This document shows, in pieces, positions 1-64,000 of a stretch of DNA of 64,000 nucleotides. The position numbers were made by a program, and so were the translations under genes. Within the stretch, counting starts at the first letter, position 1. Each line of letters starts with the position of its first letter. Source of the stretch: Spartinivicinus marinus (GTDB lineage Bacteria; Pseudomonadota; Gammaproteobacteria; Pseudomonadales; Zooshikellaceae); NCBI RefSeq assembly GCF_026309355.1, contig NZ_JAPJZK010000001.1, forward strand, positions 3,988,501 to 4,052,500, read 5' to 3'. The notes beneath the pieces are model-generated. The model was not told where the DNA came from. It ran no database searches and saw only the letters and a program-made list of their open reading frames with translations.

Positions 1-552
1 AGGTTCATTTTTCAGCTGATTATCCCAACCATTAGACTTTTCAAGCCCTCTTAAGTCATGAATAAAGTCCTGAGTTTCATGAGCTAAAGCAAGGGGGCCA
101 ACTACTCCCAGATTTAACTCAATTGTGTCAAGTTGGTGCTCTGAACGAGCATGATAAGCAGTACCAAAATAAAGCCAGCCAGCGTAAGGTCGTTGATCTT
201 CAATCAGTGTCTTACTATCAATATCTTCGGGAGTGTACATGACTTGAGCAAAAGATATGACAATATTATGATTGACTTTTATTTTTGGATGAAAAAAAGT
301 CAGCTGTTGGTTAATATGAGTAAACCAGTCAGGAAGCTGATCATCTTCCTCGAAACTTTGTAAATTGGGTGAAACTAGAGAAAACTTGATACCATTGGTA
401 TAGTTTTGATCGGTTTCAGTAAACAAGTCGTTTTCAAAGTAGATATTACCTGTCCAGAGTTTTTTCTGTTGAGCTGCACCTATTGCTGCTGAAGACAATA
501 AGATAGAAATTATGAATATATCTATTATTTTATTGTTATACCAAAAATTCAT
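1..552 (-). CDS. LpxR-like outer-membrane lipid A 3'-O-deacylase (DUF2219), 3' end outside window
   Basis: Reading the minus strand from the ATG at 552 gives 184 open codons running off the window edge. The N-terminus has a hydrophobic segment ending in SSAAIGA, which looks like a signal peptide. The mature start contains ENDLF followed by QNYTNG, and later QRPYAGWLYFG and a histidine-rich stretch around GPLALAHETQDFIHDLRG. These are the hallmarks of the LpxR/DUF2219 family, beta-barrel enzymes that remove the 3' acyloxyacyl chain of lipid A; the N-D pair of ENDLF belongs to the family active site. The role is inferred from family; the C-terminal half of the barrel is not visible. The gene is divergent from the TerD-like gene at 659. 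Confidence 0.72.
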   Translation of the reverse strand, partial: MNFWYNNKIIDIFIISILLSSAAIGAAQQKKLWTGNIYFENDLFTETDQNYTNGIKFSLVSPNLQSFEEDDQLPDWFTHINQQLTFFHPKIKVNHNIVISFAQVMYTPEDIDSKTLIEDQRPYAGWLYFGTAYHARSEHQLDTIELNLGVVGPLALAHETQDFIHDLRGLEKSNGWDNQLKNEP

Positions 553-658
553 TTTCAATGTTTACGCTGCTGATATAAGTCAATTATAGTAAGAATATCA
601 AAAATAGTTAAAATAGATGTTATTTAAAACTTAAGGGTATAAATAGAAGGAGTTGTAT

Positions 659-1864
659 ATGACTCAGACGCTGCAACCAGGTGGTAATATTCTACTTGAG
701 GCATTTTCAGGAACGGTGATAGTAAGTCATAAAATTGATCAAAAATTAGACATTAATTTAACAGCATTCATCCTGAGCGGTTCTGGAAAAGTATTGAATG
801 ATAGTGGGGTTGTATTTTTTAATCAGCCTTCTGACCCTGCGAGTGTGGCGGTTTTTTCACCGCCTAAAGATGTAGGAGAGCAAAGAAAGCATCAGATTGA
901 TTTTGATTTATCCAAAGCGCCTACAAACATTGCTAAGGTGTCAATTACGTTAACTGAAGACCATCATAATGGATTTGCGTTAGCTAGTAACTTAAAAGCT
1001 GAAGTGCATGCCGGTGGTCAGGTAGTGGAATTAGTTCCTGCCAGCTTTAGTTCAGAAAATGGCATTATTGTATTGGAGCTATATGTTAGAAATAACCAGG
1101 CAAAAGCAAGGGCAATCTGGCAAGGGTTTGCATCAGGATTAGCTGGGTTATGCGAGCATTATGGCGTTGAAGTTCAAGACAGCCCTAGTGAGCCAGCAAA
1201 GATAGAAACAAAAGCGGCCCAACAACCAGCAAATTCTTCCAGTTCGCTAGCTATTAACCTTGAAAAAGCAAGTGGCAAAATAGACTTGGTTAAGGGACAA
1301 AAACCAATTGTAATAGAAAAAACAGCAGAAATTACGGCTTCTATATCATGGCGTAGTGGTACAGATTATGATGTTTATGCGTTAGTTTATACTACAGAGG
1401 GTAAACAGATTGATGTTGCAATGTTTGGAGCAGATGGCATTCCACCCCTACAAAATTACCAAAATGGTGCTATTGAACATTTGGGGGATGTTGGTAGGGG
1501 GAAAAGTAAAGTAAAGACAGAAACCATTAAAATTAGGCTAACAGAAAATATACTGGCTGTTGTCCCCGTTGCCTATTCAGCCCAATCAAATGGTACTGGT
1601 TCATTTCGTCGCTACAAGGTATCAATGTTAATTGATAATCATAGTGGTACAACGGTAAATATTGATGCTAATAATGCCAATAAGGATAACAGGGTATACA
1701 CTTGTGTTCCTGGTATAATAATGAACACTGTAGATGGTATAGTAATAAAGCCTGTTGAATATTACAGCTCTCCTGGTTCAGAGCGTCGCCCGAAACTTAG
1801 GATGGGGGAAGATGGCTTCGTTGATGTTGATATGGATGCTGGTCCAGTCAATGACTTTAAATAA
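659..1864 (+). CDS. TerD-family protein with two TerD-like domains
   Basis: About 401 residues. The start is the ATG at 659, with AAGGAG at 647-652; an upstream in-frame TTG at 653 would leave no spacing. The N-terminal half (residues ~1-170) is a TerD domain: LQPGGNILL, repeated acidic D-L-D/T strands, and a GLAGLCEHYGVEV-type end. A polar linker rich in A, Q and S (~175-205) leads to a second TerD-like half (~208-395) with SWRSGTDYDVYALVY and GDVGRGK. TerD proteins bind calcium and belong to tellurite, phage and stress-resistance (ter) modules, where they are thought to act near the membrane. No other ter genes (terB, terC, terZ) are in the window, so this copy stands alone. The family is clear; the function is not. 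Confidence 0.8.
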   Translation: MTQTLQPGGNILLEAFSGTVIVSHKIDQKLDINLTAFILSGSGKVLNDSGVVFFNQPSDPASVAVFSPPKDVGEQRKHQIDFDLSKAPTNIAKVSITLTEDHHNGFALASNLKAEVHAGGQVVELVPASFSSENGIIVLELYVRNNQAKARAIWQGFASGLAGLCEHYGVEVQDSPSEPAKIETKAAQQPANSSSSLAINLEKASGKIDLVKGQKPIVIEKTAEITASISWRSGTDYDVYALVYTTEGKQIDVAMFGADGIPPLQNYQNGAIEHLGDVGRGKSKVKTETIKIRLTENILAVVPVAYSAQSNGTGSFRRYKVSMLIDNHSGTTVNIDANNANKDNRVYTCVPGIIMNTVDGIVIKPVEYYSSPGSERRPKLRMGEDGFVDVDMDAGPVNDFK

Positions 1865-1891
1865 TAAATCATTATTCTTATGAACTATTAG

Positions 1892-2170
1892 TCTGAGATT
1901 CCCGGTGTTAAAAAGGAGGATATTCACTTAACACTTGAAAATGGCACATTAACGTTAGAAGCTGAAACCAAACAGGAAGGTAAGGAGGAAAGAGAAGGTA
2001 AAGTCATTAGGCAAGAAAGACGTTACGGTAAACTAATGCGCAGCTTTAGTGTGGGAAATAATGTCCATGAGAGTGACATTTCAGCGAAGCTTGAAGATGA
2101 AGTTCTTACATTAAAAGCGCCAAAACTAGAAGAAACTAGCCCTTCAATTCGTCGAATTGATATTAAATAG
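1892..2170 (+). pseudogene. Hsp20/alpha-crystallin small heat-shock protein, 5'-truncated remnant
   Basis: Directly after a TAG at 1889-1891 the frame opens with SEIPGVKKEDIHLTLENG, continues through a typical alpha-crystallin domain (GKLMRSFSVG, then LTLKAP) and stops at 2168-2170. Small heat-shock proteins normally carry 30-50 more N-terminal residues with the conserved V-D-I-Y/W and K-Y region. Here the only upstream ATG (1880) is followed after two codons by the in-frame TAG, and there is no usable start or ribosome-binding site. I read it as a decayed Hsp20 gene that has lost its 5' part. The intact alpha-crystallin half suggests the loss is recent. A sequencing error at the TAG would not restore a full-length gene, because no N-terminal coding sequence lies upstream. 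Confidence 0.75.
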
Positions 2171-2186
2171 CTATAGGCTACAAGAG

Positions 2187-2218
2187 AAAAGCCAAGGTCT
2201 TCTGCCCCCGGCTTTTTT
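2187..2218 (+). terminator. Rho-independent terminator after the Hsp20 remnant
   Basis: AAAAGCC (2187-2193) can pair with GGCTTTT (2210-2216) and is followed by a short T run. It lies 17 bases after the Hsp20 remnant stop. The loop is long (16 bases), so efficiency is uncertain. Confidence 0.5.
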
Positions 2219-2420
2219 GTCAAACAATCCGTCATGAAGCATGCGTTTCTCTAAATTCTTCTTCTTCAAATTTTTTATTCACAAATCCATCGTTCAGACG
2301 TCATATAGGCATATAAGTAATTATTGCATTTAATCGCAGATTAAATGTAAGTGGATACTTATTTTGCTCTATCAATATATTCCATAAATAAAGCCAGAAG
2401 AATACTATTTGGGGTAGTAG

Positions 2421-2990
2421 ATGTTATTATGTCATAAAAAAGATTACTTTAAGCTTGATGATAATAAAGAAAAAAATGATAATCCAAAAATTAATATTGT
2501 TAACTTAGTCAGAGAGCATGGCAAAGACCTTAGGAAATTTATTTGTTATCACTTATGGAATAAAAATGATGTTGATGATATTTATCAGTCTACATTTTTA
2601 GAGGCTATACGGTGCGCTAAAAATTTTAGAGGCGAATCAACACCTAAAACTTGGTTGTTTGGTATAGCTTTTAATTTAATACGTAATCAATGCAGAAAAC
2701 CAGTAGGAGAATTGTCTGTAAATATATCTGTAGAGGACGATTGTCAATATAAAAAAGTGAATGGGTATGGTACTGACGATCCATATAACATTATTGAGCG
2801 AAAAGAAATCCTAGATTTTATCGTATCTAATAAAATACTGTTACCAAATAAAATTGTGCAAACATTAGTTAATGTAATTATTAATGAAAGCAGTTATGCG
2901 CAGGTTGCTGAGGAACTGTCAATACCTCTGGGTACTGTTCAATCTAGAGTAGCCAGAGCAAGAGAAATGATTCGAGCTAAGCTTTTGTGA
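2421..2990 (+). CDS. ECF-type sigma factor, probable HrpL-like activator of the T3SS
   Basis: 189 residues with the two-domain ECF layout. Sigma region 2 spans ~25-95 (DVDDIYQSTFLEAIRCAKNF, then STPKTWLFGIAFNLIRNQCR). Sigma region 4 spans ~130-189, with the helix-turn-helix YAQVAEELSIPLGTVQSRVA. The start ATG follows GGGG at 2411-2414. It is the first gene of the T3SS block, 48 bases upstream of sctW. In Hrp1-type systems this is the position of hrpL, the ECF factor that reads hrp-box promoters. A candidate hrp box exists upstream of the gene at 15737, and a weaker one upstream of the chaperone gene at 7729. I infer, but cannot show, that this factor reads them. Confidence 0.82.
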   Translation: MLLCHKKDYFKLDDNKEKNDNPKINIVNLVREHGKDLRKFICYHLWNKNDVDDIYQSTFLEAIRCAKNFRGESTPKTWLFGIAFNLIRNQCRKPVGELSVNISVEDDCQYKKVNGYGTDDPYNIIERKEILDFIVSNKILLPNKIVQTLVNVIINESSYAQVAEELSIPLGTVQSRVARAREMIRAKLL

Positions 2991-3038
2991 GCCTAAAGAA
3001 ATTCGAGAAAGGTATATCTATAATAATTAAGGCATTAT

Positions 3039-4157
3039 ATGTCACTAGTTAATTTAAACAATAGTTTAGCTCAGTCTGGCACTTTGTCACGTACTGCAAG
3101 TTTACCAAGGCAGCCGAATAATATTAAAGAAGGAATATCAGCACAACTAACAAAAAGTACAGAAGAACTAACACTACAATTCAGTGAAAAAGAAGAGAGA
3201 AAAGCGAAGTCAGGTACGAATAAGCTAAATAACTATGACATTGAGTTAGATAAACGAATAGAAAAAATTGAGGCACTAAGAGAAGTCTATCAGTTGTTAG
3301 AAGAGGATGGCAGTGAAGATACATTAAAAAACCAATCGCAACAGCTTTATCATTATCTTAATCATGATGGAGATCTTGATGAATGGCATAAAAGTAGTGA
3401 TTTTGAACCATTAAAAAAGTTCATTATTTTGAAAGAAGTTGAATCTTGTCTTAGAGATGATAATAATGAAAAATTAGTCGATAAAATAAGTAAAGATATT
3501 TCTATTTATCTATTAGGTCATGGTCAGGCAATCCAAGCTGGATTTAATATAGCCGATACGATAGCAGAAAACATAGCAAATAATAACCAGCAGCGGCAGT
3601 TACGTGAAAATTATTATGAAACGATTATAGGCTCTGAGACAATTCGTGGTATATTCACTAAATTATTAGATACTGTTGCTGAGGATGAATTTATTAATGC
3701 GCTTGATGCTTTTACGCTTGCGGTATCAGCTGACCTCAATGCAAATCATCCATCAATGGCTACTCAATACTTAAAAGGAATCTTTAATGACCTTGAATCA
3801 AGTAATGGAGCTCGCTCAATAGTTGAGGATTGCCGCTGTCTATTAAATAAAGCAGATTTAAATAATCAAATATCGATTAGTGCTGTAATGCTAGCTAAAC
3901 AAGCCGTTTTTTTTACTGAAATTGAATTTGTGAGTAGTGACTTTGAAGAATTAACAGCTAGGGGAATAGTAACGGATCCAGCAGAAACATTATCCTTTGT
4001 TAATGGATTCTACTCTATTATGTGTAAGCTTCCAAAAAAATTATGGGCTGAAGAGCCAGGTCGTCAAGAAATATTAAGTGCTATGTTACAGCATATTGAC
4101 CAAAAAACGATAGAAGAGTGCGGTTCATCGCAGTTTGATATACGGTATCGATTATGA
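3039..4157 (+). CDS. sctW: T3SS gatekeeper SctW (HrpJ/YopN/InvE family)
   Basis: 372 residues. The N-terminus is Ser/Thr/Gln-rich and unstructured-looking, like a secretion signal. The middle (~45-230) is acidic and helical, as in the HrpJ/YopN/LcrE family, including YLNHDGDLDEWHKSSDF. The last ~90 residues (AETLSFVNGFYSIMCKLPKKLW onward) match the TyeA-like end, so YopN and TyeA functions are carried on one chain, as in InvE and HrpJ. Gatekeepers sit at the cytosolic face of the export gate and order translocator before effector secretion. The stop codon overlaps the sctV start (ATGA at 4154-4157), implying translational coupling. Confidence 0.85.
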   Translation: MSLVNLNNSLAQSGTLSRTASLPRQPNNIKEGISAQLTKSTEELTLQFSEKEERKAKSGTNKLNNYDIELDKRIEKIEALREVYQLLEEDGSEDTLKNQSQQLYHYLNHDGDLDEWHKSSDFEPLKKFIILKEVESCLRDDNNEKLVDKISKDISIYLLGHGQAIQAGFNIADTIAENIANNNQQRQLRENYYETIIGSETIRGIFTKLLDTVAEDEFINALDAFTLAVSADLNANHPSMATQYLKGIFNDLESSNGARSIVEDCRCLLNKADLNNQISISAVMLAKQAVFFTEIEFVSSDFEELTARGIVTDPAETLSFVNGFYSIMCKLPKKLWAEEPGRQEILSAMLQHIDQKTIEECGSSQFDIRYRL

Positions 4158-6265
4158 AAAGGCCGGCTATCATGGAAGTTAATAAAATACTACAAAAAAT
4201 CAATTTTATCTCTAATGCTGTTATAACACACGCAGAGCTTTTAATACCATTAGCTGTTGTTGGTATTGTCTTTATGATGATATTACCATTGCCAACAATG
4301 TTAGTAGATGGTCTTATTGCACTGAATATTTGTGTTTCCTCATTATTAGTCGTGCTGGCAATGTACTTGCCAGGCCCTTTAGCATTTTCAACCTTTCCCT
4401 CAGTAATTCTTATTACCACCTTATTTCGGTTAGCTTTGTCAATTACAACAACTCGCCTTATCTTATTACAGGCTGATGCAGGCTCTATTGTAGAGGCATT
4501 TGGTCATTTTGTAGTGGGTGGTAATTTTGCGGTAGGTGTAGTGATTTTTTTGATCTTAACCATAGTGCAGTTTTTAGTGATTACAAAAGGCTCTGAACGA
4601 GTGGCAGAAGTGGGAGCACGTTTTAGTTTAGATGCAATGCCTGGCAAACAAATGTCAATTGATAGTGACTTAAGAGCGGGCTTAATTAGCCCATACCATG
4701 CAGCCGCTGCTCGTGAGGCACTTGGTAAAGAAAGCCAGCTTTATGGTGCTATGGATGGTGCCATGAAATTTGTTAAGGGGGATGCTATCGCAGGTTTAAT
4801 TATTGTATTTGTTAACTTGATTGGTGGTGCGTCTATTGGTGCCTTGCAAAAGGGGATGACAGGAGCAGAGGCGTTACAACTCTATGCAATTTTGACTATT
4901 GGTGATGGATTGGTAGCACAAATTCCTGCTTTGTTATTAGCGCTGACAGCAGGAATGATTATTACTCGGGTAAGTAGTAATAATGTTGAAAGTAAGCTTA
5001 ATGTAGGTAAAGAAATTGTTGAACAGGTACTAAGTCAGCCTAAAGCCTGGTTAATCGCTGCAACAGTGATGTTAGGTTTTGCAAGTGTTCCTGGAATGCC
5101 CACAGCGGTATTTATTTGTCTCTCATTAATATCTGCAGTATTGGGTTTTACTCAATTAAAAGCCAATGAACAGGCACAGCAACAGGCTGCAATTCCAAAT
5201 TCGAGTCCCCCAACGGATGAAGAGATAAAATTAGGCAAAGTGGATGCAACTCAATATATTCCAACGCAACCATTTTTATTGAAGCTACATACATCACTTG
5301 ATGGTAGTAAAGAATCTGAACGGCTCATTGAAAAGCTCAGGAGTATACGAAATCACATTGTAACTCATTATGGCATGTCAATACCCAAACTAGCTGTTTC
5401 ATATACTGATAGTATTTCAACAAGTTGTTACCAATTTTGTGTTTATGAAGTACCAGCTATTATGGGGACGGTTTGTTCAGCTAAATTAGCTGTGATAAAT
5501 AACGAAGCAACCTTGCAACAGTTGGCTATTCCATTTGATAAGGGACTTGAGGAACGAAATGAAGGGAAGCTTAATTGGGTAGATTATCAATATAAGGAGC
5601 AGTTAGCTTCGGCGAATATACAATGTTTTTCTTGTTATGAACTGGTTGAACAAGCAATTGAAAAAATCTATTTTCAGAAAGGTCCACAATTTACGGGCGT
5701 ACAAGAAGTGGCCAAGATTGCCGCTTGGCTGGAAAAAGAGCGTCCAGAGTTAGCAAAAGAGTTGGTTAGAGTTATTCCGTATGTTCGAATAGCTGAAATA
5801 CTCCAGCGTTTGATGGCAGAGCGTATCGGTTTAAGAAATATGCGTAAAATTTTGGAAACATTAGTCGAACATGCAGGAAATGAAAGAGATATAGCCGTTT
5901 TGGTTGAACATATTCGTGTAGCTTTACGTGATCAAATTTGTTATGAATTTGCAGATAATAATCAACTATCAGTTATGTTACTAAGCTTAGAAACTGAAGA
6001 CGTTTTAAGGAAAGCAATAAGAAATACATCCAATGGTGGTTTTCTTGCATTGGAAGGTGAAATGACTCGGCACTTGCTTGATCAGATAGGAGAGGTAGTT
6101 AATGCTTGTACTGATAAAAAGTGTCCTGTTTTGTTAGTTGCTCAAGATATCAGACGACACTTGAGGAATTTAATCGAAGTTGAGTATTTCCATATCCATG
6201 TAATGTCCTATGCAGAAATCAGTGATAATATAAAGATTTTATCTTTGATTAAAATATCAATATAA
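4154..6265 (+). CDS. sctV: T3SS major export-gate protein SctV (HrcV/InvA/LcrD)
   Basis: 703 residues, normal for the family. The first ~325 residues carry about eight hydrophobic segments, with the FHIPEP-family signature LDAMPGKQMSIDSDLRAG (~residues 158-175) on the cytosolic loop. The rest is the cytosolic domain that forms the nonameric export ring, ending with FLALEGEMTRHLLDQIGE. It is the gate that receives chaperone-substrate complexes at the inner membrane. ATG 4154 overlaps the sctW stop; a second ATG at 4172 is also possible. The next genes on the same strand (sctD onward) are separated by an inverted gene pair. Confidence 0.95.
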   Translation: MKRPAIMEVNKILQKINFISNAVITHAELLIPLAVVGIVFMMILPLPTMLVDGLIALNICVSSLLVVLAMYLPGPLAFSTFPSVILITTLFRLALSITTTRLILLQADAGSIVEAFGHFVVGGNFAVGVVIFLILTIVQFLVITKGSERVAEVGARFSLDAMPGKQMSIDSDLRAGLISPYHAAAAREALGKESQLYGAMDGAMKFVKGDAIAGLIIVFVNLIGGASIGALQKGMTGAEALQLYAILTIGDGLVAQIPALLLALTAGMIITRVSSNNVESKLNVGKEIVEQVLSQPKAWLIAATVMLGFASVPGMPTAVFICLSLISAVLGFTQLKANEQAQQQAAIPNSSPPTDEEIKLGKVDATQYIPTQPFLLKLHTSLDGSKESERLIEKLRSIRNHIVTHYGMSIPKLAVSYTDSISTSCYQFCVYEVPAIMGTVCSAKLAVINNEATLQQLAIPFDKGLEERNEGKLNWVDYQYKEQLASANIQCFSCYELVEQAIEKIYFQKGPQFTGVQEVAKIAAWLEKERPELAKELVRVIPYVRIAEILQRLMAERIGLRNMRKILETLVEHAGNERDIAVLVEHIRVALRDQICYEFADNNQLSVMLLSLETEDVLRKAIRNTSNGGFLALEGEMTRHLLDQIGEVVNACTDKKCPVLLVAQDIRRHLRNLIEVEYFHIHVMSYAEISDNIKILSLIKISI

Positions 6266-6368
6266 TATTAAGTATAAGAGTGGTGTAAGGTTACATGACA
6301 TTACTGGGAATGGTTAGCCTCATTTTATGAGGCTACTAAAGTTGGCTGTTCTGGTTAAACGATATGAG

Positions 6369-7289
6369 TTACTCTAATTTGCTATCCATTTTTGTATCAG
6401 CTTTTTGATGAATTTCTTCTGCAATTCTATCTAATAAACCTGGATTGTCACTTTCAAATTGATCTAATTTTTTAGCTGCATCGCTAATTGCATAACCTAA
6501 TTGGGCAGCACCTAGAGCTTGATTAGCTGTTACAGCTACATTTAGAGCAACTCCGGCTGGACCACCTATTGCAGAGGCTGCTAATCGTCCCCCTGTATTT
6601 AACAATACATTCTCACCCATATTAACAGAAAGTTGCGTCATATCATGTTTAGCAAGCTCCGTTAAATGATTGATCAAATCTGATTGCTTTTCATCTGTTA
6701 TAGAAGAAATAGTATGAGCTTTATCTACTCCATCCATCATAAATGTAATGGCTTGCTGTGGTTTTTTCGCTGCTTGTATTAGTGTATGTTCTACAGTAGC
6801 TTTAGCTACTGCAGACTTTATTTCCCCTTCATCTAATTGGCTGACGGATTCTATGGTTTTAGAATGTTTATCATAAATTTCTTTAACTTTACTAAGGTCA
6901 GGTATATCTCTACCTAATAATCTTTCTGCTGTATGTAGACGATTTTTAGGGAAATCAGCAAAATCTAATGTTTTTTCAGGGTGTTTATCAATGAAATCAT
7001 CAATTTTTTTATCTCCTTTAGTTTTATTCTGATGGACTTGAACTGGTTTCTTGTCATCAGTGCCTTGCAATAAGTCCTTAATATTTTTAATTGTGCTAGA
7101 TGACATTGAAATTGTAAATGCTTTAGCTTTTTCTTGTGATTTTGCCATTTCGGCTTCTGGCAAACCCATTGCTCTTAATGGTGGGGGAGCGATACCTTGT
7201 TTTGCATTTTCATTTGGGAGTTTACTAGTAAAGTCACCAGCTTTTACTATCATAGCTCTAGAGGCTTGTCTGCCTATTTGCTGCATCAT
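6369..7289 (-). CDS. Candidate T3SS effector (306 aa), not recognised
   Basis: I recognise no family. The N-terminus lacks a signal peptide and has the Ser/Gln/Ala composition usual for type III substrates. Residues ~75-200 are charged and helix-prone. One hydrophobic glycine/alanine-rich stretch (GGRLAASAIGGPAGVALNV, ~232-250, and following residues) could insert in or lie on a membrane. The end is again charged. It lies on the minus strand between sctV and sctD, directly downstream of a CesT-like chaperone gene (38-base gap). That pairing is the usual layout for an effector and its own class I chaperone. A translocator role is less likely, since translocators use TPR (SycD-like) chaperones. 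Secretion is inferred from context only. Confidence 0.6.
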   Translation of the reverse strand: MMQQIGRQASRAMIVKAGDFTSKLPNENAKQGIAPPPLRAMGLPEAEMAKSQEKAKAFTISMSSSTIKNIKDLLQGTDDKKPVQVHQNKTKGDKKIDDFIDKHPEKTLDFADFPKNRLHTAERLLGRDIPDLSKVKEIYDKHSKTIESVSQLDEGEIKSAVAKATVEHTLIQAAKKPQQAITFMMDGVDKAHTISSITDEKQSDLINHLTELAKHDMTQLSVNMGENVLLNTGGRLAASAIGGPAGVALNVAVTANQALGAAQLGYAISDAAKKLDQFESDNPGLLDRIAEEIHQKADTKMDSKLE

Positions 7290-7327
7290 GTGATTATTAC
7301 CCTCATTGTTTATTCATACACCGTTCT

Positions 7328-7729
7328 TCACCAAGAATGTCCTTGATTGAATTGACCTTGCCAATAGGCGGCAGTTTGTACAAAGATATCAAACTTGTCG
7401 TTGAATAATTGATAATTAATAAACAGTAAATCAAAACACTGGCACAGGATAATATCACCAGTTGTTTTGTTTAACGCAAATGTTGCACCTTGCGTTTCAA
7501 ATGTAAATAAGTTTGCTTCTAGTAATTTAGTAGCAGTATCGGTGAAATTGGCGAAGAGTGATGGAGGGAATATAGTGTAGCAATGTAACTCATTGCTTTC
7601 TTGTGAATATTCGATATTTATTGATAGTTGATTGTCTAACACAATATTACAAGTTAAATTATCACTTAGCTTAAGTTCTGGTATACCCAAGTGTTCACCA
7701 ATATTATAAATAATTGAATCGGCATTCAT
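7328..7729 (-). CDS. CesT/class I T3SS chaperone for the downstream candidate effector
   Basis: About 133 residues from the ATG at 7729, which has GGAA a few bases upstream; the longer frame from 7786 would pass through the repeat end at 7749-7770. The acidic alpha/beta protein starts NADSIIYNIGEHLGIPELKL and continues with LNKTTGDIILCQCFDLLFIN, the strand-helix pattern of the Tir-chaperone (CesT) family. Such chaperones dimerise, bind the N-terminus of one effector and hand it to the SctN ATPase. The gene precedes and is co-directional with the 306-aa gene, presumably its client. Both are inverted relative to the surrounding T3SS operon. Confidence 0.7.
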   Translation of the reverse strand: MNADSIIYNIGEHLGIPELKLSDNLTCNIVLDNQLSINIEYSQESNELHCYTIFPPSLFANFTDTATKLLEANLFTFETQGATFALNKTTGDIILCQCFDLLFINYQLFNDKFDIFVQTAAYWQGQFNQGHSW

Positions 7730-7748
7730 ATACTGTTCCAGTTTAATA

Positions 7749-7770
7749 TATACCCAAAACGTAGGGTATA
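7749..7770. repeat. Minimal TATACCC...GGGTATA inverted repeat
   Basis: TATACCC at 7749-7755 and GGGTATA at 7764-7770 with eight bases between. These are the same 7-base ends that bound the larger elements at 21262-21387 and 21647-21728. It lies just upstream of the chaperone start and could be a footprint left by loss of an element interior, or coincidence. Confidence 0.4.
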
Positions 7771-7810
7771 CAGTTATTTGAGGCACCTTTTATTCTTTCC
7801 ATAGTGGTTA

Positions 7811-7837
7811 GTAGTCTTTGCTTGGTTATTTGTTCCC
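7811..7837 (-). promoter_or_regulatory. Weak candidate hrp box for the chaperone-effector pair
   Basis: Read on the minus strand: ATAACC, 16 bases, then CCAC. The hrp-box consensus of Hrp1 systems is GGAACC-N15/16-CCACNNA. Four of six bases of the first block and the CCAC core match, and the spacing is right, but the last consensus A is missing. It lies about 80 bases upstream of the chaperone ATG (7729). Confidence 0.3.
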
Positions 7838-7904
7838 ATTAAATAGTTGGCATTTCCACAGTGGTATTTAGTCCAACTGCTGAACAAAAGTAATTTTAAA
7901 TAAA

Positions 7905-8891
7905 ATGAACAATTCTTTGGAATTGGGCACTTATGGGATAAAGGCAAATTTATTTGAGACTGCTATGTTTGAGCTAAGGGTGCTAAATGGTCTACATCGG
8001 GGGGTATCACTTCTTTTAGACGGTGAGCAAATTGTAATCGGTTCTTCATTAGAAGCTGATTTGGTGTTGGTAGATCCAGGCATTAGTGAGCAACATATTA
8101 GTATTGGAACTAATCAAGCCTACAACGATGTGATATCAGATAGCTGGTTGTTAGTTAAGTTAGAAGGAGATAGTTGGGATGCTACTGGTGAACTGATAAC
8201 TGAAAAAAAGTGTATAAGAAAAGATGAGAAGTTTAGTGTAGGAGGCGTATGGATCTGTGTATCAGATACTAATGAAATTTGGCCAATGTTTGATCAGTGT
8301 TTGTATGCCCCCAATAGGCTGAGTTTTGAAAAAGGAAAAGAGACAACCAGCTCGAATAGGCTTAAGCAAAAAATAACAAAACTAACTCGTTATTTAACAT
8401 TATTTTTAGTAGGCGCCTGTGTAATTATATATGCAAATGGATATTCAGATAGTAATAATACTATAGGCAGTAGCAGTGCTCATATTAAAGAAGATATAAA
8501 ATCAACAGATAACCAAAAAATGCTTTTAGCAAATTTTAAACACATGTTGAAAGAGCGTGATTTAGATTCAGTTAGTATTGATGTTAAAAATAAGCAATTG
8601 AGATTAGTTGGTGAGTTAAAACCAGATCAATTAGGGCGACTAGAAAGAATGCTTATTCGGTTTAATTTACAACATCCAAATGATTTTATTATAAGTAATC
8701 ATGTTAGAAAGGTTGATCGCTCTTTACCTTTTCATATTATAAGAGTTACAGCAGGGCCATATGCTCATATTGTTACTGATGATAATAAACGAATAACACT
8801 GGGTGAGTCACTTGATGGTTTTCGCTTAAAATCGATTAAGGGAAATAAATTACTGTTTGATGGAAAACATAAAGTAGAAATAGCATGGTAA
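7905..8891 (+). CDS. sctD: T3SS inner-membrane ring protein SctD (HrpQ/YscD)
   Basis: 328 residues. A cytosolic FHA-like domain (~21-120, LRVLNGLHRGVSLLLDGEQ, then a GSSLEADLVL loop) is followed by a charged linker, one membrane span (YLTLFLVGACVIIYA, ~162-176) and a periplasmic part. The periplasmic part holds a ring-building/BON-like unit (VSIDVKNKQLRLVGELKPDQ) and an N0-like end. SctD forms the larger inner ring around the SctJ ring. The start could be ATG 7905 or ATG 7965; the latter begins exactly at the FHA domain and neither has a good ribosome-binding site. The stop overlaps the sctN start. Confidence 0.85.
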   Translation: MNNSLELGTYGIKANLFETAMFELRVLNGLHRGVSLLLDGEQIVIGSSLEADLVLVDPGISEQHISIGTNQAYNDVISDSWLLVKLEGDSWDATGELITEKKCIRKDEKFSVGGVWICVSDTNEIWPMFDQCLYAPNRLSFEKGKETTSSNRLKQKITKLTRYLTLFLVGACVIIYANGYSDSNNTIGSSSAHIKEDIKSTDNQKMLLANFKHMLKERDLDSVSIDVKNKQLRLVGELKPDQLGRLERMLIRFNLQHPNDFIISNHVRKVDRSLPFHIIRVTAGPYAHIVTDDNKRITLGESLDGFRLKSIKGNKLLFDGKHKVEIAW

Positions 8892-10273
8892 ATAGCAGTG
8901 ATAATCAGATATATAATAACGATCTAGTACTATGCAATAAGATAGATAAGTGGGCTACATTATTATGTAATACCATAGCGAGCTACTCTTGTGTAAAAGT
9001 ATTAGGTAGGGTAAAGCAAGTTTTAGGGACATTAATCGAAGGCTCTGTCCCGGGTGCTAAAATTGGTGAATTATGTCGGTTGATTGACTTTGACTTACCT
9101 GAGCAATCTATTCTGGCAGAAATTGTAGGCTTTACTGATCAAACTGCTTTGCTATCTGCATTAAGTCCATTAGAGGGGGTTTCAAGTAGAACATATATTC
9201 AGCCTTTAGGCTGTAACCATCGCCTTAAAATTGAAGGTGATATTTTTGGCCAAGTAGTCGATGGTTTTGGCCGTGCAATGGTTGATTCTAATAAAGGTTT
9301 TTTTTGTGCTAATCCAAGCAATGATACATTTTCGGTACTTGCTGATGCAGTCAGTCCCATTGAAAAAGCACGAATAACAACACCGTTAATAACAGGAATT
9401 AAATCCCTAGATACGTTTGTTACCTTAGGTGAAGGACAACGAATAGGGTTATTCGCGGGTGCAGGCTGTGGTAAAACAACCTTATTGGCTTCTTTAGCAC
9501 GAAGTGCAGATGCTGATGTGATTATTTTTGCTTTAATTGGTGAGCGTGGACGAGAACTAAGGGAATTTCTTGAACATGAGCTTGATGATGAGATTTTGAG
9601 CCGATCAATTGTCATTTGTGCAACATCGGATCGTACATCAATGGAGCGATCAAGAGCTGCCTTTACTGCGACAGCTATTGCTGAAGGATTACGTGACCAA
9701 GGGAAACGAGTGTTATTATTACTAGACTCATTAACTCGGTTTGCTAGAGCACAACGAGAAATTGGGCTTGCTGCAGGAGAACCTCCCGCTAGAGGAGGTT
9801 TTCCTCCATCAGTGTATACAATGTTACCGCGCTTAATTGAACGAGCAGGGAAAACCAATAAAGGATCCATTACTGCAATTTACACAATACTAATAGAAAA
9901 AGATTCAATGTCAGACCCTATTGCTGATGAAGCTCGATCCTTATTAGATGGTCATATTGTGTTGTCTAGACAGCTAGCAGAAAAAGGTCATTACCCTGCG
10001 GTTGATGTATTAGGAAGTTTAAGCCGAGTAATGAATAATATTGTTGAACCTACACATAGCAAGTTGGCGATAGAGGCTAGGCAGTTACTTAATCGTTATG
10101 GTGAGTTAGAAATGCTTATTCGGTTAGGTGAGTATCAACCTGGTTCTGATAACATATCTGATAAAGCAGTTGGTTTTTACCCTAAAATTAATGAGTTTCT
10201 CCAGCAAGATACTCGTGATGTATATTCGTTAGAATATAGCACAAGTCAGTTAAACTTATTATTGGCATCATGA
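8885..10273 (+). CDS. sctN: T3SS ATPase SctN (HrcN/InvC/YscN)
   Basis: 462 residues, related to FliI and F1-beta. Walker A is GAGCGKTT (~residues 190-197) and Walker B is VLLLLD (~276-281), followed by the family signature LTRFARAQREIGLAAGEPP. It also has the catalytic-glutamate segment ALIGERGRE. The hexamer docks at the export gate, strips chaperones and unfolds substrates using ATP. ATG 8885 overlaps the end of sctD by seven bases, indicating coupled translation. It is followed by a 99-base gap containing a repeat remnant before sctO. Confidence 0.96.
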   Translation: MVNSSDNQIYNNDLVLCNKIDKWATLLCNTIASYSCVKVLGRVKQVLGTLIEGSVPGAKIGELCRLIDFDLPEQSILAEIVGFTDQTALLSALSPLEGVSSRTYIQPLGCNHRLKIEGDIFGQVVDGFGRAMVDSNKGFFCANPSNDTFSVLADAVSPIEKARITTPLITGIKSLDTFVTLGEGQRIGLFAGAGCGKTTLLASLARSADADVIIFALIGERGRELREFLEHELDDEILSRSIVICATSDRTSMERSRAAFTATAIAEGLRDQGKRVLLLLDSLTRFARAQREIGLAAGEPPARGGFPPSVYTMLPRLIERAGKTNKGSITAIYTILIEKDSMSDPIADEARSLLDGHIVLSRQLAEKGHYPAVDVLGSLSRVMNNIVEPTHSKLAIEARQLLNRYGELEMLIRLGEYQPGSDNISDKAVGFYPKINEFLQQDTRDVYSLEYSTSQLNLLLAS

Positions 10274-10338
10274 AATACACCTGCGTTGATTCTTTTTAAG
10301 TCAAAAATTTAGGTAGTATATAATCATACCAATGAATA

Positions 10339-10350
10339 TATACCCATCAT
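10339..10350. repeat. Remnant of the right-hand terminal inverted repeat
   Basis: TATACCCATCAT is the exact reverse complement of the right end (ATGATGGGTATA) of the element at 13498-13669. It lies in the 99-base sctN-sctO gap. No partner end is clear, so it may be a decayed solo end. Confidence 0.4.
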
Positions 10351-10372
10351 CTGATAATTCGTATATTAGTTA

Positions 10373-10840
10373 ATGAAAAAAATAAAAACCAAATACCTTA
10401 TAGAAGATTGTGATGTATTAGATGTTGGTTCTAGAGATGAGATTGCTAAACTCGAAAAAATAATAAAAATCCGTGAAAAACGTTTGTTGCAGGTTACCAA
10501 TACATATAATAATGCTGCTAAAATAGTCAAGGAAGCAAAGGACAATGTCAATCTTAGATTGCAAAAAATGGAAACTGAAGAAGAGTGTTGTAAAGAAACG
10601 AGAAACTTATTAGATGATAGCTATATAGGCTCAAGTATGCTGCCAAAAGAACTTAAAAGCTGGTTAAACATAGACTATAAACTAAAAAAAGCAGCTAAGT
10701 TACAAGTTGATGAGTACAAAAAAGCTGTTGAAGAACTCTCTGAAAGAACGGAATTAATGAATGATGCAAAGAAAAATTATCTTGCAGTAACAAAAAGTGT
10801 AGAAAAATTAAATATTGTAAAAAATAAGCTGAAAAATTGA
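10373..10840 (+). CDS. sctO: T3SS stalk protein SctO (HrpO/YscO, FliJ-like)
   Basis: 155 residues, almost entirely charged heptad-like coiled coil (rich in K and E, with repeated KIIKIREKRLLQV and LQKMETEEECCKETRN stretches). FliJ/YscO/HrpO proteins are alpha-helical hairpins of this size that sit in the pore of the ATPase hexamer and link it to SctV. Sequence conservation in this family is low, so the call rests on size, coiled-coil character and position between sctN and sctP. The stop is followed by the sctP ribosome-binding site. Confidence 0.75.
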   Translation: MKKIKTKYLIEDCDVLDVGSRDEIAKLEKIIKIREKRLLQVTNTYNNAAKIVKEAKDNVNLRLQKMETEEECCKETRNLLDDSYIGSSMLPKELKSWLNIDYKLKKAAKLQVDEYKKAVEELSERTELMNDAKKNYLAVTKSVEKLNIVKNKLKN

Positions 10841-10851
10841 TAGGTGGTTTT

Positions 10852-11409
10852 ATGAGCTATGCCCGGCTATCAAAATACATTAATACAAATAATGATGTAT
10901 TTTCGGAATCGAAATATAAAGAAAAAAATGTAAAACGTTATACTTCTGTAAAAAATAATAATAAAAATCTGGATCAGTATCACGAATATATTGATTTTAC
11001 TAAACTAATTAATAACAGAGAGGGGGTATCTACTGCTTCTATTGAAACTTTATATGCCCGGAGTAGAAAGTATAAATGGATAGAAAAAAATGGAAATACC
11101 AAATTTGTATATAATAGTCTACAAAAAAATTACTTAGATGAGCTATGTTTTGGGATATATAATCAAGTATTATCAGGAAACGCTAAGCTAGAGCAAGGAG
11201 AGAGTATAAAGCTTAGCTTTGAGTTTGAAGTAAAAAATAAAATAGATGTTTTACTTGAATATGATGGTAACAATAATTGTTATATAAATATTATAGTCAG
11301 GAGTAAAGATATTTTAAATAAAATTAATGGCTCAAAAGTTGAACTGATGAATGCTATAGAAGGTACTATTGATAAAAAAGTTGTTTTAAGTGTAAGTAGT
11401 AGCTTTTGA
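10852..11409 (+). CDS. sctP: Probable T3SS needle-length/substrate-switch protein SctP (HrpP-like)
   Basis: About 185 residues from ATG 10852, preceded by AGGTGG; a TTG fifteen bases earlier overlaps the previous stop and is unlikely. The N-terminal half is polar and Lys/Asn-rich and looks disordered. The C-terminal half (~115-185) is compact and resembles the substrate-switch fold of HrpP/YscP (LSFEFEVKNKIDVLLEYDG). It is the third gene after sctN and directly before sctQ, the conserved position of sctP. The protein is short for a molecular ruler, as HrpP is. The assignment is mainly positional. Confidence 0.65.
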   Translation: MSYARLSKYINTNNDVFSESKYKEKNVKRYTSVKNNNKNLDQYHEYIDFTKLINNREGVSTASIETLYARSRKYKWIEKNGNTKFVYNSLQKNYLDELCFGIYNQVLSGNAKLEQGESIKLSFEFEVKNKIDVLLEYDGNNNCYINIIVRSKDILNKINGSKVELMNAIEGTIDKKVVLSVSSSF

Positions 11410-11423
11410 TAAAGTGGTGATGC

Positions 11424-12509
11424 ATGAGTCAATACCCAACTGCACTTAATCAATATATTAAAAAGAAAATTTCGCTTGAAGAAGCACAACTGCGCTGCAT
11501 AATTAGTAGTGGGCTGTATAGAGAAATAGGCTGTAATAATGAAAAAGTTAGGTTGTTTTTCGAATTACCTTATGATGGAAATAAATACGATATATATGAT
11601 ACTACTTCCACTAGATGTTTAGCTTTAACTTCAGATTATGGAAATTTTTGGCTATATGACTTTGAGCTCTTTATCAAGGGTGTCAGTGGTATTTCTATTG
11701 ATAAGGATCAAGAATTGCTAGAGCCAACTATTAGTTTAATATTAAATCAACTTCCTGACACTTTTAGTAGCTTATTTGGTTGGCTATCACCCAGTAGCAG
11801 AGTAGGAAAGAATGAAAAAGCTATAGAATTGAACTGTAGAGTTCAAACTAAAGATTGTAATATTCTTACCCAAATATGGGCCGAACCCCAGTTTTGGCTA
11901 GCATTTTTTACTAAGGATGGGTGGCAAGACTGTAATCCAGCATCTTGGATAAAAAATAATTTTACCATTAAAGAAAATTGTATTGTGGGTGATTTGGATC
12001 TAAAGCTAAGTACTTGGATCAAACTAAATGTTGGTGATGTACTTGTACTAGAAAGGAGTTACTTCAATGTAAAAGGTGAAGGAAATATATCTATATTTGG
12101 TCGAAGAGCTAATGTAGTTTATCAACATTTAAGTAATAAACCTCAAATACAACTAATACAATGGGTGATCGGAGTGGATTCAGTAGAGGCAGCAGACTCA
12201 ATAAATGTAGAAAATAATGAAAACCATAATGAACTTGAAGTTGTATCTAAAATTATACCAAACTCAGAAAGTGAACCTAAAAAAATTGATGAATTACTGA
12301 TTAATATAAAAGTTCAGCTGGGAGAAATTTCTGTTAGTGTTGGTCAGTTAGATAAATTAGCAAATGGTGTAGTATTAATGCTAAGTTCACCTTGCCCAGA
12401 AGAGGTTCAGCTGTTATCTGGTAATAAAGTAATTGGAAGAGGGATATTAGTTGATGTTGCTGGTCGATTAGGAGTAGAAATAGTAAGGCATTGGGGGCAA
12501 GAAGAATGA
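11424..12509 (+). CDS. sctQ: T3SS cytosolic sorting-platform protein SctQ (single-chain HrcQ)
   Basis: 361 residues. The variable N-terminal part (~1-255) is followed by an acidic linker and a C-terminal SpoA domain (~290-358), INIKVQLGEISVSVGQLDKL and ending GRGILVDVAGRLGVEIV. SctQ binds SctK and SctL and sorts substrates below the export gate. P. syringae splits this protein into HrcQA and HrcQB; here it is one chain. An internal start producing a free SpoA fragment is known in other systems, but I see no convincing internal ATG with a ribosome-binding site. The stop overlaps the sctR ATG. Confidence 0.85.
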   Translation: MSQYPTALNQYIKKKISLEEAQLRCIISSGLYREIGCNNEKVRLFFELPYDGNKYDIYDTTSTRCLALTSDYGNFWLYDFELFIKGVSGISIDKDQELLEPTISLILNQLPDTFSSLFGWLSPSSRVGKNEKAIELNCRVQTKDCNILTQIWAEPQFWLAFFTKDGWQDCNPASWIKNNFTIKENCIVGDLDLKLSTWIKLNVGDVLVLERSYFNVKGEGNISIFGRRANVVYQHLSNKPQIQLIQWVIGVDSVEAADSINVENNENHNELEVVSKIIPNSESEPKKIDELLINIKVQLGEISVSVGQLDKLANGVVLMLSSPCPEEVQLLSGNKVIGRGILVDVAGRLGVEIVRHWGQEE

Positions 12510-13159
12510 ATGCAGCGGGGTTTGACCCTGTAACCATTACCCTCTTCTTAGGTGGAATAGCACTATTGCCTTTGCTAATGGTTATTACCACCTCATTTCT
12601 AAAAATATCAGTCGTGTTATTGATGGTCAGAAATGCAATGGGGATACAACAAATTCCTCCTAATATGGTTGTCTACGGTATGGCATTAGCATTGACAATC
12701 TTTATTATGGCACCTGTTATTAAACAGGTAGGAGAACATATAACTGAATTGAAAACGGAAAATGTAGATAAAAGCACCATAGTAGATTCTGTGTTGCAAG
12801 CCTCTGAACCGATGAAAGCATTTATGTTGAAGCAAAGCTCTTCAGATATACAGCACACATTTCTTGAATCTGCAAAACAAATGTGGCCATCTGAATTGGT
12901 GAATAGTACTAAACTAGATGACTTTATTATTCTTATCCCTTCATTTGTTGTTTCTGAGTTACAAAAAGGCTTTGAAATTGGTTTCCTTATTTATGTGCCA
13001 TTTATTGTAATTGATTTGATAGTATCAAATATTTTATTAGCACTAGGGATGCAAATGGTTGCTCCAATGACAGTTTCACTGCCATTAAAGGTTTTACTGT
13101 TTGTATTAGTTGAAGGGTGGAATAAGCTTTTACAGAATCTAGTGCTTTCATATGCTTAA
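12506..13159 (+). CDS. sctR: T3SS export-apparatus protein SctR (HrcR/SpaP/FliP family)
   Basis: 217 residues from ATG 12506, which overlaps the sctQ stop (ATGA). An upstream TTG at 12491 would lengthen it against family length. It has an N-terminal hydrophobic pair of helices (ITLFLGGIALLPLLMVITT), the conserved MVRNAMGIQQIPPNMV, and C-terminal helices with ALGMQMVAPMTVSLPLK. Five copies form the core of the export gate with SctS and SctT in the inner membrane. Confidence 0.95.
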   Translation: MNAAGFDPVTITLFLGGIALLPLLMVITTSFLKISVVLLMVRNAMGIQQIPPNMVVYGMALALTIFIMAPVIKQVGEHITELKTENVDKSTIVDSVLQASEPMKAFMLKQSSSDIQHTFLESAKQMWPSELVNSTKLDDFIILIPSFVVSELQKGFEIGFLIYVPFIVIDLIVSNILLALGMQMVAPMTVSLPLKVLLFVLVEGWNKLLQNLVLSYA

Positions 13160-13201
13160 TGACCCATGATATTTTCAATACCTGCTTAAAGGGGAAATTA
13201 T

Positions 13202-13468
13202 TTGAGTGTTGAAACAATAAGTTTATTCGAAAAAGGTCTGATATTAGTTGTTATGTTAACATCACCTCCATTAATTATTGCAATTGCAGCAGGTGTTCTT
13301 ACCTCTTTAGTACAAACCCTCACACAAATACAAGATCAGACTTTACCTTTCGCTATTAAGTTGGTTACAGTAGGTGTTACTTTAGCTCTGACTGGTCGTT
13401 GGATTGGTGGTGAGCTTATTCAGTTAATGTCATTAGTATTTAGTTTGATCTCTTTTATCGGTAGATAA
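13202..13468 (+). CDS. sctS: T3SS export-apparatus protein SctS (HrcS/FliQ family)
   Basis: 88 residues with two long hydrophobic helices (LILVVMLTSPPLIIAIAAGV and a second from ~52) joined by TSLVQTLTQIQDQTLPFAIK, the family signature. The start is TTG 13202 with AGGGGA a few bases upstream; no ATG fits. Four copies pack around the SctR/SctT helical assembly. It is followed by a 172-bp inverted-repeat element before sctT. Confidence 0.93.
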   Translation: MSVETISLFEKGLILVVMLTSPPLIIAIAAGVLTSLVQTLTQIQDQTLPFAIKLVTVGVTLALTGRWIGGELIQLMSLVFSLISFIGR

Positions 13469-13497
13469 CCAAAAAGGTATAAATGTCCAGATGAATG

Positions 13498-13669
13498 TAT
13501 ATTCTTCGCGAATGATTTTTAGGCTTTGTTACCATCACTCTTCACCCCAGTCATTTAGCTTATCTAATCTCCTGGGGCTTCATCGTTTGCTTGCCTCGCC
13601 TTAATAACCCTTCGCTGTGAGTATATACCACTTTATTTTTACACCTAAAAATGATTCATGATGGGTATA
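13498..13669. mobile_element. MITE-like terminal-inverted-repeat element, copy 1 (inside the T3SS operon)
   Basis: Left end TATATTCTTCGCGAATGATT (continuing TTTAGG to 13523); right end CCTAAAAATGATTCATGATG (13644-13663, continuing GGTATA to 13669). The ends are imperfect inverted repeats of about 26 bases. The 172-bp interior contains CTTCACCCCAGTCATTTAG and CTCCTGGGGCTTCATCG, shared nearly verbatim with the copies at 58068 and 59511. No coding capacity. It sits between sctS and sctT, ending 15 bases before the sctT ATG, so it contributes the leader of sctT. Confidence 0.75.
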
Positions 13670-13684
13670 TAAAGAAACTCCTAA

Positions 13685-14485
13685 ATGATAGAGCTATTTG
13701 AACCATTTCAACAATTCTTATTAGCTTATACACTCTCTATACCAAGAGTACTTGTATGTTTGTTAATAATTCCTTTTTTTTCATTTAGGTTTATTAAAGG
13801 TATGGTACGCAATGCTATTGTCTTGGGGGTAGCATTGCCTGTTGCATTTGGCCTACAATTTCAGCTACCTATTGATTCCATTAATGTACTAACAGTTGCT
13901 TTATTGGCTTTTAAAGAAGCGATGATAGGACTAATGATAGGATACTTATTAGCATTACCTTTTTGGCTGTTTGAGTCTGTTGGTTCATTTTTAGACAATC
14001 AGCGAGGAGCCTTATCTGGTGGTTATTTCAACCCTGCGATGGGAGGGAATTCATCAATGCTGGGGGAGTTTCTACAAAAAACACTGGTTATTTTGATGAT
14101 AGAAACCGGTGTATTTGCTCTATTCTTTACAATCATAATAGACAGCTTTACCTTATGGCCTCCTACAAACTGGATACCAGAACCAGTAATAGATGGACAC
14201 AATGTAATTATTCAGCACATGTCTAATATGATGCAAAAGGTTGTTTTATATAGTGCACCGCCTATTGCTATACTTTTTTTAATAGATCTTGGTTTTGCTA
14301 TTCTCAGCTTATATAGTCCTCAACTACAGGTTTACTTCTTATCGATGCCGGCAAAAAGTTTAGCTGCCCTAATAGTATTATCACTCTATAGTGCCACTTT
14401 ATGGTACTTAGCGGGCGGTGATATCAAGCAATATACTGATCTACCTAAGTTATTTTCATTACTCTTTAAAACAGATGGTGTTTGA
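13685..14485 (+). CDS. sctT: T3SS export-apparatus protein SctT (HrcT/SpaR/FliR family)
   Basis: 266 residues with about six to seven membrane segments and the family motifs LLALPFWLFESVGSFLDNQR and GFAILSLYSPQLQVYFLSMP. SctT closes the SctR5-S4-T1 helical assembly of the export gate. The ATG is weakly marked, with only ACTCC upstream and no clear Shine-Dalgarno. The 15 bases before it follow directly on the inserted repeat element, so translation initiation may have been altered by the insertion. Confidence 0.94.
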   Translation: MIELFEPFQQFLLAYTLSIPRVLVCLLIIPFFSFRFIKGMVRNAIVLGVALPVAFGLQFQLPIDSINVLTVALLAFKEAMIGLMIGYLLALPFWLFESVGSFLDNQRGALSGGYFNPAMGGNSSMLGEFLQKTLVILMIETGVFALFFTIIIDSFTLWPPTNWIPEPVIDGHNVIIQHMSNMMQKVVLYSAPPIAILFLIDLGFAILSLYSPQLQVYFLSMPAKSLAALIVLSLYSATLWYLAGGDIKQYTDLPKLFSLLFKTDGV

Positions 14486-14527
14486 CTGCTATGACGGTTA
14501 TATTTTCCTCTTGATGGAGCTGTCATT

Positions 14528-15604
14528 GTGAGTGAAAAAACACATAAACCTACTCCCAAAAAGTTAAAAGATGCGAGAGAACAAGGACAAGTTTCTCAAA
14601 GTCAAGATATTATCAAACTGGTAACATCTTTTATGCTTTTTGAGCTTCTGATAGCATCTCAGCATTATGGTATGTCATTGCTTCAACAGTTGATATCTTG
14701 GCCAATTTCACGGATAAGCCAACCATTCTCATCTGCTGTTGTTGAAGTTGTCAATAAGACATTTATCTTAGCAATATCGTTAATCAGTGTTTTTATTGCA
14801 GTGGCTGTAATAACTCGAATATTGGCAAGCTGGATTCAAATTGGTGTCATGTTTTCACCAAAGTCGCTAAAAATTGATATAAAAAGGCTTAATCCTGTTA
14901 GTAATGCAAAACAGATTTTTTCAGCTAAAAAAGTTTCGGAGTTGCTAATCAATATTACAAAAGCATTAGTATTAACATTTGTCTTTTTTGGTGTAATTAG
15001 TGAGTCCTTATCAACAGTATTGCTGCTTTCAACAGGTACATTAAATATGGCCTGGCAGTCAACTGCAGCTTTGCTCATTTATGCAGCCCGTATTTCAGTA
15101 GGTGTATTTCTATTTCTTGCGATACTGGATTACACATTGCAGAATTACTTTTTTATTAAGCAGTTAAAAATGAGTATTGAAGACATTAAAAATGAGTTTA
15201 AGCAGTCAGAAGGTGATCCCATGGTAAAAGGGCAGCGTCGGATGCTTGCCATGGAATTGGCAATGAGTGATCAGGCTCTTTGTGAAAAAATATCAGAGGC
15301 TGATGTTGTTATCGTTAATCCAACCCACTTTGCTGTGGCAGTTTACTATAATCTAGAGGAAGAATCGTTACCATTAGTACTATGCAAAGGGGTTGATGAA
15401 AGAGCCCAGGTTATAATTGAGCTTGCAAAGCAAAAAGAGATACCAGTTATACGATATGTTTGGTTAGCAAGAACCTTATATAGCACTGCTAAAGAAGGAA
15501 AGCGAATCCCCAGGCAGACAATAAAAGCCATAGCCGCTATATATCGTGTATTGAAAACGGTATCTGATGATGTGGGTAATGAGGTTATTGATTACTCAAA
15601 ATGA
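14528..15604 (+). CDS. sctU: T3SS autoprotease/switch protein SctU (HrcU/YscU/FlhB family)
   Basis: 358 residues from a GTG start (TGGAG upstream). The N-terminal signature TPKKLKDAREQGQVSQSQD is followed by four membrane helices and a cytosolic domain. The self-cleavage site NPTH is intact at residues ~264-267 (VVIVNPTHFAVAVYY). Cleavage between N and P changes substrate specificity from early to later substrates. It is the last gene of the export-apparatus block; a candidate promoter follows before the next gene. Confidence 0.95.
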   Translation: MSEKTHKPTPKKLKDAREQGQVSQSQDIIKLVTSFMLFELLIASQHYGMSLLQQLISWPISRISQPFSSAVVEVVNKTFILAISLISVFIAVAVITRILASWIQIGVMFSPKSLKIDIKRLNPVSNAKQIFSAKKVSELLINITKALVLTFVFFGVISESLSTVLLLSTGTLNMAWQSTAALLIYAARISVGVFLFLAILDYTLQNYFFIKQLKMSIEDIKNEFKQSEGDPMVKGQRRMLAMELAMSDQALCEKISEADVVIVNPTHFAVAVYYNLEEESLPLVLCKGVDERAQVIIELAKQKEIPVIRYVWLARTLYSTAKEGKRIPRQTIKAIAAIYRVLKTVSDDVGNEVIDYSK

Positions 15605-15653
15605 ATATAAAATTCATTTGCTTTATTTTTTTTACAATAAATATATAAATTTT

Positions 15654-15681
15654 TGAACAAAAGCTACCATCTGACCACTTA
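15654..15681 (+). promoter_or_regulatory. Candidate hrp box upstream of the pilin-like gene
   Basis: TGAACA (15654-15659), 15 bases, CCACTTA (15675-15681). The HrpL-type consensus is GGAACC-N15/16-CCACNNA. Four of six bases of the first block match and the second block matches fully. It is 55 bases upstream of the ATG at 15737, in the sctU-to-next-gene gap where Hrp1 systems place the hrpA promoter. Confidence 0.6.
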
Positions 15682-15736
15682 TCTATTGAGTAAATTAGCT
15701 CATATTATTAAATCTTAAAAATTAGAGGGTATAATC

Positions 15737-16006
15737 ATGTTTGGTTTAGCAGCTAATCTTATCGGTAGTGTTTTTGGTGGATCAAAAGGCGCAAATAGTA
15801 GTCCTTTTGATGCAATGACAGACATTATGTCAAATGATAGTAAAAAAACAGCAGAGCACCAGATGAATAATGCACTGGAACAAAATGCATTTAACCGACA
15901 TATGGATACAGCAAGAACAGAAGCCGCAATGGCGAAAGATGCTGCACAATTTTCGAAAGATGTTGCTGCAGCTGGGCGTGAAGTAACTTCTGCTATTCAA
16001 ATTTAA
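15737..16006 (+). CDS. Small Ala/Gly-rich protein, candidate T3SS pilin/filament subunit (HrpA position)
   Basis: 89 residues. A glycine-rich N-terminus (GLAANLIGSVFGGSKG) is followed by an amphipathic, Ala/Asp/Met-rich helical C-terminus ending AAAGREVTSAIQI. It has no cysteine and no signal peptide. Hrp pilin subunits are small, quickly diverging proteins of this composition, encoded just upstream of the rod gene and driven by a hrp box; all three conditions hold here. I see no sequence identity I would trust, so the role is inferred from position, size and promoter. It could instead be a small secreted harpin-like or regulatory protein. The ATG is preceded by TTAGAGGG. Confidence 0.55.
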   Translation: MFGLAANLIGSVFGGSKGANSSPFDAMTDIMSNDSKKTAEHQMNNALEQNAFNRHMDTARTEAAMAKDAAQFSKDVAAAGREVTSAIQI

Positions 16007-16018
16007 ATTTTGCTAGGG

Positions 16019-16103
16019 CCCCTCTGATAATTGTTTATGGTCGCTTCGTAACTTGATGGGTTCTTAAACAAGGCGTTCAGAGACAGCAGATAATTATTAG
16101 GGG
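16019..16103. repeat. Second short repeat family, copy 1
   Basis: An ~85-bp segment with imperfect inverted ends: CCCCTCTGATAATT at the left and AATTATTAGGGG at the right. The interior CTTGATGGGTTCTTAAACAA resembles CTGATGGGCTCTTGAACAAG at 34300-34319. It has no coding capacity and lies between the pilin-like gene and sctI. Confidence 0.5.
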
Positions 16104-16190
16104 AGTCCTTGTTGAGAAAATTTAATCAGTGGTATAGATGTCTAACTGTGCTATAGAGTAGTTCATATTACTATTTTAGGGAGATTTAAG

Positions 16191-16643
16191 TTGAAATCTG
16201 GTTTTCAAGTAATACCCTCTAGGCTGCTAGATATTACAGAGCAACTACTAGTTTCTTCTTCGGATGATAGTACAGATTTTCATGGACAAGCTGTTCAGGA
16301 AACATTTTGGGATCAGCAAGATTATGACCAATTTACTCAAGAGATGTCTTTAAGTTTTGATAAAAACAATGAACCATCTCTATCTGCAAACAGTATCTTA
16401 GTTAATGAAACCACTTCTTTAGCAAGTCAATTAAAAGAAGGTGTCACTAACTTAACTGAACACTTGAGTAAACAAAAGTCTGATTATGAAACTTCAATAT
16501 TAAAAGCAGCTGAATCCTCAGACCCTATTGATATTCTACAGGCCAATAGAGATATATCAAATTATCAACTTGAAATGTTAATGGCAACTAAACTAATTAG
16601 TAAAACCACTTCAACAATAGACCGCCTGACTAATCTACAATAA
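16191..16643 (+). CDS. sctI: T3SS inner-rod protein SctI (HrpB/YscI)
   Basis: 150 residues from TTG 16191, preceded by GGGAG; no ATG fits. The N-terminal two thirds are polar and variable. The last ~50 residues carry the rod-family pattern SDPIDILQANRDISNYQLEM followed by LMATKLISKTTSTIDRL, where the DP...Q motif and a terminal helix are diagnostic. SctI forms the short adaptor at the base of the needle and is an early substrate. It is immediately upstream of sctJ, as in all T3SS rod operons. Confidence 0.85.
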   Translation: MKSGFQVIPSRLLDITEQLLVSSSDDSTDFHGQAVQETFWDQQDYDQFTQEMSLSFDKNNEPSLSANSILVNETTSLASQLKEGVTNLTEHLSKQKSDYETSILKAAESSDPIDILQANRDISNYQLEMLMATKLISKTTSTIDRLTNLQ

Positions 16644-16655
16644 AGATAATTTATT

Positions 16656-17474
16656 ATGCGTTCTTGTTTAGTTAGATTATTTCTTCGGAGTATATGTTTA
16701 ATATTACTAATATTATTTGTTAGTGCTTGTAGCAAAACAATCGTATTGTATAAAGATTTTTCAGAAGTTGATGCTAATGAAGTCATTGCTATGCTTTTAG
16801 AAAATGGCATCGCAGCCAGTAAACGCAGTGATAAATCAGGGGTGACCGTTCTAATTGATGAACTCGATATGGCTCGCGCTGTCGCTATACTTAAAGCAAG
16901 TGGTTTACCTAACCGTAGCCAAACAAATATTGGAGAAGTGTTTAAAAAAGAAGGTATTATTTCTACGCCGCTTGAAGAACGAGCTAGGTATATTTATGCT
17001 TTGTCGCAAGAGCTTGAATTTACACTTTCACAGTTGGAAGGTGTAATCATTGCTAGGGTACATATTGTCTTACCTGAGCGTATTGCTCCAGGAGAGCCCA
17101 TCCAGCCTTCATCTGCAGCAGTTTTTATAAAACATCTTCCACAACTGGACCCAGATGTCATAACTCGTCGTATTAAGCATATGGTTGCTAGTAGTATACC
17201 AGGATTAAGTGGAACAGGCTTTCATAAAATATCGGTTGTTTTTACTCAATCAAGTCCAGCAAGAAATACTATTCAGTGGGAAACATTCGGTCCATTTAAG
17301 GTTGCTAAGGCTTCTGTAGTATTATTGCAGTATACACTTATTAGTTGCTTTATGGTGATATTATTATTCATGGGGCTTTTGGTAACAATTCTATATCCTA
17401 AAACTAATCTCTGGTTGCAAACAAAATTTAACTTTTTACCAGCGACTAGTGATCCGGTTAAAAATGATAAATAA
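16656..17474 (+). CDS. sctJ: T3SS inner-ring lipoprotein SctJ (HrcJ/PrgK/YscJ)
   Basis: 272 residues. A signal peptide with lipobox (LFVSACSK; lipidated Cys ~25) leads into the YscJ/FliF domain: LYKDFSEVDANEVIAMLLEN, ARAVAILKASGLP and IARVHIVLPERIAPGEP. A C-terminal membrane helix (CFMVILLFMGLLVTILY) ends in a basic tail. SctJ forms the 24-subunit inner ring in the periplasm, anchored by lipid and helix. The end overlaps the sctK start. Confidence 0.95.
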   Translation: MRSCLVRLFLRSICLILLILFVSACSKTIVLYKDFSEVDANEVIAMLLENGIAASKRSDKSGVTVLIDELDMARAVAILKASGLPNRSQTNIGEVFKKEGIISTPLEERARYIYALSQELEFTLSQLEGVIIARVHIVLPERIAPGEPIQPSSAAVFIKHLPQLDPDVITRRIKHMVASSIPGLSGTGFHKISVVFTQSSPARNTIQWETFGPFKVAKASVVLLQYTLISCFMVILLFMGLLVTILYPKTNLWLQTKFNFLPATSDPVKNDK

Positions 17475-18060
17475 TACAATGATTAGTTGGCGAGAATTTT
17501 GGTATCAGCCAAAGTTGTATATTCATCCAGACTGGTTTAATGAAACTGGTATAACATACATTAATACTGATTCATCACAAATATTGTGGAATATTGCATT
17601 TCAACATTTTTGTCAGGATTTAAATTTAGCAGTAGTGTTTGATCAAGAAGTGAATGCTGATTGGCAGCAACTGATAATCCTACTGTTAACCCATTTAGAT
17701 GATTGTTTAGAAATAGCGGGTATAGCTACCGTAAATGATATAAATGCAGCAAGCTATGGGGTAGTAAAAGCTTCATACCGACGTTGGGCGAGTCAGCTTG
17801 CTAATGCATTGGCTATTAATCAAAGATTTGCTATACCTAATGAACTAATAAAAGCTAAAGAAAAAGGTGCTTGGTTAATGTATGCACTATTGCAATCTAA
17901 GCATTTTGAAAGTTGGCAGAGACTTAAACTTGCACTTGAGCCATCTATGGTAAAAAACATTGAAGCCCTTCATTCTGTATCAGATTTATCAATTAAAAGC
18001 CAGGCAGTGTTATTGCGTTTCTGGAGAAATATTACCAATAGAATATCTATAAATAGATAG
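17464..18060 (+). CDS. sctK: T3SS sorting-platform adaptor SctK (HrpD/OrgA/YscK family)
   Basis: About 198 residues from ATG 17464, overlapping the sctJ stop; ATG 17494 (ISWREFW) is an alternative. It is an alpha-helical soluble protein with the family feature of an early YIHPDWF motif and Trp-rich segments (YRRWASQLANALAIN). SctK links the SctD cytosolic domains to the SctQ/SctL pods. Conservation in this family is low; the call rests on these features and the I-J-K-L order. Confidence 0.75.
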   Translation: MINNTMISWREFWYQPKLYIHPDWFNETGITYINTDSSQILWNIAFQHFCQDLNLAVVFDQEVNADWQQLIILLLTHLDDCLEIAGIATVNDINAASYGVVKASYRRWASQLANALAINQRFAIPNELIKAKEKGAWLMYALLQSKHFESWQRLKLALEPSMVKNIEALHSVSDLSIKSQAVLLRFWRNITNRISINR

Positions 18061-18167
18061 TTTATATTTTTGGCTCCTTTAATCCATTCATATACCTTTC
18101 CTGGATTATTTTTAGTTGTAAAAATGGTTGATGAAGAGTACAGGTTTGTAATACATGAGGAAAAATA

Positions 18168-18767
18168 GTGGGATTTACTCAAAAAAATATAATTCTCTCT
18201 GTTGATGGAAATGATGTGGCTACTATTCCTAATGTGATTAAAAGCACGGATATTAATAGTATTCAAAACGTAACGGTATTAATTGAGCATAGTAAGTATA
18301 AAGCAGAGAAATTACTAGTTGATGCACAGCAAACCGCAAAAACTATAAAAGAAAATACTCGTAAACAGACAGAAGAAGCAGTATGGGCTCGTGTAATAAA
18401 CTGTATTAATGATTTTGAAGCACAGCGTAGCTATTACTTTGACAAGTTTGAAGAACAGTGTAAGAAAGTAGTGACGACTACTATTAACTGTTTACTAAAT
18501 GATGTGCCTGATGAGGAAAAAATTAAAACTACTTTACTATCTGTTATCAATCAAGCAAGAGAGGAAAAACTAGCAACACTTTGGGTTAATCCTAAATACT
18601 ACATATTTGCTGGATCTATTATTAAATCATCAACCTGGAAATTAAAAGAAGATTCACAACTAGCGGAAGATGCCTGTGTTTTGGATGTTGATACAGGTAA
18701 ATTTAAAAGTAGCTTTCAGGGTAGAGTTGATAGGCTAATATCTGTAATTAAAGAAACATATATATAA
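18168..18767 (+). CDS. sctL: T3SS ATPase stator SctL (HrpE/YscL/OrgB, FliH-like)
   Basis: 199 residues from GTG 18168 (GAGG nine bases upstream). A long helix with a heptad-like Lys/Glu/Ala pattern (~45-90, EKLLVDAQQTAKTIKENTRK) is followed by a globular C-terminal half (~110-199, ATLWVNPKYYIFAG, then LDVDTGKFKSSFQGRVDRL). This is the FliH/YscL layout. It anchors and regulates the SctN ATPase and bridges it to SctQ. A 107-base gap separates it from sctK. Confidence 0.82.
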   Translation: MGFTQKNIILSVDGNDVATIPNVIKSTDINSIQNVTVLIEHSKYKAEKLLVDAQQTAKTIKENTRKQTEEAVWARVINCINDFEAQRSYYFDKFEEQCKKVVTTTINCLLNDVPDEEKIKTTLLSVINQAREEKLATLWVNPKYYIFAGSIIKSSTWKLKEDSQLAEDACVLDVDTGKFKSSFQGRVDRLISVIKETYI

Positions 18768-18778
18768 GGAAAGTGACT

Positions 18779-19000
18779 ATGTCTGAAATTAATCTTACAC
18801 AGCGAACTTTTGATATGAAATTTATCAGAGCAAATGAACAAGTTAAAGACCGATATGAAACTATGGATCCCTCTTCTCAGCAGGATATGAATGATTTTAT
18901 AACAGCAATTAATGATGCAAAAAATGTATCCTGGGCGGTTAATGAACAGGTTAAAGTACGCCATGAGATTATTAAAAATATTATTAATAGTATAGGCTAA
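18779..19000 (+). CDS. Small T3SS protein, HrpF-position / SctF needle-like
   Basis: 73 residues from ATG 18779 with AAGGA eight bases upstream; a GTG at 18773 is too close to that site. It is a fully helical, charged protein. The C-terminal 40 residues (MNDFITAINDAKNVSWAVNE, then a VRHEIIKNIINSIG end) fit the size and pattern of T3SS needle subunits, which end in a helix of the type IKxxxDxIxxIxxxI. In the Hrp1 order this slot (between sctL and sctC) holds hrpF. Whether it is a filament subunit or a chaperone-like partner of the pilin cannot be decided here. Confidence 0.6.
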   Translation: MSEINLTQRTFDMKFIRANEQVKDRYETMDPSSQQDMNDFITAINDAKNVSWAVNEQVKVRHEIIKNIINSIG

Positions 19001-19005
19001 TCTTT

Positions 19006-21000
19006 ATGAGTATCTCTGGTGTGTTAAAGGCTGTGTTATTGTATGTTACTTACTCTTTTCTCTTATGCAATCTAATAACGGCTCACGCAGTCACACCAAA
19101 ATACTGGCAAACAAGTGCTTATGCATTTGAAGGTAATAATACACCAATAACTTCAGTTTTACAGGACTTTTCAGATAGTTTTGGTGTTAATCTGGTTATG
19201 GTCAGTCAGATCAATGGTTTATCAAATGGTTGGAAACGTTCTGAAAGTGCAGTTAGTTTTCTTGATCAGTTATCTCAAGAGTACAAGCTACAATGGTTTG
19301 TCTACAATCAAAACTTATATATAAGTAGTCTAAAAGATAATAGGGTTGAGCGTTTGTTGCTTAAGCCTAATGTTTCTGCTGGCTTAAAAGCTGCATTGGT
19401 TGGGATCGGTTTATTTGAGAAAAAATTTGGTTGGGGTGAGTTTATTGAAGAAGGTATTATACTTGTTTCTGGACCAAGAAAGTACATTAACTTAATAAAA
19501 GCTTATATTGTAGATGAAGAATACCAAGATAAGTCCTCTGAAATATTTATTTTCCCACTAAACCATGCTTTGGTTGTGGACAGAACTATTCGTTCAAGAG
19601 GCGAAACAACCGTCATTCCTGGGGTTGCAACAATTTTACAAAGTTTGTTAGAAGGCAAGCGACGTTCTAACAATGGTTTAGATATTCCAGAAATCCCTAA
19701 TATGCTAAACTCAAAGAATAAAACTACAACAACGACAGGTATAAATTCTTCTTATAGTCAAAAAAGGCATAGTAAACACAAGACGGTTGTAGAGGCTGAT
19801 GTGCGAACCAACTCAATCATTATTAAGTCATCAGAAAAAAATTACAGTTATTATAAAAAGTTAATCGATAAGCTTGATATTTCTCAGAATTTAGTTGAAA
19901 TTGATGCTGTTATTGTTGATATAAATACTAATAAACTAGATGAAATAGGAGTTGATTGGAATTTTAACAATAATAATAGGAAAAACACTATTTCAACTTC
20001 AACCATCTTAGGTTCTAAAGCAAGTTTAAGTGCTAATGCAACCATTTCCATTGATGAATTAGGTTTCTTTTATACTAAAATTAAAGCCTTAGAAGAGACT
20101 GGAGATGCTTCTATAGTAGCTAATACCTCAATCCTTACTATGGAAAATCAACCTGCTGTTATTGATTTGAGTGAAACTGAGTATATTCAAACGGTTAGTG
20201 AAAGAGTTGCTGATGTACAATCAGTAACAGCTGGGACTTTACTCAATGTGACACCGAGTGTATTGGTAAAGGGAGGGCTAAATAAAATAATATTAACCCT
20301 GGAGATTGAAGATGGCTCAATAGAAAAAACAAAAGATGCAAAAACCCCTAGTGTAATTAAAGCGACTATAAACACTAAGGCATTGATTGCAGAGCACAGT
20401 TCTTTAGTGGTGGGTGGCTATCATATGCATTCTACAGAAAAAAATATAAAACGAGTTCCTTTTTTTGGAAACTTGCCTGTTATTGGTAGTTTGTTTTCCA
20501 GTGAAACACAAAAAAATACAAATAAAGAAAGATTGTTTATTCTCACTCCTAAGGTTTCAAATCAAGCAAAACCTCCTTCAGTTTATACTTCTACAGGAAA
20601 TAAAAGAATTATTAATAATGCATTAGTAGATATTGACGATCGTTGGCAAAAAGCTAGCCAAGCTTACTTAGAACAAGCTGCCAGTCTATTTGTCAAGCTA
20701 GTTAATGGTCAGCAGCCAACGGGATACCATTTGAAGAAAAACTCAAATAATAAGCTTGGAATACAATGCCAGCAAGCTAATATAGATTTTGATATAAAAC
20801 ATCCAATCATTGGTAATGGATTAGTTGTTTATATGGGGGCTGCAAAAAATTTAACAGAAAATATTATAACCGTTAATGAGACGTCTTGTCGTGGAAGGGG
20901 AATAATTGCAGTATTGGTATTTCCGAATAGCCAGTTAAAAGCAAATGAAGAAAAGCAGTTTTATATAGCATTAGAAGCTAGCGTAGTCAGCTCTGATTGA
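19006..21000 (+). CDS. sctC: T3SS outer-membrane secretin SctC (HrcC/InvG/YscC)
   Basis: 664 residues. A signal peptide (ATHAVTP-like cut near residue 27) is followed by N0/N1 domains (ITSVLQDFSDSFGVNLVMVS) and an N3 domain (ADVRTNSIIIKSS). The secretin domain follows (~290-510), with the VPFFGNLPVIGSLFSSE signature near its end. An extra C-terminal region of ~130 residues contains two Cys and resembles the long tails of HrcC-type secretins. The pentadecameric pore spans the outer membrane. Only five bases separate it from the preceding small gene, and a lipoprotein gene follows. Confidence 0.94.
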   Translation: MSISGVLKAVLLYVTYSFLLCNLITAHAVTPKYWQTSAYAFEGNNTPITSVLQDFSDSFGVNLVMVSQINGLSNGWKRSESAVSFLDQLSQEYKLQWFVYNQNLYISSLKDNRVERLLLKPNVSAGLKAALVGIGLFEKKFGWGEFIEEGIILVSGPRKYINLIKAYIVDEEYQDKSSEIFIFPLNHALVVDRTIRSRGETTVIPGVATILQSLLEGKRRSNNGLDIPEIPNMLNSKNKTTTTTGINSSYSQKRHSKHKTVVEADVRTNSIIIKSSEKNYSYYKKLIDKLDISQNLVEIDAVIVDINTNKLDEIGVDWNFNNNNRKNTISTSTILGSKASLSANATISIDELGFFYTKIKALEETGDASIVANTSILTMENQPAVIDLSETEYIQTVSERVADVQSVTAGTLLNVTPSVLVKGGLNKIILTLEIEDGSIEKTKDAKTPSVIKATINTKALIAEHSSLVVGGYHMHSTEKNIKRVPFFGNLPVIGSLFSSETQKNTNKERLFILTPKVSNQAKPPSVYTSTGNKRIINNALVDIDDRWQKASQAYLEQAASLFVKLVNGQQPTGYHLKKNSNNKLGIQCQQANIDFDIKHPIIGNGLVVYMGAAKNLTENIITVNETSCRGRGIIAVLVFPNSQLKANEEKQFYIALEASVVSSD

Positions 21001-21042
21001 GGTCTTGTAAATATGGTTTGTCTAATTAATATTCATCACCTA

Positions 21043-21237
21043 ATGGATAGGTTGATAATGACTATAATAGTTACTTTTATATTATCCGGTTGTTCTACAG
21101 TAGGCGTAAATAAACAACAGCCACTATCTATTAGTGGAAGTCAAGTAGTTCAAAATTCTCGCCCATTGAAAATATGGGTTGCACCTGCCTATAGATCACT
21201 AAGTAACCTACATGACGAGTACTGGGTTATAGATTAA
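21043..21237 (+). CDS. Small outer-membrane lipoprotein, HrpT position
   Basis: About 64 residues from ATG 21043; the frame is open from 21013 but the hydrophobic signal begins after this Met. The lipobox is LSGCST. The mature part is short and ends PLKIWVAPAYRSLSNLHDEY before WVID. In Hrp1 systems a lipoprotein of this size (HrpT) follows hrcC and helps place or assemble the secretin; pilotins play this part elsewhere. Assigned by lipobox, size and position. Confidence 0.65.
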   Translation: MDRLIMTIIVTFILSGCSTVGVNKQQPLSISGSQVVQNSRPLKIWVAPAYRSLSNLHDEYWVID

Positions 21238-21261
21238 CTCAAACAACTGTTTTAATCTATG

Positions 21262-21387
21262 TATACCCAATGCGAAGGATTTTTAGGTGAGGCCATCAAG
21301 TGACGAAGCCCCATGAGCCTATATTAATAGGTGATTGGGGTGAGGAGCGATGATAACAAAACATAAAATTGATTCGCGACGGGTATA
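21262..21387. mobile_element. MITE-like element with TATACCC...GGGTATA ends, short form
   Basis: Left TATACCCAATGCGAA, right TTCGCGACGGGTATA, 126 bp. The interior has GGCCATCAAGTGACGAAGCC and CATGAGCCTAT, shared with 21647-21728 and 58004-58067. Non-coding. Confidence 0.7.
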
Positions 21388-21646
21388 TTCAGGCTGCTGT
21401 AGTTAAATAACTGCTATCCACTAATATATAAAAACAATACAATTGTCTTACATTTATGTGATAAAATTGGGGTTTTATTGGTTTTTTCGGATTGGGTATA
21501 TAATAGTAATATACAAAATATAAAACACCTCACAATGATTGTATAGTTATAACAAAAGCGAATGGTATAGTTATTGTTGCTTATTTTAACACTGCTTTTC
21601 ATGTAATATTACAGTATTTTAAAAACCTTCCAGAAAACTTCTCTGC

Positions 21647-21728
21647 TATACCCAATGCGAATGGGTTTTAGGTATGGCCATCGAGTGACGAATCCCCATA
21701 AGTCTATAAATCATTCGCGAAGGGTATA
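21647..21728. mobile_element. MITE-like element with TATACCC...GGGTATA ends, minimal form
   Basis: 82 bp. Left TATACCCAATGCGAATG and right CATTCGCGAAGGGTATA form a near-perfect 17-base terminal inverted repeat. The interior GGCCATCGAGTGACGAATCC matches the element at 21262. Non-coding. Confidence 0.75.
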
Positions 21729-22471
21729 TATGCATTCTTACTGCTAAGTGAAGATTTGAGTTAATACTATGTACTTGATCAATTATCACCTTGTGACATA
21801 TTGTCGCAGCTAAAAATTCGCACGTCAGTGCTCTTGCACTTTATTATTTAAAGTTATATGTTATAGTATAACTTTAGTGGGATTGCGCTTAATATAGCTT
21901 ACTACTACTAACTCATAGTAGTAGCAAATTTGGTAGCAGTTGTAATAGAGAGTTTGGTAACTAAACTTTTGATAGTTAGCTATAGGAGTTGGTTTTTGTA
22001 GTAGTTATATTATATGGTTTAAACGAGTAGATATGTTTAACTATTAGTTTGTAGATACTTATATTTTTATAAATTGTGAGTGTCTGTAGTAGTTTGTATA
22101 TGCAAACAGCTTATAATTAATTTTTGAATTTTAAAAATTATAGACTGTAGTTTTTTCTGTTTAATATGTTTTTGTGTACAACACGATTTCTATTGATGTT
22201 GTATCAATAAAATCTTGTTGTATTTTTATATTTTATAATTGCATTTTCTTTTTTTTGTTGATGCTTGAATCCTCATTATAACTATTATTGTTTAGGATTT
22301 TATATTAATCAAGCACTTTTATTTTTATGTTGCTTTAGCTTTTTCTGAAAAAGTGAATTGGGTTTTATTTTTTTACTAAATTGATACGTCTGAATAAAAA
22401 ATATTTACATTCTGTTCACAAAATACCTAAAGTAGTCGTCCTAGTTTGTGCGAATAATTTAAATAACAACA

Positions 22472-23047
22472 ATGGTATTTATTGTGAATAATAAATATGC
22501 ACAAAGTGCTAACGAAGCCTCATTTTGTCAGACGTTAAATGCATTCTGGACCCTTTGGGAGGAGTATAAACCGATAATATCAAAAAAATGCTATAGGTGG
22601 CTAAATGGTAATACTGCAGATGTTGAAGATGCATTGTCAGAAACAGCAATAAAGGCTTTTACTTGTTTGAAGAAAGGAGAAAATGATATTAAAAATATCC
22701 ATTCTTGGTTGTATAAACTTGCTTTTAATGTTTGCATTGATTTATATAGAAACAACAAACGACAGTTAACATTAGTTGAACAGGTTGCTTGTTTACCTGA
22801 GATGCTTCCATTTGCTTCAAATAGTAGTGAAGATTTAGAGGATTTTGCTATTCGAAATGACAACTATGAGCAAGTTATGCAATGTATTACAAGGCTACCA
22901 GAAAATATAAAGTCAGTTCTTGTCTATCGGTTTATTGAGGGGCTTGATTATACTGAAATTGCTTTTAGGCTGAATATTGCTCAGCCTACAGCAAGAAAGC
23001 GTGTTCAAATTGGCAGAACAAAGCTCAAACAGCTTGCTATGGTATGA
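22472..23047 (+). CDS. Second ECF-type sigma factor
   Basis: 191 residues. Sigma region 2 spans ~30-95 (DVEDALSETAIKAFTCLKKG, then IHSWLYKLAFNVCIDLYRNN). Region 4 spans ~130-188, with the helix-turn-helix DYTEIAFRLNIAQPTARKRV. It differs strongly from the ECF factor at 2421 and lies beyond the other end of the T3SS cluster. No anti-sigma gene is adjacent. Targets are unknown; candidates are the T3SS, the toxin or the NRPS. The start may be ATG 22472 or GTG 22484; neither has a clear ribosome-binding site. Confidence 0.85.
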   Translation: MVFIVNNKYAQSANEASFCQTLNAFWTLWEEYKPIISKKCYRWLNGNTADVEDALSETAIKAFTCLKKGENDIKNIHSWLYKLAFNVCIDLYRNNKRQLTLVEQVACLPEMLPFASNSSEDLEDFAIRNDNYEQVMQCITRLPENIKSVLVYRFIEGLDYTEIAFRLNIAQPTARKRVQIGRTKLKQLAMV

Positions 23048-23105
23048 TTCTTGATCAAATTTAGACGGTTTGGCTTATATAAAGAGGCATGATGACAAAT
23101 AAATT

Positions 23106-23158
23106 AACTTGCTGCCCTTAAATCCTTTTAGCGTGTAGGCGGCTTGGGACAGCAAGTT
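23106..23158. terminator. Hairpin between convergent sigma and fdsD genes
   Basis: AACTTGCTG (23106-23114) pairs perfectly with CAGCAAGTT (23150-23158), and CCC/GGG can extend the stem past a bulge. It lies in the 170-base gap between two convergent genes, so it may stop transcription from both sides. No T tract follows on the plus strand. Confidence 0.35.
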
Positions 23159-23217
23159 ACTGCGTTACAGCAATCATAAATGGGTCTGTTTTCTTTTATA
23201 TTAGCTTGTTTTTTCGA

Positions 23218-23448
23218 TTAGTTCACTTGTTCTGCTAACTGTCTAACAGCTTTTAATGCAATTGGCTCAAGTTCAGATTGGCGTTCATGCAGCCCTTGAA
23301 TGATTTGATCCTTCATTGGTCTAGCCCAAAACCGGTTGATATGGTTTGCTACGGCGGCGGCAGCCTGCTCGGGGGCATGCTGGTGAGACAAGTTGGCTGC
23401 AATATGGTTGGCCATGTTAATCAGCTTTTCAAGATGGGTATTACTCAT
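23218..23448 (-). CDS. fdsD: Formate dehydrogenase delta subunit FdsD
   Basis: 76 residues; ATG 23448 has GGAG nine bases upstream. The sequence HLEKLINMANHIAANLSHQH, then AAVANHINRFWARPMKDQII, is characteristic of FdsD, the small subunit of soluble NAD-dependent Mo formate dehydrogenases (RFWxPRM-type motif, here RFWARPMK). It is needed for an active enzyme and associates with FdsA. It is the last gene of the fdsG-fdsB-fdsA-fdhD-fdsD operon. Confidence 0.9.
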   Translation of the reverse strand: MSNTHLEKLINMANHIAANLSHQHAPEQAAAAVANHINRFWARPMKDQIIQGLHERQSELEPIALKAVRQLAEQVN

Positions 23449-23520
23449 TGATTGTGCTCCATAATTGGGTTTAAAAGATTCTGTTCAAAATAGGGGGCAG
23501 GGTGCCCTTAATCATTATTT

Positions 23521-24432
23521 TTATTTATATGCTTGATTATAGATTACATGCCGATTGCCACGAGCGAAAGCAATTAAATTCATTCCTGCATACTTTGCCT
23601 GACGAACGGCTAAATATGTGGGAGCAGAGGCAGCAACTAACGTACAAATACCAAGCTGACAAGCTTTGTGAACCATTTCATAGCTAGCACGACTAGATAC
23701 AATAACGAAACCTGTTGTGATATTGATGCCAGTGGTTGCTAACCCACCTAATAATTTATCTAATGCATTATGACGTCCAACGTCTTCTCGTACTAATTGT
23801 ATTTCACCAGCTTGGTCACACCAGGCTGCTGCATGTACTGCACCTGTCAATGTGCGTAAGTGTTGATGCTTGGTTAATGCATTTAAGCCAGCTTGCACTG
23901 AGTTATGTGCAGGTAGTGATTGGGGAGTCAGTGGTTTAACTTGTCGTATTGCTTGCTCTAATGACTCAACACCACATAAGCCGCAACCGGTTCTTCCTGC
24001 CAGTTGGCGGCGTCTGTGCTTTAATCGATTAAAGCAATTTGAAGCAAGATTGATAGCCACTTCCAGTCCTTGTGAGTGGTGAATAATGTGCATGTCGTAT
24101 ATATCTTCAGCTTTGTCTGCAATCCCTTCAGATAGGCTGAATCCTACAGCAAAATCTTCTAAATTCTCAGGTGTTGCCATCATTACTGCATGAGATACTC
24201 CATTGTAGCTCATTGCAATTGGAGTTTCCGTCGCAACTTCATCCTCAAGCTGATGCAAATCATTCTGTTGCCACTGGGTAACAGTCACAGTTTGGTGGCT
24301 GTGAGTGTAGCCTGTTTGCTGATTACTCACCAAACGACTATCCAGTGAAGTATCATCTTGCCAGTGGCTATTCAAGCGTTTGTTGATCTTACTCAAATTT
24401 ACAACAGATAATTTATTATTCAAGTTACTCAA
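23521..24432 (-). CDS. fdhD: Formate dehydrogenase sulfurtransferase FdhD (FdsC)
   Basis: 303 residues. The catalytic cysteine motif TGCGLCGVESL is near residue 150. Also visible are the family segments NLEDFAVGFSLSEGI and REDVGRHNALDKLLGG, which bind the Mo cofactor. FdhD passes sulfur from a cysteine desulfurase (IscS) to the bis-MGD cofactor before insertion into FdsA. It lies 27 bases downstream of fdsA in the same operon. The N-terminal ~35 residues are extra and polar. Confidence 0.93.
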   Translation of the reverse strand: MSNLNNKLSVVNLSKINKRLNSHWQDDTSLDSRLVSNQQTGYTHSHQTVTVTQWQQNDLHQLEDEVATETPIAMSYNGVSHAVMMATPENLEDFAVGFSLSEGIADKAEDIYDMHIIHHSQGLEVAINLASNCFNRLKHRRRQLAGRTGCGLCGVESLEQAIRQVKPLTPQSLPAHNSVQAGLNALTKHQHLRTLTGAVHAAAWCDQAGEIQLVREDVGRHNALDKLLGGLATTGINITTGFVIVSSRASYEMVHKACQLGICTLVAASAPTYLAVRQAKYAGMNLIAFARGNRHVIYNQAYK

Positions 24433-24459
24433 ATTGCAACACCATTTGAAGCTTTATTT

Positions 24460-27303
24460 TTAAGAGTTAGTGGGTAAAAACTCCAATTGTTGTTCAGTAA
24501 AGCGTTGAAACTGTTGTTGCCAGTTAGAGGGTTTAGCTACTTTACTCACTTGCACTGCCGTTACCTTATATTCTGGGCAGTTAGTGGCCCAGTCGGAATT
24601 ATCAGTGGTTACTACATTGGCGCCGCTGGCGGGGTGGTGGAATGTGGTGTATACGACACCCGGTTGTACCCGTTCAGTGATTTTGGCACGTAATACTGTT
24701 TCACCGGCACGACTTTTGATGCCTACCCAGTCACCTTCATTAATACCACGGTCTTCTGCATCGTGCGGGTGTATTTCCAGCATGTCTTCCTGATGCCAGG
24801 CAACGTTATCAGTGCGGCGGGTTTGGGCGCCGACATTGTATTGGCTGAGAATACGCCCAGTGGTGAGTAGTAAAGGAAACTTGCGATTAGCTCGCTCTTC
24901 GGTGGCTACATATTCGGTAATAGCGAACCAACCTTTACCTCGCACAAATGCATCGGTATGCATAATTGGAGTGCCAGTAGGCGCTGACTCATTGCATGGC
25001 CATTGAATGCTGCCAAGCTTTTCCAGCTTGTCGTAATTAACACCCGTAAAGGTAGGCGTGAGTGAGGCAATTTCATCCATAATTTCTGACGGGTGGTTAT
25101 ACGGCATTTCATAACCAAGTGCTTTGGCTAGTGCTACAGTGACTTCCCAGTCTTCTTTTCCTGCTAATGGTGGCATCACTTTACGTACCCGTGATATACG
25201 ACGCTCGGCGTTAGTGAAAGTCCCATTTTTTTCTAAGAAAGAAGCACCCGGTAAAAATACATGGGCAAATTTAGCCGTTTCGTTTAAGAAAATATCTTGC
25301 ACTAAAAGGCACTCTAAGCCTTTTAACGCGGCCTCTACATGATGGGTATTGGGGTCAGACTGGGCAATATCTTCTCCTTGGCAATACAGGGCTTTAAATT
25401 CACCATTAATTGAAGCATCAAACATATTGGGGATACGTAAACCAGGTTCGTTATCTAAATTAACCCCCCAGGCTTGTTCGAAAAGTTTTCGAACAGCATT
25501 ATCCGACACATGTTGATAGCCTGGTAACTCATGGGGAAAACTCCCCATATCGCAGGAGCCTTGCACATTATTTTGCCCGCGCAATGGGTTAACCCCAACG
25601 CCTTCACGGCCTACGTTGCCTGTTAGCATAGCGAGGTTGGCAATCCCCATTACCATGGTAGAACCTTGGCTGTGTTCGGTCACGCCTAATCCATAATAAA
25701 TTGCACCGTTATTGGCTTTTGCATAAAGCCTGGCCGCTTGGCGTAATTCGTTGGCAGGAATACCTGTTATGTCTTGGGTGTTTTCTGGTGAGTGGCGCTC
25801 ATCACTAATAAATGTTTGCCACTGGTTAAAGGCTTCAGTATCACAACGCTCAGTAATATACGCTGGGTTATGTAGGCTTTCGGTAATAACCACATGAGCG
25901 ATGGCATTAATAAATGCCACGTTAGTACCGGGCCTTAATTTAAGATGGTGTGCCGCTTGAATATGGGGGCTTTTTACCAAGTCGATTTGACGAGGGTCTA
26001 CCACAATCAGTTTTGCACCTTCTCTTAAGCGCTTTTTCAGCTGAGAGCCAAAAACTGGGTGGCCATCCGTGGGGTTGGCCCCAATCACCATGACCACATC
26101 AGCATATTTAACTGAAGAAAAGGTTTGGGTACCGGCAGACTCACCCAAGGTCATTTTTAAGCCATAGCCAGTGGGAGAGTGGCAAACCCGAGCACAGGTA
26201 TCGACATTGTTATTGCCAAAAACTGCCCGTACTAATTTTTGCACTAAAAAAGTTTCTTCATTGGTACAGCGAGAAGACGTGATTGCTCCTACACTACCAC
26301 GGCCGTATGTTTGCTGAATAGAAGACAGTTTATCAGCCGCAAACTGTAGTGCTTCTTCCCAACTGACTGGTTGCCAAGGTTGGTCAATGGACTCACGAAT
26401 CATTGGGGTAGTGATGCGGTCTTTATGGGTAGCATAACCAAAAGCAAAACGCCCTTTAACGCAAGAATGACCCTGATTAGCTTCGCCCCCTTTATACGGC
26501 ATCATGCGGATAACCTGATTGCCTTTCATTTCAGCTTTAAAGCTACAGCCAACCCCACAATAAGCGCAGGTGGTCACCACGCTATGCTCTGGCTGGCCAT
26601 GTTCGATAACACTGTTATCCATTAGGGTGGCAGTAGGACAGGCTTGCACACAAGCACCACAGGAGACGCATTCCGAATCCATAAAAGCCTGATCTTGCCC
26701 TGGTGAAACTGTTGACTCAAAACCGCGTCCTTGAATGGTTAGGGCAAAGGTGCCTTGTACTTCGCTACACGCTCTCACACAGCGGGAGCAAACAATGCAT
26801 TTGCTAGGGTCAAAGGTGAAATAAGGGTTAGATGTATCTTTTTCAGCTGATAAATGGTTATTGCCATCAAACCCATAGCGCACTTCCCGCAGGCCAACAT
26901 CACCAGCCATATCTTGTAATTCACAATTGCCATTACTAGGGCAGGTGAGGCAGTCGAGGGGGTGGTCAGAGATATACAGCTCCATCACGTTACGGCGTAA
27001 TGTGGCAAGTTTTTGCGTTTGGGTATTGACCACCATGCCTTCAGTGACAGGTGTTGTACAAGAGGCAGGGTAACCTCGGCGGCCTTCAACTTCTACAGCA
27101 CATAAACGGCAGGAGCCGAATGCATCTAACGAATCAGTCGCGCATAATTTGGGGATATTAATATCGACTTCTGCTGCGGCTCTTAACACCGAAGTACCTT
27201 CAGGCACAGTCACAGAAACACCATCAATTACCAAATTAACTTGTTTGCCTGATAATTTTGGGGGAGTGCCATAATCTTTATTGGGGTCGAAATATTCTAA
27301 CAT
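24460..27303 (-). CDS. fdsA: NAD-dependent formate dehydrogenase, molybdenum alpha subunit FdsA
   Basis: 947 residues. In order: a [2Fe-2S] ferredoxin domain (CATDSLDAFGSCRLC, ~54-83), a His/Cys [4Fe-4S] site (HPLDCLTCPSNGNC, ~115-128) and two ferredoxin-type [4Fe-4S] motifs (CIVCSRCVRACSEVQG and CVSCGACVQACP). A further [4Fe-4S] site CAYCGVGC (~245) begins the bis-MGD molybdopterin domain. The active site has Cys-His in CARVCHSPTG (~371), so cysteine rather than selenocysteine ligates Mo. It oxidises formate to CO2 in the cytoplasm and passes electrons to FdsB/FdsG; the reverse reaction is known for the family. Confidence 0.96.
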   Translation of the reverse strand: MLEYFDPNKDYGTPPKLSGKQVNLVIDGVSVTVPEGTSVLRAAAEVDINIPKLCATDSLDAFGSCRLCAVEVEGRRGYPASCTTPVTEGMVVNTQTQKLATLRRNVMELYISDHPLDCLTCPSNGNCELQDMAGDVGLREVRYGFDGNNHLSAEKDTSNPYFTFDPSKCIVCSRCVRACSEVQGTFALTIQGRGFESTVSPGQDQAFMDSECVSCGACVQACPTATLMDNSVIEHGQPEHSVVTTCAYCGVGCSFKAEMKGNQVIRMMPYKGGEANQGHSCVKGRFAFGYATHKDRITTPMIRESIDQPWQPVSWEEALQFAADKLSSIQQTYGRGSVGAITSSRCTNEETFLVQKLVRAVFGNNNVDTCARVCHSPTGYGLKMTLGESAGTQTFSSVKYADVVMVIGANPTDGHPVFGSQLKKRLREGAKLIVVDPRQIDLVKSPHIQAAHHLKLRPGTNVAFINAIAHVVITESLHNPAYITERCDTEAFNQWQTFISDERHSPENTQDITGIPANELRQAARLYAKANNGAIYYGLGVTEHSQGSTMVMGIANLAMLTGNVGREGVGVNPLRGQNNVQGSCDMGSFPHELPGYQHVSDNAVRKLFEQAWGVNLDNEPGLRIPNMFDASINGEFKALYCQGEDIAQSDPNTHHVEAALKGLECLLVQDIFLNETAKFAHVFLPGASFLEKNGTFTNAERRISRVRKVMPPLAGKEDWEVTVALAKALGYEMPYNHPSEIMDEIASLTPTFTGVNYDKLEKLGSIQWPCNESAPTGTPIMHTDAFVRGKGWFAITEYVATEERANRKFPLLLTTGRILSQYNVGAQTRRTDNVAWHQEDMLEIHPHDAEDRGINEGDWVGIKSRAGETVLRAKITERVQPGVVYTTFHHPASGANVVTTDNSDWATNCPEYKVTAVQVSKVAKPSNWQQQFQRFTEQQLEFLPTNS

Positions 27304-27305
27304 GC

Positions 27306-28919
27306 TCAGCAGCCTCCTGTTTTAGTATTAGTCGGCTGAAAATCTTCAGGGAAGTGGTTAAGTGCGCTCATTACTGGGTAAGGGGTCATGCCCCCCATAG
27401 CACAGAGTGAGGCGTGGGTCATGGTGTCGCATAAATCAGTCAGCAATACCGTATTGGCCTGGGTATTGTCTCCTGCGCGAATTTTATCGATAACTTCTAC
27501 ACCACGGGTGGAGCCTATTCGGCAAGGTGTACATTTGCCGCAGGACTCCTCTACACAAAACTCCATGGCAAAGCGGGCTTGTTCCAACATATCAACCCTG
27601 TCATCAAACACGACAATACCACCATGGCCAACCATAGCGTCGATTTGCATAAATGCTTCGTAATCTAGCGGGGTATCCCACTGATGCTCAGGCAAATAGG
27701 CACCTAACGGCCCACCGACTTGTACCGCTTTTATCGGGCGCCCGGTTAAGGTGCCTGCACCGTATTCTTCCAATAATTCACGCAAACTGATACCAAAGGC
27801 CAGTTCTACCAGGCCACCTTGTTTGATATTACCTGCCAGTTGGAAGGCTAACGTACCGCGAGAGCGACCCATACCAAAATGCTCATAATAAGCAGCCCCT
27901 TTCTCTAAAATAATAGGCACAGTCGCGAGGGATAACACATTGTTAACGATGGTAGGCTGACCAAATAAACCTTCGATGGCAGGAATAGGGGGTTTGGCTC
28001 TGACTAACCCCCGTTTACCTTCTAAACTTTCCAGCAGCGAGGTTTCTTCGCCACAAATATAAGCACCTGCACCTAAGCGTACTTCTAAATCAAAGCTGAA
28101 ATCACTGCCTAAAATATGGTTACCTAAATAACCATGTTGATAGGCGACAGCTATCGCCTTATTCAACATTTGGTGGGCATGGGGGTATTCTGAGCGTAAA
28201 TAGATATAACCTTGGTTAGCGCCAACCGCGATCCCGGCAATGGTCATCCCTTCAATTAACGAAAAAGGGTCCGCTTCCATTACTAGTCTGTCTGCGAAAC
28301 TGCCAGAGTCGCCTTCATCTGCATTACAAACAATATATTTTTGTGTTGCGGGGGTGTCTAACACGGTTTGCCATTTAATGCCGGTAGGGAAGGCCGCGCC
28401 ACCGCGGCCGCGTAAACCTGATTGCTTCACTTCATCAATAATGGCTTGCGGGCCAATTTCCAGTGCTTTTTGTAAACCGATAAAACCTTGATGTGTTGTG
28501 TAATCTTCAATAGAGGCTGGCTCAATAATGCCTGCACGTTGAAAGGTTAATCGCTGTTGCTTTGCTAAATAAGGGATTTTTTCAGTTAAACCTAAATACA
28601 GCGGATGTTGTGGATCACCAGATAAAAAATCACACTCAAATAATGAGGTAATATCTTCCGGTTGAACTGGGCCATAAGCTACTCGTCCATCAGCGGTTGC
28701 TACTTCAATTAAAGGCTCTAGCCAAAATAACCCACGGGAGCCATTTCGTACCAGCTGAATATTGGCTTGATATTCTACTGCCAGAGTTTCGATAGTGGCT
28801 GCTATCTGATCAGCACCTACTGATAGGGAGGAAGAGTCACAGGGCACAAACACTTTAATAGGGGCTTGCTGACCAGCTGGTTGTGATGTTGCTGTAGTTG
28901 CTTGAGTCAATGCTGTCAT
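27306..28919 (-). CDS. fdsB: Formate dehydrogenase beta subunit FdsB (NuoF-like diaphorase)
   Basis: 537 residues. A thioredoxin-like N-terminal domain (~20-110) precedes a NuoF-type core with GLRGRGGAAFPTGIKW (NADH/FMN site), CGEETSLLESLEGKRG, and the [4Fe-4S] motif ESCGKCTPCRIGSTRG near the C-terminus. It transfers electrons between the iron-sulfur chain of FdsA and NAD+. The start codon overlaps the fdsG stop by four bases, and two bases separate it from fdsA, so the subunits are translated together. Confidence 0.95.
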   Translation of the reverse strand: MTALTQATTATSQPAGQQAPIKVFVPCDSSSLSVGADQIAATIETLAVEYQANIQLVRNGSRGLFWLEPLIEVATADGRVAYGPVQPEDITSLFECDFLSGDPQHPLYLGLTEKIPYLAKQQRLTFQRAGIIEPASIEDYTTHQGFIGLQKALEIGPQAIIDEVKQSGLRGRGGAAFPTGIKWQTVLDTPATQKYIVCNADEGDSGSFADRLVMEADPFSLIEGMTIAGIAVGANQGYIYLRSEYPHAHQMLNKAIAVAYQHGYLGNHILGSDFSFDLEVRLGAGAYICGEETSLLESLEGKRGLVRAKPPIPAIEGLFGQPTIVNNVLSLATVPIILEKGAAYYEHFGMGRSRGTLAFQLAGNIKQGGLVELAFGISLRELLEEYGAGTLTGRPIKAVQVGGPLGAYLPEHQWDTPLDYEAFMQIDAMVGHGGIVVFDDRVDMLEQARFAMEFCVEESCGKCTPCRIGSTRGVEVIDKIRAGDNTQANTVLLTDLCDTMTHASLCAMGGMTPYPVMSALNHFPEDFQPTNTKTGGC

Positions 28920-29506
28920 TGGACCTCCACAGCAACAGTTTGCATTTTATCAACCAGCTGGCTGAATTTGCTGGTTGTCATTCGGCCATGAATATCATCA
29001 TTCACGCGAATGGATGGTGAACAAGCGCAATTGCCCAAGCAGTAAACAGGTTCTAAAGTAAAGCTGCCATCCAGGGTGGTTTGGTGATAATCAATACCTA
29101 ACGTTTGCTTAATGGTTTGTTCTAACTGACGGCTACCCATGGCTTGGCAGGCTTCCGCCCGACAAACCTGAATCACAAATTCACCGCAGGGTTTGGACCG
29201 GAAGTGATGATAAAAGCTAATCACTCCATGAACATCAGCACGAGATAGATTGAGTTTGTCAGCAATCAGTGGCACGGCATCGGAAGGAATATAGCCCAAT
29301 TGATCTTGGATGCTGTGTAAAATAGGCAGCAACGCACCGGGCTTGTCTTTTAATGAGTCAATCGACTTTTCAACTAGTTGCCTGTCCCAGCTAGAGTTAC
29401 CCTGCATTCTGTTCCTCACCTCGGTTAAACCACATTCGTTGGTGTGTACCCATTGATAATCAAGGGCTTTGTTATTGTTGTTCAATCTAGGAAGGGTAAA
29501 CGGCAA
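28916..29506 (-). CDS. fdsG: Formate dehydrogenase gamma subunit FdsG (NuoE-like)
   Basis: 196 residues, about 35 longer at the N-terminus than usual FdsG; a downstream Met (MQGNSSWDR, residue 34) is a possible true start. A helical NuoE N-domain is followed by a thioredoxin-like [2Fe-2S] domain with ligands in CRAEACQAMG and CLGNCACSP. It is the first gene of the operon. The 437-base upstream gap, shared with the divergent carbonic anhydrase gene, contains a Fur-box-like sequence at 29594-29604. Confidence 0.93.
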   Translation of the reverse strand: MPFTLPRLNNNNKALDYQWVHTNECGLTEVRNRMQGNSSWDRQLVEKSIDSLKDKPGALLPILHSIQDQLGYIPSDAVPLIADKLNLSRADVHGVISFYHHFRSKPCGEFVIQVCRAEACQAMGSRQLEQTIKQTLGIDYHQTTLDGSFTLEPVYCLGNCACSPSIRVNDDIHGRMTTSKFSQLVDKMQTVAVEVQ

Positions 29507-29943
29507 CTAGACAAACATGCATAGCCGTTTAAGACATGGCAATAGTTAATTAAGACACTGAATAAGGTCTTTCTGCTTGTGTAAAATACTAGTTGATAAT
29601 CATTTTCATCTGTGATGGCTTTTAGTGTAGGCCCATATCGTACAAATGTATTAGATAGGTGCAGTATTTATGTTTATGATTTTTATTTTATTAGTCAATT
29701 TTTTTTAGTTTGTACCATTCGCTTTGACTGTAGATGATCATTTATTTTCGGAAAATACTCAAGTAATGGGGAGTGATGCAATATATAACTTAAGGTTCAT
29801 TTAATATAAAATAATTACACTATTGCACCAGATTTATTGGTTGAAAAACATACATTTAGTGAATCTAAATATATGTTTGATTTCTTTTGTTTTAACGTCA
29901 TATTCGCGAAGAGTCTAGACGTTACATTGTTGTAGGAAATATC
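29507..29943. promoter_or_regulatory. Divergent promoter region between fdsG and the carbonic anhydrase gene
   Basis: 437 bases. TGATAATCATT (29594-29604) matches the central 11 bases of the Fur box; about 13 of 19 consensus bases agree overall. Close to the carbonic anhydrase start, AACGTC (29894-29899) and GACGTT (29918-29923) form an inverted repeat around TTCGCGAA. Function of either site is not shown. Confidence 0.35.
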
Positions 29944-30612
29944 ATGCCAGAAATTAAACAGCTTTTTGCAAATAACACAAAATGGTCTGAGTCAATCAAA
30001 TCAGAGAAACCCGAATATTTTGCCAAATTAAATCAAGGGCAAAGCCCTGGTTTTTTATGGATTGGCTGTTCCGATAGCCGTGTACCGGCTGAACGTTTAA
30101 CTGGACTGCATTCAGGAGAACTGTTTGTTCATCGCAACGTAGCCAATCAGGTTATTCATACCGATTTAAATTGCTTATCTGTGGTTCAATATGCTGTTGA
30201 TGTACTCAAGGTGAAACACGTAATTGTTTGTGGTCATTACGGTTGTGGTGGTGTTCAGGCCTCTATTGAAAACCCAAAGCTTGGGCTAATCAACAACTGG
30301 TTGCTTCATATCCGCGACTTATATCTTAAATATCGTACAAGTCTTGAAAGCCTACCCAAAGACCAATGGACAAATAAACTCTGTGAAATCAATGTAGCAG
30401 CGCAGGTATATAACCTGGGTCACTCTACCATCATGCAAAATGCTTGGGAGCGTGGGCAGGACATAGAAATCCATGGGGTGGTTTATGGGATTGGTGATGG
30501 CAAGCTGCTTGACTTGGGGATGAGCTGTTCAAGTAGAGATACTTTAGAAATGAATTATCAAACAGCCATGGAAAAAATAATCAACTCAGTGGCAATAAAT
30601 AAAGCCCTTTAG
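29944..30612 (+). CDS. can: Beta-carbonic anhydrase
   Basis: 222 residues. Zinc ligands and catalytic dyad are intact: [16 protein letters not shown] (Cys ~42, Asp ~44, Arg ~46) and CGHYGCGGV (His ~98, Cys ~101). HRNVANQV is also present. It interconverts CO2 and bicarbonate in the cytoplasm. It is divergent from the formate dehydrogenase operon and co-directional with a bestrophin-like gene 30 bases downstream. The ATG is preceded by GTAGGAAAT. Confidence 0.95.
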
Positions 30613-30642
30613 TGAAAGGGTAAAGCAGCAGCAGTAGTTATT

Positions 30643-31515
30643 ATGATCAAAAATAAGCCTTTTTCATTTTATACGTTGCTTAAAGGGATCGGCCCGGAAT
30701 TATCTATTGTATTTATATATGCGATAGTGGTTGAACGAATTGATGAGCTTTTTAAAACCATTGAAATTCCGGTATATCTGGTGTCTATTCTTGGTACGTT
30801 TCTCAGCATATTGTGTTCTTTTATGCTTGCCCAATCTTATGATCGCTGGTGGGAAGCAAGAAAAATATGGGGAGGAATTGTTAATGAGTCTAGAACCCTC
30901 ATAAGAAAAGTGATTACATTCGTGGGTGATGATCTAGCACAGCACCAGCATAATATTGCATTAAGACAAATTATCTGGTGCCATGCGATGGCTCAGCATT
31001 TACGGTATGATAAGTTTACTACGGTAGTTTTAAAGTATATTGAAAAAGAAAACATTGACAATCATGTGCCTAATACATTGCTTGATTTACACTATAATGA
31101 AGTCAATCAGCTTAGAAATAAAAGAGCTATTAATGAAATACAGCAATTGCAAATAAATAAGTCGCTGAATCTTATTTGTGATTACATGGGGCAGTGTGAA
31201 AGGATAAAGAACACAATATTTCCTATCTCATATAAACTGATTATAAAAATTGGGATCTATGTTTTTGCAACTATCCTTCCTGTTTCAATTAATGGTTTAT
31301 CTGCACCAATTGAAATATTCATATCGTTCATGGTGCCATCTTTATTTCTTCTCATCTATGAGCTATGTGATGAAATTCAGGCCCCCTTTAAGAATAACCC
31401 TAATAGTATCCCAATAGAAAATATTGCTCATAAAATACAGCTAAATATAGAGGATATGTGTCACAAGAAACTACTCAAGCATGAGTACCACGAACACAAG
31501 CATTATGTGATATAA
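30643..31515 (+). CDS. Bestrophin-like anion channel (UPF0187/YneE family)
   Basis: 290 residues with hydrophobic segments near 15-30, 40-65 (VSILGTFLSILCSFMLAQSY), 200-225 and 228-250. The family segment SYDRWWEARKIWGGIVNESR sits after the second helix, and the C-terminal part has PIENIAHKIQ. Bacterial bestrophin homologues form pentameric ion channels; eukaryotic relatives conduct chloride and bicarbonate. Immediate linkage to a carbonic anhydrase gene suggests bicarbonate may be the physiological ion here. That is inference. Confidence 0.85.
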   Translation: MIKNKPFSFYTLLKGIGPELSIVFIYAIVVERIDELFKTIEIPVYLVSILGTFLSILCSFMLAQSYDRWWEARKIWGGIVNESRTLIRKVITFVGDDLAQHQHNIALRQIIWCHAMAQHLRYDKFTTVVLKYIEKENIDNHVPNTLLDLHYNEVNQLRNKRAINEIQQLQINKSLNLICDYMGQCERIKNTIFPISYKLIIKIGIYVFATILPVSINGLSAPIEIFISFMVPSLFLLIYELCDEIQAPFKNNPNSIPIENIAHKIQLNIEDMCHKKLLKHEYHEHKHYVI

Positions 31516-31539
31516 AGTAATTATATACCTAGTCAAAGC

Positions 31540-31558
31540 GAAGGTCTTATAAACCTTC
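31540..31558. terminator. Hairpin between convergent bestrophin-like and EamA genes
   Basis: GAAGGT (31540-31545) pairs with ACCTTC (31553-31558) around a seven-base loop, in the 62-base gap between two convergent genes. It lies next to TATACCTAGTCAAAGCGAAG, which resembles a decayed end of the TATACCC repeat family. Confidence 0.4.
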
Positions 31559-31577
31559 AACAGGTGGCTACTGCCAG

Positions 31578-32474
31578 TCAGCTATTGAATGTATCCTTAA
31601 GTTGGCTGGTAGTTGTTGCCAGTTTCTCCCGACTAATCATAATCACAGCTGCCACCACCATAAAGCCACCGGCCACTCTATATAGATTAAGCTCTTCATT
31701 TAAGATTAGTACTGCAAGGAAAATGGTGACTATCGGTTCTAATGTCGATAAAATTGCAGTATCAGAAGCGCCAATAATCATATTGCCTAAGTTAAGTGCA
31801 ATGATGGGTAAAACTGTACTAAAAACAATCAATCCTGCGATTGCTAACCAGCCACTGGTTTGTTGGGGTAGCTTCACTTCACTGGTGACTAAGGCTGCCA
31901 ACGTATAGGTTAATGCTGCACCAATAAAAATGTAAGTCGTACTCACCATAATATCTTTATTGGTTAGATAATGGTTTGATAATAAAATATAAAGAGCATA
32001 ACCAAGTGCTGCAGCTAAGCTAAATAAAATACCTATTAGGCTACCTTTGGGGTTTAACCCAACGGCGAAAAGCACTCCAATAAGAGCGATAGCTAATGCG
32101 GTTATTTTCAGTTTGCTTAATTGTTCTTTAAATACAAATCTGGCTAATATCATAACAAGAATAGGAAACAAGTATAGTAGAATAACCACTAAGCTTGCGG
32201 AGGCATGTTGTATGGCTGAGAAGTAACATAGTGCAATGGCAGCATAGATAACACCTAGACATATACTTGGCCAGCATAGTTTATTCATCGGCTTTTTCTG
32301 TAGCTGAAGCACTGTTAGTAAGCAGGCAGCTGCACCAATAAATCGTATCCATAACAGTCCTGCTGGGTTAGCACCGGTTGTATAGATAACAGCAGCAAAT
32401 ACAGGCTGAAAAGCAAATGTAGTTGCCGCAAATAAAATACATGTGGCGCCTATTGGCCATGACTTAGTTTGCAT
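31578..32474 (-). CDS. EamA/DMT-family transporter (10 TM)
   Basis: 298 residues, with ten hydrophobic helices in two EamA halves (~5-140 and ~150-290). Typical features are the first-half AVIYTTGANPAGLLWIRFIG and the second-half end LEPIVTIFLAVLILNEEL, the family E-P motif. DMT carriers export amino acids, drugs or metabolites; the substrate cannot be read from sequence. It is convergent with the bestrophin-like gene and divergent from the acetyltransferase gene. Confidence 0.9.
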   Translation of the reverse strand: MQTKSWPIGATCILFAATTFAFQPVFAAVIYTTGANPAGLLWIRFIGAAACLLTVLQLQKKPMNKLCWPSICLGVIYAAIALCYFSAIQHASASLVVILLYLFPILVMILARFVFKEQLSKLKITALAIALIGVLFAVGLNPKGSLIGILFSLAAALGYALYILLSNHYLTNKDIMVSTTYIFIGAALTYTLAALVTSEVKLPQQTSGWLAIAGLIVFSTVLPIIALNLGNMIIGASDTAILSTLEPIVTIFLAVLILNEELNLYRVAGGFMVVAAVIMISREKLATTTSQLKDTFNS

Positions 32475-32675
32475 ATAATAACTTAGAAGCTAATAACCCT
32501 TGGGGTATAAATTATTGAGTTTGGTTAGTATTGTGGTGAAGCGTTTAGCATAGTGATTTTTATACGAGTTATGTAGTTCAGTGCTTATCTAATTAAGACG
32601 ATTACTTATCTAAAAACACTAAATAGGGTTATGCTTACCAATAAGCATGACTGATTAGTAAAAGTTGGGAGTAGT

Positions 32676-33335
32676 ATGGCAAATACAAAGGCAGACAAAA
32701 AACACTGGTCAAAAGTTGAGTACCTTCACCAAACGGTTACCAACCCTAATATCCATATTAAAGGTTCACATAGTTATTACAGTGATGCTTGGTCAGGTCG
32801 CTTTGAAGATACTGTTGTTCGTTATTTATATGGTGATGAGTATAGTCAGGCAACTTGGATTCCCCAATGGAAAATAGATCAGCTATTTATTGGTGATTAT
32901 GTTTGCATTGGTGCGGAAGCAGTTATTCTGATGGGAGGGAATCATACCCACCGGATGGATTGGTTTAGCCTTTATCCTTTTGTTGACAAGATTGCTGAGT
33001 CATACCAAGGGAAGGGTGATACAGTGATCGGTGATGGGGTATGGATTGGTATGCGAGCGATGATTATGCCAGGTATAAATATAGGTGAAGGGGCTGTGAT
33101 TGCTGCCAATGCAGTAGTTACCAAGAATGTGCCTCCTTATGCTGTTGTCGCGGGTAACCCTGCAAAAGTAATTAAAATGCGGTTTTCTGATGACGTTATT
33201 GGTAGTCTGTTGGCTTTAGCAATATATGACTGGCCAGAGGAAAAGTTTGTTGCTATGCGTCGGTGGGTGTGTACTGATAATATTGAGCAGCTTGAAGCTG
33301 CTTCGATCGCTTATGATAACGAGAAAAGAGTCTAG
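32676..33335 (+). CDS. CatB/Vat-like hexapeptide-repeat acetyltransferase
   Basis: 219 residues; the ATG follows GGGAG. The left-handed beta-helix xenobiotic acetyltransferase family is indicated by SYYSDAWSGRFEDTVVRYL, a GGNHTHRMDWFSLYPF loop (active His in the family), repeats VIGDGVWIGMRAMIMPG and IGEGAVIAANAVV, then PYAVVAGNPAKVIK. Relatives acetylate chloramphenicol or streptogramins. This chromosomal homologue may have another substrate, so resistance is not implied. The 3' end overlaps the convergent cheR-like gene by four bases. Confidence 0.88.
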   Translation: MANTKADKKHWSKVEYLHQTVTNPNIHIKGSHSYYSDAWSGRFEDTVVRYLYGDEYSQATWIPQWKIDQLFIGDYVCIGAEAVILMGGNHTHRMDWFSLYPFVDKIAESYQGKGDTVIGDGVWIGMRAMIMPGINIGEGAVIAANAVVTKNVPPYAVVAGNPAKVIKMRFSDDVIGSLLALAIYDWPEEKFVAMRRWVCTDNIEQLEAASIAYDNEKRV

Positions 33336-34174
33336 TTAACTCGTTGGTATATTGTGTAGCCTAAGGGTTTAAAATGGTTGTTATTATGTAAGTTTTCAGC
33401 ATGTCCGATATATAGATAACCATTTGGTCTTAGTATATCCACATATCTATTAATAAGCGTATTTCGCGTATCTCGATCAAAATAAATCATTACATTTCGG
33501 CAAAAGATAATGTCAAACTTTCCTTTCATTGGCCAATTATGCAAAAGGTTTAATTGATTAAATGTTATTATCTTTTGAACCGACTTTTTCACTTTTACTT
33601 TGTTATCATGTGCTGAATAAGAGAACCATTTTTTTTGTCGTTCACTACTGATGGTTTTAATTTGATCTGGGCGATACAGACCAGTTCTAGCACAATTAAG
33701 TACATTTGAGTCTACGTCGGTGGCTAAAAGTTTTGCGCTCCACCCTGGGTTGATCATCTCTCGCATAATAATGGCAATGGAGTAAGGTTCTTCGCCTGTG
33801 GAGCAGCCTGCGGACCAGATGCGGATTCGTTTGTCATGTTGGTGGTGGCGGATGATTAGAGGAAGTGCTGTTTTTTTTAAAAAGTCGAAATGGTGGGGTT
33901 CCCGGAAAAAGTAAGTTAAATTGGTAGTAATTGCATTAACAAACTCTTTATGTTCTTTATTATTTTCTTTCTTAAGTAGATCGCAATACTGAGAAAAATT
34001 TTTTAGTTTTAAACTACGCAGGCGACGCGCAAGGCGGCCATATATCATGTTTTTTTTATGCTTGTGGAGTGTGATTCCGGATATGTTATAAGCAGTTTTC
34101 TGAATAAAAGCAAAGTCATTATCGCTCATAGGAAACTCTCGGCCTAAGTAATCATTATTTACTTTAATTGTCAT
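33332..34174 (-). CDS. CheR-type chemoreceptor methyltransferase
   Basis: 280 residues. An N-terminal CheR helical domain (~15-75, RRLRSLKLKNFSQYCDLL) is followed by the SAM-dependent methyltransferase domain: FFREPHHFDFL, IWSAGCSTGEEPYSIAI (SAM site), LLATDVDSNVL, and FCRNVMIYFD. CheR methylates glutamates of methyl-accepting chemotaxis proteins. No other chemotaxis gene is in the window, so this is an orphan copy. The N-terminus is unusually basic around residue 40. Confidence 0.93.
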   Translation of the reverse strand: MTIKVNNDYLGREFPMSDNDFAFIQKTAYNISGITLHKHKKNMIYGRLARRLRSLKLKNFSQYCDLLKKENNKEHKEFVNAITTNLTYFFREPHHFDFLKKTALPLIIRHHQHDKRIRIWSAGCSTGEEPYSIAIIMREMINPGWSAKLLATDVDSNVLNCARTGLYRPDQIKTISSERQKKWFSYSAHDNKVKVKKSVQKIITFNQLNLLHNWPMKGKFDIIFCRNVMIYFDRDTRNTLINRYVDILRPNGYLYIGHAENLHNNNHFKPLGYTIYQRVN

Positions 34175-34265
34175 AATTTATTACAATTTAATAGCTATAA
34201 AATAACTAAATGATTGGCTATGGCCGGGCGTTAATTTTTATTTTTACAACTTATTCTAGTATAGT

Positions 34266-34337
34266 GCATCTCTAATAATTATTGATGGCCTCTGCGCAAG
34301 CTGATGGGCTCTTGAACAAGGAGGTTTGAGCAGTGTA
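34266..34337. repeat. Second short repeat family, copy 2
   Basis: TCTAATAATTATTGATGG followed by CTGATGGGCTCTTGAACAAG resembles 16019-16103. The right end is less clear. It lies between cheR and the RTX toxin gene. Confidence 0.4.
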
Positions 34338-34397
34338 AGGCTGGTTGCCTTTTTAATACCCTATAGAATATTTATTAGTATTATGCTAAGAGGGGGA

Positions 34398-34420
34398 AAG
34401 CCTTGGGATCACCAAGGCTT
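34398..34420 (-). terminator. Terminator-like hairpin downstream of the RTX toxin gene
   Basis: AAGCCTTGG, a five-base loop, CCAAGGCTT: a perfect 9-bp stem about 30 bases after the toxin stop. On the minus strand it is followed by TTTCCCCC, so the U tract is short. Confidence 0.55.
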
Positions 34421-34450
34421 ATGATATTAGGCAACAAATACAGATTAATG

Positions 34451-37400
34451 TTATTGTGCTGTTACTATTGAGTTTACGGTATGATGACCAGATAAACGCG
34501 CATTGGTTAATGTAGAGGTTATCTGGGTCTTGTCATTAAAACTGCTCATGGCTTGCACTAGCTGCTCTAGATCACTGCTACTATAGGTGTCTCCTTGTTG
34601 GTTTTTGACTTGAAGATGACGATATTGAGCTCCTGTGAACCAGCCTTTAACAATAACCTGCTGACTACGATCGGCAGCATTCAGCAGTAGTAAGCTATTG
34701 TTTTCTCGTTTTATACTGAGGCTTTCAAAGCGTAAATTAGCCCACTCTAGTGTGTCTAATTTATTATCTTCTGCATAGTTTTCTATGACGAGGGTAGTGT
34801 CTTGCTCAGTTAATTCATAAGTGTCATTACCATTACTACCGCTAACATGGTTAAGCCCCTTACTTGTACTCAACCAGTCGTTTCCATTGCCCATTTGTAC
34901 AAAGACTTTAGTTTGACTTAGCTGGTTTAATTGTTGGGTATGTGTTCGGCCTTGATGTTGCCACTGATAATAACCATCCATCAAATCGACTTTATATGAC
35001 GTATTATTAGCATAAGTTAAATTCAGGTATTGCAACTCTAGGGTCTGATTAACAATAGCAAAATTAAGCTCTCCTGCTTGGTGGTTTGTTTCATCAATTA
35101 CTGAAACACTTAAGTGATGTTTTTGTTGCGTAAACCAATCGATTAGCTGAACCTCGGTAGCAAGATAGGCCAAAGTTAAGTGGTGACCTTTTCTTTGTAA
35201 GGCAAGATTTTGTAAGCCTTGAGTAAAACGTAAAGTGTCTTGTTTTTCATCAGTGGCTATGTTGTCAATTTCAACCTTAGTTTCATTGCCTTGGATTTGG
35301 TAAGTATCGAATCCTTCGCCACCTTTTAAGTATCCGCCTCCTATGCCGGCTACTAATGTATCGTTACCCCCATAGCCCTCAATGGTGTCAAACCCTTGGT
35401 CTCCATGTAGCCAGTTATCTTTATTATTACCTAACAGCAGATCGTTGTTTTGGCTGCCACGGGCATGATTGACTTGGTGGCTTGCAAGCATACTGGATTG
35501 CTGCTGCCCTTGATTATTTTGATAACTAATGGTTTTAGTTGCCAAATCTAGTCTAATGGTTTTAGTACCCAGTTGCTCAGAGAGCTGAATTGCTGCTAAT
35601 GGTAATTGGCTTTGTTCATTCGGTTGGTTGGCAAAAGAGTATTTATTACCCAGCATATCCACAATAGTCAGGTGTTGATAGGCTCTACCCGTAAAGTAGT
35701 TATCTACTTTAGCAACTGTTATTTGGTTTGCTTGCTGTTGTTGAAAATAGCTATACAGCAACTGTAGTTGACTGTTATTCGCGAGGTTGGTTTTAGTTGG
35801 ATTAGCCAGTGTATGAATTAACGGATTAAGATTTAGTTGGCTATTTGGTTGGGTTACAAGTGCTTTAGGTAATTTACTGGTGACTTGTTCAGCTAAACTT
35901 TTATTCTCTTTGTTTTTAACGACCAAAGAATGCAACTGTTTAACTAAACGTTGGTAGTCAAGCCAACGACTATCAACAGATATTACCAAGTCATTCGCTG
36001 ACTGATTGGCCGTTAGCGTAGCCAGATTAGTAATTAAATAGTCTTCGACTGGTTGTAGGGGCTTATCAGTGGACTGTCTGCTAACCCAGTGGTTCGCATG
36101 ATGCTTCGACTGGAAATCTAATGTATGTTGCCAGTTGTCACTTTGATAAGAAAGTTTATGTTCTCTTAACCGCATTCCGCCTGAAAAGTAATCATCATAA
36201 AGCTCTTGCCAGTTTTTTTGAAAGTGGTCATCAAAGTTATTAATGATGTCAACAGAGGTGTCTTCAATCAAGTCGTCTAATTGAATGATATAGCTATCAC
36301 TGCCTTGTCCACCGGTTACAGTATCATTTCCCGTACCGCCAGCCAGTTGATCATCACCTTCATTACCGTTTAATTGATCATCACCTGCATAACCCGCTAG
36401 GGTATTGCTTTGAGCGTTGCCTATAAATTTATCATTTTTATCAGAGCCAATTAAATGTTCTATACCTGATACTTCAAACCCATAACTGTAAGGTGTATCA
36501 CCAATACCTTGCGTTAAATTAATACTGACACCTTGTACTCCTTTTTGCATATAACGGCTGGAGAAATAGCTTCTTACTGATAAGGTATCTTCTCCAAGGC
36601 CACCAAAAAATTGTGACTTGCCATTATCGGCATTACCTTTACCGTGGCGCCAGCCAGTCAGTTCAAAAATATCAGCTTTATTCCCACCAAATAAATGCTT
36701 ACGACCCCAGCCGGTTATTTTAAAAATATTGCGTCTTTGTTGATCACCTTGGGCGGCATCATAACCATTGCCTAGCATAAATAAGGTAGAGCCATTAGCT
36801 GATAAGTTACCTTTGGTTTTGACTAATGCAGGTTTAGGCGTATGGCCAAATACATGCCCTGGTGAATGTGGTGGCACATGTTTGTCGTATTCTTTGCGCT
36901 GTTTTGGAGATAAGTTATGGTAGTCATGGCGGCCAGTCACTCCACCAAATACTTTACCATAATGGGTTTCAATATGGCCCTGGCTATACACTAATTTATC
37001 AATTCCTGATTCAGTCAGGGTTTGAAATTGTTGGTCAATTTGCTGTTGATAGACTTTCCAGGTTTGATTATAAGCCGCTTGGTTTTGAATATCTTCAGGT
37101 ACTGGAAAGCCAAAAAACACAGCTGCACCGGCACGCCATAAATCGCCTTCACTAATACCGGCTGCACGAAGGTTATTGGTTGCCCTGACTGCATTATAAA
37201 TACCTTGTGCAATACTGATTGCCAAGCCAATAGCAGCACCGATTGGGCCTGCAGTAACAGTAATTAATGAGGCAATGCCAGTTGCAATGGAAACAATAGT
37301 GCCTGCTATTGCTAATGAGCCTGCAACTAAATGATCGGTTCTCTCAGCACCAGTCGTTTGGCTGGCTGCCTTAAAAGAATCTACTGCATACCAAGTGCCT

Positions 37401-40400
37401 AAGCCTGCACCAATAAAATTCATGGCAGCGCCAAGTTTACCTGCAGTATTTGCTAATTTGCTGGATAAACTTTGGATGCGTTGACTGTTGGCAATTAAAT
37501 CTAAGGAAATATCTAATACATCTGTTGTAGAGCCAAGCCCTTCTTTGGCAGCATCATAATAATTGCCTGATTTAGCTGCTGCCAGAGTTTGATAAATAGA
37601 GCCAGGGAGTCGTGCTAGTTGCAATCCCATATTAATACGGCTAATGTTTCTGGCGATGGGAGCCAGTTTGCTACCATGTTGCTGGGAGTTGCCATATAAA
37701 CTGCGTTGATTCTGATCAACCTCAGTTAGTGTTTTTAAAGTTTGTTCCAGTTGTTTATTAAGAATTGTTAGCTTAGGCTCGCTTGTTTCTAAATTAGCTA
37801 CTGTGGTTAGCCGTTGCTGTAAAATTTGTTGGGCATCGTGATCACCACTGAAGTTTAAAGGGTGTTCACCTGTTTGTTGTAATCGCTGAACTAATAGTAA
37901 TGCCTGATAAGCTTGGTCACCATCAACTGTCTTCAACCAGTGATAAATATGGTTAGCATCCAGGCTCAGCTGTTGTTTTATGAGTAGCGGCTCTAAGTTA
38001 GTTAACTCAGCAATTTGCTGTCCTGTAAGCCGTTGCCCATTCTGACTTAAACCTAAAGTCCATAAATCTACCCGGCTCAAACTAATGTCGGCTACGCTAA
38101 CCCGGCCAAACAGATTATCTGCTTCTACCAGTCTCTGCCAAGTGGGGATTATTGGTGCTGAGATTTCATCAACAGCTCTATTGTTGGTGGTTAAATCTGT
38201 TTGAACTTCAGTCAGTTGCCATTGTTTCGTGTCTATATTAAGTTCTTTAAAGAGTAGTCTTAGTGATTTGATTGTGGGTAACTGATAGGCTTTCGCCGTA
38301 TCGGCATGATAGAGAGTTAACTGATTTTTTTGTTGAACCAGTGCAAATTGTTGATTTTTAAATTGCAAACGATAAAGCAACGTTTGTTTATTGCCACTAA
38401 AAGACTGTAGGGTGGCTATCAATGGGCTTATGTTAGTGCCATTGGCAAGCTCATTGATGCTATTGACTGAAATGGTTTTTATTTGCTCTGAAAAAGCCGT
38501 ACGCTGTTGGCTTTCACCATCAATTTCTGTTGGTAGCGCAGATAAAATGGTTAATTTTGCTTGGTTTGTGGCAAACTCCAAGCCATTTTCTAGGTTCTTG
38601 GTTGCTGCAGTTAAGAAGGCATGTTCCAGTTCTGTGGAGGTCAGGTTTAACTTGGTGGCGGCACTGTTTTCAGCATCGAGCGCTGGACGAAGTAACTCAC
38701 TGAGTTCAACTTGGCTTTTGACGCCTACCATCAGAGGGCGTAACACATCAGAGCGTAAAATGCGCTTACCGACACTATTTAAAGCTGCTGCAAATATACT
38801 GCGTTTATCTCGGCCAAATAAATTAGCTAAACCTTCTTTGTGGTGGAATAAAGCGCCTAATAACGTTTTACTGGTATCAGAAAACTGCTCATTACTAGCT
38901 AAGTCAGCTAAGAAACGTTCTCTATGAAAGGTTAAAATTTTGGTTTTCTTATGTCCCCACGAAATTTTAAATAAAGGTTTTAAAGGGTTTGCATTTGGGC
39001 CCCTGATTAGTTCAACTACATGGACAACAGGGCGAAGTGGGTTAGGGATATTCCAAGGTTTCTTGCTTTTTACAGTTGTAATTTCACTAATGTAGCGACT
39101 AACATCTATCTTGTGTCGTTTAAAATAATTAGGATTATTAACCAGTCGCGTAATAAAGCGCCGGTCTAATTCTGGGCCAAAGCCTAAAGCATCAGCGGCT
39201 TCAATAAGAGTAATAATTCTGTCTTGGATGCGCCCTGAGCTTTGTGTATAAGGACTTCCTGTTTTTATAGATCGTAGGTGTTCACTGATTTGGCTAAATA
39301 ATTGCCATTGATCATCTACATCTTGGCTTTTAACTAACTGTACCGCAGTATCTAGCAGCTTAAGTTGATCTGGTTGGGCGCGAATATCTGATAAGGCTTC
39401 ACGATAAAGGCGACGGTAGTGATCATCTCCAGAAGCGAACTGTCTTTCAAGTTTATTCAGTATTCGTTCAGCGCTGTAATGAGGGTTTTTTAATAGTTGT
39501 CGATAGATCTTTTGCCAGACTCTAGCGGGTGCTTGATCTTTTGAAAATTGGTAGAGGTTGCTCACTCGATCAACTAACAGTTGGCGAAGGGAGTCATCAG
39601 AATTCCCTTCACTTGATAAAATGGCTTTTTCGGCTTTAGTGGGTGTTTCGATAATATCAAAGCGGCGGCTCATATATTGGGCAATGGCTTGAGTAAAGCC
39701 AACACCACCAATAGTTGCACCTACGCCAGCAAATAAGATAGCACTAACACCAATTCCATAAGGACCGCCTAAGATCATGCCTAACTGACCGGCGGTTAAT
39801 ACAATATTGCCAAAAATATCAACTATATGAGCATTGCGTTGATTGGTATAAAACTGGTTGATAATACCCTTAACTTGTCGTAATTCAGGGCTGGCGTTGA
39901 TGAGTTCATTATTACGTAAGGTACCTAGCCACTCATTAAGGGTTTTGACTTCTTGAATACCTAAACCTGCTTTTGCTAGTCCTGCTACCACCATTTGGGC
40001 CTGGCCAATAACATTAAAAGTATCGCCAATAGTGCTAATCACTTGTCCATAAGGAATGGTGTTTTCACCTATTAAAAGCTGACTGGTAGCTCTGGTTTCA
40101 AATGAAATCATACCCCAGTACATGGAGCCTAAACCAGACTCAGTAAAATTCCCGGCTAAACGACTTTCAATAAACTTTAGCCATTTTTCTTCTTGTGCAC
40201 CTCGAAGCTCTGCAATTTTTTGTAATAGTGTTTGAGTATCCGGTGATTTGGGATCAAAAAGGTTGGCATTGTCTAAAGCTTTCAGTAGTTGGTTGATATT
40301 TTCATTACTATTGTTGCTATCACTATTTGCAAGTTGTTGCTCAATAGTTACTCTATGCTCGGATATTGTGTCAATTAACTTTCTTACTTGGGTAACAGCA

Positions 40401-41059
40401 TCGCTAATTTCAGTATCATCGCTTAGTTTGAGCTGGTTAAATTGTTTAAATAAAGCTTTTTTAAACCGTAATTGCTTGACAAGAGAGTCTACACTGGGGG
40501 GGTGGTCACTTGTTAATTGCTGTTCTTTAGCAAGTAATTCAGTTTGTAGTGTTTTTGTTAGCTCTTCCTTTAGCTCACTGATATTATCTTTTAATTCGGC
40601 AAACGCTTCTGATGCTTCATTACGTTCTTCTAGAGCACCTAACCAACCTTTATGTACCACTGCAATAAATCCAGGATATAAGCCTAGAGCCTGCACTGTT
40701 TGTACAAGCTTTCTTGGTAATCCTGAATTTTCTAAACTAACGGCTAAATCATCTCCACCATCAATAACCAATACCGGGCCACTTTCACCAGATGCAATAG
40801 GCGACACATTATGACCATTACGGCCTCTCAACTTTCGAAATAACCATGTTAGATGTTTTGCTCGACTTCTTTTATAGCCTTTTTGCAGAGCAGTCTGTGC
40901 ATCATCAAGATTGGTGAAATGCATTGTTTGCTCTAGAGGGCCTCCACTAACTTTCCAGGGAAAGCTATTTGAGTTGCTTTTAGAAATAGAGACGCCATAT
41001 GTGCTTTTAAGTTGTTCACTAGAGGTTAGGCTTGATAAGTCGTTTATATTTTGAGCCAT
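34451..41059 (-). CDS. Giant RTX toxin with TcdA/TcdB-like pore-forming domain
   Basis: 2202 residues. In order: N-terminal region (~1-140); coiled coil (~150-260); a hydrophobic glycine-rich block (~415-455, IVLTAGQLGMILGGPYGIGV); a large helical part; and a second hydrophobic block (~1130-1330, VSIATGIASLITVTAGPIGA) resembling the TcdA/TcdB pore-forming region. Calcium-binding RTX nonapeptides lie near 1555-1590 (GDDQLNGNEGDDQLAGG), 1880-1915 and 2060-2080. The C-terminus is polar, as in type I secretion signals. I see no cysteine in the chain, common for RTX proteins exported unfolded. No HlyB/HlyD/TolC or acyltransferase genes are adjacent. I see no glycosyltransferase or protease domain, so any catalytic cargo is unknown. 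Confidence 0.85.
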   Translation of the reverse strand: MAQNINDLSSLTSSEQLKSTYGVSISKSNSNSFPWKVSGGPLEQTMHFTNLDDAQTALQKGYKRSRAKHLTWLFRKLRGRNGHNVSPIASGESGPVLVIDGGDDLAVSLENSGLPRKLVQTVQALGLYPGFIAVVHKGWLGALEERNEASEAFAELKDNISELKEELTKTLQTELLAKEQQLTSDHPPSVDSLVKQLRFKKALFKQFNQLKLSDDTEISDAVTQVRKLIDTISEHRVTIEQQLANSDSNNSNENINQLLKALDNANLFDPKSPDTQTLLQKIAELRGAQEEKWLKFIESRLAGNFTESGLGSMYWGMISFETRATSQLLIGENTIPYGQVISTIGDTFNVIGQAQMVVAGLAKAGLGIQEVKTLNEWLGTLRNNELINASPELRQVKGIINQFYTNQRNAHIVDIFGNIVLTAGQLGMILGGPYGIGVSAILFAGVGATIGGVGFTQAIAQYMSRRFDIIETPTKAEKAILSSEGNSDDSLRQLLVDRVSNLYQFSKDQAPARVWQKIYRQLLKNPHYSAERILNKLERQFASGDDHYRRLYREALSDIRAQPDQLKLLDTAVQLVKSQDVDDQWQLFSQISEHLRSIKTGSPYTQSSGRIQDRIITLIEAADALGFGPELDRRFITRLVNNPNYFKRHKIDVSRYISEITTVKSKKPWNIPNPLRPVVHVVELIRGPNANPLKPLFKISWGHKKTKILTFHRERFLADLASNEQFSDTSKTLLGALFHHKEGLANLFGRDKRSIFAAALNSVGKRILRSDVLRPLMVGVKSQVELSELLRPALDAENSAATKLNLTSTELEHAFLTAATKNLENGLEFATNQAKLTILSALPTEIDGESQQRTAFSEQIKTISVNSINELANGTNISPLIATLQSFSGNKQTLLYRLQFKNQQFALVQQKNQLTLYHADTAKAYQLPTIKSLRLLFKELNIDTKQWQLTEVQTDLTTNNRAVDEISAPIIPTWQRLVEADNLFGRVSVADISLSRVDLWTLGLSQNGQRLTGQQIAELTNLEPLLIKQQLSLDANHIYHWLKTVDGDQAYQALLLVQRLQQTGEHPLNFSGDHDAQQILQQRLTTVANLETSEPKLTILNKQLEQTLKTLTEVDQNQRSLYGNSQQHGSKLAPIARNISRINMGLQLARLPGSIYQTLAAAKSGNYYDAAKEGLGSTTDVLDISLDLIANSQRIQSLSSKLANTAGKLGAAMNFIGAGLGTWYAVDSFKAASQTTGAERTDHLVAGSLAIAGTIVSIATGIASLITVTAGPIGAAIGLAISIAQGIYNAVRATNNLRAAGISEGDLWRAGAAVFFGFPVPEDIQNQAAYNQTWKVYQQQIDQQFQTLTESGIDKLVYSQGHIETHYGKVFGGVTGRHDYHNLSPKQRKEYDKHVPPHSPGHVFGHTPKPALVKTKGNLSANGSTLFMLGNGYDAAQGDQQRRNIFKITGWGRKHLFGGNKADIFELTGWRHGKGNADNGKSQFFGGLGEDTLSVRSYFSSRYMQKGVQGVSINLTQGIGDTPYSYGFEVSGIEHLIGSDKNDKFIGNAQSNTLAGYAGDDQLNGNEGDDQLAGGTGNDTVTGGQGSDSYIIQLDDLIEDTSVDIINNFDDHFQKNWQELYDDYFSGGMRLREHKLSYQSDNWQHTLDFQSKHHANHWVSRQSTDKPLQPVEDYLITNLATLTANQSANDLVISVDSRWLDYQRLVKQLHSLVVKNKENKSLAEQVTSKLPKALVTQPNSQLNLNPLIHTLANPTKTNLANNSQLQLLYSYFQQQQANQITVAKVDNYFTGRAYQHLTIVDMLGNKYSFANQPNEQSQLPLAAIQLSEQLGTKTIRLDLATKTISYQNNQGQQQSSMLASHQVNHARGSQNNDLLLGNNKDNWLHGDQGFDTIEGYGGNDTLVAGIGGGYLKGGEGFDTYQIQGNETKVEIDNIATDEKQDTLRFTQGLQNLALQRKGHHLTLAYLATEVQLIDWFTQQKHHLSVSVIDETNHQAGELNFAIVNQTLELQYLNLTYANNTSYKVDLMDGYYQWQHQGRTHTQQLNQLSQTKVFVQMGNGNDWLSTSKGLNHVSGSNGNDTYELTEQDTTLVIENYAEDNKLDTLEWANLRFESLSIKRENNSLLLLNAADRSQQVIVKGWFTGAQYRHLQVKNQQGDTYSSSDLEQLVQAMSSFNDKTQITSTLTNARLSGHHTVNSIVTAQ

Positions 41060-42016
41060 CAGTACAATCTACTCCAGATGGTGTGTGCTAGATAAATAGA
41101 ATCAGTAAAGCAGGGGATACCTGGACTTATATTGGTTTGGGATTTCTTCAGTCAAAGAACTTGTGCTCTTGGATATCCTCTTAAATAGCCAGGTTAGATA
41201 CAGCCAAAGTGGAAGAGGTATTGACTAAGTAGGGAATCAATAAGTAGGTAATTGGCTTTGTATTGACTGCTATACATTCAATTTTGGGTTATTACGTAAT
41301 ACGACAGTTTATAGAATATAAATGATAATGATTTATATTTGCGGTGTTATTTTTGTAACCGTTGGTATCGTTGTGTAAACCTGGGTAAGAGTAGAAAGTG
41401 ATAATACCAATTCATAACCATGCTGATTTATCAGATATCATTATGCTGTGAATAATACTGTGATGCACCTATATCATTCATATTAGCTAAAGCTCGTATA
41501 AAAATAATACACAAAATATTGATTTTCATACTTAGAAAAAAATCAGGCTAACAAGAATTTTTTTAGAGTATTTAATGGGGTTGGTATTATATAAAAGCAA
41601 AATTTTATATTTGCTGGTCATTAAGCTGTAATTATAAATAGTTAAGGTAAGCAATTACTGTTAACTCTAGACAGCTTAAAAACTTTTTCAAAACTAAATT
41701 GAATAAAACAATTTACTAATTGTCAAAGAAGCCCGAAAATACCCAGTACCTCACTGTTTGACAATTGTCTGAGTAGTCATGGAGCTGTACTTACTGGAAA
41801 TATCTTTTGTAGGATATAAAGCCTTATTGTTGGCTATAGAGACCTATATGGTGTGTTGATACTAACATTTTATTGGTTATAGCCTTCTCATAGAAGGCAT
41901 AGTATTGATATACCTTTAGCTGGTAATAAAAAGGTTATTTTGAAATTAAAAAAATGCAGGGTATAGCTCCATTTTAAAACCTGTTGTAGTGCTAAATTAA
42001 AAATCAAGGAAACGAA
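41060..42016. other. 957-bp divergent intergenic region between toxin and NRPS genes
   Basis: No gene on either strand. It contains the palindrome at 41315-41339, a small hairpin GCCTTC-TCATA-GAAGGC (~41883-41899) and an AT-rich tail leading to the NRPS ribosome-binding site (AAGGA). It presumably holds both promoters; I could not place -35/-10 boxes with confidence. Confidence 0.5.
41315..41339. promoter_or_regulatory. Fur-box-like palindrome
   Basis: AATATAAAT, GATAATG, ATTTATATT: nine-base perfect arms around a seven-base centre. Starting at 41324, GATAATGAT matches the first nine bases of the Fur consensus and about 13 of 19 overall. It is 256 bases upstream of the toxin ATG and 678 bases upstream of the NRPS. 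Confidence 0.4.
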
Positions 42017-45000
42017 ATGGTTGCTCGTATTAACTTACATCTATCTCAAGAAGAAATATTTTTTGATCAGGTTAAAAACCCTAAAACCACCCAGTGGAAT
42101 ATAGGTAATAATATTAAAATAACTGGTTTTCTTGATGTTGAAGTATTTATAGAGGCATTAAATTTAGCTGTTGATAATTTAGATTTATTTCAGCTTAAAG
42201 TTAATGAGCATGAAGGAGTACCTTACTTATATAAAAAACATGAAAATAATAAAAGCTATATAAGACAATTAGACTTTAGTGGTAAAGCGCAATCTTCAGA
42301 ACAGGCTAGAGCATTTATTAAAGATAAGTTTGATACCACTTTTGATCTATTTTCAGGAAAGCTTTTTGAATTTTATTTATTAAAGATAACCAACACGGAG
42401 TATTGGTGGTGTTCACGCTTTCATCATATTTTAATTGATGGATTTGGTATATCTCTATTTTGCAAAATAACGGCGAAGCTGTATACCTCTATTATTGAAG
42501 GTAAATCCACTGATTGGCTGCAACAAACTATACCTAACTATCTGGATGCAATTAAACACTCTCGCCACTACTTTAACTCGGAACAGTATAAAGAAGACTC
42601 TGATTATTGGATGAGAAAGTTTGATAAGCTTCCTGACAGCTTGCTTTCTCGCAAAAAGCACCACAAAGAGTTTCGTAGCGAAACCATTGATATTGATCTA
42701 TCTGAGTCAATAAGAAATCAACTTCAGCAGCTTGTAAATAACCACAAAAGCAGTTTATTGCAACTTACTATAGCAGCATTGAGCATCTATTTTACTAATG
42801 CAGAAGGGAAGCAAGCGCCTGTGTTTGGAATTCCTCTGCATAATCGCTTGAGTAAACAGCAGTTACAAACAGTGGGGATGTTTACTTCCTTAGTGCCCTT
42901 TTGCTCAAAAACTAATAAATCACAAACAGTGCAATCTTTATTAGCAGATATAAAAGTTATTAGGAAACAAGACTATTCTCATCAAAGTTTCCCTCTTGCT
43001 CATCTGAAAAGGTTGTTAGCAGAAAAATTTAGTCAAAGCCCTGAGTTTTTTGATGTTGCGGTTAACTATGGCAAGTTTGATTATCAGTTAGAGTTAAATG
43101 GGCTGAAATATTCAATAGAACAAATTATAAGCCGACAGAAGCCGCTACCTCTTCATGTTTTTTGGTGTGACTTCGGTGAGCATCAATCTTTAACGTTGAA
43201 AATTATCTACCGGGATGACTACCTGGACAAGCAGGAAGCTACACTTTTTGCTAATAGACTTATTCATATACTACAACAGTTTAAGAGTAATATTGATTGC
43301 CTCATTAATGATATTGAAATTATTAACCCCGTCGAACAAGCGCTTATTCAATCATGGGCCAGCTCTAAGCAAAGTGCTACTCAAGATAGTGATGAGCTAA
43401 ATCAGCAGACAATTCATCAGTTATTTGAAGATCAGGTAAACTGTCATTCTGATGCTGTTGCAGTAGTTTTTGGACAACAGCAGTTAACTTATCAGGCACT
43501 TAATTATAAAGCTAATCAGTTAGCTCATTATTTACGAGAACAAGGTGTTAAACCAGATACTTTGGTTGGGCTGTGTGTCGAGCGTTCTATCGAGATGGTC
43601 ATTGGTATGCTTGCCATCATTAAGGCAGGAGGTGCATATTTGCCGATAGATCCAAGCTATCCCAAGGAGCGACAAGCTTATCTATTAGACGATAGTAAGC
43701 CTCTATTGTTACTAACACAAAAAGCGTTGTTAACAGAGCTGCCAGATTATAGTGGTAATATTACCTGTATTGACTCAGACTGGGTAGATATTCAATGCTA
43801 TCCTCAGCAGAATCTATCTGTTAGCGGCAGCTTAAGTAACCTAGCTTATGTTATTTACACCTCTGGCTCTACCGGTAAACCTAAAGGTGTAGCTATTGAG
43901 CAGTCAGGTATTATACGGCTGGTAAAAAACACCAATTATATTTCACTATCTTCTGCAGATATTATTGCTCAAGCATCTAACCATTCTTTTGATGCGGCCA
44001 CCTTTGAAATCTGGGGTGCACTATTGAATGGTGCTAAATTAGTTTGCATTAATAAAGCGGTGTTATTAGTGCCAGAAGCACTGAAAGAGCAATTGCATCG
44101 CGATAAAATAACCACAATTTTTATGACAACAGCACTTTTTAATGCTGTTGCTGAGCAACTGCCGGATACATTTAAACCATTAACAAATGTGTTATTTGGA
44201 GGGGAGTCTGCTTCACCAAACTATATTAATCGAGTTTTAAAGGCTGGTAAGCCCAGGCACTTACTCAATGTATATGGACCTACAGAAAACACCACTTTTA
44301 GTACTTGGTATGAAATACAGTCCCAACAGAACTCATACCCTATTGGTATCCCTTTAAGCAATTCAAGTGCTTATGTTGTTAGCTCAAAAAACAATTTATG
44401 CCCTGTTGGAGTTGCTGGTGAGTTACTGGTAGGTGGGGTAGGGGTAGCTAGAGGTTATTTAAATAGGGTTGAGTTAACAGCTGAAAAATTTATTGCTAAC
44501 CCATTTAGTCCAGAATCTAAGAGCAGGCTTTATCGCACGGGTGATTTAGTTCGCTGGTTGTCAGATGGTAATCTAGAGTTTTTAGGGCGTATTGATAATC
44601 AAGTAAAACTGCGTGGATTTCGAATTGAACTAGGTGAAATAGAAACGCTATTAGAGCAGCATGAACAAGTAACTGAAGCGGTTGTTATAATACGAGAAGA
44701 TCAACCAGAGGATAAACGCTTGGTTGCTTATGTAGTTACAGCAATTGAAGCAAATAAAAACACTACAATACTCGAAAATGAGTTGCTTCAGTATCTAGCA
44801 GGTCAACTGCCAGAGTATATGGTACCTATGGCTATTACCCAGCTATCAGTACTGCCTTTAACAGAAAATGGCAAGGTTGATTATCGAGCACTTCCCAAGC
44901 CTAATTATAGTCAGGCTAGTGATATAAGTATGCCAACCAGTCCTATTGAGAAATCACTTGCATCAATCTGGCAACAACTGCTGGGTATTGGGCGACAGCT

Positions 45001-48000
45001 TAGTCTACATGATCATTTTTTTAATTTAGGAGGACATTCATTATCAGCTGCAAAACTAGCTAGCCAAGTACGCCAGCAGTTTAAAGTTGATATTGGTATT
45101 GATATTGTATTTGCTCAGCCAACGCTTGGTGCATTAGCTAATGTGATAGCAAAGTCAAAAGCGACTGAGTTACCACAGATTCATCCTACTGACCGTACTA
45201 AGCCTTTACCTTTATCTTACGCCCAGCAACGTTTGTGGTTTGTTGACCAAATGGAAGAAAACAGTCAGCAATATCATATACCAGTGACATATCATTTATC
45301 AGGTAGCCTTGATATTAATGCATTGTCTGAGGCGTTTAACCAATTATTTAGACGTCACGAATCGTTAAGAACAGTTTTTCAGTTAAATTCAGGAGAAGCT
45401 CAGCAAATTATTAAGCCGTTGCCAAAGAACTGGCAGATAGCTGTGACTGATTTGCGTGATAAAAATATAGAAGAGCAACATCAACAAATACATAGCTTAA
45501 ACCAACAGCTACATAAAATACCATTTGATTTAAGCCATGACTTAATGCTGCGTGCCCATTTGATCAGACTGCAGGATTATGAGGCTCAGCTATTAATTAC
45601 AATGCATCATATTGCTGCGGATGGTTGGTCAGTAGAAATTTTAGTTAATGAGTTAAATCAACTTTATAGTGAAGTGGTTGCTAAGCATCTACCTAAACTA
45701 GCAGAATTATCCATTCAATATGGTGATTATGCAGTATGGCAGAAAAACTGGCTACGAGGTGAAGTACTTGAAAAAGAGTTGGCTTATTGGCAACAGCAAC
45801 TAGCAGGGGCTCCTGAAGTACATAATTTGCCTTTAGATAAGCCTCGACCAGTTATTCAACAATATCAGGGTAAGCGAGTAAATTTAACTGTTCCTGCTAG
45901 TTTGACACAACAATTTGAAAGGATGTGTCAAAAGCAAGAAGCTACTTTATTTATGGGACTGCATGCGATCTTATCCATATTAATAAATCGCTATAGTGGA
46001 GACACAGATATTGTAATTGGCACTCCGGTGGCAAATCGGGAGCAAGCTGAAATTGCACCATTGATAGGTTTTTTTGTAAATACTTTAGTGTTAAGAGCTG
46101 ATTTATCTGCTCAAATGAGTTTTAATCAGCTTTTAAATAAAATAAAACAAACAGCATTAGCTGCCTATGCTCATCAGCAAGTGCCTTTTGATAATATAGT
46201 AGAGCATTTACAACCTTCTCGTAGTTTAAGTTATCATCCTATTTTTCAAATTGTACTGGCTTTGCAAAATAATCAACAAGCAGAGTTACAGTTTCCAGGT
46301 ATAAAATCTAAGCTGCTTAAACCTGAGTTATTCACTGCTAAATTTGACTTAATGCTTAATATTGAATCAAGTTCAGCAGGGTTTACTTTATGGTGGGAAT
46401 ATAATACAGCATTATTTAACCACGACTCTATTGAGCAGCTAGCAAGGCACTTTAACCAATTAATTGAGCAGGTAGTGTCAACGCCTGATTTGCCTTTTAA
46501 ACAGCTATCTTTATTAACTAAAGATGAACGGCAGAGTTTATTAATTGACAGAAGTAATGTTCAGTCTAATTATCAAGGTAGCCAGACTATTCATCGACTA
46601 TTTGAGTTACAGGCAGTAAAAGCACCAGATTCGATAGCTGTGATAAGTGAAGGGCAGCAACTAACGTACTATCAACTTAATCAGCAAGCAAATCAATTAG
46701 CTCACTTTCTTCAAGCTAAAGGTGTGAATACTGAAACTATCGTGGGATTATGTATTGATCGGTCTGCTGAAATGTTGGTAAGTATTTTAGCCATATTAAA
46801 AGCGGGTGGGGCTTACCTTCCTCTTGATCCTAGTTATCCTCAAGATCGCTTAACTTATATATTAGATGACAGTAAACCCTTATTACTAATTACACAAAGC
46901 AACTTATCAAGTAAATTACCTGAATATGATGGCTCGCTAATTTGTATCGATACGGATTGGCCGAAAATTCAAAATTACTCTGATCAAAATCTACCAGAGA
47001 AAACCAGTATCAACAAACTTGCTTATGTTATTTATACATCAGGTTCAACTGGTAGGCCAAAAGGTACCCTGGTTCCCCATAAGGGTATTGTGCGGTTAGT
47101 TGATAATAATCAGGTATTATCATTTTTATCAGCTACAACAGTCACTTTGCAAGCTGCTTCAATTGCCTTTGATGCAGCCACATTTGAAATATGGGGAGCT
47201 TTGTTAAATGGCGGGCAGGTAGTACTTTATGGTGAAGATACGGTTGATATCCAGTTACTAGAAACCACAATTAATCAGTACCAAATAAATACAGTTTGGT
47301 TAACAGCTGGCTTATTTGATCACTTTGTTCAGCAGTCAGTAACACCATTAAACTCATTACGATTTTTATTAGCTGGTGGTGATGTGGTTTCACCTGAGTC
47401 TGTTTATAAACTTTATCAGCAGCACTCTCATATTCAAGTGATAAATGGCTATGGCCCAACAGAAAATACCACATTTACGTGTTGCTATCCTATACCTCGC
47501 CACTTTAATCAGAGCCAAGCGTTACCGATTGGTAAGCCGATTGGTAGTACCCATTTGTATGTATTAAATGAAATGTTGGACTTACTACCGGTAGGCGCTA
47601 TAGGAGAGCTGTATGTGGGTGGTGATGGTTTAGCAAAAGGCTACTTGAACCGGCCTGAACTAACGTCAAAACAGTTTATACCACACCCGTTTAGCTCTGA
47701 ACCTAATGCTCGATTATATCGAACAGGGGATTTAGTGCGCTGGCTTCCAGATGGAAACTTAGCTTTTATCGGACGGGTAGATCATCAAGTTAAAATACGT
47801 GGTTTTCGGATTGAGCTAGGAGAAATAGAGGCATTAATTGCCACTCATGCACAGATACATGAAGTAGCCGTTATTGCCAGAGAAGATCAGCCAGGTGATA
47901 AACGACTGGTTGCCTATATAGTTGCAGAGCCAACGGCTAATTTTTCAATACTAAAAAATAGCCTAATGAAGCAGTTAGCGACTCAGTTACCTGAGTATAT

Positions 48001-51000
48001 GGTACCTGCTGCATTGGTAGAGCTAACTGTCATGCCGCTAACAACAAATGGTAAAGTTGATCGCAAGGCTTTACCTAAGCCAGATTATCGTGAACACTCA
48101 GTGTTGATTGAGCCAGTCAGTCCACTACAAATAGCATTAGCTCAGCTTTGGCAGCAAATATTGGGGATAACAGATGGATTAAGTGTCACTGATAATTTCT
48201 TTTCCCTAGGAGGACATTCGTTATTAGCAGTAAAACTCATTGGAATAATTCGACAGCAATTTAATGTTGATATTAATGTAAGGGATATATTTACCGCTCC
48301 TACTTTGATTGGTTTGGCTGAGATTATTGAGAAATCAGGCAAAGTGGAGCAAACCACTATTACTGTGGCTGATCGCTCACTCCCCCTACCTTTATCTTAT
48401 GCTCAACAGCGGCTATGGTTTATTGATCAAGTAGAAGAGGGCAGTGAGCAGTATCATATGCCTTATATATACCGGCTGGTTGGCTCTTTAAATAAAGAAG
48501 CATTATCACAAGCATTTAGAAAAATTTTATTACGTCATGAAAGTTTGAGAACAGCCTTTAAGTTGGTAGATGGGGAAGCACAACAATATATACAAAAGCT
48601 ACCAGATAACTGGTGTATGGTTATTACCGATTTACGCAGCAACTCCAATAGCTACCAGCAAATGCAGCTTGATAAAATAAAGCAGCAAATACATAAAACA
48701 CCTTATAACTTAAATCAGGATTTGATGTTACGTGTACACTTGGTTCAACTAAAGGATCAAGAGGCATTACTTTTGATGAATATGCACCATGTTGCTTCTG
48801 ATGGTTGGTCAGTAGGGGTATTAATTAACGAGCTTAATGTACTGTATAACAATATTTGTCAAGGAAAAGCCATCGAAGCTAACCTCCCAGAGCTAACTAT
48901 TCAATATGGTGATTATGCGGTTTGGCAACGAAACTGGTTACAAGGAGATGTTTTAGAGCAGCAGCTTGACTATTGGCAGCAACAGTTGTTGGGTATGCCT
49001 GAAGTACATAGTTTGCCATTGGATAAGCCCAGGCCAGCGATACAGCAATATCAGGGTGATCGACTGATTTGCGAAGTAGAGATAGATCAGATCAGGCGGC
49101 TTACTGCTTTATGTCAAGCCCAGGGGGCTACCCTGTTTATGGGGTTGCATGCAGTCTTGGCTATTTTAATGAATCGCCTGAGTGGAGAAACAGATATTGT
49201 TATTGGTACTCCAGTGGCTAATCGTGAACAAGCAGAGGTGACTTCACTAATTGGTTTCTTTGTAAATGCATTAGTATTGCGTAGTGATTTATCGAGTGAA
49301 ACGAGCTTTAAATGTGTTTTAAAGCATTCGAAACAAACAGCGTTAGCCGCTTACTCTTACCAACAAGTACCTTTTGATCACTTGGTAGAGCGGTTACAAC
49401 CTTCGCGTAGCTTGAGTTATCATCCTTTATTTCAAGTGATGCTGGCTCTGCAAAATAATGAGCAAGTTGCACCTGCTTTAGAATGTATCTCTGCGGAACT
49501 GCTAAAGCCTGATTTTCCTGTTGCTAAATTCGATTTAACATTAATTGCAGAAGAGCGAGAAAATAGTTTTGGTCTGACCTGGGAGTATAATACGGCTATA
49601 TTTGAAGCTGAAACAATCACTCGGTTTGCTAAATATTTTAACCAGATATTAGAGCAGGCTATATTAACTCCTGATATACCAGTGACACAGCTGCCATTGT
49701 TATCAAAACAAGAAGCTAAACAATTATTAGCTAATTTTTCACCTACAACCAATGCTGTTATAAATGACAGTTGTATTCACCATCTATTTGAGCAACAAGC
49801 AGACAGCACACCTGAACAAACGGCAGTGATATTTGAATCCCAACAACTGAGTTATCGGCAGTTAAATGAAAGAGCCAACCAATTAGCATATTATTTGATT
49901 GATAAAGGGGTTACTCCAGGATCTTTTGTAGGAGTTTGCTTACCTCGTTCATTTGACTTAATTACTGCTATTTTAGGTATTTTAAAAGCTGGTGGTGTAT
50001 ATGTGCCCCTTGACCCTAACTACCCTTTAGATCGTTTGTCCTTCATGATTGAAGATAGTAAGGTAAAATTTGTCTTGATGAATAAAATGTTGACTGATAC
50101 ATCGCCATTGGATCAAATACAAATAAGCCAGTCCAATATTATTTATGTTGATGAGCCAGAGATAATTGAAAAGATTAATCAATACCCGGCTAATAATATA
50201 CCAAACACGATCGTTAATATTGCTGGAGATGATCTAGCTTATATTATTTATACCTCTGGCTCTACAGGCAAGCCAAAGGGGGCATTGGTTAAACATCAAG
50301 GCTTAGTTAATATTTTACAAACTCAGCAGGATAAACTGCAATTATCACCTATTAGTCGAGTACTTCAGTTTGCGTCCATTAGTTTTGATGCGGCTACTTG
50401 GGAATGGAGTATGGCACTTACTTCTGGTGCTACACTATATTTATTCCCACAATCGATGATAGCATCATTAGAAACGATATCTGAGCAAGTGGCTCGTTTT
50501 GAACTAACACATGCATTATTACCACCTGCGGTACTGCCGCTATTAGATGAGAACAGCTGGCAATCAGTGAAATGTCTAATTATAGGAGGCGACAGCTGTC
50601 CACTGGGACTGGCTAATCAATGGGCGCAAAATAGAATATTGTTTAATGCTTATGGGCCTACTGAAGCAACTATTTGTGCCACCATTGCTAGAATCACTGA
50701 AAATAGTCCAATTGTCCATATTGGTAAACCATTTGTTGGAGTAGAAGCCTATGTGTTAGATAACAACCTTCAAGTAGCACCCGTTGGTGTACCAGGAGAG
50801 CTTTATATTGGAGGAATAGGGGTTGCTAAAGGTTATTTAAATAGACCTGAGCTAACTGCAGAGAAATTTATTGCCAACCCTTTTAGTCGCGATCCTGATG
50901 CTCGATTGTACGCAACAGGTGACTTAGTGCGCTGGTTGCCAGATGGTAATTTAGCTTTCATGGGTAGAATTGATCACCAGGTAAAAATACGCGGCTTTCG

Positions 51001-54000
51001 TATAGAGTTGGAAGAGATTGAAGCTCAGGTACTGAATTGTGACGGAGTAAAAGAAGCTGTAGTAATTGCTCGTGAAGATCAGCCTGGTGATAAACGACTG
51101 GTTGGGTATATAGTTGTTGATGAATATAGTAGTTTTACCATAATTAAGCCTGCAATATTACAACAATTAACTGAGCAGCTACCTGAATATATGATTCCTT
51201 CAGCATTGGTTGAAGTAATAGCACTGCCCTTGACTCCTAATGGAAAAGTGGACCGAAAAGCACTACCTAAACCAGTCTACCAGGCCGAATCGGCTATAGT
51301 TGATCCTGAATCTGAAGTAGAAGTTACACTAGCTGAATTATGGCAGAAGGTATTGGGGATTGACGATAAACTAAGCGTAAATGATAACTTTTTTGCATTA
51401 GGAGGGCATTCATTACTAGCTGTTCGTTTAAGTGGACTGATAAGACAGAAGTTTAATGTTGATATCAGTGTTAGAAATATTTTTACTGCACCTACAGTAG
51501 CAACACTTGCTAAGTGTATTGAACAGGCAAGAATAAGTGAGCAGCCTAAAATTGTTTCAGTAGACCGGTCAATCCCTCTTCCTCTTTCTTATGCACAACA
51601 GCGATTATGGTTTATCGATCAAATGGAAGAAGGGAGTCAACAGTATCATATACCTTTTATTTATCGATTAACCGGTAAGATTAATTACGAAGCTTTATCT
51701 CAGGTATTTATTAAGTTATTAATTCGTCATGAGAGCTTAAGAACCGTAATTAGATTACATGAAGGTAAAGCTGCACAGATGGTGCAACCACTACCAGCTG
51801 ATTGGTTACTACCTGTTACTGATTTGAAACATTACCCTACTGAAAATCAACAAGAAAAAGTTAATGCTTTAAAACAGCATTTACATAAAACAAGGTTTGA
51901 TTTAAGTCAGGATTTAATGCTTAGAGCACATCTTGTCGTGCTAGCGAGTGATGAAGCATTATTATTAGTGACTATGCATCATATTGCGTCTGATGGTTGG
52001 TCAGTGGGTATTTTAATTGATGAGTTAAATCAGCTGTATAATAGCCTCGTTATTGAAGATTCAACAAATTTACCTGAGCTTACAATACAATATGGGGACT
52101 ATGCGGTTTGGCAAAGACAGTGGCTGCAAGGGGAAGTACTGGAGCGAGAGTTAGACTACTGGAAAAAACAATTAGCGGGTATTCCTGAAATACATAGCTT
52201 ACCTTTGGATAAGCCTAGACCCGTTATTCAGCAGTTTAATGGTAAACATTATTTCTGTGAAATTGATTCTGAACTGGCAAAGCGATTCAAAACATTGTGC
52301 CAGACTCAGGGTGCTACATTGTTTATGGGGCTTCATGCTGTACTAGCTACTTTACTGAGCCGTTATAGCGGTGAGACAGATATTGTAATTGGTACACCTG
52401 TTGCCAATCGTGAGCAAGCAGAAATAGCTTCATTAATCGGCTTTTTTGTTAATACCTTAGTTTTACGTTGTGATTTATCTACTGAACTAAGCTTTAATGA
52501 ATTACTAAATCAATGTAAACAGACGGCCTTAGCAGCCTATGCCCATCAACAAGTACCATTTGATCATTTGGTTGAAAGTTTACAGCCTGCCCGTAGTTTA
52601 AGCTATCACCCAGTTATTCAAGTAATGCTGGCATTACAGAATAACCAACGCAGTGACTTACAGTTTAGTGGATTGAGCATTGCCAGTGAACCGATGGAAC
52701 TGACAGCATCACTGTTTGACTTAACCCTGAATGTGGTGGAAAGAGAAGGTAAATTCAGTTTGTGCTGGGAGTATAATACTGACTTGTTTTATGAATCAAC
52801 TATAGAAAACATGGCCCGTCGTTTTGAAAAAATAATGACATTTGCTACTGCACGGCCAGGTCAGTCTGTATTTAAGTTGCCAATTTTAACAAACTTTGAG
52901 GAGCAACAGTTACTCAATATACATCAGCAGCAAACACTGTTAAATAATGATGAGCCTATTTGCATTCATCAGTTATTTGAACAAATAGCAAATCAGTATC
53001 CTGACACCACGGCTGTAGTGTATGGTAAGCAAAGTGTAAATTATGCTGTTTTAAATAAAATGGCGAATCGGCTGGCTCATTACCTAGTTGAACAGGGAGT
53101 TAAGCCTGATAATATAGTAGCAATTTGCCTTGAACGCTCAATTGATTTAATGATTGCTATTTTAGCAATTTTGAAGGCCGGCGGTGCTTATTTGCCGCTT
53201 GACCCAACCTATCCTGATGAGCGTTTAAACTATATGTTGGAGGACTCTGGTGTTAAACAATTGATTACTAATAAGTTGTTATTAGATAAACTGGATTGTC
53301 ACCATCAACATGTAGTTTGTATTGATGAGCAGGATTTACAACAGCTGCTGGTAAACTATCCAGAAAATAATATTAATCCAGAAGCAATTAATCTAGCTAG
53401 TCACCATTTAGCCTATTTAATTTATACCTCAGGTTCTACTGGATTGCCGAAAGGTGTTATGGTTGAGCATCAATCGCTAGTTAATCATATTAATGTGGTG
53501 ATTAAAGCTTACCAGGTAAGTCCAGAAGATAGAGTGTTACAGTTTTTTAATATTGGGTTTGATGCTGCAACTGAACAGTTTTTTGTTAGTTTTTTAGCTG
53601 GTGCCACTTTATATTTGCATGATAAAGGGTTAGTGACTGATAAGGAATTTGCAAAATTATTAATTGAAAGCCAGCTAACACATATTGATTTACCACCACT
53701 ATATGCGAAAGAAGTATTATTACCTTATGTCAATGATACTGAGTTTTGGCAACAAGCTAAATTGCATTGTGTCATTGTAGGAGGTGATGTATTACCCGCA
53801 GATTTTGCCAAAGCATGGGCAACTAGTCTGGCTAATCAACATTGCCAATTAGTTAATATCTATGGTCCTACTGAAGCGACTATTGCATCTACTTATTATA
53901 TTATCCCTGATAATATATCTTATAACTCAATTCCTATAGGCAGTAATACAGCAGGTTCTAAACTATATGTATTGGATCAATATCAGTCATTAGTTCCCGT

Positions 54001-55978
54001 TGGTGTTCCTGGTGAGTTATATATTGGCGGTGATGGGGTTGCAAGAGGGTATTTAGGACGTCCTGAATTAACAGCAGAAAAATTTATTGCAGATCCATAT
54101 GCTGACCTTAAAAGCACTGGTGATGTTAAAATGTACCGCACTGGTGATAGAGTTCGGTGGCTTCCGGATGGTAATTTAGAGTTTTTAGGACGGATTGATA
54201 ATCAAGTTAAAATTCGTGGTTATAGAATTGAGCTAGGTGAAATTGAGACACAACTGAATTTGCATGATTGGGTGTCTGATTCAGTAGTAGTTATTTATGG
54301 TAGTGATGGAGATGAAAAGAAAATTGTCGCTTACCTTGTTATAGGTAATGATAGTGATATTTGCCAGCAAATGTTACAAAGAGAGCTTGAGGCATATTTG
54401 AAGCAACGTTTGCCTGATTATATGGTACCAGTTTGCTTCATGGTAATTGACCAAATACCTTTAACACCCAATCAAAAGGTTAACCGAAAGGCATTACCAG
54501 AACCAGTATTCCACAGCAGTCAAGAAGCCATCGAAACGGCTGAAACAGATTTAGAGCAGCAGCTATTAGTTATTTGGCAGACTGTATTAGATGGTAATAA
54601 AGCTTTCGGTACTACAGATGACTTTTTTGCATTGGGTGGGCATTCGATTTTAGCTGTGCGCTTAGTTGCAGCAATTAATAAAGAGCTAGACTTTAAACTG
54701 AGTATTCAGCAATTATTTGCTAACCCAACGATTAGAGAGCTGGCCTATTTTATAGAAGGAAGTAAAAATAAGGAAATTGGCGCAGAGGCTAAAGTCAATC
54801 CACTTGAATACCGGCAAGTAATAATTGATGAGAATTTACTATCAGCGATCCCTGATTTTTCTCAACCATCAACAGACTTTAAAAGAGGATTTGACCATGT
54901 TCTGATAACTGGAGTAACAGGGTTTGTTGGAGCGTATTTGCTAAACAAAGCACTTACTCAATGGGCGAAAGCTGTCTGTTACTGCGTAGTAAGAGCTACG
55001 GATATTAATGAGGGATTTTTAAGAGTAAAACAAAACCTACAAAAATTTGGCTTATGGCAAGCCTCTTATAGTGATCGAATAATTGTCGTATTGGGTGATC
55101 TTAATCAGGAAAGATTAGGTATAGTAGATAGTTTATGGGAGTCATTAGCAGAAGCAATTGATCTTATTGTTCATAATGGTGCTTGGGTTAATCACTTGTT
55201 ACCTTATCAACAGTTAAAAATGGCTAATGTAAATGCTACATTGTCATTAATTGAGCTAGCAAGTAAGGGGGGGGCAACTCGATTTGCCTATATATCAACA
55301 ACTGGGATATTCAGTAGCCAACCAGGAAGAGATAACGTCACAGAAACAACCTCAACAGAAAGTGAAAGACAACTCGTTCATTCAGGTTATGGTGCTTCAA
55401 AATGGGTAGCAGAACGACTATTACTTGCTGCACAACAAAAAGGACTAGATTTATTTATTTTCAGATTGGGGCGAGTAGCTGCTGATAGTAATACAGGACA
55501 AGGTGCTCCAGACGATGTGATTGGCCGTTATTTGCGATCTTGTCTGATGTTAGGTATTTTTCCTGATAATTTATTTGAGGAACCATTAATTACTGTAGAT
55601 ACTGTTGCTGATGCAGTTATTAGAATGGTTGGGCAGCATTCACAAACCCTGAGAGTGTTCCATTTAATCGGTAGTCAAACGGTAGACTGGAATCAAGTAT
55701 TAGCGAAAAATACAACACTAACACAGGTGAGTTGGCAGGAATGGCTTGCCACTGCAAAGTCTGTTGTCAATGAGAATAGCAACTTACCTGTTGCCCCTTA
55801 TTTGCATGGTATTTTCGATAGTACAGCTAAAGTCGCTAGTTTTTCGATTGATCAGGAATTGACCGAAAAATCGTTGGGTAGTCAAAATATCACCCTTTCA
55901 AGGGTAACGGATAGTATGCTAAACCAATACTTAAGTCGATTGGCTGAAACAGTAGACATTGTATTAGAAGCGATTTAA
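42017..55978 (+). CDS. Four-module nonribosomal peptide synthetase with terminal thioester reductase
   Basis: 4653 residues; ATG with AAGGA upstream. Domain order: C1 (starter, EntF-like, HHILIDG ~138), A1 (YTSGSTGKPKG ~613), T1 (GGHSL ~1008), C2 (HHIAADG ~1197), A2 (~1670), T2 (~2065), C3 (HHVASDG ~2257), A3 (~2745), T3 (~3128), C4 (HHIASDG ~3321), A4 (~3800), T4 (GGHSI ~4205), and a reductase domain (GVTGFVG ~4297; STTGIF with GYGASKWVAE ~4440-4470). No epimerase or thioesterase is seen; C2-C4 look LCL, so an all-L peptide is likely. Specificity codes read by eye: A1 DAFFLGVTF (aliphatic), A2 DAFWLGGTF (Val), A3 DAWLIGAIC (hydrophobic), A4 DAEDIGIIA (basic). An active starter C domain suggests an N-acyl cap. 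The R domain should release an aldehyde or alcohol. No transporter or PPTase gene adjoins. Confidence 0.95.
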   Translation: MVARINLHLSQEEIFFDQVKNPKTTQWNIGNNIKITGFLDVEVFIEALNLAVDNLDLFQLKVNEHEGVPYLYKKHENNKSYIRQLDFSGKAQSSEQARAFIKDKFDTTFDLFSGKLFEFYLLKITNTEYWWCSRFHHILIDGFGISLFCKITAKLYTSIIEGKSTDWLQQTIPNYLDAIKHSRHYFNSEQYKEDSDYWMRKFDKLPDSLLSRKKHHKEFRSETIDIDLSESIRNQLQQLVNNHKSSLLQLTIAALSIYFTNAEGKQAPVFGIPLHNRLSKQQLQTVGMFTSLVPFCSKTNKSQTVQSLLADIKVIRKQDYSHQSFPLAHLKRLLAEKFSQSPEFFDVAVNYGKFDYQLELNGLKYSIEQIISRQKPLPLHVFWCDFGEHQSLTLKIIYRDDYLDKQEATLFANRLIHILQQFKSNIDCLINDIEIINPVEQALIQSWASSKQSATQDSDELNQQTIHQLFEDQVNCHSDAVAVVFGQQQLTYQALNYKANQLAHYLREQGVKPDTLVGLCVERSIEMVIGMLAIIKAGGAYLPIDPSYPKERQAYLLDDSKPLLLLTQKALLTELPDYSGNITCIDSDWVDIQCYPQQNLSVSGSLSNLAYVIYTSGSTGKPKGVAIEQSGIIRLVKNTNYISLSSADIIAQASNHSFDAATFEIWGALLNGAKLVCINKAVLLVPEALKEQLHRDKITTIFMTTALFNAVAEQLPDTFKPLTNVLFGGESASPNYINRVLKAGKPRHLLNVYGPTENTTFSTWYEIQSQQNSYPIGIPLSNSSAYVVSSKNNLCPVGVAGELLVGGVGVARGYLNRVELTAEKFIANPFSPESKSRLYRTGDLVRWLSDGNLEFLGRIDNQVKLRGFRIELGEIETLLEQHEQVTEAVVIIREDQPEDKRLVAYVVTAIEANKNTTILENELLQYLAGQLPEYMVPMAITQLSVLPLTENGKVDYRALPKPNYSQASDISMPTSPIEKSLASIWQQLLGIGRQLSLHDHFFNLGGHSLSAAKLASQVRQQFKVDIGIDIVFAQPTLGALANVIAKSKATELPQIHPTDRTKPLPLSYAQQRLWFVDQMEENSQQYHIPVTYHLSGSLDINALSEAFNQLFRRHESLRTVFQLNSGEAQQIIKPLPKNWQIAVTDLRDKNIEEQHQQIHSLNQQLHKIPFDLSHDLMLRAHLIRLQDYEAQLLITMHHIAADGWSVEILVNELNQLYSEVVAKHLPKLAELSIQYGDYAVWQKNWLRGEVLEKELAYWQQQLAGAPEVHNLPLDKPRPVIQQYQGKRVNLTVPASLTQQFERMCQKQEATLFMGLHAILSILINRYSGDTDIVIGTPVANREQAEIAPLIGFFVNTLVLRADLSAQMSFNQLLNKIKQTALAAYAHQQVPFDNIVEHLQPSRSLSYHPIFQIVLALQNNQQAELQFPGIKSKLLKPELFTAKFDLMLNIESSSAGFTLWWEYNTALFNHDSIEQLARHFNQLIEQVVSTPDLPFKQLSLLTKDERQSLLIDRSNVQSNYQGSQTIHRLFELQAVKAPDSIAVISEGQQLTYYQLNQQANQLAHFLQAKGVNTETIVGLCIDRSAEMLVSILAILKAGGAYLPLDPSYPQDRLTYILDDSKPLLLITQSNLSSKLPEYDGSLICIDTDWPKIQNYSDQNLPEKTSINKLAYVIYTSGSTGRPKGTLVPHKGIVRLVDNNQVLSFLSATTVTLQAASIAFDAATFEIWGALLNGGQVVLYGEDTVDIQLLETTINQYQINTVWLTAGLFDHFVQQSVTPLNSLRFLLAGGDVVSPESVYKLYQQHSHIQVINGYGPTENTTFTCCYPIPRHFNQSQALPIGKPIGSTHLYVLNEMLDLLPVGAIGELYVGGDGLAKGYLNRPELTSKQFIPHPFSSEPNARLYRTGDLVRWLPDGNLAFIGRVDHQVKIRGFRIELGEIEALIATHAQIHEVAVIAREDQPGDKRLVAYIVAEPTANFSILKNSLMKQLATQLPEYMVPAALVELTVMPLTTNGKVDRKALPKPDYREHSVLIEPVSPLQIALAQLWQQILGITDGLSVTDNFFSLGGHSLLAVKLIGIIRQQFNVDINVRDIFTAPTLIGLAEIIEKSGKVEQTTITVADRSLPLPLSYAQQRLWFIDQVEEGSEQYHMPYIYRLVGSLNKEALSQAFRKILLRHESLRTAFKLVDGEAQQYIQKLPDNWCMVITDLRSNSNSYQQMQLDKIKQQIHKTPYNLNQDLMLRVHLVQLKDQEALLLMNMHHVASDGWSVGVLINELNVLYNNICQGKAIEANLPELTIQYGDYAVWQRNWLQGDVLEQQLDYWQQQLLGMPEVHSLPLDKPRPAIQQYQGDRLICEVEIDQIRRLTALCQAQGATLFMGLHAVLAILMNRLSGETDIVIGTPVANREQAEVTSLIGFFVNALVLRSDLSSETSFKCVLKHSKQTALAAYSYQQVPFDHLVERLQPSRSLSYHPLFQVMLALQNNEQVAPALECISAELLKPDFPVAKFDLTLIAEERENSFGLTWEYNTAIFEAETITRFAKYFNQILEQAILTPDIPVTQLPLLSKQEAKQLLANFSPTTNAVINDSCIHHLFEQQADSTPEQTAVIFESQQLSYRQLNERANQLAYYLIDKGVTPGSFVGVCLPRSFDLITAILGILKAGGVYVPLDPNYPLDRLSFMIEDSKVKFVLMNKMLTDTSPLDQIQISQSNIIYVDEPEIIEKINQYPANNIPNTIVNIAGDDLAYIIYTSGSTGKPKGALVKHQGLVNILQTQQDKLQLSPISRVLQFASISFDAATWEWSMALTSGATLYLFPQSMIASLETISEQVARFELTHALLPPAVLPLLDENSWQSVKCLIIGGDSCPLGLANQWAQNRILFNAYGPTEATICATIARITENSPIVHIGKPFVGVEAYVLDNNLQVAPVGVPGELYIGGIGVAKGYLNRPELTAEKFIANPFSRDPDARLYATGDLVRWLPDGNLAFMGRIDHQVKIRGFRIELEEIEAQVLNCDGVKEAVVIAREDQPGDKRLVGYIVVDEYSSFTIIKPAILQQLTEQLPEYMIPSALVEVIALPLTPNGKVDRKALPKPVYQAESAIVDPESEVEVTLAELWQKVLGIDDKLSVNDNFFALGGHSLLAVRLSGLIRQKFNVDISVRNIFTAPTVATLAKCIEQARISEQPKIVSVDRSIPLPLSYAQQRLWFIDQMEEGSQQYHIPFIYRLTGKINYEALSQVFIKLLIRHESLRTVIRLHEGKAAQMVQPLPADWLLPVTDLKHYPTENQQEKVNALKQHLHKTRFDLSQDLMLRAHLVVLASDEALLLVTMHHIASDGWSVGILIDELNQLYNSLVIEDSTNLPELTIQYGDYAVWQRQWLQGEVLERELDYWKKQLAGIPEIHSLPLDKPRPVIQQFNGKHYFCEIDSELAKRFKTLCQTQGATLFMGLHAVLATLLSRYSGETDIVIGTPVANREQAEIASLIGFFVNTLVLRCDLSTELSFNELLNQCKQTALAAYAHQQVPFDHLVESLQPARSLSYHPVIQVMLALQNNQRSDLQFSGLSIASEPMELTASLFDLTLNVVEREGKFSLCWEYNTDLFYESTIENMARRFEKIMTFATARPGQSVFKLPILTNFEEQQLLNIHQQQTLLNNDEPICIHQLFEQIANQYPDTTAVVYGKQSVNYAVLNKMANRLAHYLVEQGVKPDNIVAICLERSIDLMIAILAILKAGGAYLPLDPTYPDERLNYMLEDSGVKQLITNKLLLDKLDCHHQHVVCIDEQDLQQLLVNYPENNINPEAINLASHHLAYLIYTSGSTGLPKGVMVEHQSLVNHINVVIKAYQVSPEDRVLQFFNIGFDAATEQFFVSFLAGATLYLHDKGLVTDKEFAKLLIESQLTHIDLPPLYAKEVLLPYVNDTEFWQQAKLHCVIVGGDVLPADFAKAWATSLANQHCQLVNIYGPTEATIASTYYIIPDNISYNSIPIGSNTAGSKLYVLDQYQSLVPVGVPGELYIGGDGVARGYLGRPELTAEKFIADPYADLKSTGDVKMYRTGDRVRWLPDGNLEFLGRIDNQVKIRGYRIELGEIETQLNLHDWVSDSVVVIYGSDGDEKKIVAYLVIGNDSDICQQMLQRELEAYLKQRLPDYMVPVCFMVIDQIPLTPNQKVNRKALPEPVFHSSQEAIETAETDLEQQLLVIWQTVLDGNKAFGTTDDFFALGGHSILAVRLVAAINKELDFKLSIQQLFANPTIRELAYFIEGSKNKEIGAEAKVNPLEYRQVIIDENLLSAIPDFSQPSTDFKRGFDHVLITGVTGFVGAYLLNKALTQWAKAVCYCVVRATDINEGFLRVKQNLQKFGLWQASYSDRIIVVLGDLNQERLGIVDSLWESLAEAIDLIVHNGAWVNHLLPYQQLKMANVNATLSLIELASKGGATRFAYISTTGIFSSQPGRDNVTETTSTESERQLVHSGYGASKWVAERLLLAAQQKGLDLFIFRLGRVAADSNTGQGAPDDVIGRYLRSCLMLGIFPDNLFEEPLITVDTVADAVIRMVGQHSQTLRVFHLIGSQTVDWNQVLAKNTTLTQVSWQEWLATAKSVVNENSNLPVAPYLHGIFDSTAKVASFSIDQELTEKSLGSQNITLSRVTDSMLNQYLSRLAETVDIVLEAI

Positions 55979-55987
55979 TTATTATCC

Positions 55988-56017
55988 AGAGCATAGGAGA
56001 TTAATCTCCTATGCTCT
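55988..56017. terminator. Perfect 30-base palindrome between convergent NRPS and ATPase genes
   Basis: Arms AGAGCATAGGAGATT and AATCTCCTATGCTCT are perfect complements with no spare loop. The palindrome begins ten bases after the NRPS stop and includes the last codons and stop of the minus-strand ATPase gene (56009). It probably acts as a bidirectional terminator, though U tracts are weak. Confidence 0.55.
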
Positions 56018-57847
56018 TCGTAAGTGGCCTTTAGCGGGTGGCTTACTGATATCAGTAATTATGCGAGGTTCTGCTGGTATTCGATAGACAACTTCATCTA
56101 ATGAAGTAATACCTGCTTTGGCTTTATCCATTGCATCAGAAAACAGAGGAGTCATTCCTTGCTGAATGGCATAGTGGTAAATTTCCATACCTGTATTTCC
56201 TTTTAAAATCATATCTCTAATGTATTCATCTACAATCAGTAATTCAAAGACACCAACTTGTCCATAATAGCCTCGTTGATTACATTTATCGCAACCGTTG
56301 GCTGTGAAATAACGACTACCACCTAGTTGGCTTTCTGATAATCCTAATATTTTTAATCGTTTCTTGCTTAAAGAATCACGTTTTTTACAATGAGGACATA
56401 AAACACGAATGAGTCGCTGTGCTAACACGACCTGCAATACATCAGAAAGAATAGATGCTGTAGCACCTAATGATAATAAGCGCGGTACAGCAAATGCTGA
56501 ACAGGTGGCATGAAGCGTTGAGAAAATCAGATGACCAGTTGCAGCAGCCATAATAGCTGTTTCTGCAGATGCTTGGTCTAGAATTTCACCTAGTAAAATA
56601 ATATCTGGGTCTTGTCGTAGAACATCTTCAAAAGCATCATCAAAACTGTAATTCTTGAAAAAATCCACATGAATTTGATTTATACCACGCATTTGATATT
56701 CAATTGGCGATTCTAAGGTCATTATCGAGCAGTCATCTCTATTTAAATATTCTAAGGCTGCATAGATAGTTGTAGTTTTTCCACTGCCTGTAGGCCCAAC
56801 AACTAAGATAAGTCCTTGTTTTGAGTTTAAGTGAACAATGAGTTTATCATATTCTTCGTCACTCATGCCAAGGTCAGTTAAAGATAAAATACGTTTGTTT
56901 TTGTCTAGAAGCCGTAGTGCAAATCGTTCTCCATAGATACTAGGTACCGTTGCAATGCGAATGTCTACCCCTGTATCAACTACATTTTCATAGGTGAAGC
57001 TGCCATTTTGTGCTTGGGTTTTTAAGGTGGGCTGAAGTTTTGCCATTACTTTTAATCGATTAAAAAAACGGGATTGGATAATTTTAGGTAAATACCACTG
57101 AGTTGCTAGAATACCATCTTTTCTTAAGCGAACTTTTATTGCATCTTCATAAGGTTCAATATGAATATCAGTAGCACCTATATAAATAGCATAATCAAGT
57201 ATTTTTTGAATTAAAATAGAAACACCTACTTCACCTGCCCTAGGGGCTTCAGTATGTTTAGTAAATAGGGAGATTTCTCGTTGTAACGCTTGACCCAGTG
57301 GTTCAGTCCAAATACTAACATAGGGTTCAATATCTTTTTTACCAGTCACTTCATCGATTGTATCTTCAATAACATCATTGAACTCTTTCCCTTCTGCATA
57401 AGGGTAATGTCTAACAATAGCTCGAAGAATGGTTTTAAAATAACAAACATGGCGCTTGATGGCTTTACCACAGTTCTTTTCCAACTCTTCGACCAGTTTA
57501 TTATCGGTAGGGTTAGACATGGCAACATGGAGATGCTCATCTTCAAGACGAAAGGGAAAAACAATATACTTAAGTACTAATTCATTGGAAAATAAATTAA
57601 ATAGCTCTTCTGGGATGGTACGCTGTGTAATCTCATAGAGAGGATCGGTTACAGGGTAGCCAGTCACTTCAGAAAGCACTTCGTTTAGCTGTTCAACTGT
57701 TAGTAAATTGAGATCATGAAGTACTTCATAGATCAAGTTGTCTGAATAGCTGGTAATGATTTTAGCCTGAATAAGTTTGGAGGGGGCAATCATATTGTTT
57801 TTTGTAATATAATCAATAACAGCTTGTTCTAATTCTTCATTAGTCAT
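56009..57847 (-). CDS. GspE/PilB-family secretion or pilus ATPase (orphan)
   Basis: 612 residues. An MshEN-like N-terminal domain (~20-170) is followed by the ATPase: Walker A GPTGSGKTTT (~352-361), an Asp-box LESPIEYQMRGINQIHVD, Walker B DPDIILLGEIL (here GEILD rather than the usual GEIRD), and a His box. A tetracysteine zinc site is present (CPHCKK, then CDKCNQRGYYGQVGVFELL). Such ATPases power type II secretion or type IV pilus assembly at the inner membrane. None of the partner genes (gspF/pilC, pilins, secretin) is in the window, so the machine served is unknown. Confidence 0.9.
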   Translation of the reverse strand: MTNEELEQAVIDYITKNNMIAPSKLIQAKIITSYSDNLIYEVLHDLNLLTVEQLNEVLSEVTGYPVTDPLYEITQRTIPEELFNLFSNELVLKYIVFPFRLEDEHLHVAMSNPTDNKLVEELEKNCGKAIKRHVCYFKTILRAIVRHYPYAEGKEFNDVIEDTIDEVTGKKDIEPYVSIWTEPLGQALQREISLFTKHTEAPRAGEVGVSILIQKILDYAIYIGATDIHIEPYEDAIKVRLRKDGILATQWYLPKIIQSRFFNRLKVMAKLQPTLKTQAQNGSFTYENVVDTGVDIRIATVPSIYGERFALRLLDKNKRILSLTDLGMSDEEYDKLIVHLNSKQGLILVVGPTGSGKTTTIYAALEYLNRDDCSIMTLESPIEYQMRGINQIHVDFFKNYSFDDAFEDVLRQDPDIILLGEILDQASAETAIMAAATGHLIFSTLHATCSAFAVPRLLSLGATASILSDVLQVVLAQRLIRVLCPHCKKRDSLSKKRLKILGLSESQLGGSRYFTANGCDKCNQRGYYGQVGVFELLIVDEYIRDMILKGNTGMEIYHYAIQQGMTPLFSDAMDKAKAGITSLDEVVYRIPAEPRIITDISKPPAKGHLRRA

Positions 57848-58300
57848 AGTACGATCCCCAACTACAAACTACTACTTATAAATTAAATAAAAGATAAGAG
57901 TAATTGAAAGATAGCATTGAATAATGAAACCCTCTATATTTTACCTTAATACTAAGGCCATATACTTGATCAACTCTCGCCATAGTTATATGTAACAGTT
58001 TTTTATACCCAATACGAATGGTTGTTAGATGCGGCCATCGAATGACGTGGCACCATGAGCCTATAAATATACTCTTCGCGAATGATCTTTAGGCTTTGTT
58101 ACCATCACTAAGCACCAAGGATGGTGTGAATGCAGTTTATGCAGGAGCAATAAACTGTCTTCACCCCAGTCATTTAGTTTATCTAAACTCCTGGGGCTTC
58201 ATCGCTCGGTGGCCTCGTCTAAATAATCCTGCGCTGTGAATAGATACCATTTTATTTTTACACCTAAAAATGATTCATGATGGGTATAGTTTTAGAAAGG
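57848..58300. other. Intergenic region filled by a composite repeat
   Basis: 453 bases upstream of the ATPase gene. The first ~155 bases are AT-rich and may hold its promoter. From 58004 to 58288 the region is a composite inverted-repeat element. No gene is seen. Confidence 0.5.
58004..58288. mobile_element. Composite MITE-like element (short form fused to long form, copy 2)
   Basis: TATACCCAATACGAATG (58004-58020) and the GGCCATCGAATGACG interior correspond to the short form at 21647. Instead of its right end, it runs into TATACTCTTCGCGAATG (58068), the start of a long-form copy that ends GATGGGTATA at 58288. The long part is 221 bp and carries about 50 extra bases relative to 13498-13669, including a CAGTTTAT/ATAAACTG hairpin. 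Confidence 0.7.
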
Positions 58301-58900
58301 TTATAGCTGTACTTCGTCAAGTAGTGAGGATACATTCAAGATAGTAGGTGACTCTACTTTACCACGAGAGGGAGTTATACCTTTAAGAAAATCAACTATT
58401 TGATTATTAATCATATTGGCTACTTTTACTTCGACTTGGCTAATATTATCAAATTTAACAAATGAAAAATAATGTAAATCATCAGTAACATTATCAGTTA
58501 ACTCATTGGCATAAATTTTAAGTAAGCAACTATTGGTCGATAAGGTATCTTCTAACTCGGCAAAATTAAAATATTCGGTTGAAGGCAATACATCATCAGG
58601 GTTTAAATTAACAGGGTTTTGATTGATCGACTTACTGATTTTGACTTCTTCAAGAAGTTTAAGTGAAAATGTAATTGGAGGGTTGGTTGTTTCGTATTGA
58701 CCATCTACAAAGTAGATAAAAATATGATAAGAATTAGTTGATACTCTCTCAAAACAAATATCGCTAGTGCTAAATAACTCATGTAGAGATTTTTTTATGG
58801 AGAATATTGCTAGCTTATTGATTATTTTTATGTTTTTTAGTAAGTAAAACTGCTTGTGCCAATAATCTATGAAATAATCGGTTTTGTAATGGTTATCCAT
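58301..58900 (-). CDS. Hypothetical protein, 199 aa
   Basis: Not recognised. A mostly acidic, soluble-looking protein without signal peptide or clear membrane span. Hydrophobic strands alternate with polar loops (SYHIFIYFVDGQYETTNPPI) and the C-terminus is rich in S, L and V. No Shine-Dalgarno is seen before the ATG at 58900. It lies between two copies of the repeat element and is AT-rich like its surroundings. The length of the frame argues for a real gene, but coding status is uncertain. A T3SS effector is possible but unsupported. Confidence 0.45.
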   Translation of the reverse strand: MDNHYKTDYFIDYWHKQFYLLKNIKIINKLAIFSIKKSLHELFSTSDICFERVSTNSYHIFIYFVDGQYETTNPPITFSLKLLEEVKISKSINQNPVNLNPDDVLPSTEYFNFAELEDTLSTNSCLLKIYANELTDNVTDDLHYFSFVKFDNISQVEVKVANMINNQIVDFLKGITPSRGKVESPTILNVSSLLDEVQL

Positions 58901-59814
58901 ATTTATAGCTGTACTCTACTAAGGAAGGAGAACCTGTCTAGCGAACATGTCCGCAACTGATAGCCGACGAAATATTCGGTCTGGAGTAACTGACCACTAT
59001 ATACACTATATAGTAGATTAGTAGTATGTTGGTTGTTAACACAAGATGAAAATACCAAATTTACAGTTGGAGAGGTTAAATATTGCTTTAATATTAGATG
59101 AAGCTTAATAGAGGGTGTTCTTAATAAAGTAGAAGTATAAGTGACATGGAAATCCACTTGTAATTTAATTGATATATAGATAAACTAACTTCTCGTTAAT
59201 AAATGAGAAAAGTCAATAAGAGATTTTTTTGATATAAAGCTATAAAAATAAAAAAACATAAATAAGCTGTTTTGGATACAATAAATAAACTGCTACTAAT
59301 ATTTGAATAATGTCTGTGCTTAGCGAAAATACGTTCTAAAAAAAGAAAATCATTACATACGATGTTGTATCGTATATAAATGTTAAAAGGTATATGTCCA
59401 TAATAAAGAAGTGTAAATTTATCGTAAGTGCCCATAAAACGTAGATTTTTAATGAGTGCTTGAGCCATGATTTTATATATTATTATGGTAAGTGGTTGTT
59501 TGCTTGGCTATATACTCTTCGCGAATGATTTTTAGGCTTTGTTACCATCGCTCTTCACCCCAGTCATTTAGTTTATCTAAACTCCTGGGGCTTCATCGCT
59601 CGGTGGCCTCGCCTAAATAATCCTTCGCTGTGAGTATACAGCACTTTATTTTTTTACACCTAAAAATGATTCATGATGGCTATTATATGTTCAGATGATG
59701 GTACAGATTGCCAAAAAACTATTTAGTAAAAACCATTTAGTAAAAAGTATTTTCAGCATAAGACATTAGAGGAGCTTTTAGTCTAAGACAGCTACTAGCA
59801 GGTGAGGAGTCACT
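58901..59814. other. 914-base stretch without a convincing gene
   Basis: Only short AT-rich minus-strand frames without ribosome-binding sites (see rejected items), the long-form repeat at 59511-59685, and the leader of the 873-aa gene with tandem ATTTAGTAAAAA (59721 and 59735). Confidence 0.5.
59511..59685. mobile_element. MITE-like element, long form, copy 3
   Basis: Left TATACTCTTCGCGAATGATT, right CCTAAAAATGATTCATGATG followed by a degraded GCTATTATA instead of GGTATA. The interior matches 13498-13669 nearly base for base (CTTCACCCCAGTCATTTAG; CTCCTGGGGCTTCATCG). Same orientation as copies 1 and 2. Non-coding. Confidence 0.75.
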
Positions 59815-62436
59815 ATGAACTCAATATTTCGCCTGGATGGCTGTGCTGCCAACCGTTTGTTAAACCTGAATAGGAGTCAAGAAAATAAGCAAATAAATAA
59901 AGTTAATTCAGGCTTGTTACCCAGTACAAGCCTGAGCTCATCCACTTCAGATAGGCTAGCTTCACGACAGGCTTTAATATTATTTAAACGTCAGTTTAGT
60001 GAGTCATCAATTAAATACACAGAAGATTCATTATTTAACAGTGACGAATCAGTCTGTCTTCAGCAACCTATCCATACCATTAATCAAACTCCTGTATCCA
60101 TTGTTGAATCTGCAGTTGGGTCACCTCCCGAGCCTGTTTTTAATTGGTTTGATCAACAAGGACATTTATCCAGTGAGCAATCCCTATATTTATTAAAGAA
60201 TCTCCATAGGCAGTTGGAGGGATCGGTAGAAGCTACAAACACCAAGTTAGCGATACCATTAGTTAGTTTGCAATTACTTATTGAGCGTATTAGTTCGTCT
60301 TCTAATACTCATCTAGCACAGACAGAAGTCGAATCACTTTATCAGTTATTAGAAGAAGTAAGCCTAGTATTACCTAAGGGAGAGCTACATGAATTGACTC
60401 AACTCCTATCAGTTCAAGTTCGCTTGCAAGGGCTTTTAACTACTAGAGAAACGATTAAATCACAACTTTATCAACAATTAAAAAAGTTTGAACAGCCAGG
60501 TGCTAGCAGCCAGATACGTTTGTCATTACAGTTATCTGCCGGTGCAGGATTATTAGGGGTTAACTTTATTGATAGTAAACTTTCATTTAGGTTGGGATTT
60601 CAATTATTAACTGACGATGATAGTGGTATTCTTGAAATCCGTTCAGGTGGCATTGAATTAGGCATTCAAGTAGGTAGTAATATGCTAAAGGGGGTTGCAA
60701 CGGGCTCTAAAGAAGTCGGCACAGTTTATAGTGATGGTTGTTTAACTGATTTTGTTAATCGTTATACAGATCATTTAATGGAAGCCTTACTAGTTACTGG
60801 TGTCAGTAAAAATAGTCGTCATATGGAAGGGTGGAAGCAGGAAAGAATATTTCAGAAAATTCAACAGCAAGCATTAACTAACCAGCACCGACTTAATAAT
60901 TTATTATTAAAGCATGGATTTGCAAGTGAAGTAAAAACACATACAGCTCCAGCTAAACTAGTACCAGGAAAGTGTAAACTAGTGCAAGGAAAATTACATG
61001 CAGGTTTAAAGTTGTTTCAGCGAATCTTTCAAGGAAGCTATCAAAAAAGTCAGTTAAATATGGATATTATGAGTCGGCAACCATTATTAGATAGCTTAAA
61101 GCAAGAAAGTAGCCGTATTTATCGCTATAACCAGCAAACATATACGCCAAGTATTAATCGACTTGCTGAGTTGAGGCAGCAAAGTGTACATACTAGCTCA
61201 CTCCCTGACTTAACCAAACAGGTAGTTGAGGAGTTAGAAGCTGAGTTTCTCCATTATAGCCAGCTAGTTCAATTCTGTGATTATGCAAAGCAACATCCTA
61301 AACAAATAAATAAACAGCAGCTTAGCCAAGCCAAGCAGATAAAAGCTTCTTTTGAGGCTGGCCGTGGTGTAAAAGGGCGCGGAGAGTTCACTAAAGCAGT
61401 GACCATTGCGTATGCAGCATTACATCAACTCTATATGACCAATGTTGCTGATGAGCAGCAAAACAAAAACCTGGCTTATTTTAGTCAATTTGAGGCAACC
61501 TTGAAGCGTCCATTATTTCACTTGGCTGAGAAAAGTTTCATTAATAAGCTGACTTTTGCTGTACGGAGTATATTAAAACGCACTTATGAAGGTGGTTCTC
61601 TACAAGTATCATTGCCTACAGAAAATGCAGCAATAGGTTTACACATCACTCATTTTAATACCAAAGAGCACCCTAATTATTACCGAAAAGGTCAGTATTT
61701 GGATATAACCATTGAGTTGAAGGGGCAATTGGGATTATCTGAGCTATTAACCATGATTGCATCGGAAAGAGCAGCATTTAGTAGCCTAAAAGATATATTG
61801 CAGCTGAATGATAATCAGGCTGAGCTTTCTACCGCTGCTATAACAGGGCAGCTAAAAGAAGTATTGAGTAATGTTGGTGATATTGGGCTTGATGGAAAAA
61901 CCAGCTTGCATTTTCGCCTTAAGCAAATCAAGTTGGTAAACAAGTGGGTGTTACAATTTGTCAGGTTGGCTACCCATTCAGGACTTACCATCAAAAGCCC
62001 TGATGTTAACCTCCCGATATTACCAAGTATAAACAGTAGTATTGGTGCCAGTGTGAAGGCGTGTCAAACCACCATTCAAAAAGAGTGGCTGGGTAATAAT
62101 ACACTCAGTTATTTACTACCCATCCATAATACCCTGCAAGGTGCTAATCAGTCTGATCGTTGGAAACAATTTACTCACCAGCATGAGCATGCATTAAAAA
62201 AGCTGTTTAGTAATATGGCTAAAGAACATTCAGTAGTTAACTCAGAGATGACTGTTTTATTCGCACAAATTAATGATCAAGACTTGCAAGCAGAATTAAA
62301 GTTAGCACTATCTCATTATACGCGTAATAAAACAGCTGTTAATTTCCAAAAGCTCGTTTCAGTCTTCAATCAGTTTTTAGCTGCACAGTATTTGGTGTAT
62401 CAAGTAGAAAGCCAGAAAGAAACTACAGATATATAA
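59815..62436 (+). CDS. Large unrecognised protein (873 aa), possible secreted effector
   Basis: The ATG has a strong ribosome-binding site (GGTGAGGAG). I recognise no family. Residues ~1-125 are Ser/Gln/Asn-rich and disordered-looking, with no signal peptide. Regions ~225-300 (RLSLQLSAGAGLLGVNFIDS, then ILEIRSGGIELGIQVGSN) and ~585-640 (GGSLQVSLPTENAAIGLHIT) look like related beta-rich units, each followed by a long helical stretch. A third beta stretch lies at ~695-730. The basic central helices include FEAGRGVKGRGEFTK. The layout suggests two similar halves. A secreted toxin or T3SS effector is plausible from the N-terminal composition but is speculative. Confidence 0.8.
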   Translation: MNSIFRLDGCAANRLLNLNRSQENKQINKVNSGLLPSTSLSSSTSDRLASRQALILFKRQFSESSIKYTEDSLFNSDESVCLQQPIHTINQTPVSIVESAVGSPPEPVFNWFDQQGHLSSEQSLYLLKNLHRQLEGSVEATNTKLAIPLVSLQLLIERISSSSNTHLAQTEVESLYQLLEEVSLVLPKGELHELTQLLSVQVRLQGLLTTRETIKSQLYQQLKKFEQPGASSQIRLSLQLSAGAGLLGVNFIDSKLSFRLGFQLLTDDDSGILEIRSGGIELGIQVGSNMLKGVATGSKEVGTVYSDGCLTDFVNRYTDHLMEALLVTGVSKNSRHMEGWKQERIFQKIQQQALTNQHRLNNLLLKHGFASEVKTHTAPAKLVPGKCKLVQGKLHAGLKLFQRIFQGSYQKSQLNMDIMSRQPLLDSLKQESSRIYRYNQQTYTPSINRLAELRQQSVHTSSLPDLTKQVVEELEAEFLHYSQLVQFCDYAKQHPKQINKQQLSQAKQIKASFEAGRGVKGRGEFTKAVTIAYAALHQLYMTNVADEQQNKNLAYFSQFEATLKRPLFHLAEKSFINKLTFAVRSILKRTYEGGSLQVSLPTENAAIGLHITHFNTKEHPNYYRKGQYLDITIELKGQLGLSELLTMIASERAAFSSLKDILQLNDNQAELSTAAITGQLKEVLSNVGDIGLDGKTSLHFRLKQIKLVNKWVLQFVRLATHSGLTIKSPDVNLPILPSINSSIGASVKACQTTIQKEWLGNNTLSYLLPIHNTLQGANQSDRWKQFTHQHEHALKKLFSNMAKEHSVVNSEMTVLFAQINDQDLQAELKLALSHYTRNKTAVNFQKLVSVFNQFLAAQYLVYQVESQKETTDI

Positions 62437-62615
62437 GTTGTTACTTCCAATGGTAAAGGAGCGCGATTATGACGCAGCATGTACCTTTACTTTCTAAAGA
62501 GAAGCACTAACTAAAGAGGAACACTAAAAATTTACTTAATGTGTTTCACTATTTTGAAGTGCTCTTTATATATTGCTTCTCTTAATCTTTAGTATAGTAT
62601 TATTTAAATACAAGC

Positions 62616-62648
62616 GCTTTTCTTTGACTAGCGATAGCAAAGAAAAGC
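62616..62648. terminator. Bidirectional hairpin between convergent genes
   Basis: GCTTTTCTTTG (62616-62626) pairs perfectly with CAAAGAAAAGC (62638-62648) around an 11-base loop. It lies between the 873-aa gene and the convergent LVIVD gene. Confidence 0.55.
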
Positions 62649-62688
62649 ATTTAGTAAAAATGGCCTATTAATAATACTAGATAAAATA

Positions 62689-63621
62689 TTATTGTAGTTG
62701 AACAATAGTTTTTTTAGCTGGCCAGGGTATGGTTGGTGGACCGAAGTCTGGTTTGCCTAGCACTGGGCTGCTTAGTAAATAAAAGCCGTGATTAGTAAAT
62801 AACCAAAATAAGTTGCGATCATATTCTACATAAACACTATGAGATAAATTACCCATTGCATAGTCTGCAACACGATCGGGAGCAAAAGGTGGAACAAAGT
62901 AAGCACTGATATAAGGCTGCTTTGGGTCATTTACATCATAAACTTGGAGCCCTGCATTATAAAAGTTATAGGGTAGAATTCCTGGTTTAGATACGCCAGG
63001 TTGAGTGTAAGCACCGGTACGTTTGGGGCCAAAACTACCTTTACGTTGGCAGTAGTCTGTAAATGCGGCCTGTTTTGGTGGACGAGGGCGAGGTAGTGTA
63101 CCGATAATTCTGGGTTGTTTGGGGTTGCTGACATCTATTTGATAAATATGCTTATAAGGCTCCCAACAGTCTTCATTAAGAGGATAGCCGCTATAATATA
63201 GTATTTCAGAGTGCGCAAATTGGCTGGTATCAATGAAATCACCTTCAGTGCCTGCAACACTGGGAGGGAAGTCAAGATGGCTGATTACTTTCATATTATT
63301 GGGCTGACTGATATCTACGGTATAAAAGCCTAATCCTCCCATTGCAGCAAATCCGTATTTGCCACCAGCTGCAATAGGCTTGGGAATAAAAAGGGACATT
63401 CGTGCCCCCATCCAAGAGGTTCTGTTACCTGCCCGTGGGTTTTGTTGGTAAATGTATTCATGCCATTGGTTTCCAATAATTTGGCCTGGCATGGTCAGCT
63501 GTTGTAAAAATTGGGGATTTGAAGGCGTTGATAAGTCCCAAGCTTGATAACCTGCGCTGTATAAATCATTGGGATATTCAGTAAGGGCATATTGCGCACT
63601 GGGTGCCGCAGCCACAAACAT
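62689..63621 (-). CDS. LVIVD-repeat (beta-propeller-like) protein
   Basis: 310 residues; the ATG at 63621 has GAGG eight bases upstream. Repeats of the form GxxxxDxSxPxxPxxxxxL are visible: AGYQAWDLSTPSNPQFLQQL, GLGFYTVDISQPNNMKVISH, IYQIDVSNPKQPRIIG and GLQVYDVNDPKQPYISAYF. This is the LVIVD pattern, expected to fold as propeller blades. There is no signal peptide, and the protein begins inside what looks like a first blade, so it may be N-terminally shortened compared with longer secreted relatives. It is 12 bases downstream of the DUF3095-like gene and likely co-transcribed. The function of this family is not established. Confidence 0.8.
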   Translation of the reverse strand: MFVAAAPSAQYALTEYPNDLYSAGYQAWDLSTPSNPQFLQQLTMPGQIIGNQWHEYIYQQNPRAGNRTSWMGARMSLFIPKPIAAGGKYGFAAMGGLGFYTVDISQPNNMKVISHLDFPPSVAGTEGDFIDTSQFAHSEILYYSGYPLNEDCWEPYKHIYQIDVSNPKQPRIIGTLPRPRPPKQAAFTDYCQRKGSFGPKRTGAYTQPGVSKPGILPYNFYNAGLQVYDVNDPKQPYISAYFVPPFAPDRVADYAMGNLSHSVYVEYDRNLFWLFTNHGFYLLSSPVLGKPDFGPPTIPWPAKKTIVQLQ

Positions 63622-63633
63622 ATATTTTCCTCA

Positions 63634-64000
63634 TTAGTCCTTTTGATGATTTTTGAGTTGATTTTTTAACCTTACTGAAGCTGCCCAAAATCCACCACCA
63701 CTACCATCAATAAAGTGTAAATGTTGGCTATTTTCCAGGCTGGAAACCATACAGGTCATTAACGCTTGATTGGCCTGGTGGATACCATACACCAACTGTC
63801 CTTGCTGGTATTGCTCTTCTAAAAGTTGTTTTATTTGTGTTGTCTGCTCATTGGTGCAATCAAGTACCAATCGTAACGAGTCATCAAAACGTCGATAATC
63901 AGCGTTATCACAGAGCTGGTTGCGATAAACAGGGGCATTATAAGACCCTGCTGAGAGATTGCACTTATTAAGGATTGCCTGGATAAAACTATTAAACAGT
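63634..64000 (-). CDS. DUF3095-like protein, C-terminal part (5' end outside window)
   Basis: The minus-strand frame is open from the window edge to the TAA at 63634: about 121 residues, beginning LFNSFIQAILNKC. The segment LRLVLDCTNEQTTQI, then YGIHQANQALMTCMVSS and HLHFIDGSGGGFWAASVRLK, resembles the C-terminal end of DUF3095 proteins (H.HFVDGA.GG-type ending), which have been annotated as related to adenylate-cyclase-like folds. A TTG at 63870 is open to either side and is not the real start. Function unknown. Confidence 0.65.
   Translation of the reverse strand, partial: LFNSFIQAILNKCNLSAGSYNAPVYRNQLCDNADYRRFDDSLRLVLDCTNEQTTQIKQLLEEQYQQGQLVYGIHQANQALMTCMVSSLENSQHLHFIDGSGGGFWAASVRLKNQLKNHQKD

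Follow-up and report, generated by a model that had tools for sequence, protein, structure and literature searches.

A single-gene nonribosomal peptide synthetase of Spartinivicinus predicted to make an acylated, leupeptin-like peptide argininal

INTRODUCTION

Leupeptin and other peptides of the argininal type serve as standard inhibitors of proteases. Among the closest described systems are the acyl-aeruginosins of Nodularia spumigena, made by AerB-AerG-AerM, which share with the synthetase considered here a starter condensation (C) domain, proposed to add C2 to C10 fatty acyl groups in Nodularia, a terminal reductase (R) domain, and, as predicted here, an argininal end (PMC3765200). The last acyl-aeruginosin module incorporates Arg with an adenylation (A) domain code containing Glu at position 239 (E239), and E239 is likewise found in the last A domain (A4) of the present synthetase (PMC3765200). 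The spumigins and pseudospumigins (Hpla-Hty-Pro or Ile-argininal) are also linear trypsin inhibitors with argininal or Arg-mimetic ends, and the spumigins are released by an R domain, as is predicted here (PMC5128752, PMC5640712).

In this study, we analyzed a nonribosomal peptide synthetase (NRPS) gene within a 64,000-nucleotide stretch of Spartinivicinus marinus DNA, referred to below as the window (G000:C1:3988501-4052500; G000 is the 6.88-Mb genome of this organism, and G001 and G002 are Spartinivicinus congeners). The original prediction for this gene was an N-capped tetrapeptide aldehyde with a basic C-terminal residue.

RESULTS

The NRPS is encoded by a single uninterrupted open reading frame (ORF) of 4653 aa (~14 kb) at 42017..55978 on the plus strand, as are all domains described below. 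Pfam placed four Condensation, four AMP-binding, and four PP-binding domains in the protein, followed by one C-terminal NAD_binding_4 (thioester reductase) domain, giving the layout (C-A-T)x4-R. An HHxxxDG motif was present in all four C domains (aa 136, 1197, 2257, and 3321), and LGGHS carrier motifs were found at aa 1004, 2064, 3128, and 4206, corresponding to T1 (44924..45151), T2 (48104..48331), T3 (51326..51520), and T4 (54524..54766), where the bounds of T1, T2, and T4 are approximate. No epimerization domain was detected: the protein has only four recognizable C-family domains, and in the C-domain tree described below C2 to C4 fell apart from the group read as E-type. The original prediction of four C-A-T modules without an epimerase, ending in a reductase and contained within one gene, was thus borne out by the intact ORF, the Pfam domains, the C and carrier motifs, and the complete R-domain motifs, as well as by the separation of C2 to C4 from E-type domains.

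An intact orthologue was present in all three of the Spartinivicinus genomes searched, with ORFs of 4653, 4651, and 4674 aa. The substrate pocket codes of A2 to A4 were identical in the three genomes, and that of A1 showed one change in G002 (DAFFIGVTFK). Over the whole protein, comparison with G001 gave a dN of 0.058 and a dS of 0.53; the gene is under strong purifying selection. Because intact orthologues occur in every one of these genomes and dN is so far below dS, the gene is not a product of chance.

Pfam searches of ten neighboring ORFs (29944-63621) identified a carbonic anhydrase, a bestrophin, an EamA transporter (~10 kb from the NRPS), a hexapeptide-repeat protein, a CheR methyltransferase, an RTX-repeat protein, and a type II/IV secretion ATPase, with the remaining three falling below family cutoffs; there was no acyl-activating or obvious peptide-tailoring gene among them. 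An Rfam search of window positions 40900-42200 gave no match. No MbtH gene lies beside the NRPS, and the sole match in the genome is on another contig (G000:C2:15540-15680). The NRPS seems to be a pathway of one gene that draws its substrates from primary metabolism. On the minus strand (window positions 33332-41059), the CheR gene and the gene for the RTX-repeat protein, which is 2202 aa long, separate the hexapeptide-repeat gene from the NRPS. Apparent counterparts of this pair lie at the corresponding position in G001, and G002 has no listed ORF of at least 150 aa there.

The first condensation domain, C1 (42020..43351), carries the motif HHILIDGFG, and its best match among solved structures was RzmA-Cs (7c1k; 92.7 bits), with EntF next at 74.3 bits. 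RzmA-Cs is an acyl-CoA starter domain (PMC7804268). In a control search, the best solved match of C2 (45206..46543) was Txo1 (334.8 bits), and RzmA-Cs was missing from the 40 sequences retrieved with C2 at an E value of 1e-15. C1 matched 40 plasmid records, and in 5/5 of the regions opened the match began no more than 26 residues from the start of the protein. A tree was built from C-family domains of the Spartinivicinus gene and of genes from G001 to G004 (G003 and G004 being relatives described below), from genes on plasmids, and from long ORFs at 17 selected loci, chosen among the best 80 of 523 genome loci; 6 of the 91 domains were shorter than 380 aa and were dropped, leaving 85 for maximum-likelihood analysis. 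Five of the comparison genes had been picked for their similarity to C1, and rows L063, L082, and L112 had not. C1 fell within a 100/100 clade of 13 domains, all of which precede any other C domain in their protein or frame, although this clade includes several long branches and the letter composition of C1 is unlike the rest of the alignment. This position groups C1 with N-terminal initiation domains. The extended motif HHxxxDG-x-G was present in 11 of the 13 rows of the clade and in none of the other rows among the 85. Position alone does not define a starter domain, since 8 of the 21 rows that begin within 50 aa of the frame start lay outside the clade, some of them belonging to follow-on subunits. 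C1 is probably a starter (acyl-loading) domain, judging from its clade and structural match, and the cap would be an acyl chain. C2, C3 (48374..49726), and C4 (51569..52921) grouped with internal C domains read as LCL, apart from the groups read as E and DCL, and are putatively of the LCL type.

In RzmA-Cs, residue 148 sets the chain length, a longer side chain giving a shorter acyl group: Arg at this position is associated with acetyl, and Ala in HolA with octanoyl (PMC7804268). The C1 residue aligned to this position, in the register given by the HHxxxDG motif, is Ile145, which weakly suggests a short-to-medium acyl chain.

Pocket codes were obtained from a MAFFT alignment to GrsA, with the GrsA letters checked against 1AMU; they are DAFFLGVTFK (A1), DAFWLGGTFK (A2), DAWLIGAICK (A3), and DAEDIGIIAK (A4). 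A code identical to that of A1 (43394..44896) has been assigned to Ile, and in part to Val, in the cyanopeptolin domains OciB-A5/OciC-A7 (PMC2533009), to L-Ile or D-allo-Ile in suomilide/aeruginosin domains (PMC13122637), and to Ile in NIES-98 AerB (PMC3765200, Table 2). By this exact match, A1 is predicted to take Ile, with Val as a possible side activity. The code of A2 (46574..48076) is identical to one listed for Val in MlcM (PMC9113097), and A2 would take Val. For A3 (49754..51271), the code is that of GrsA, DAWTIAAIC, changed by T278L and A301G. The published switch of GrsA to Leu is T278M/A301G, and for the T278L/A301G/S447N mutant the 50% effective concentration is ~200 uM with Leu and ~392 uM with Phe (PMC10590383). 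Because A3 has the T278L/A301G pair and the GrsA mutant responds to both residues, A3 is predicted to take Leu, with Phe possible. These codes agree with the original assignment of the first three residues as aliphatic, Val, and hydrophobic (Leu/Phe-like).

The R domain (54857..55975) scored 267.1 bits against the NCBIfam thioester-reductase model (cutoff, 213.35). It contains TGVTGFVG, STT, and YGASKW, so that the nucleotide and Thr/Tyr/Lys motifs are intact. The best solved match was MxaA (177.3 bits), and AusA gave 59.5 bits. MxaA yields an alcohol. Since this is the closest solved R domain, a four-electron reduction of the same peptide, which would give an argininol instead of an aldehyde inhibitor, must be considered. 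In Nodularia, argininol and argininal forms coexist, and strain CH307 has mostly argininol forms as we read the columns of Table 3 (PMC3765200). By the same columns, however, strains AV1 and CCY9414 release argininal as a main form (PMC3765200), and argininol is practically absent among the pseudospumigins described (PMC5640712). The alcohol is therefore an unlikely outcome here, and by analogy with these Arg-R precedents the chain is likely to be released as an aldehyde.

The identity of the C-terminal residue depends on A4 (52964..54511). Its code, DAEDIGIIA, agreed letter for letter with that of the original prediction. The pocket region FDAATEQ...DLPPLYAKE...YGPTEATIA (53558..53896) has a longer loop than those of A1 to A3 by alignment and spacing counts, the FDA-to-YGP spacing being 101 in A4 versus 95, 94, and 89 in A1, A2, and A3, respectively. 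Spacings near that of A4 were found in the AerM-coded domains of the cyanobacterial loci L068 and L081 (100) and in the final A domain of the G003 gene (102); other E239-type domains differ (96 in L112 and 114 in L119). None of the published codes compared with A4 was both identical and linked to a known product. The closest was DVEDIGIIAK, ApnA-A1 genotype i, with 7/8 pocket residues identical; this genotype comes from one strain, in which the domain takes Arg and Tyr (PMC5311044, Table 2). A4 shares 6/8 residues with the Arg-only genotype a (DVEDIGAIEK) and 6/8 with the Arg-plus-Lys genotype e (PMC5311044), and only 4 or 5/8 with the AerM Arg codes (PMC3765200, Table 2).

The original prediction also allowed for Lys or Orn at this position, in which case a lysinal or ornithinal end could cyclize to an imine. 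Two acidic pocket residues, E239 and D278, would suit a basic side chain of this kind. The Lys code of bacitracin, DAESIGSV, shares 5/8 residues with A4, including A236, which is missing from the ApnA codes, and is as near to A4 as the AerM Arg codes or nearer (PMC3207962). In addition, ApnA-A1 genotypes d and e, with D278 and E331, incorporate Lys beside Arg (PMC5311044). Domain 1923 of Pseudomonas syringae pyoverdine synthesis, assigned to Lys by best match with a second predictor disagreeing, shares 4/8 residues (PMC3207962). However, A4 has I322 and I330, where BacB (Lys) and domain 1923 have S/T322 and V330, and its pocket is closest to the ApnA-A1 Arg/Tyr and Arg codes. This difference between 7/8 and 5/8 identity favors Arg over Lys or Orn; a basic residue, as originally predicted, is the best-supported reading, and the imine branch of that prediction appears rather improbable, despite the 5/8 agreement with the Lys code.

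A4 might instead be bispecific, so that one synthetase would yield argininal and tyrosinal peptides. The one-residue neighbor DVEDIGIIAK comes from a strain with both Arg and Tyr at the corresponding position (PMC5311044), and residue 331 is one of two ApnA-A1 sites tied to bispecificity. This precedent is limited to one strain, however; at the second of these sites, 278, A4 has Asp, which it shares with Arg-only genotypes a and b, and residue 236 differs from that of genotype i. We regard dual specificity as doubtful, more so than the Lys/Orn assignment. The pocket thus points to Arg as the most likely A4 substrate, with Tyr or Lys possible.

Whole-domain similarity was dropped as a guide to the A4 substrate. 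When multidomain LgrA entries are set aside, the best PDB match of A4 was ApnA-A1 (408.9 bits), but the controls A1 and A3 scored above A4 against the same domain (445.1 and 418.4 bits), and the pocket alone was used for this reason. Literature text searches with the A3 and A4 code strings retrieved no relevant paper. This result means little, because the table-printed code DVENVGAIT, which stands letter by letter in PMC3765200, was also missed. Outside the orthologues, the nearest A4 relatives among the sequences compared were three A domains with the code DAEEVSNIT (51% identity) in a second large NRPS of the same genome (G000:C1:5754826-5790225; frames of 8732 and 3203 aa), where the code DAWLIGAIC recurs.

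Automated family models offered other labels. The MxcG (myxochelin synthetase) label was rejected, given a score of 2033 bits, below the NCBIfam cutoff of 2300, and the presence of four modules. AusA is a dimodular A-T-C-A-T-R enzyme with a free N terminus. An AusA-type fate, in which the aldehyde would condense with a free N terminus to form a pyrazinone (aureusimine), is scarcely credible: the NCBIfam equivalog score was above the cutoff (3014.7 versus 2500 bits), but it is assembled from four stretches across four modules, the R domain alone gives 95.7 bits to the AusA model, and no free amine is expected for cyclization because the protein has four modules and an N-terminal starter-type C domain, on which grounds the label too was rejected. 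The high score is probably a sum of domain scores over the four modules, and automatic annotation may misname the gene. Assignment to the aeruginosin family was rejected, as no Choi-type code (DVHICAFLV; PMC3765200, Table 2) was present among the four A domains.

A search with the T4-R region at an E value of 1e-20 found matches in 7 of 56 genomes (own genome and relatives), of which five, G000 to G004, belong to the same family and are 41 to 100% identical. Among class genomes, 8 of 369 matched at 1e-45, including G000, with the others at no more than 35% identity and at most 4 candidates per genome scored in the rows shown. Alignment of the A4 pocket against genome contigs gave a top identity of 38% and no close orthologue among the best 80 of 523 matches, from which records near the window genome may be left out. 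G003 and G004 belong to another genus of the family, probably Zooshikella. Their R domains joined that of the window with 100/100 support, and their starter C domains joined C1 with 98/97. The G003 gene encodes a 2643-aa protein, C-A-T-C-A-T-R, with two modules versus four; in these shorter NRPSs, the first code is DALFFG[IV][IV]C and that of the last A domain is DAEDVGAIA. In G004 (contig C18; loci L027 and L028), the relative is split into ORFs of 518 and 2091 aa, reflecting a broken gene or an assembly error. For Zooshikella ganghwensis VG4, a one-ORF, seven-domain NRPS has been described, with a PRISM-predicted product of 3-hydroxydecanoyl-Phe-aminohexanoic acid (PMC6127377); judging from the domain count, this may be the same gene.

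Other NRPSs with reductase ends or basic codes were encountered. The genome of the window contains a second reductase-ended NRPS (L019; G000:C1:2630446-2631807, a 1466-aa frame). Both congeners have a relative of L019 (L017 and L018), and the L019 R domain clusters with the one from L125 of G398, in which the A code is DTEDIGTVV. Locus L133 (42-10586) of another gammaproteobacterium, G170, encodes an NRPS that has three A domains, two C domains, and a terminal R domain and whose first module includes a methyltransferase. Its codes are DAWYLGGIC, DVQYIAHVV (Pro), and DAEDIGAIT (E239 type), and the predicted product is an N-methyl-X-Pro-argininal. Such a product would resemble efegatran, a synthetic thrombin inhibitor. 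In Calothrix PCC 7103 (L081:2-4333), DVEDIGAVE lies two modules upstream of a module with DVENVGAIT and an R domain. In ApnA-A1, genotype b has DVEDIGAVE as its Arg code (PMC5311044), and the Calothrix arrangement suggests a peptide with two basic residues.

DISCUSSION

With moderate confidence, we propose that this one-gene assembly line makes N-acyl-L-Ile-L-Val-L-Leu-argininal, a reversible, leupeptin-like protease inhibitor. C1 would transfer an acyl group, which is probably of short or medium length, to Ile-T1 with acyl-CoA or acyl-ACP as the donor, in keeping with its clade and best solved match. C2 to C4 would then add Val, Leu, and Arg without epimerization, the substrates being those suggested by identical or similar published codes. 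The R domain would free the chain as a C-terminal aldehyde through a putative two-electron reduction, and the product would, like leupeptin, reversibly inhibit trypsin-like serine and papain-like cysteine proteases. The domains, the starter-type C1, and the A4 code support a tetrapeptide of L residues only that is N-capped, ends in a basic residue, and is released by reduction, in line with the original prediction.

The compound type is known; acyl-Ile-Val-Leu-argininal itself looks new as a predicted structure, and searches of open-license PMC papers by title and abstract found no published product for this gene and no report of that compound. The whole assembly line occupies a single 14-kb gene, its four codes are interpretable, and it begins with a starter C domain; it should be easy to express and test. 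The [M+H]+ values predicted for acyl-Ile-Val-Leu-argininal are 526.3711 (acetyl), 554.4024 (butanoyl), 582.4337 (hexanoyl), 610.4650 (octanoyl), 638.4963 (decanoyl), 666.5276 (dodecanoyl), and 654.4912 (3-OH-decanoyl), with +18.0106 for the hydrate and +2.0157 for the alcohol. If the proposal is correct, the starter-C/Arg/reductase logic described for Cyanobacteria (PMC3765200) extends to a marine genus of Gammaproteobacteria noted for its red pigments, and the genes of the family offer a natural comparison of two- versus four-module inhibitors with homologous ends.

A broader idea, tentative and in our judgment unlikely, is that the family keeps a lineage-specific set of lipidated peptide-aldehyde protease inhibitors in which the ends (starter acyl and argininal) are fixed and the length evolves between two and four modules, with a bispecific A4 in Spartinivicinus. 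A bispecific A4, if real, would give argininal and tyrosinal ends from one gene, directed at trypsin-like and chymotrypsin-like targets together.

Among known compounds, leupeptin (Ac-Leu-Leu-argininal) has both the Leu-argininal end and the N-acyl cap predicted here, but is acetyl capped and one residue shorter. The biosynthetic enzymes of leupeptin are of a different kind. Spumigins and pseudospumigins have a hydroxyphenyllactate cap rather than the predicted acyl cap, and pseudospumigins contain D-Hty or D-Hph, whereas all-L residues are predicted here (PMC5128752, PMC5640712). The acyl-aeruginosins of Nodularia require three NRPS genes together with AerD/E/F and others in an eight-protein operon, in contrast to one gene here, and they are built around a Tyr-Choi core in Cyanobacteria, whereas the Spartinivicinus peptide would carry an Ile-Val-Leu core in the Gammaproteobacteria (PMC3765200).
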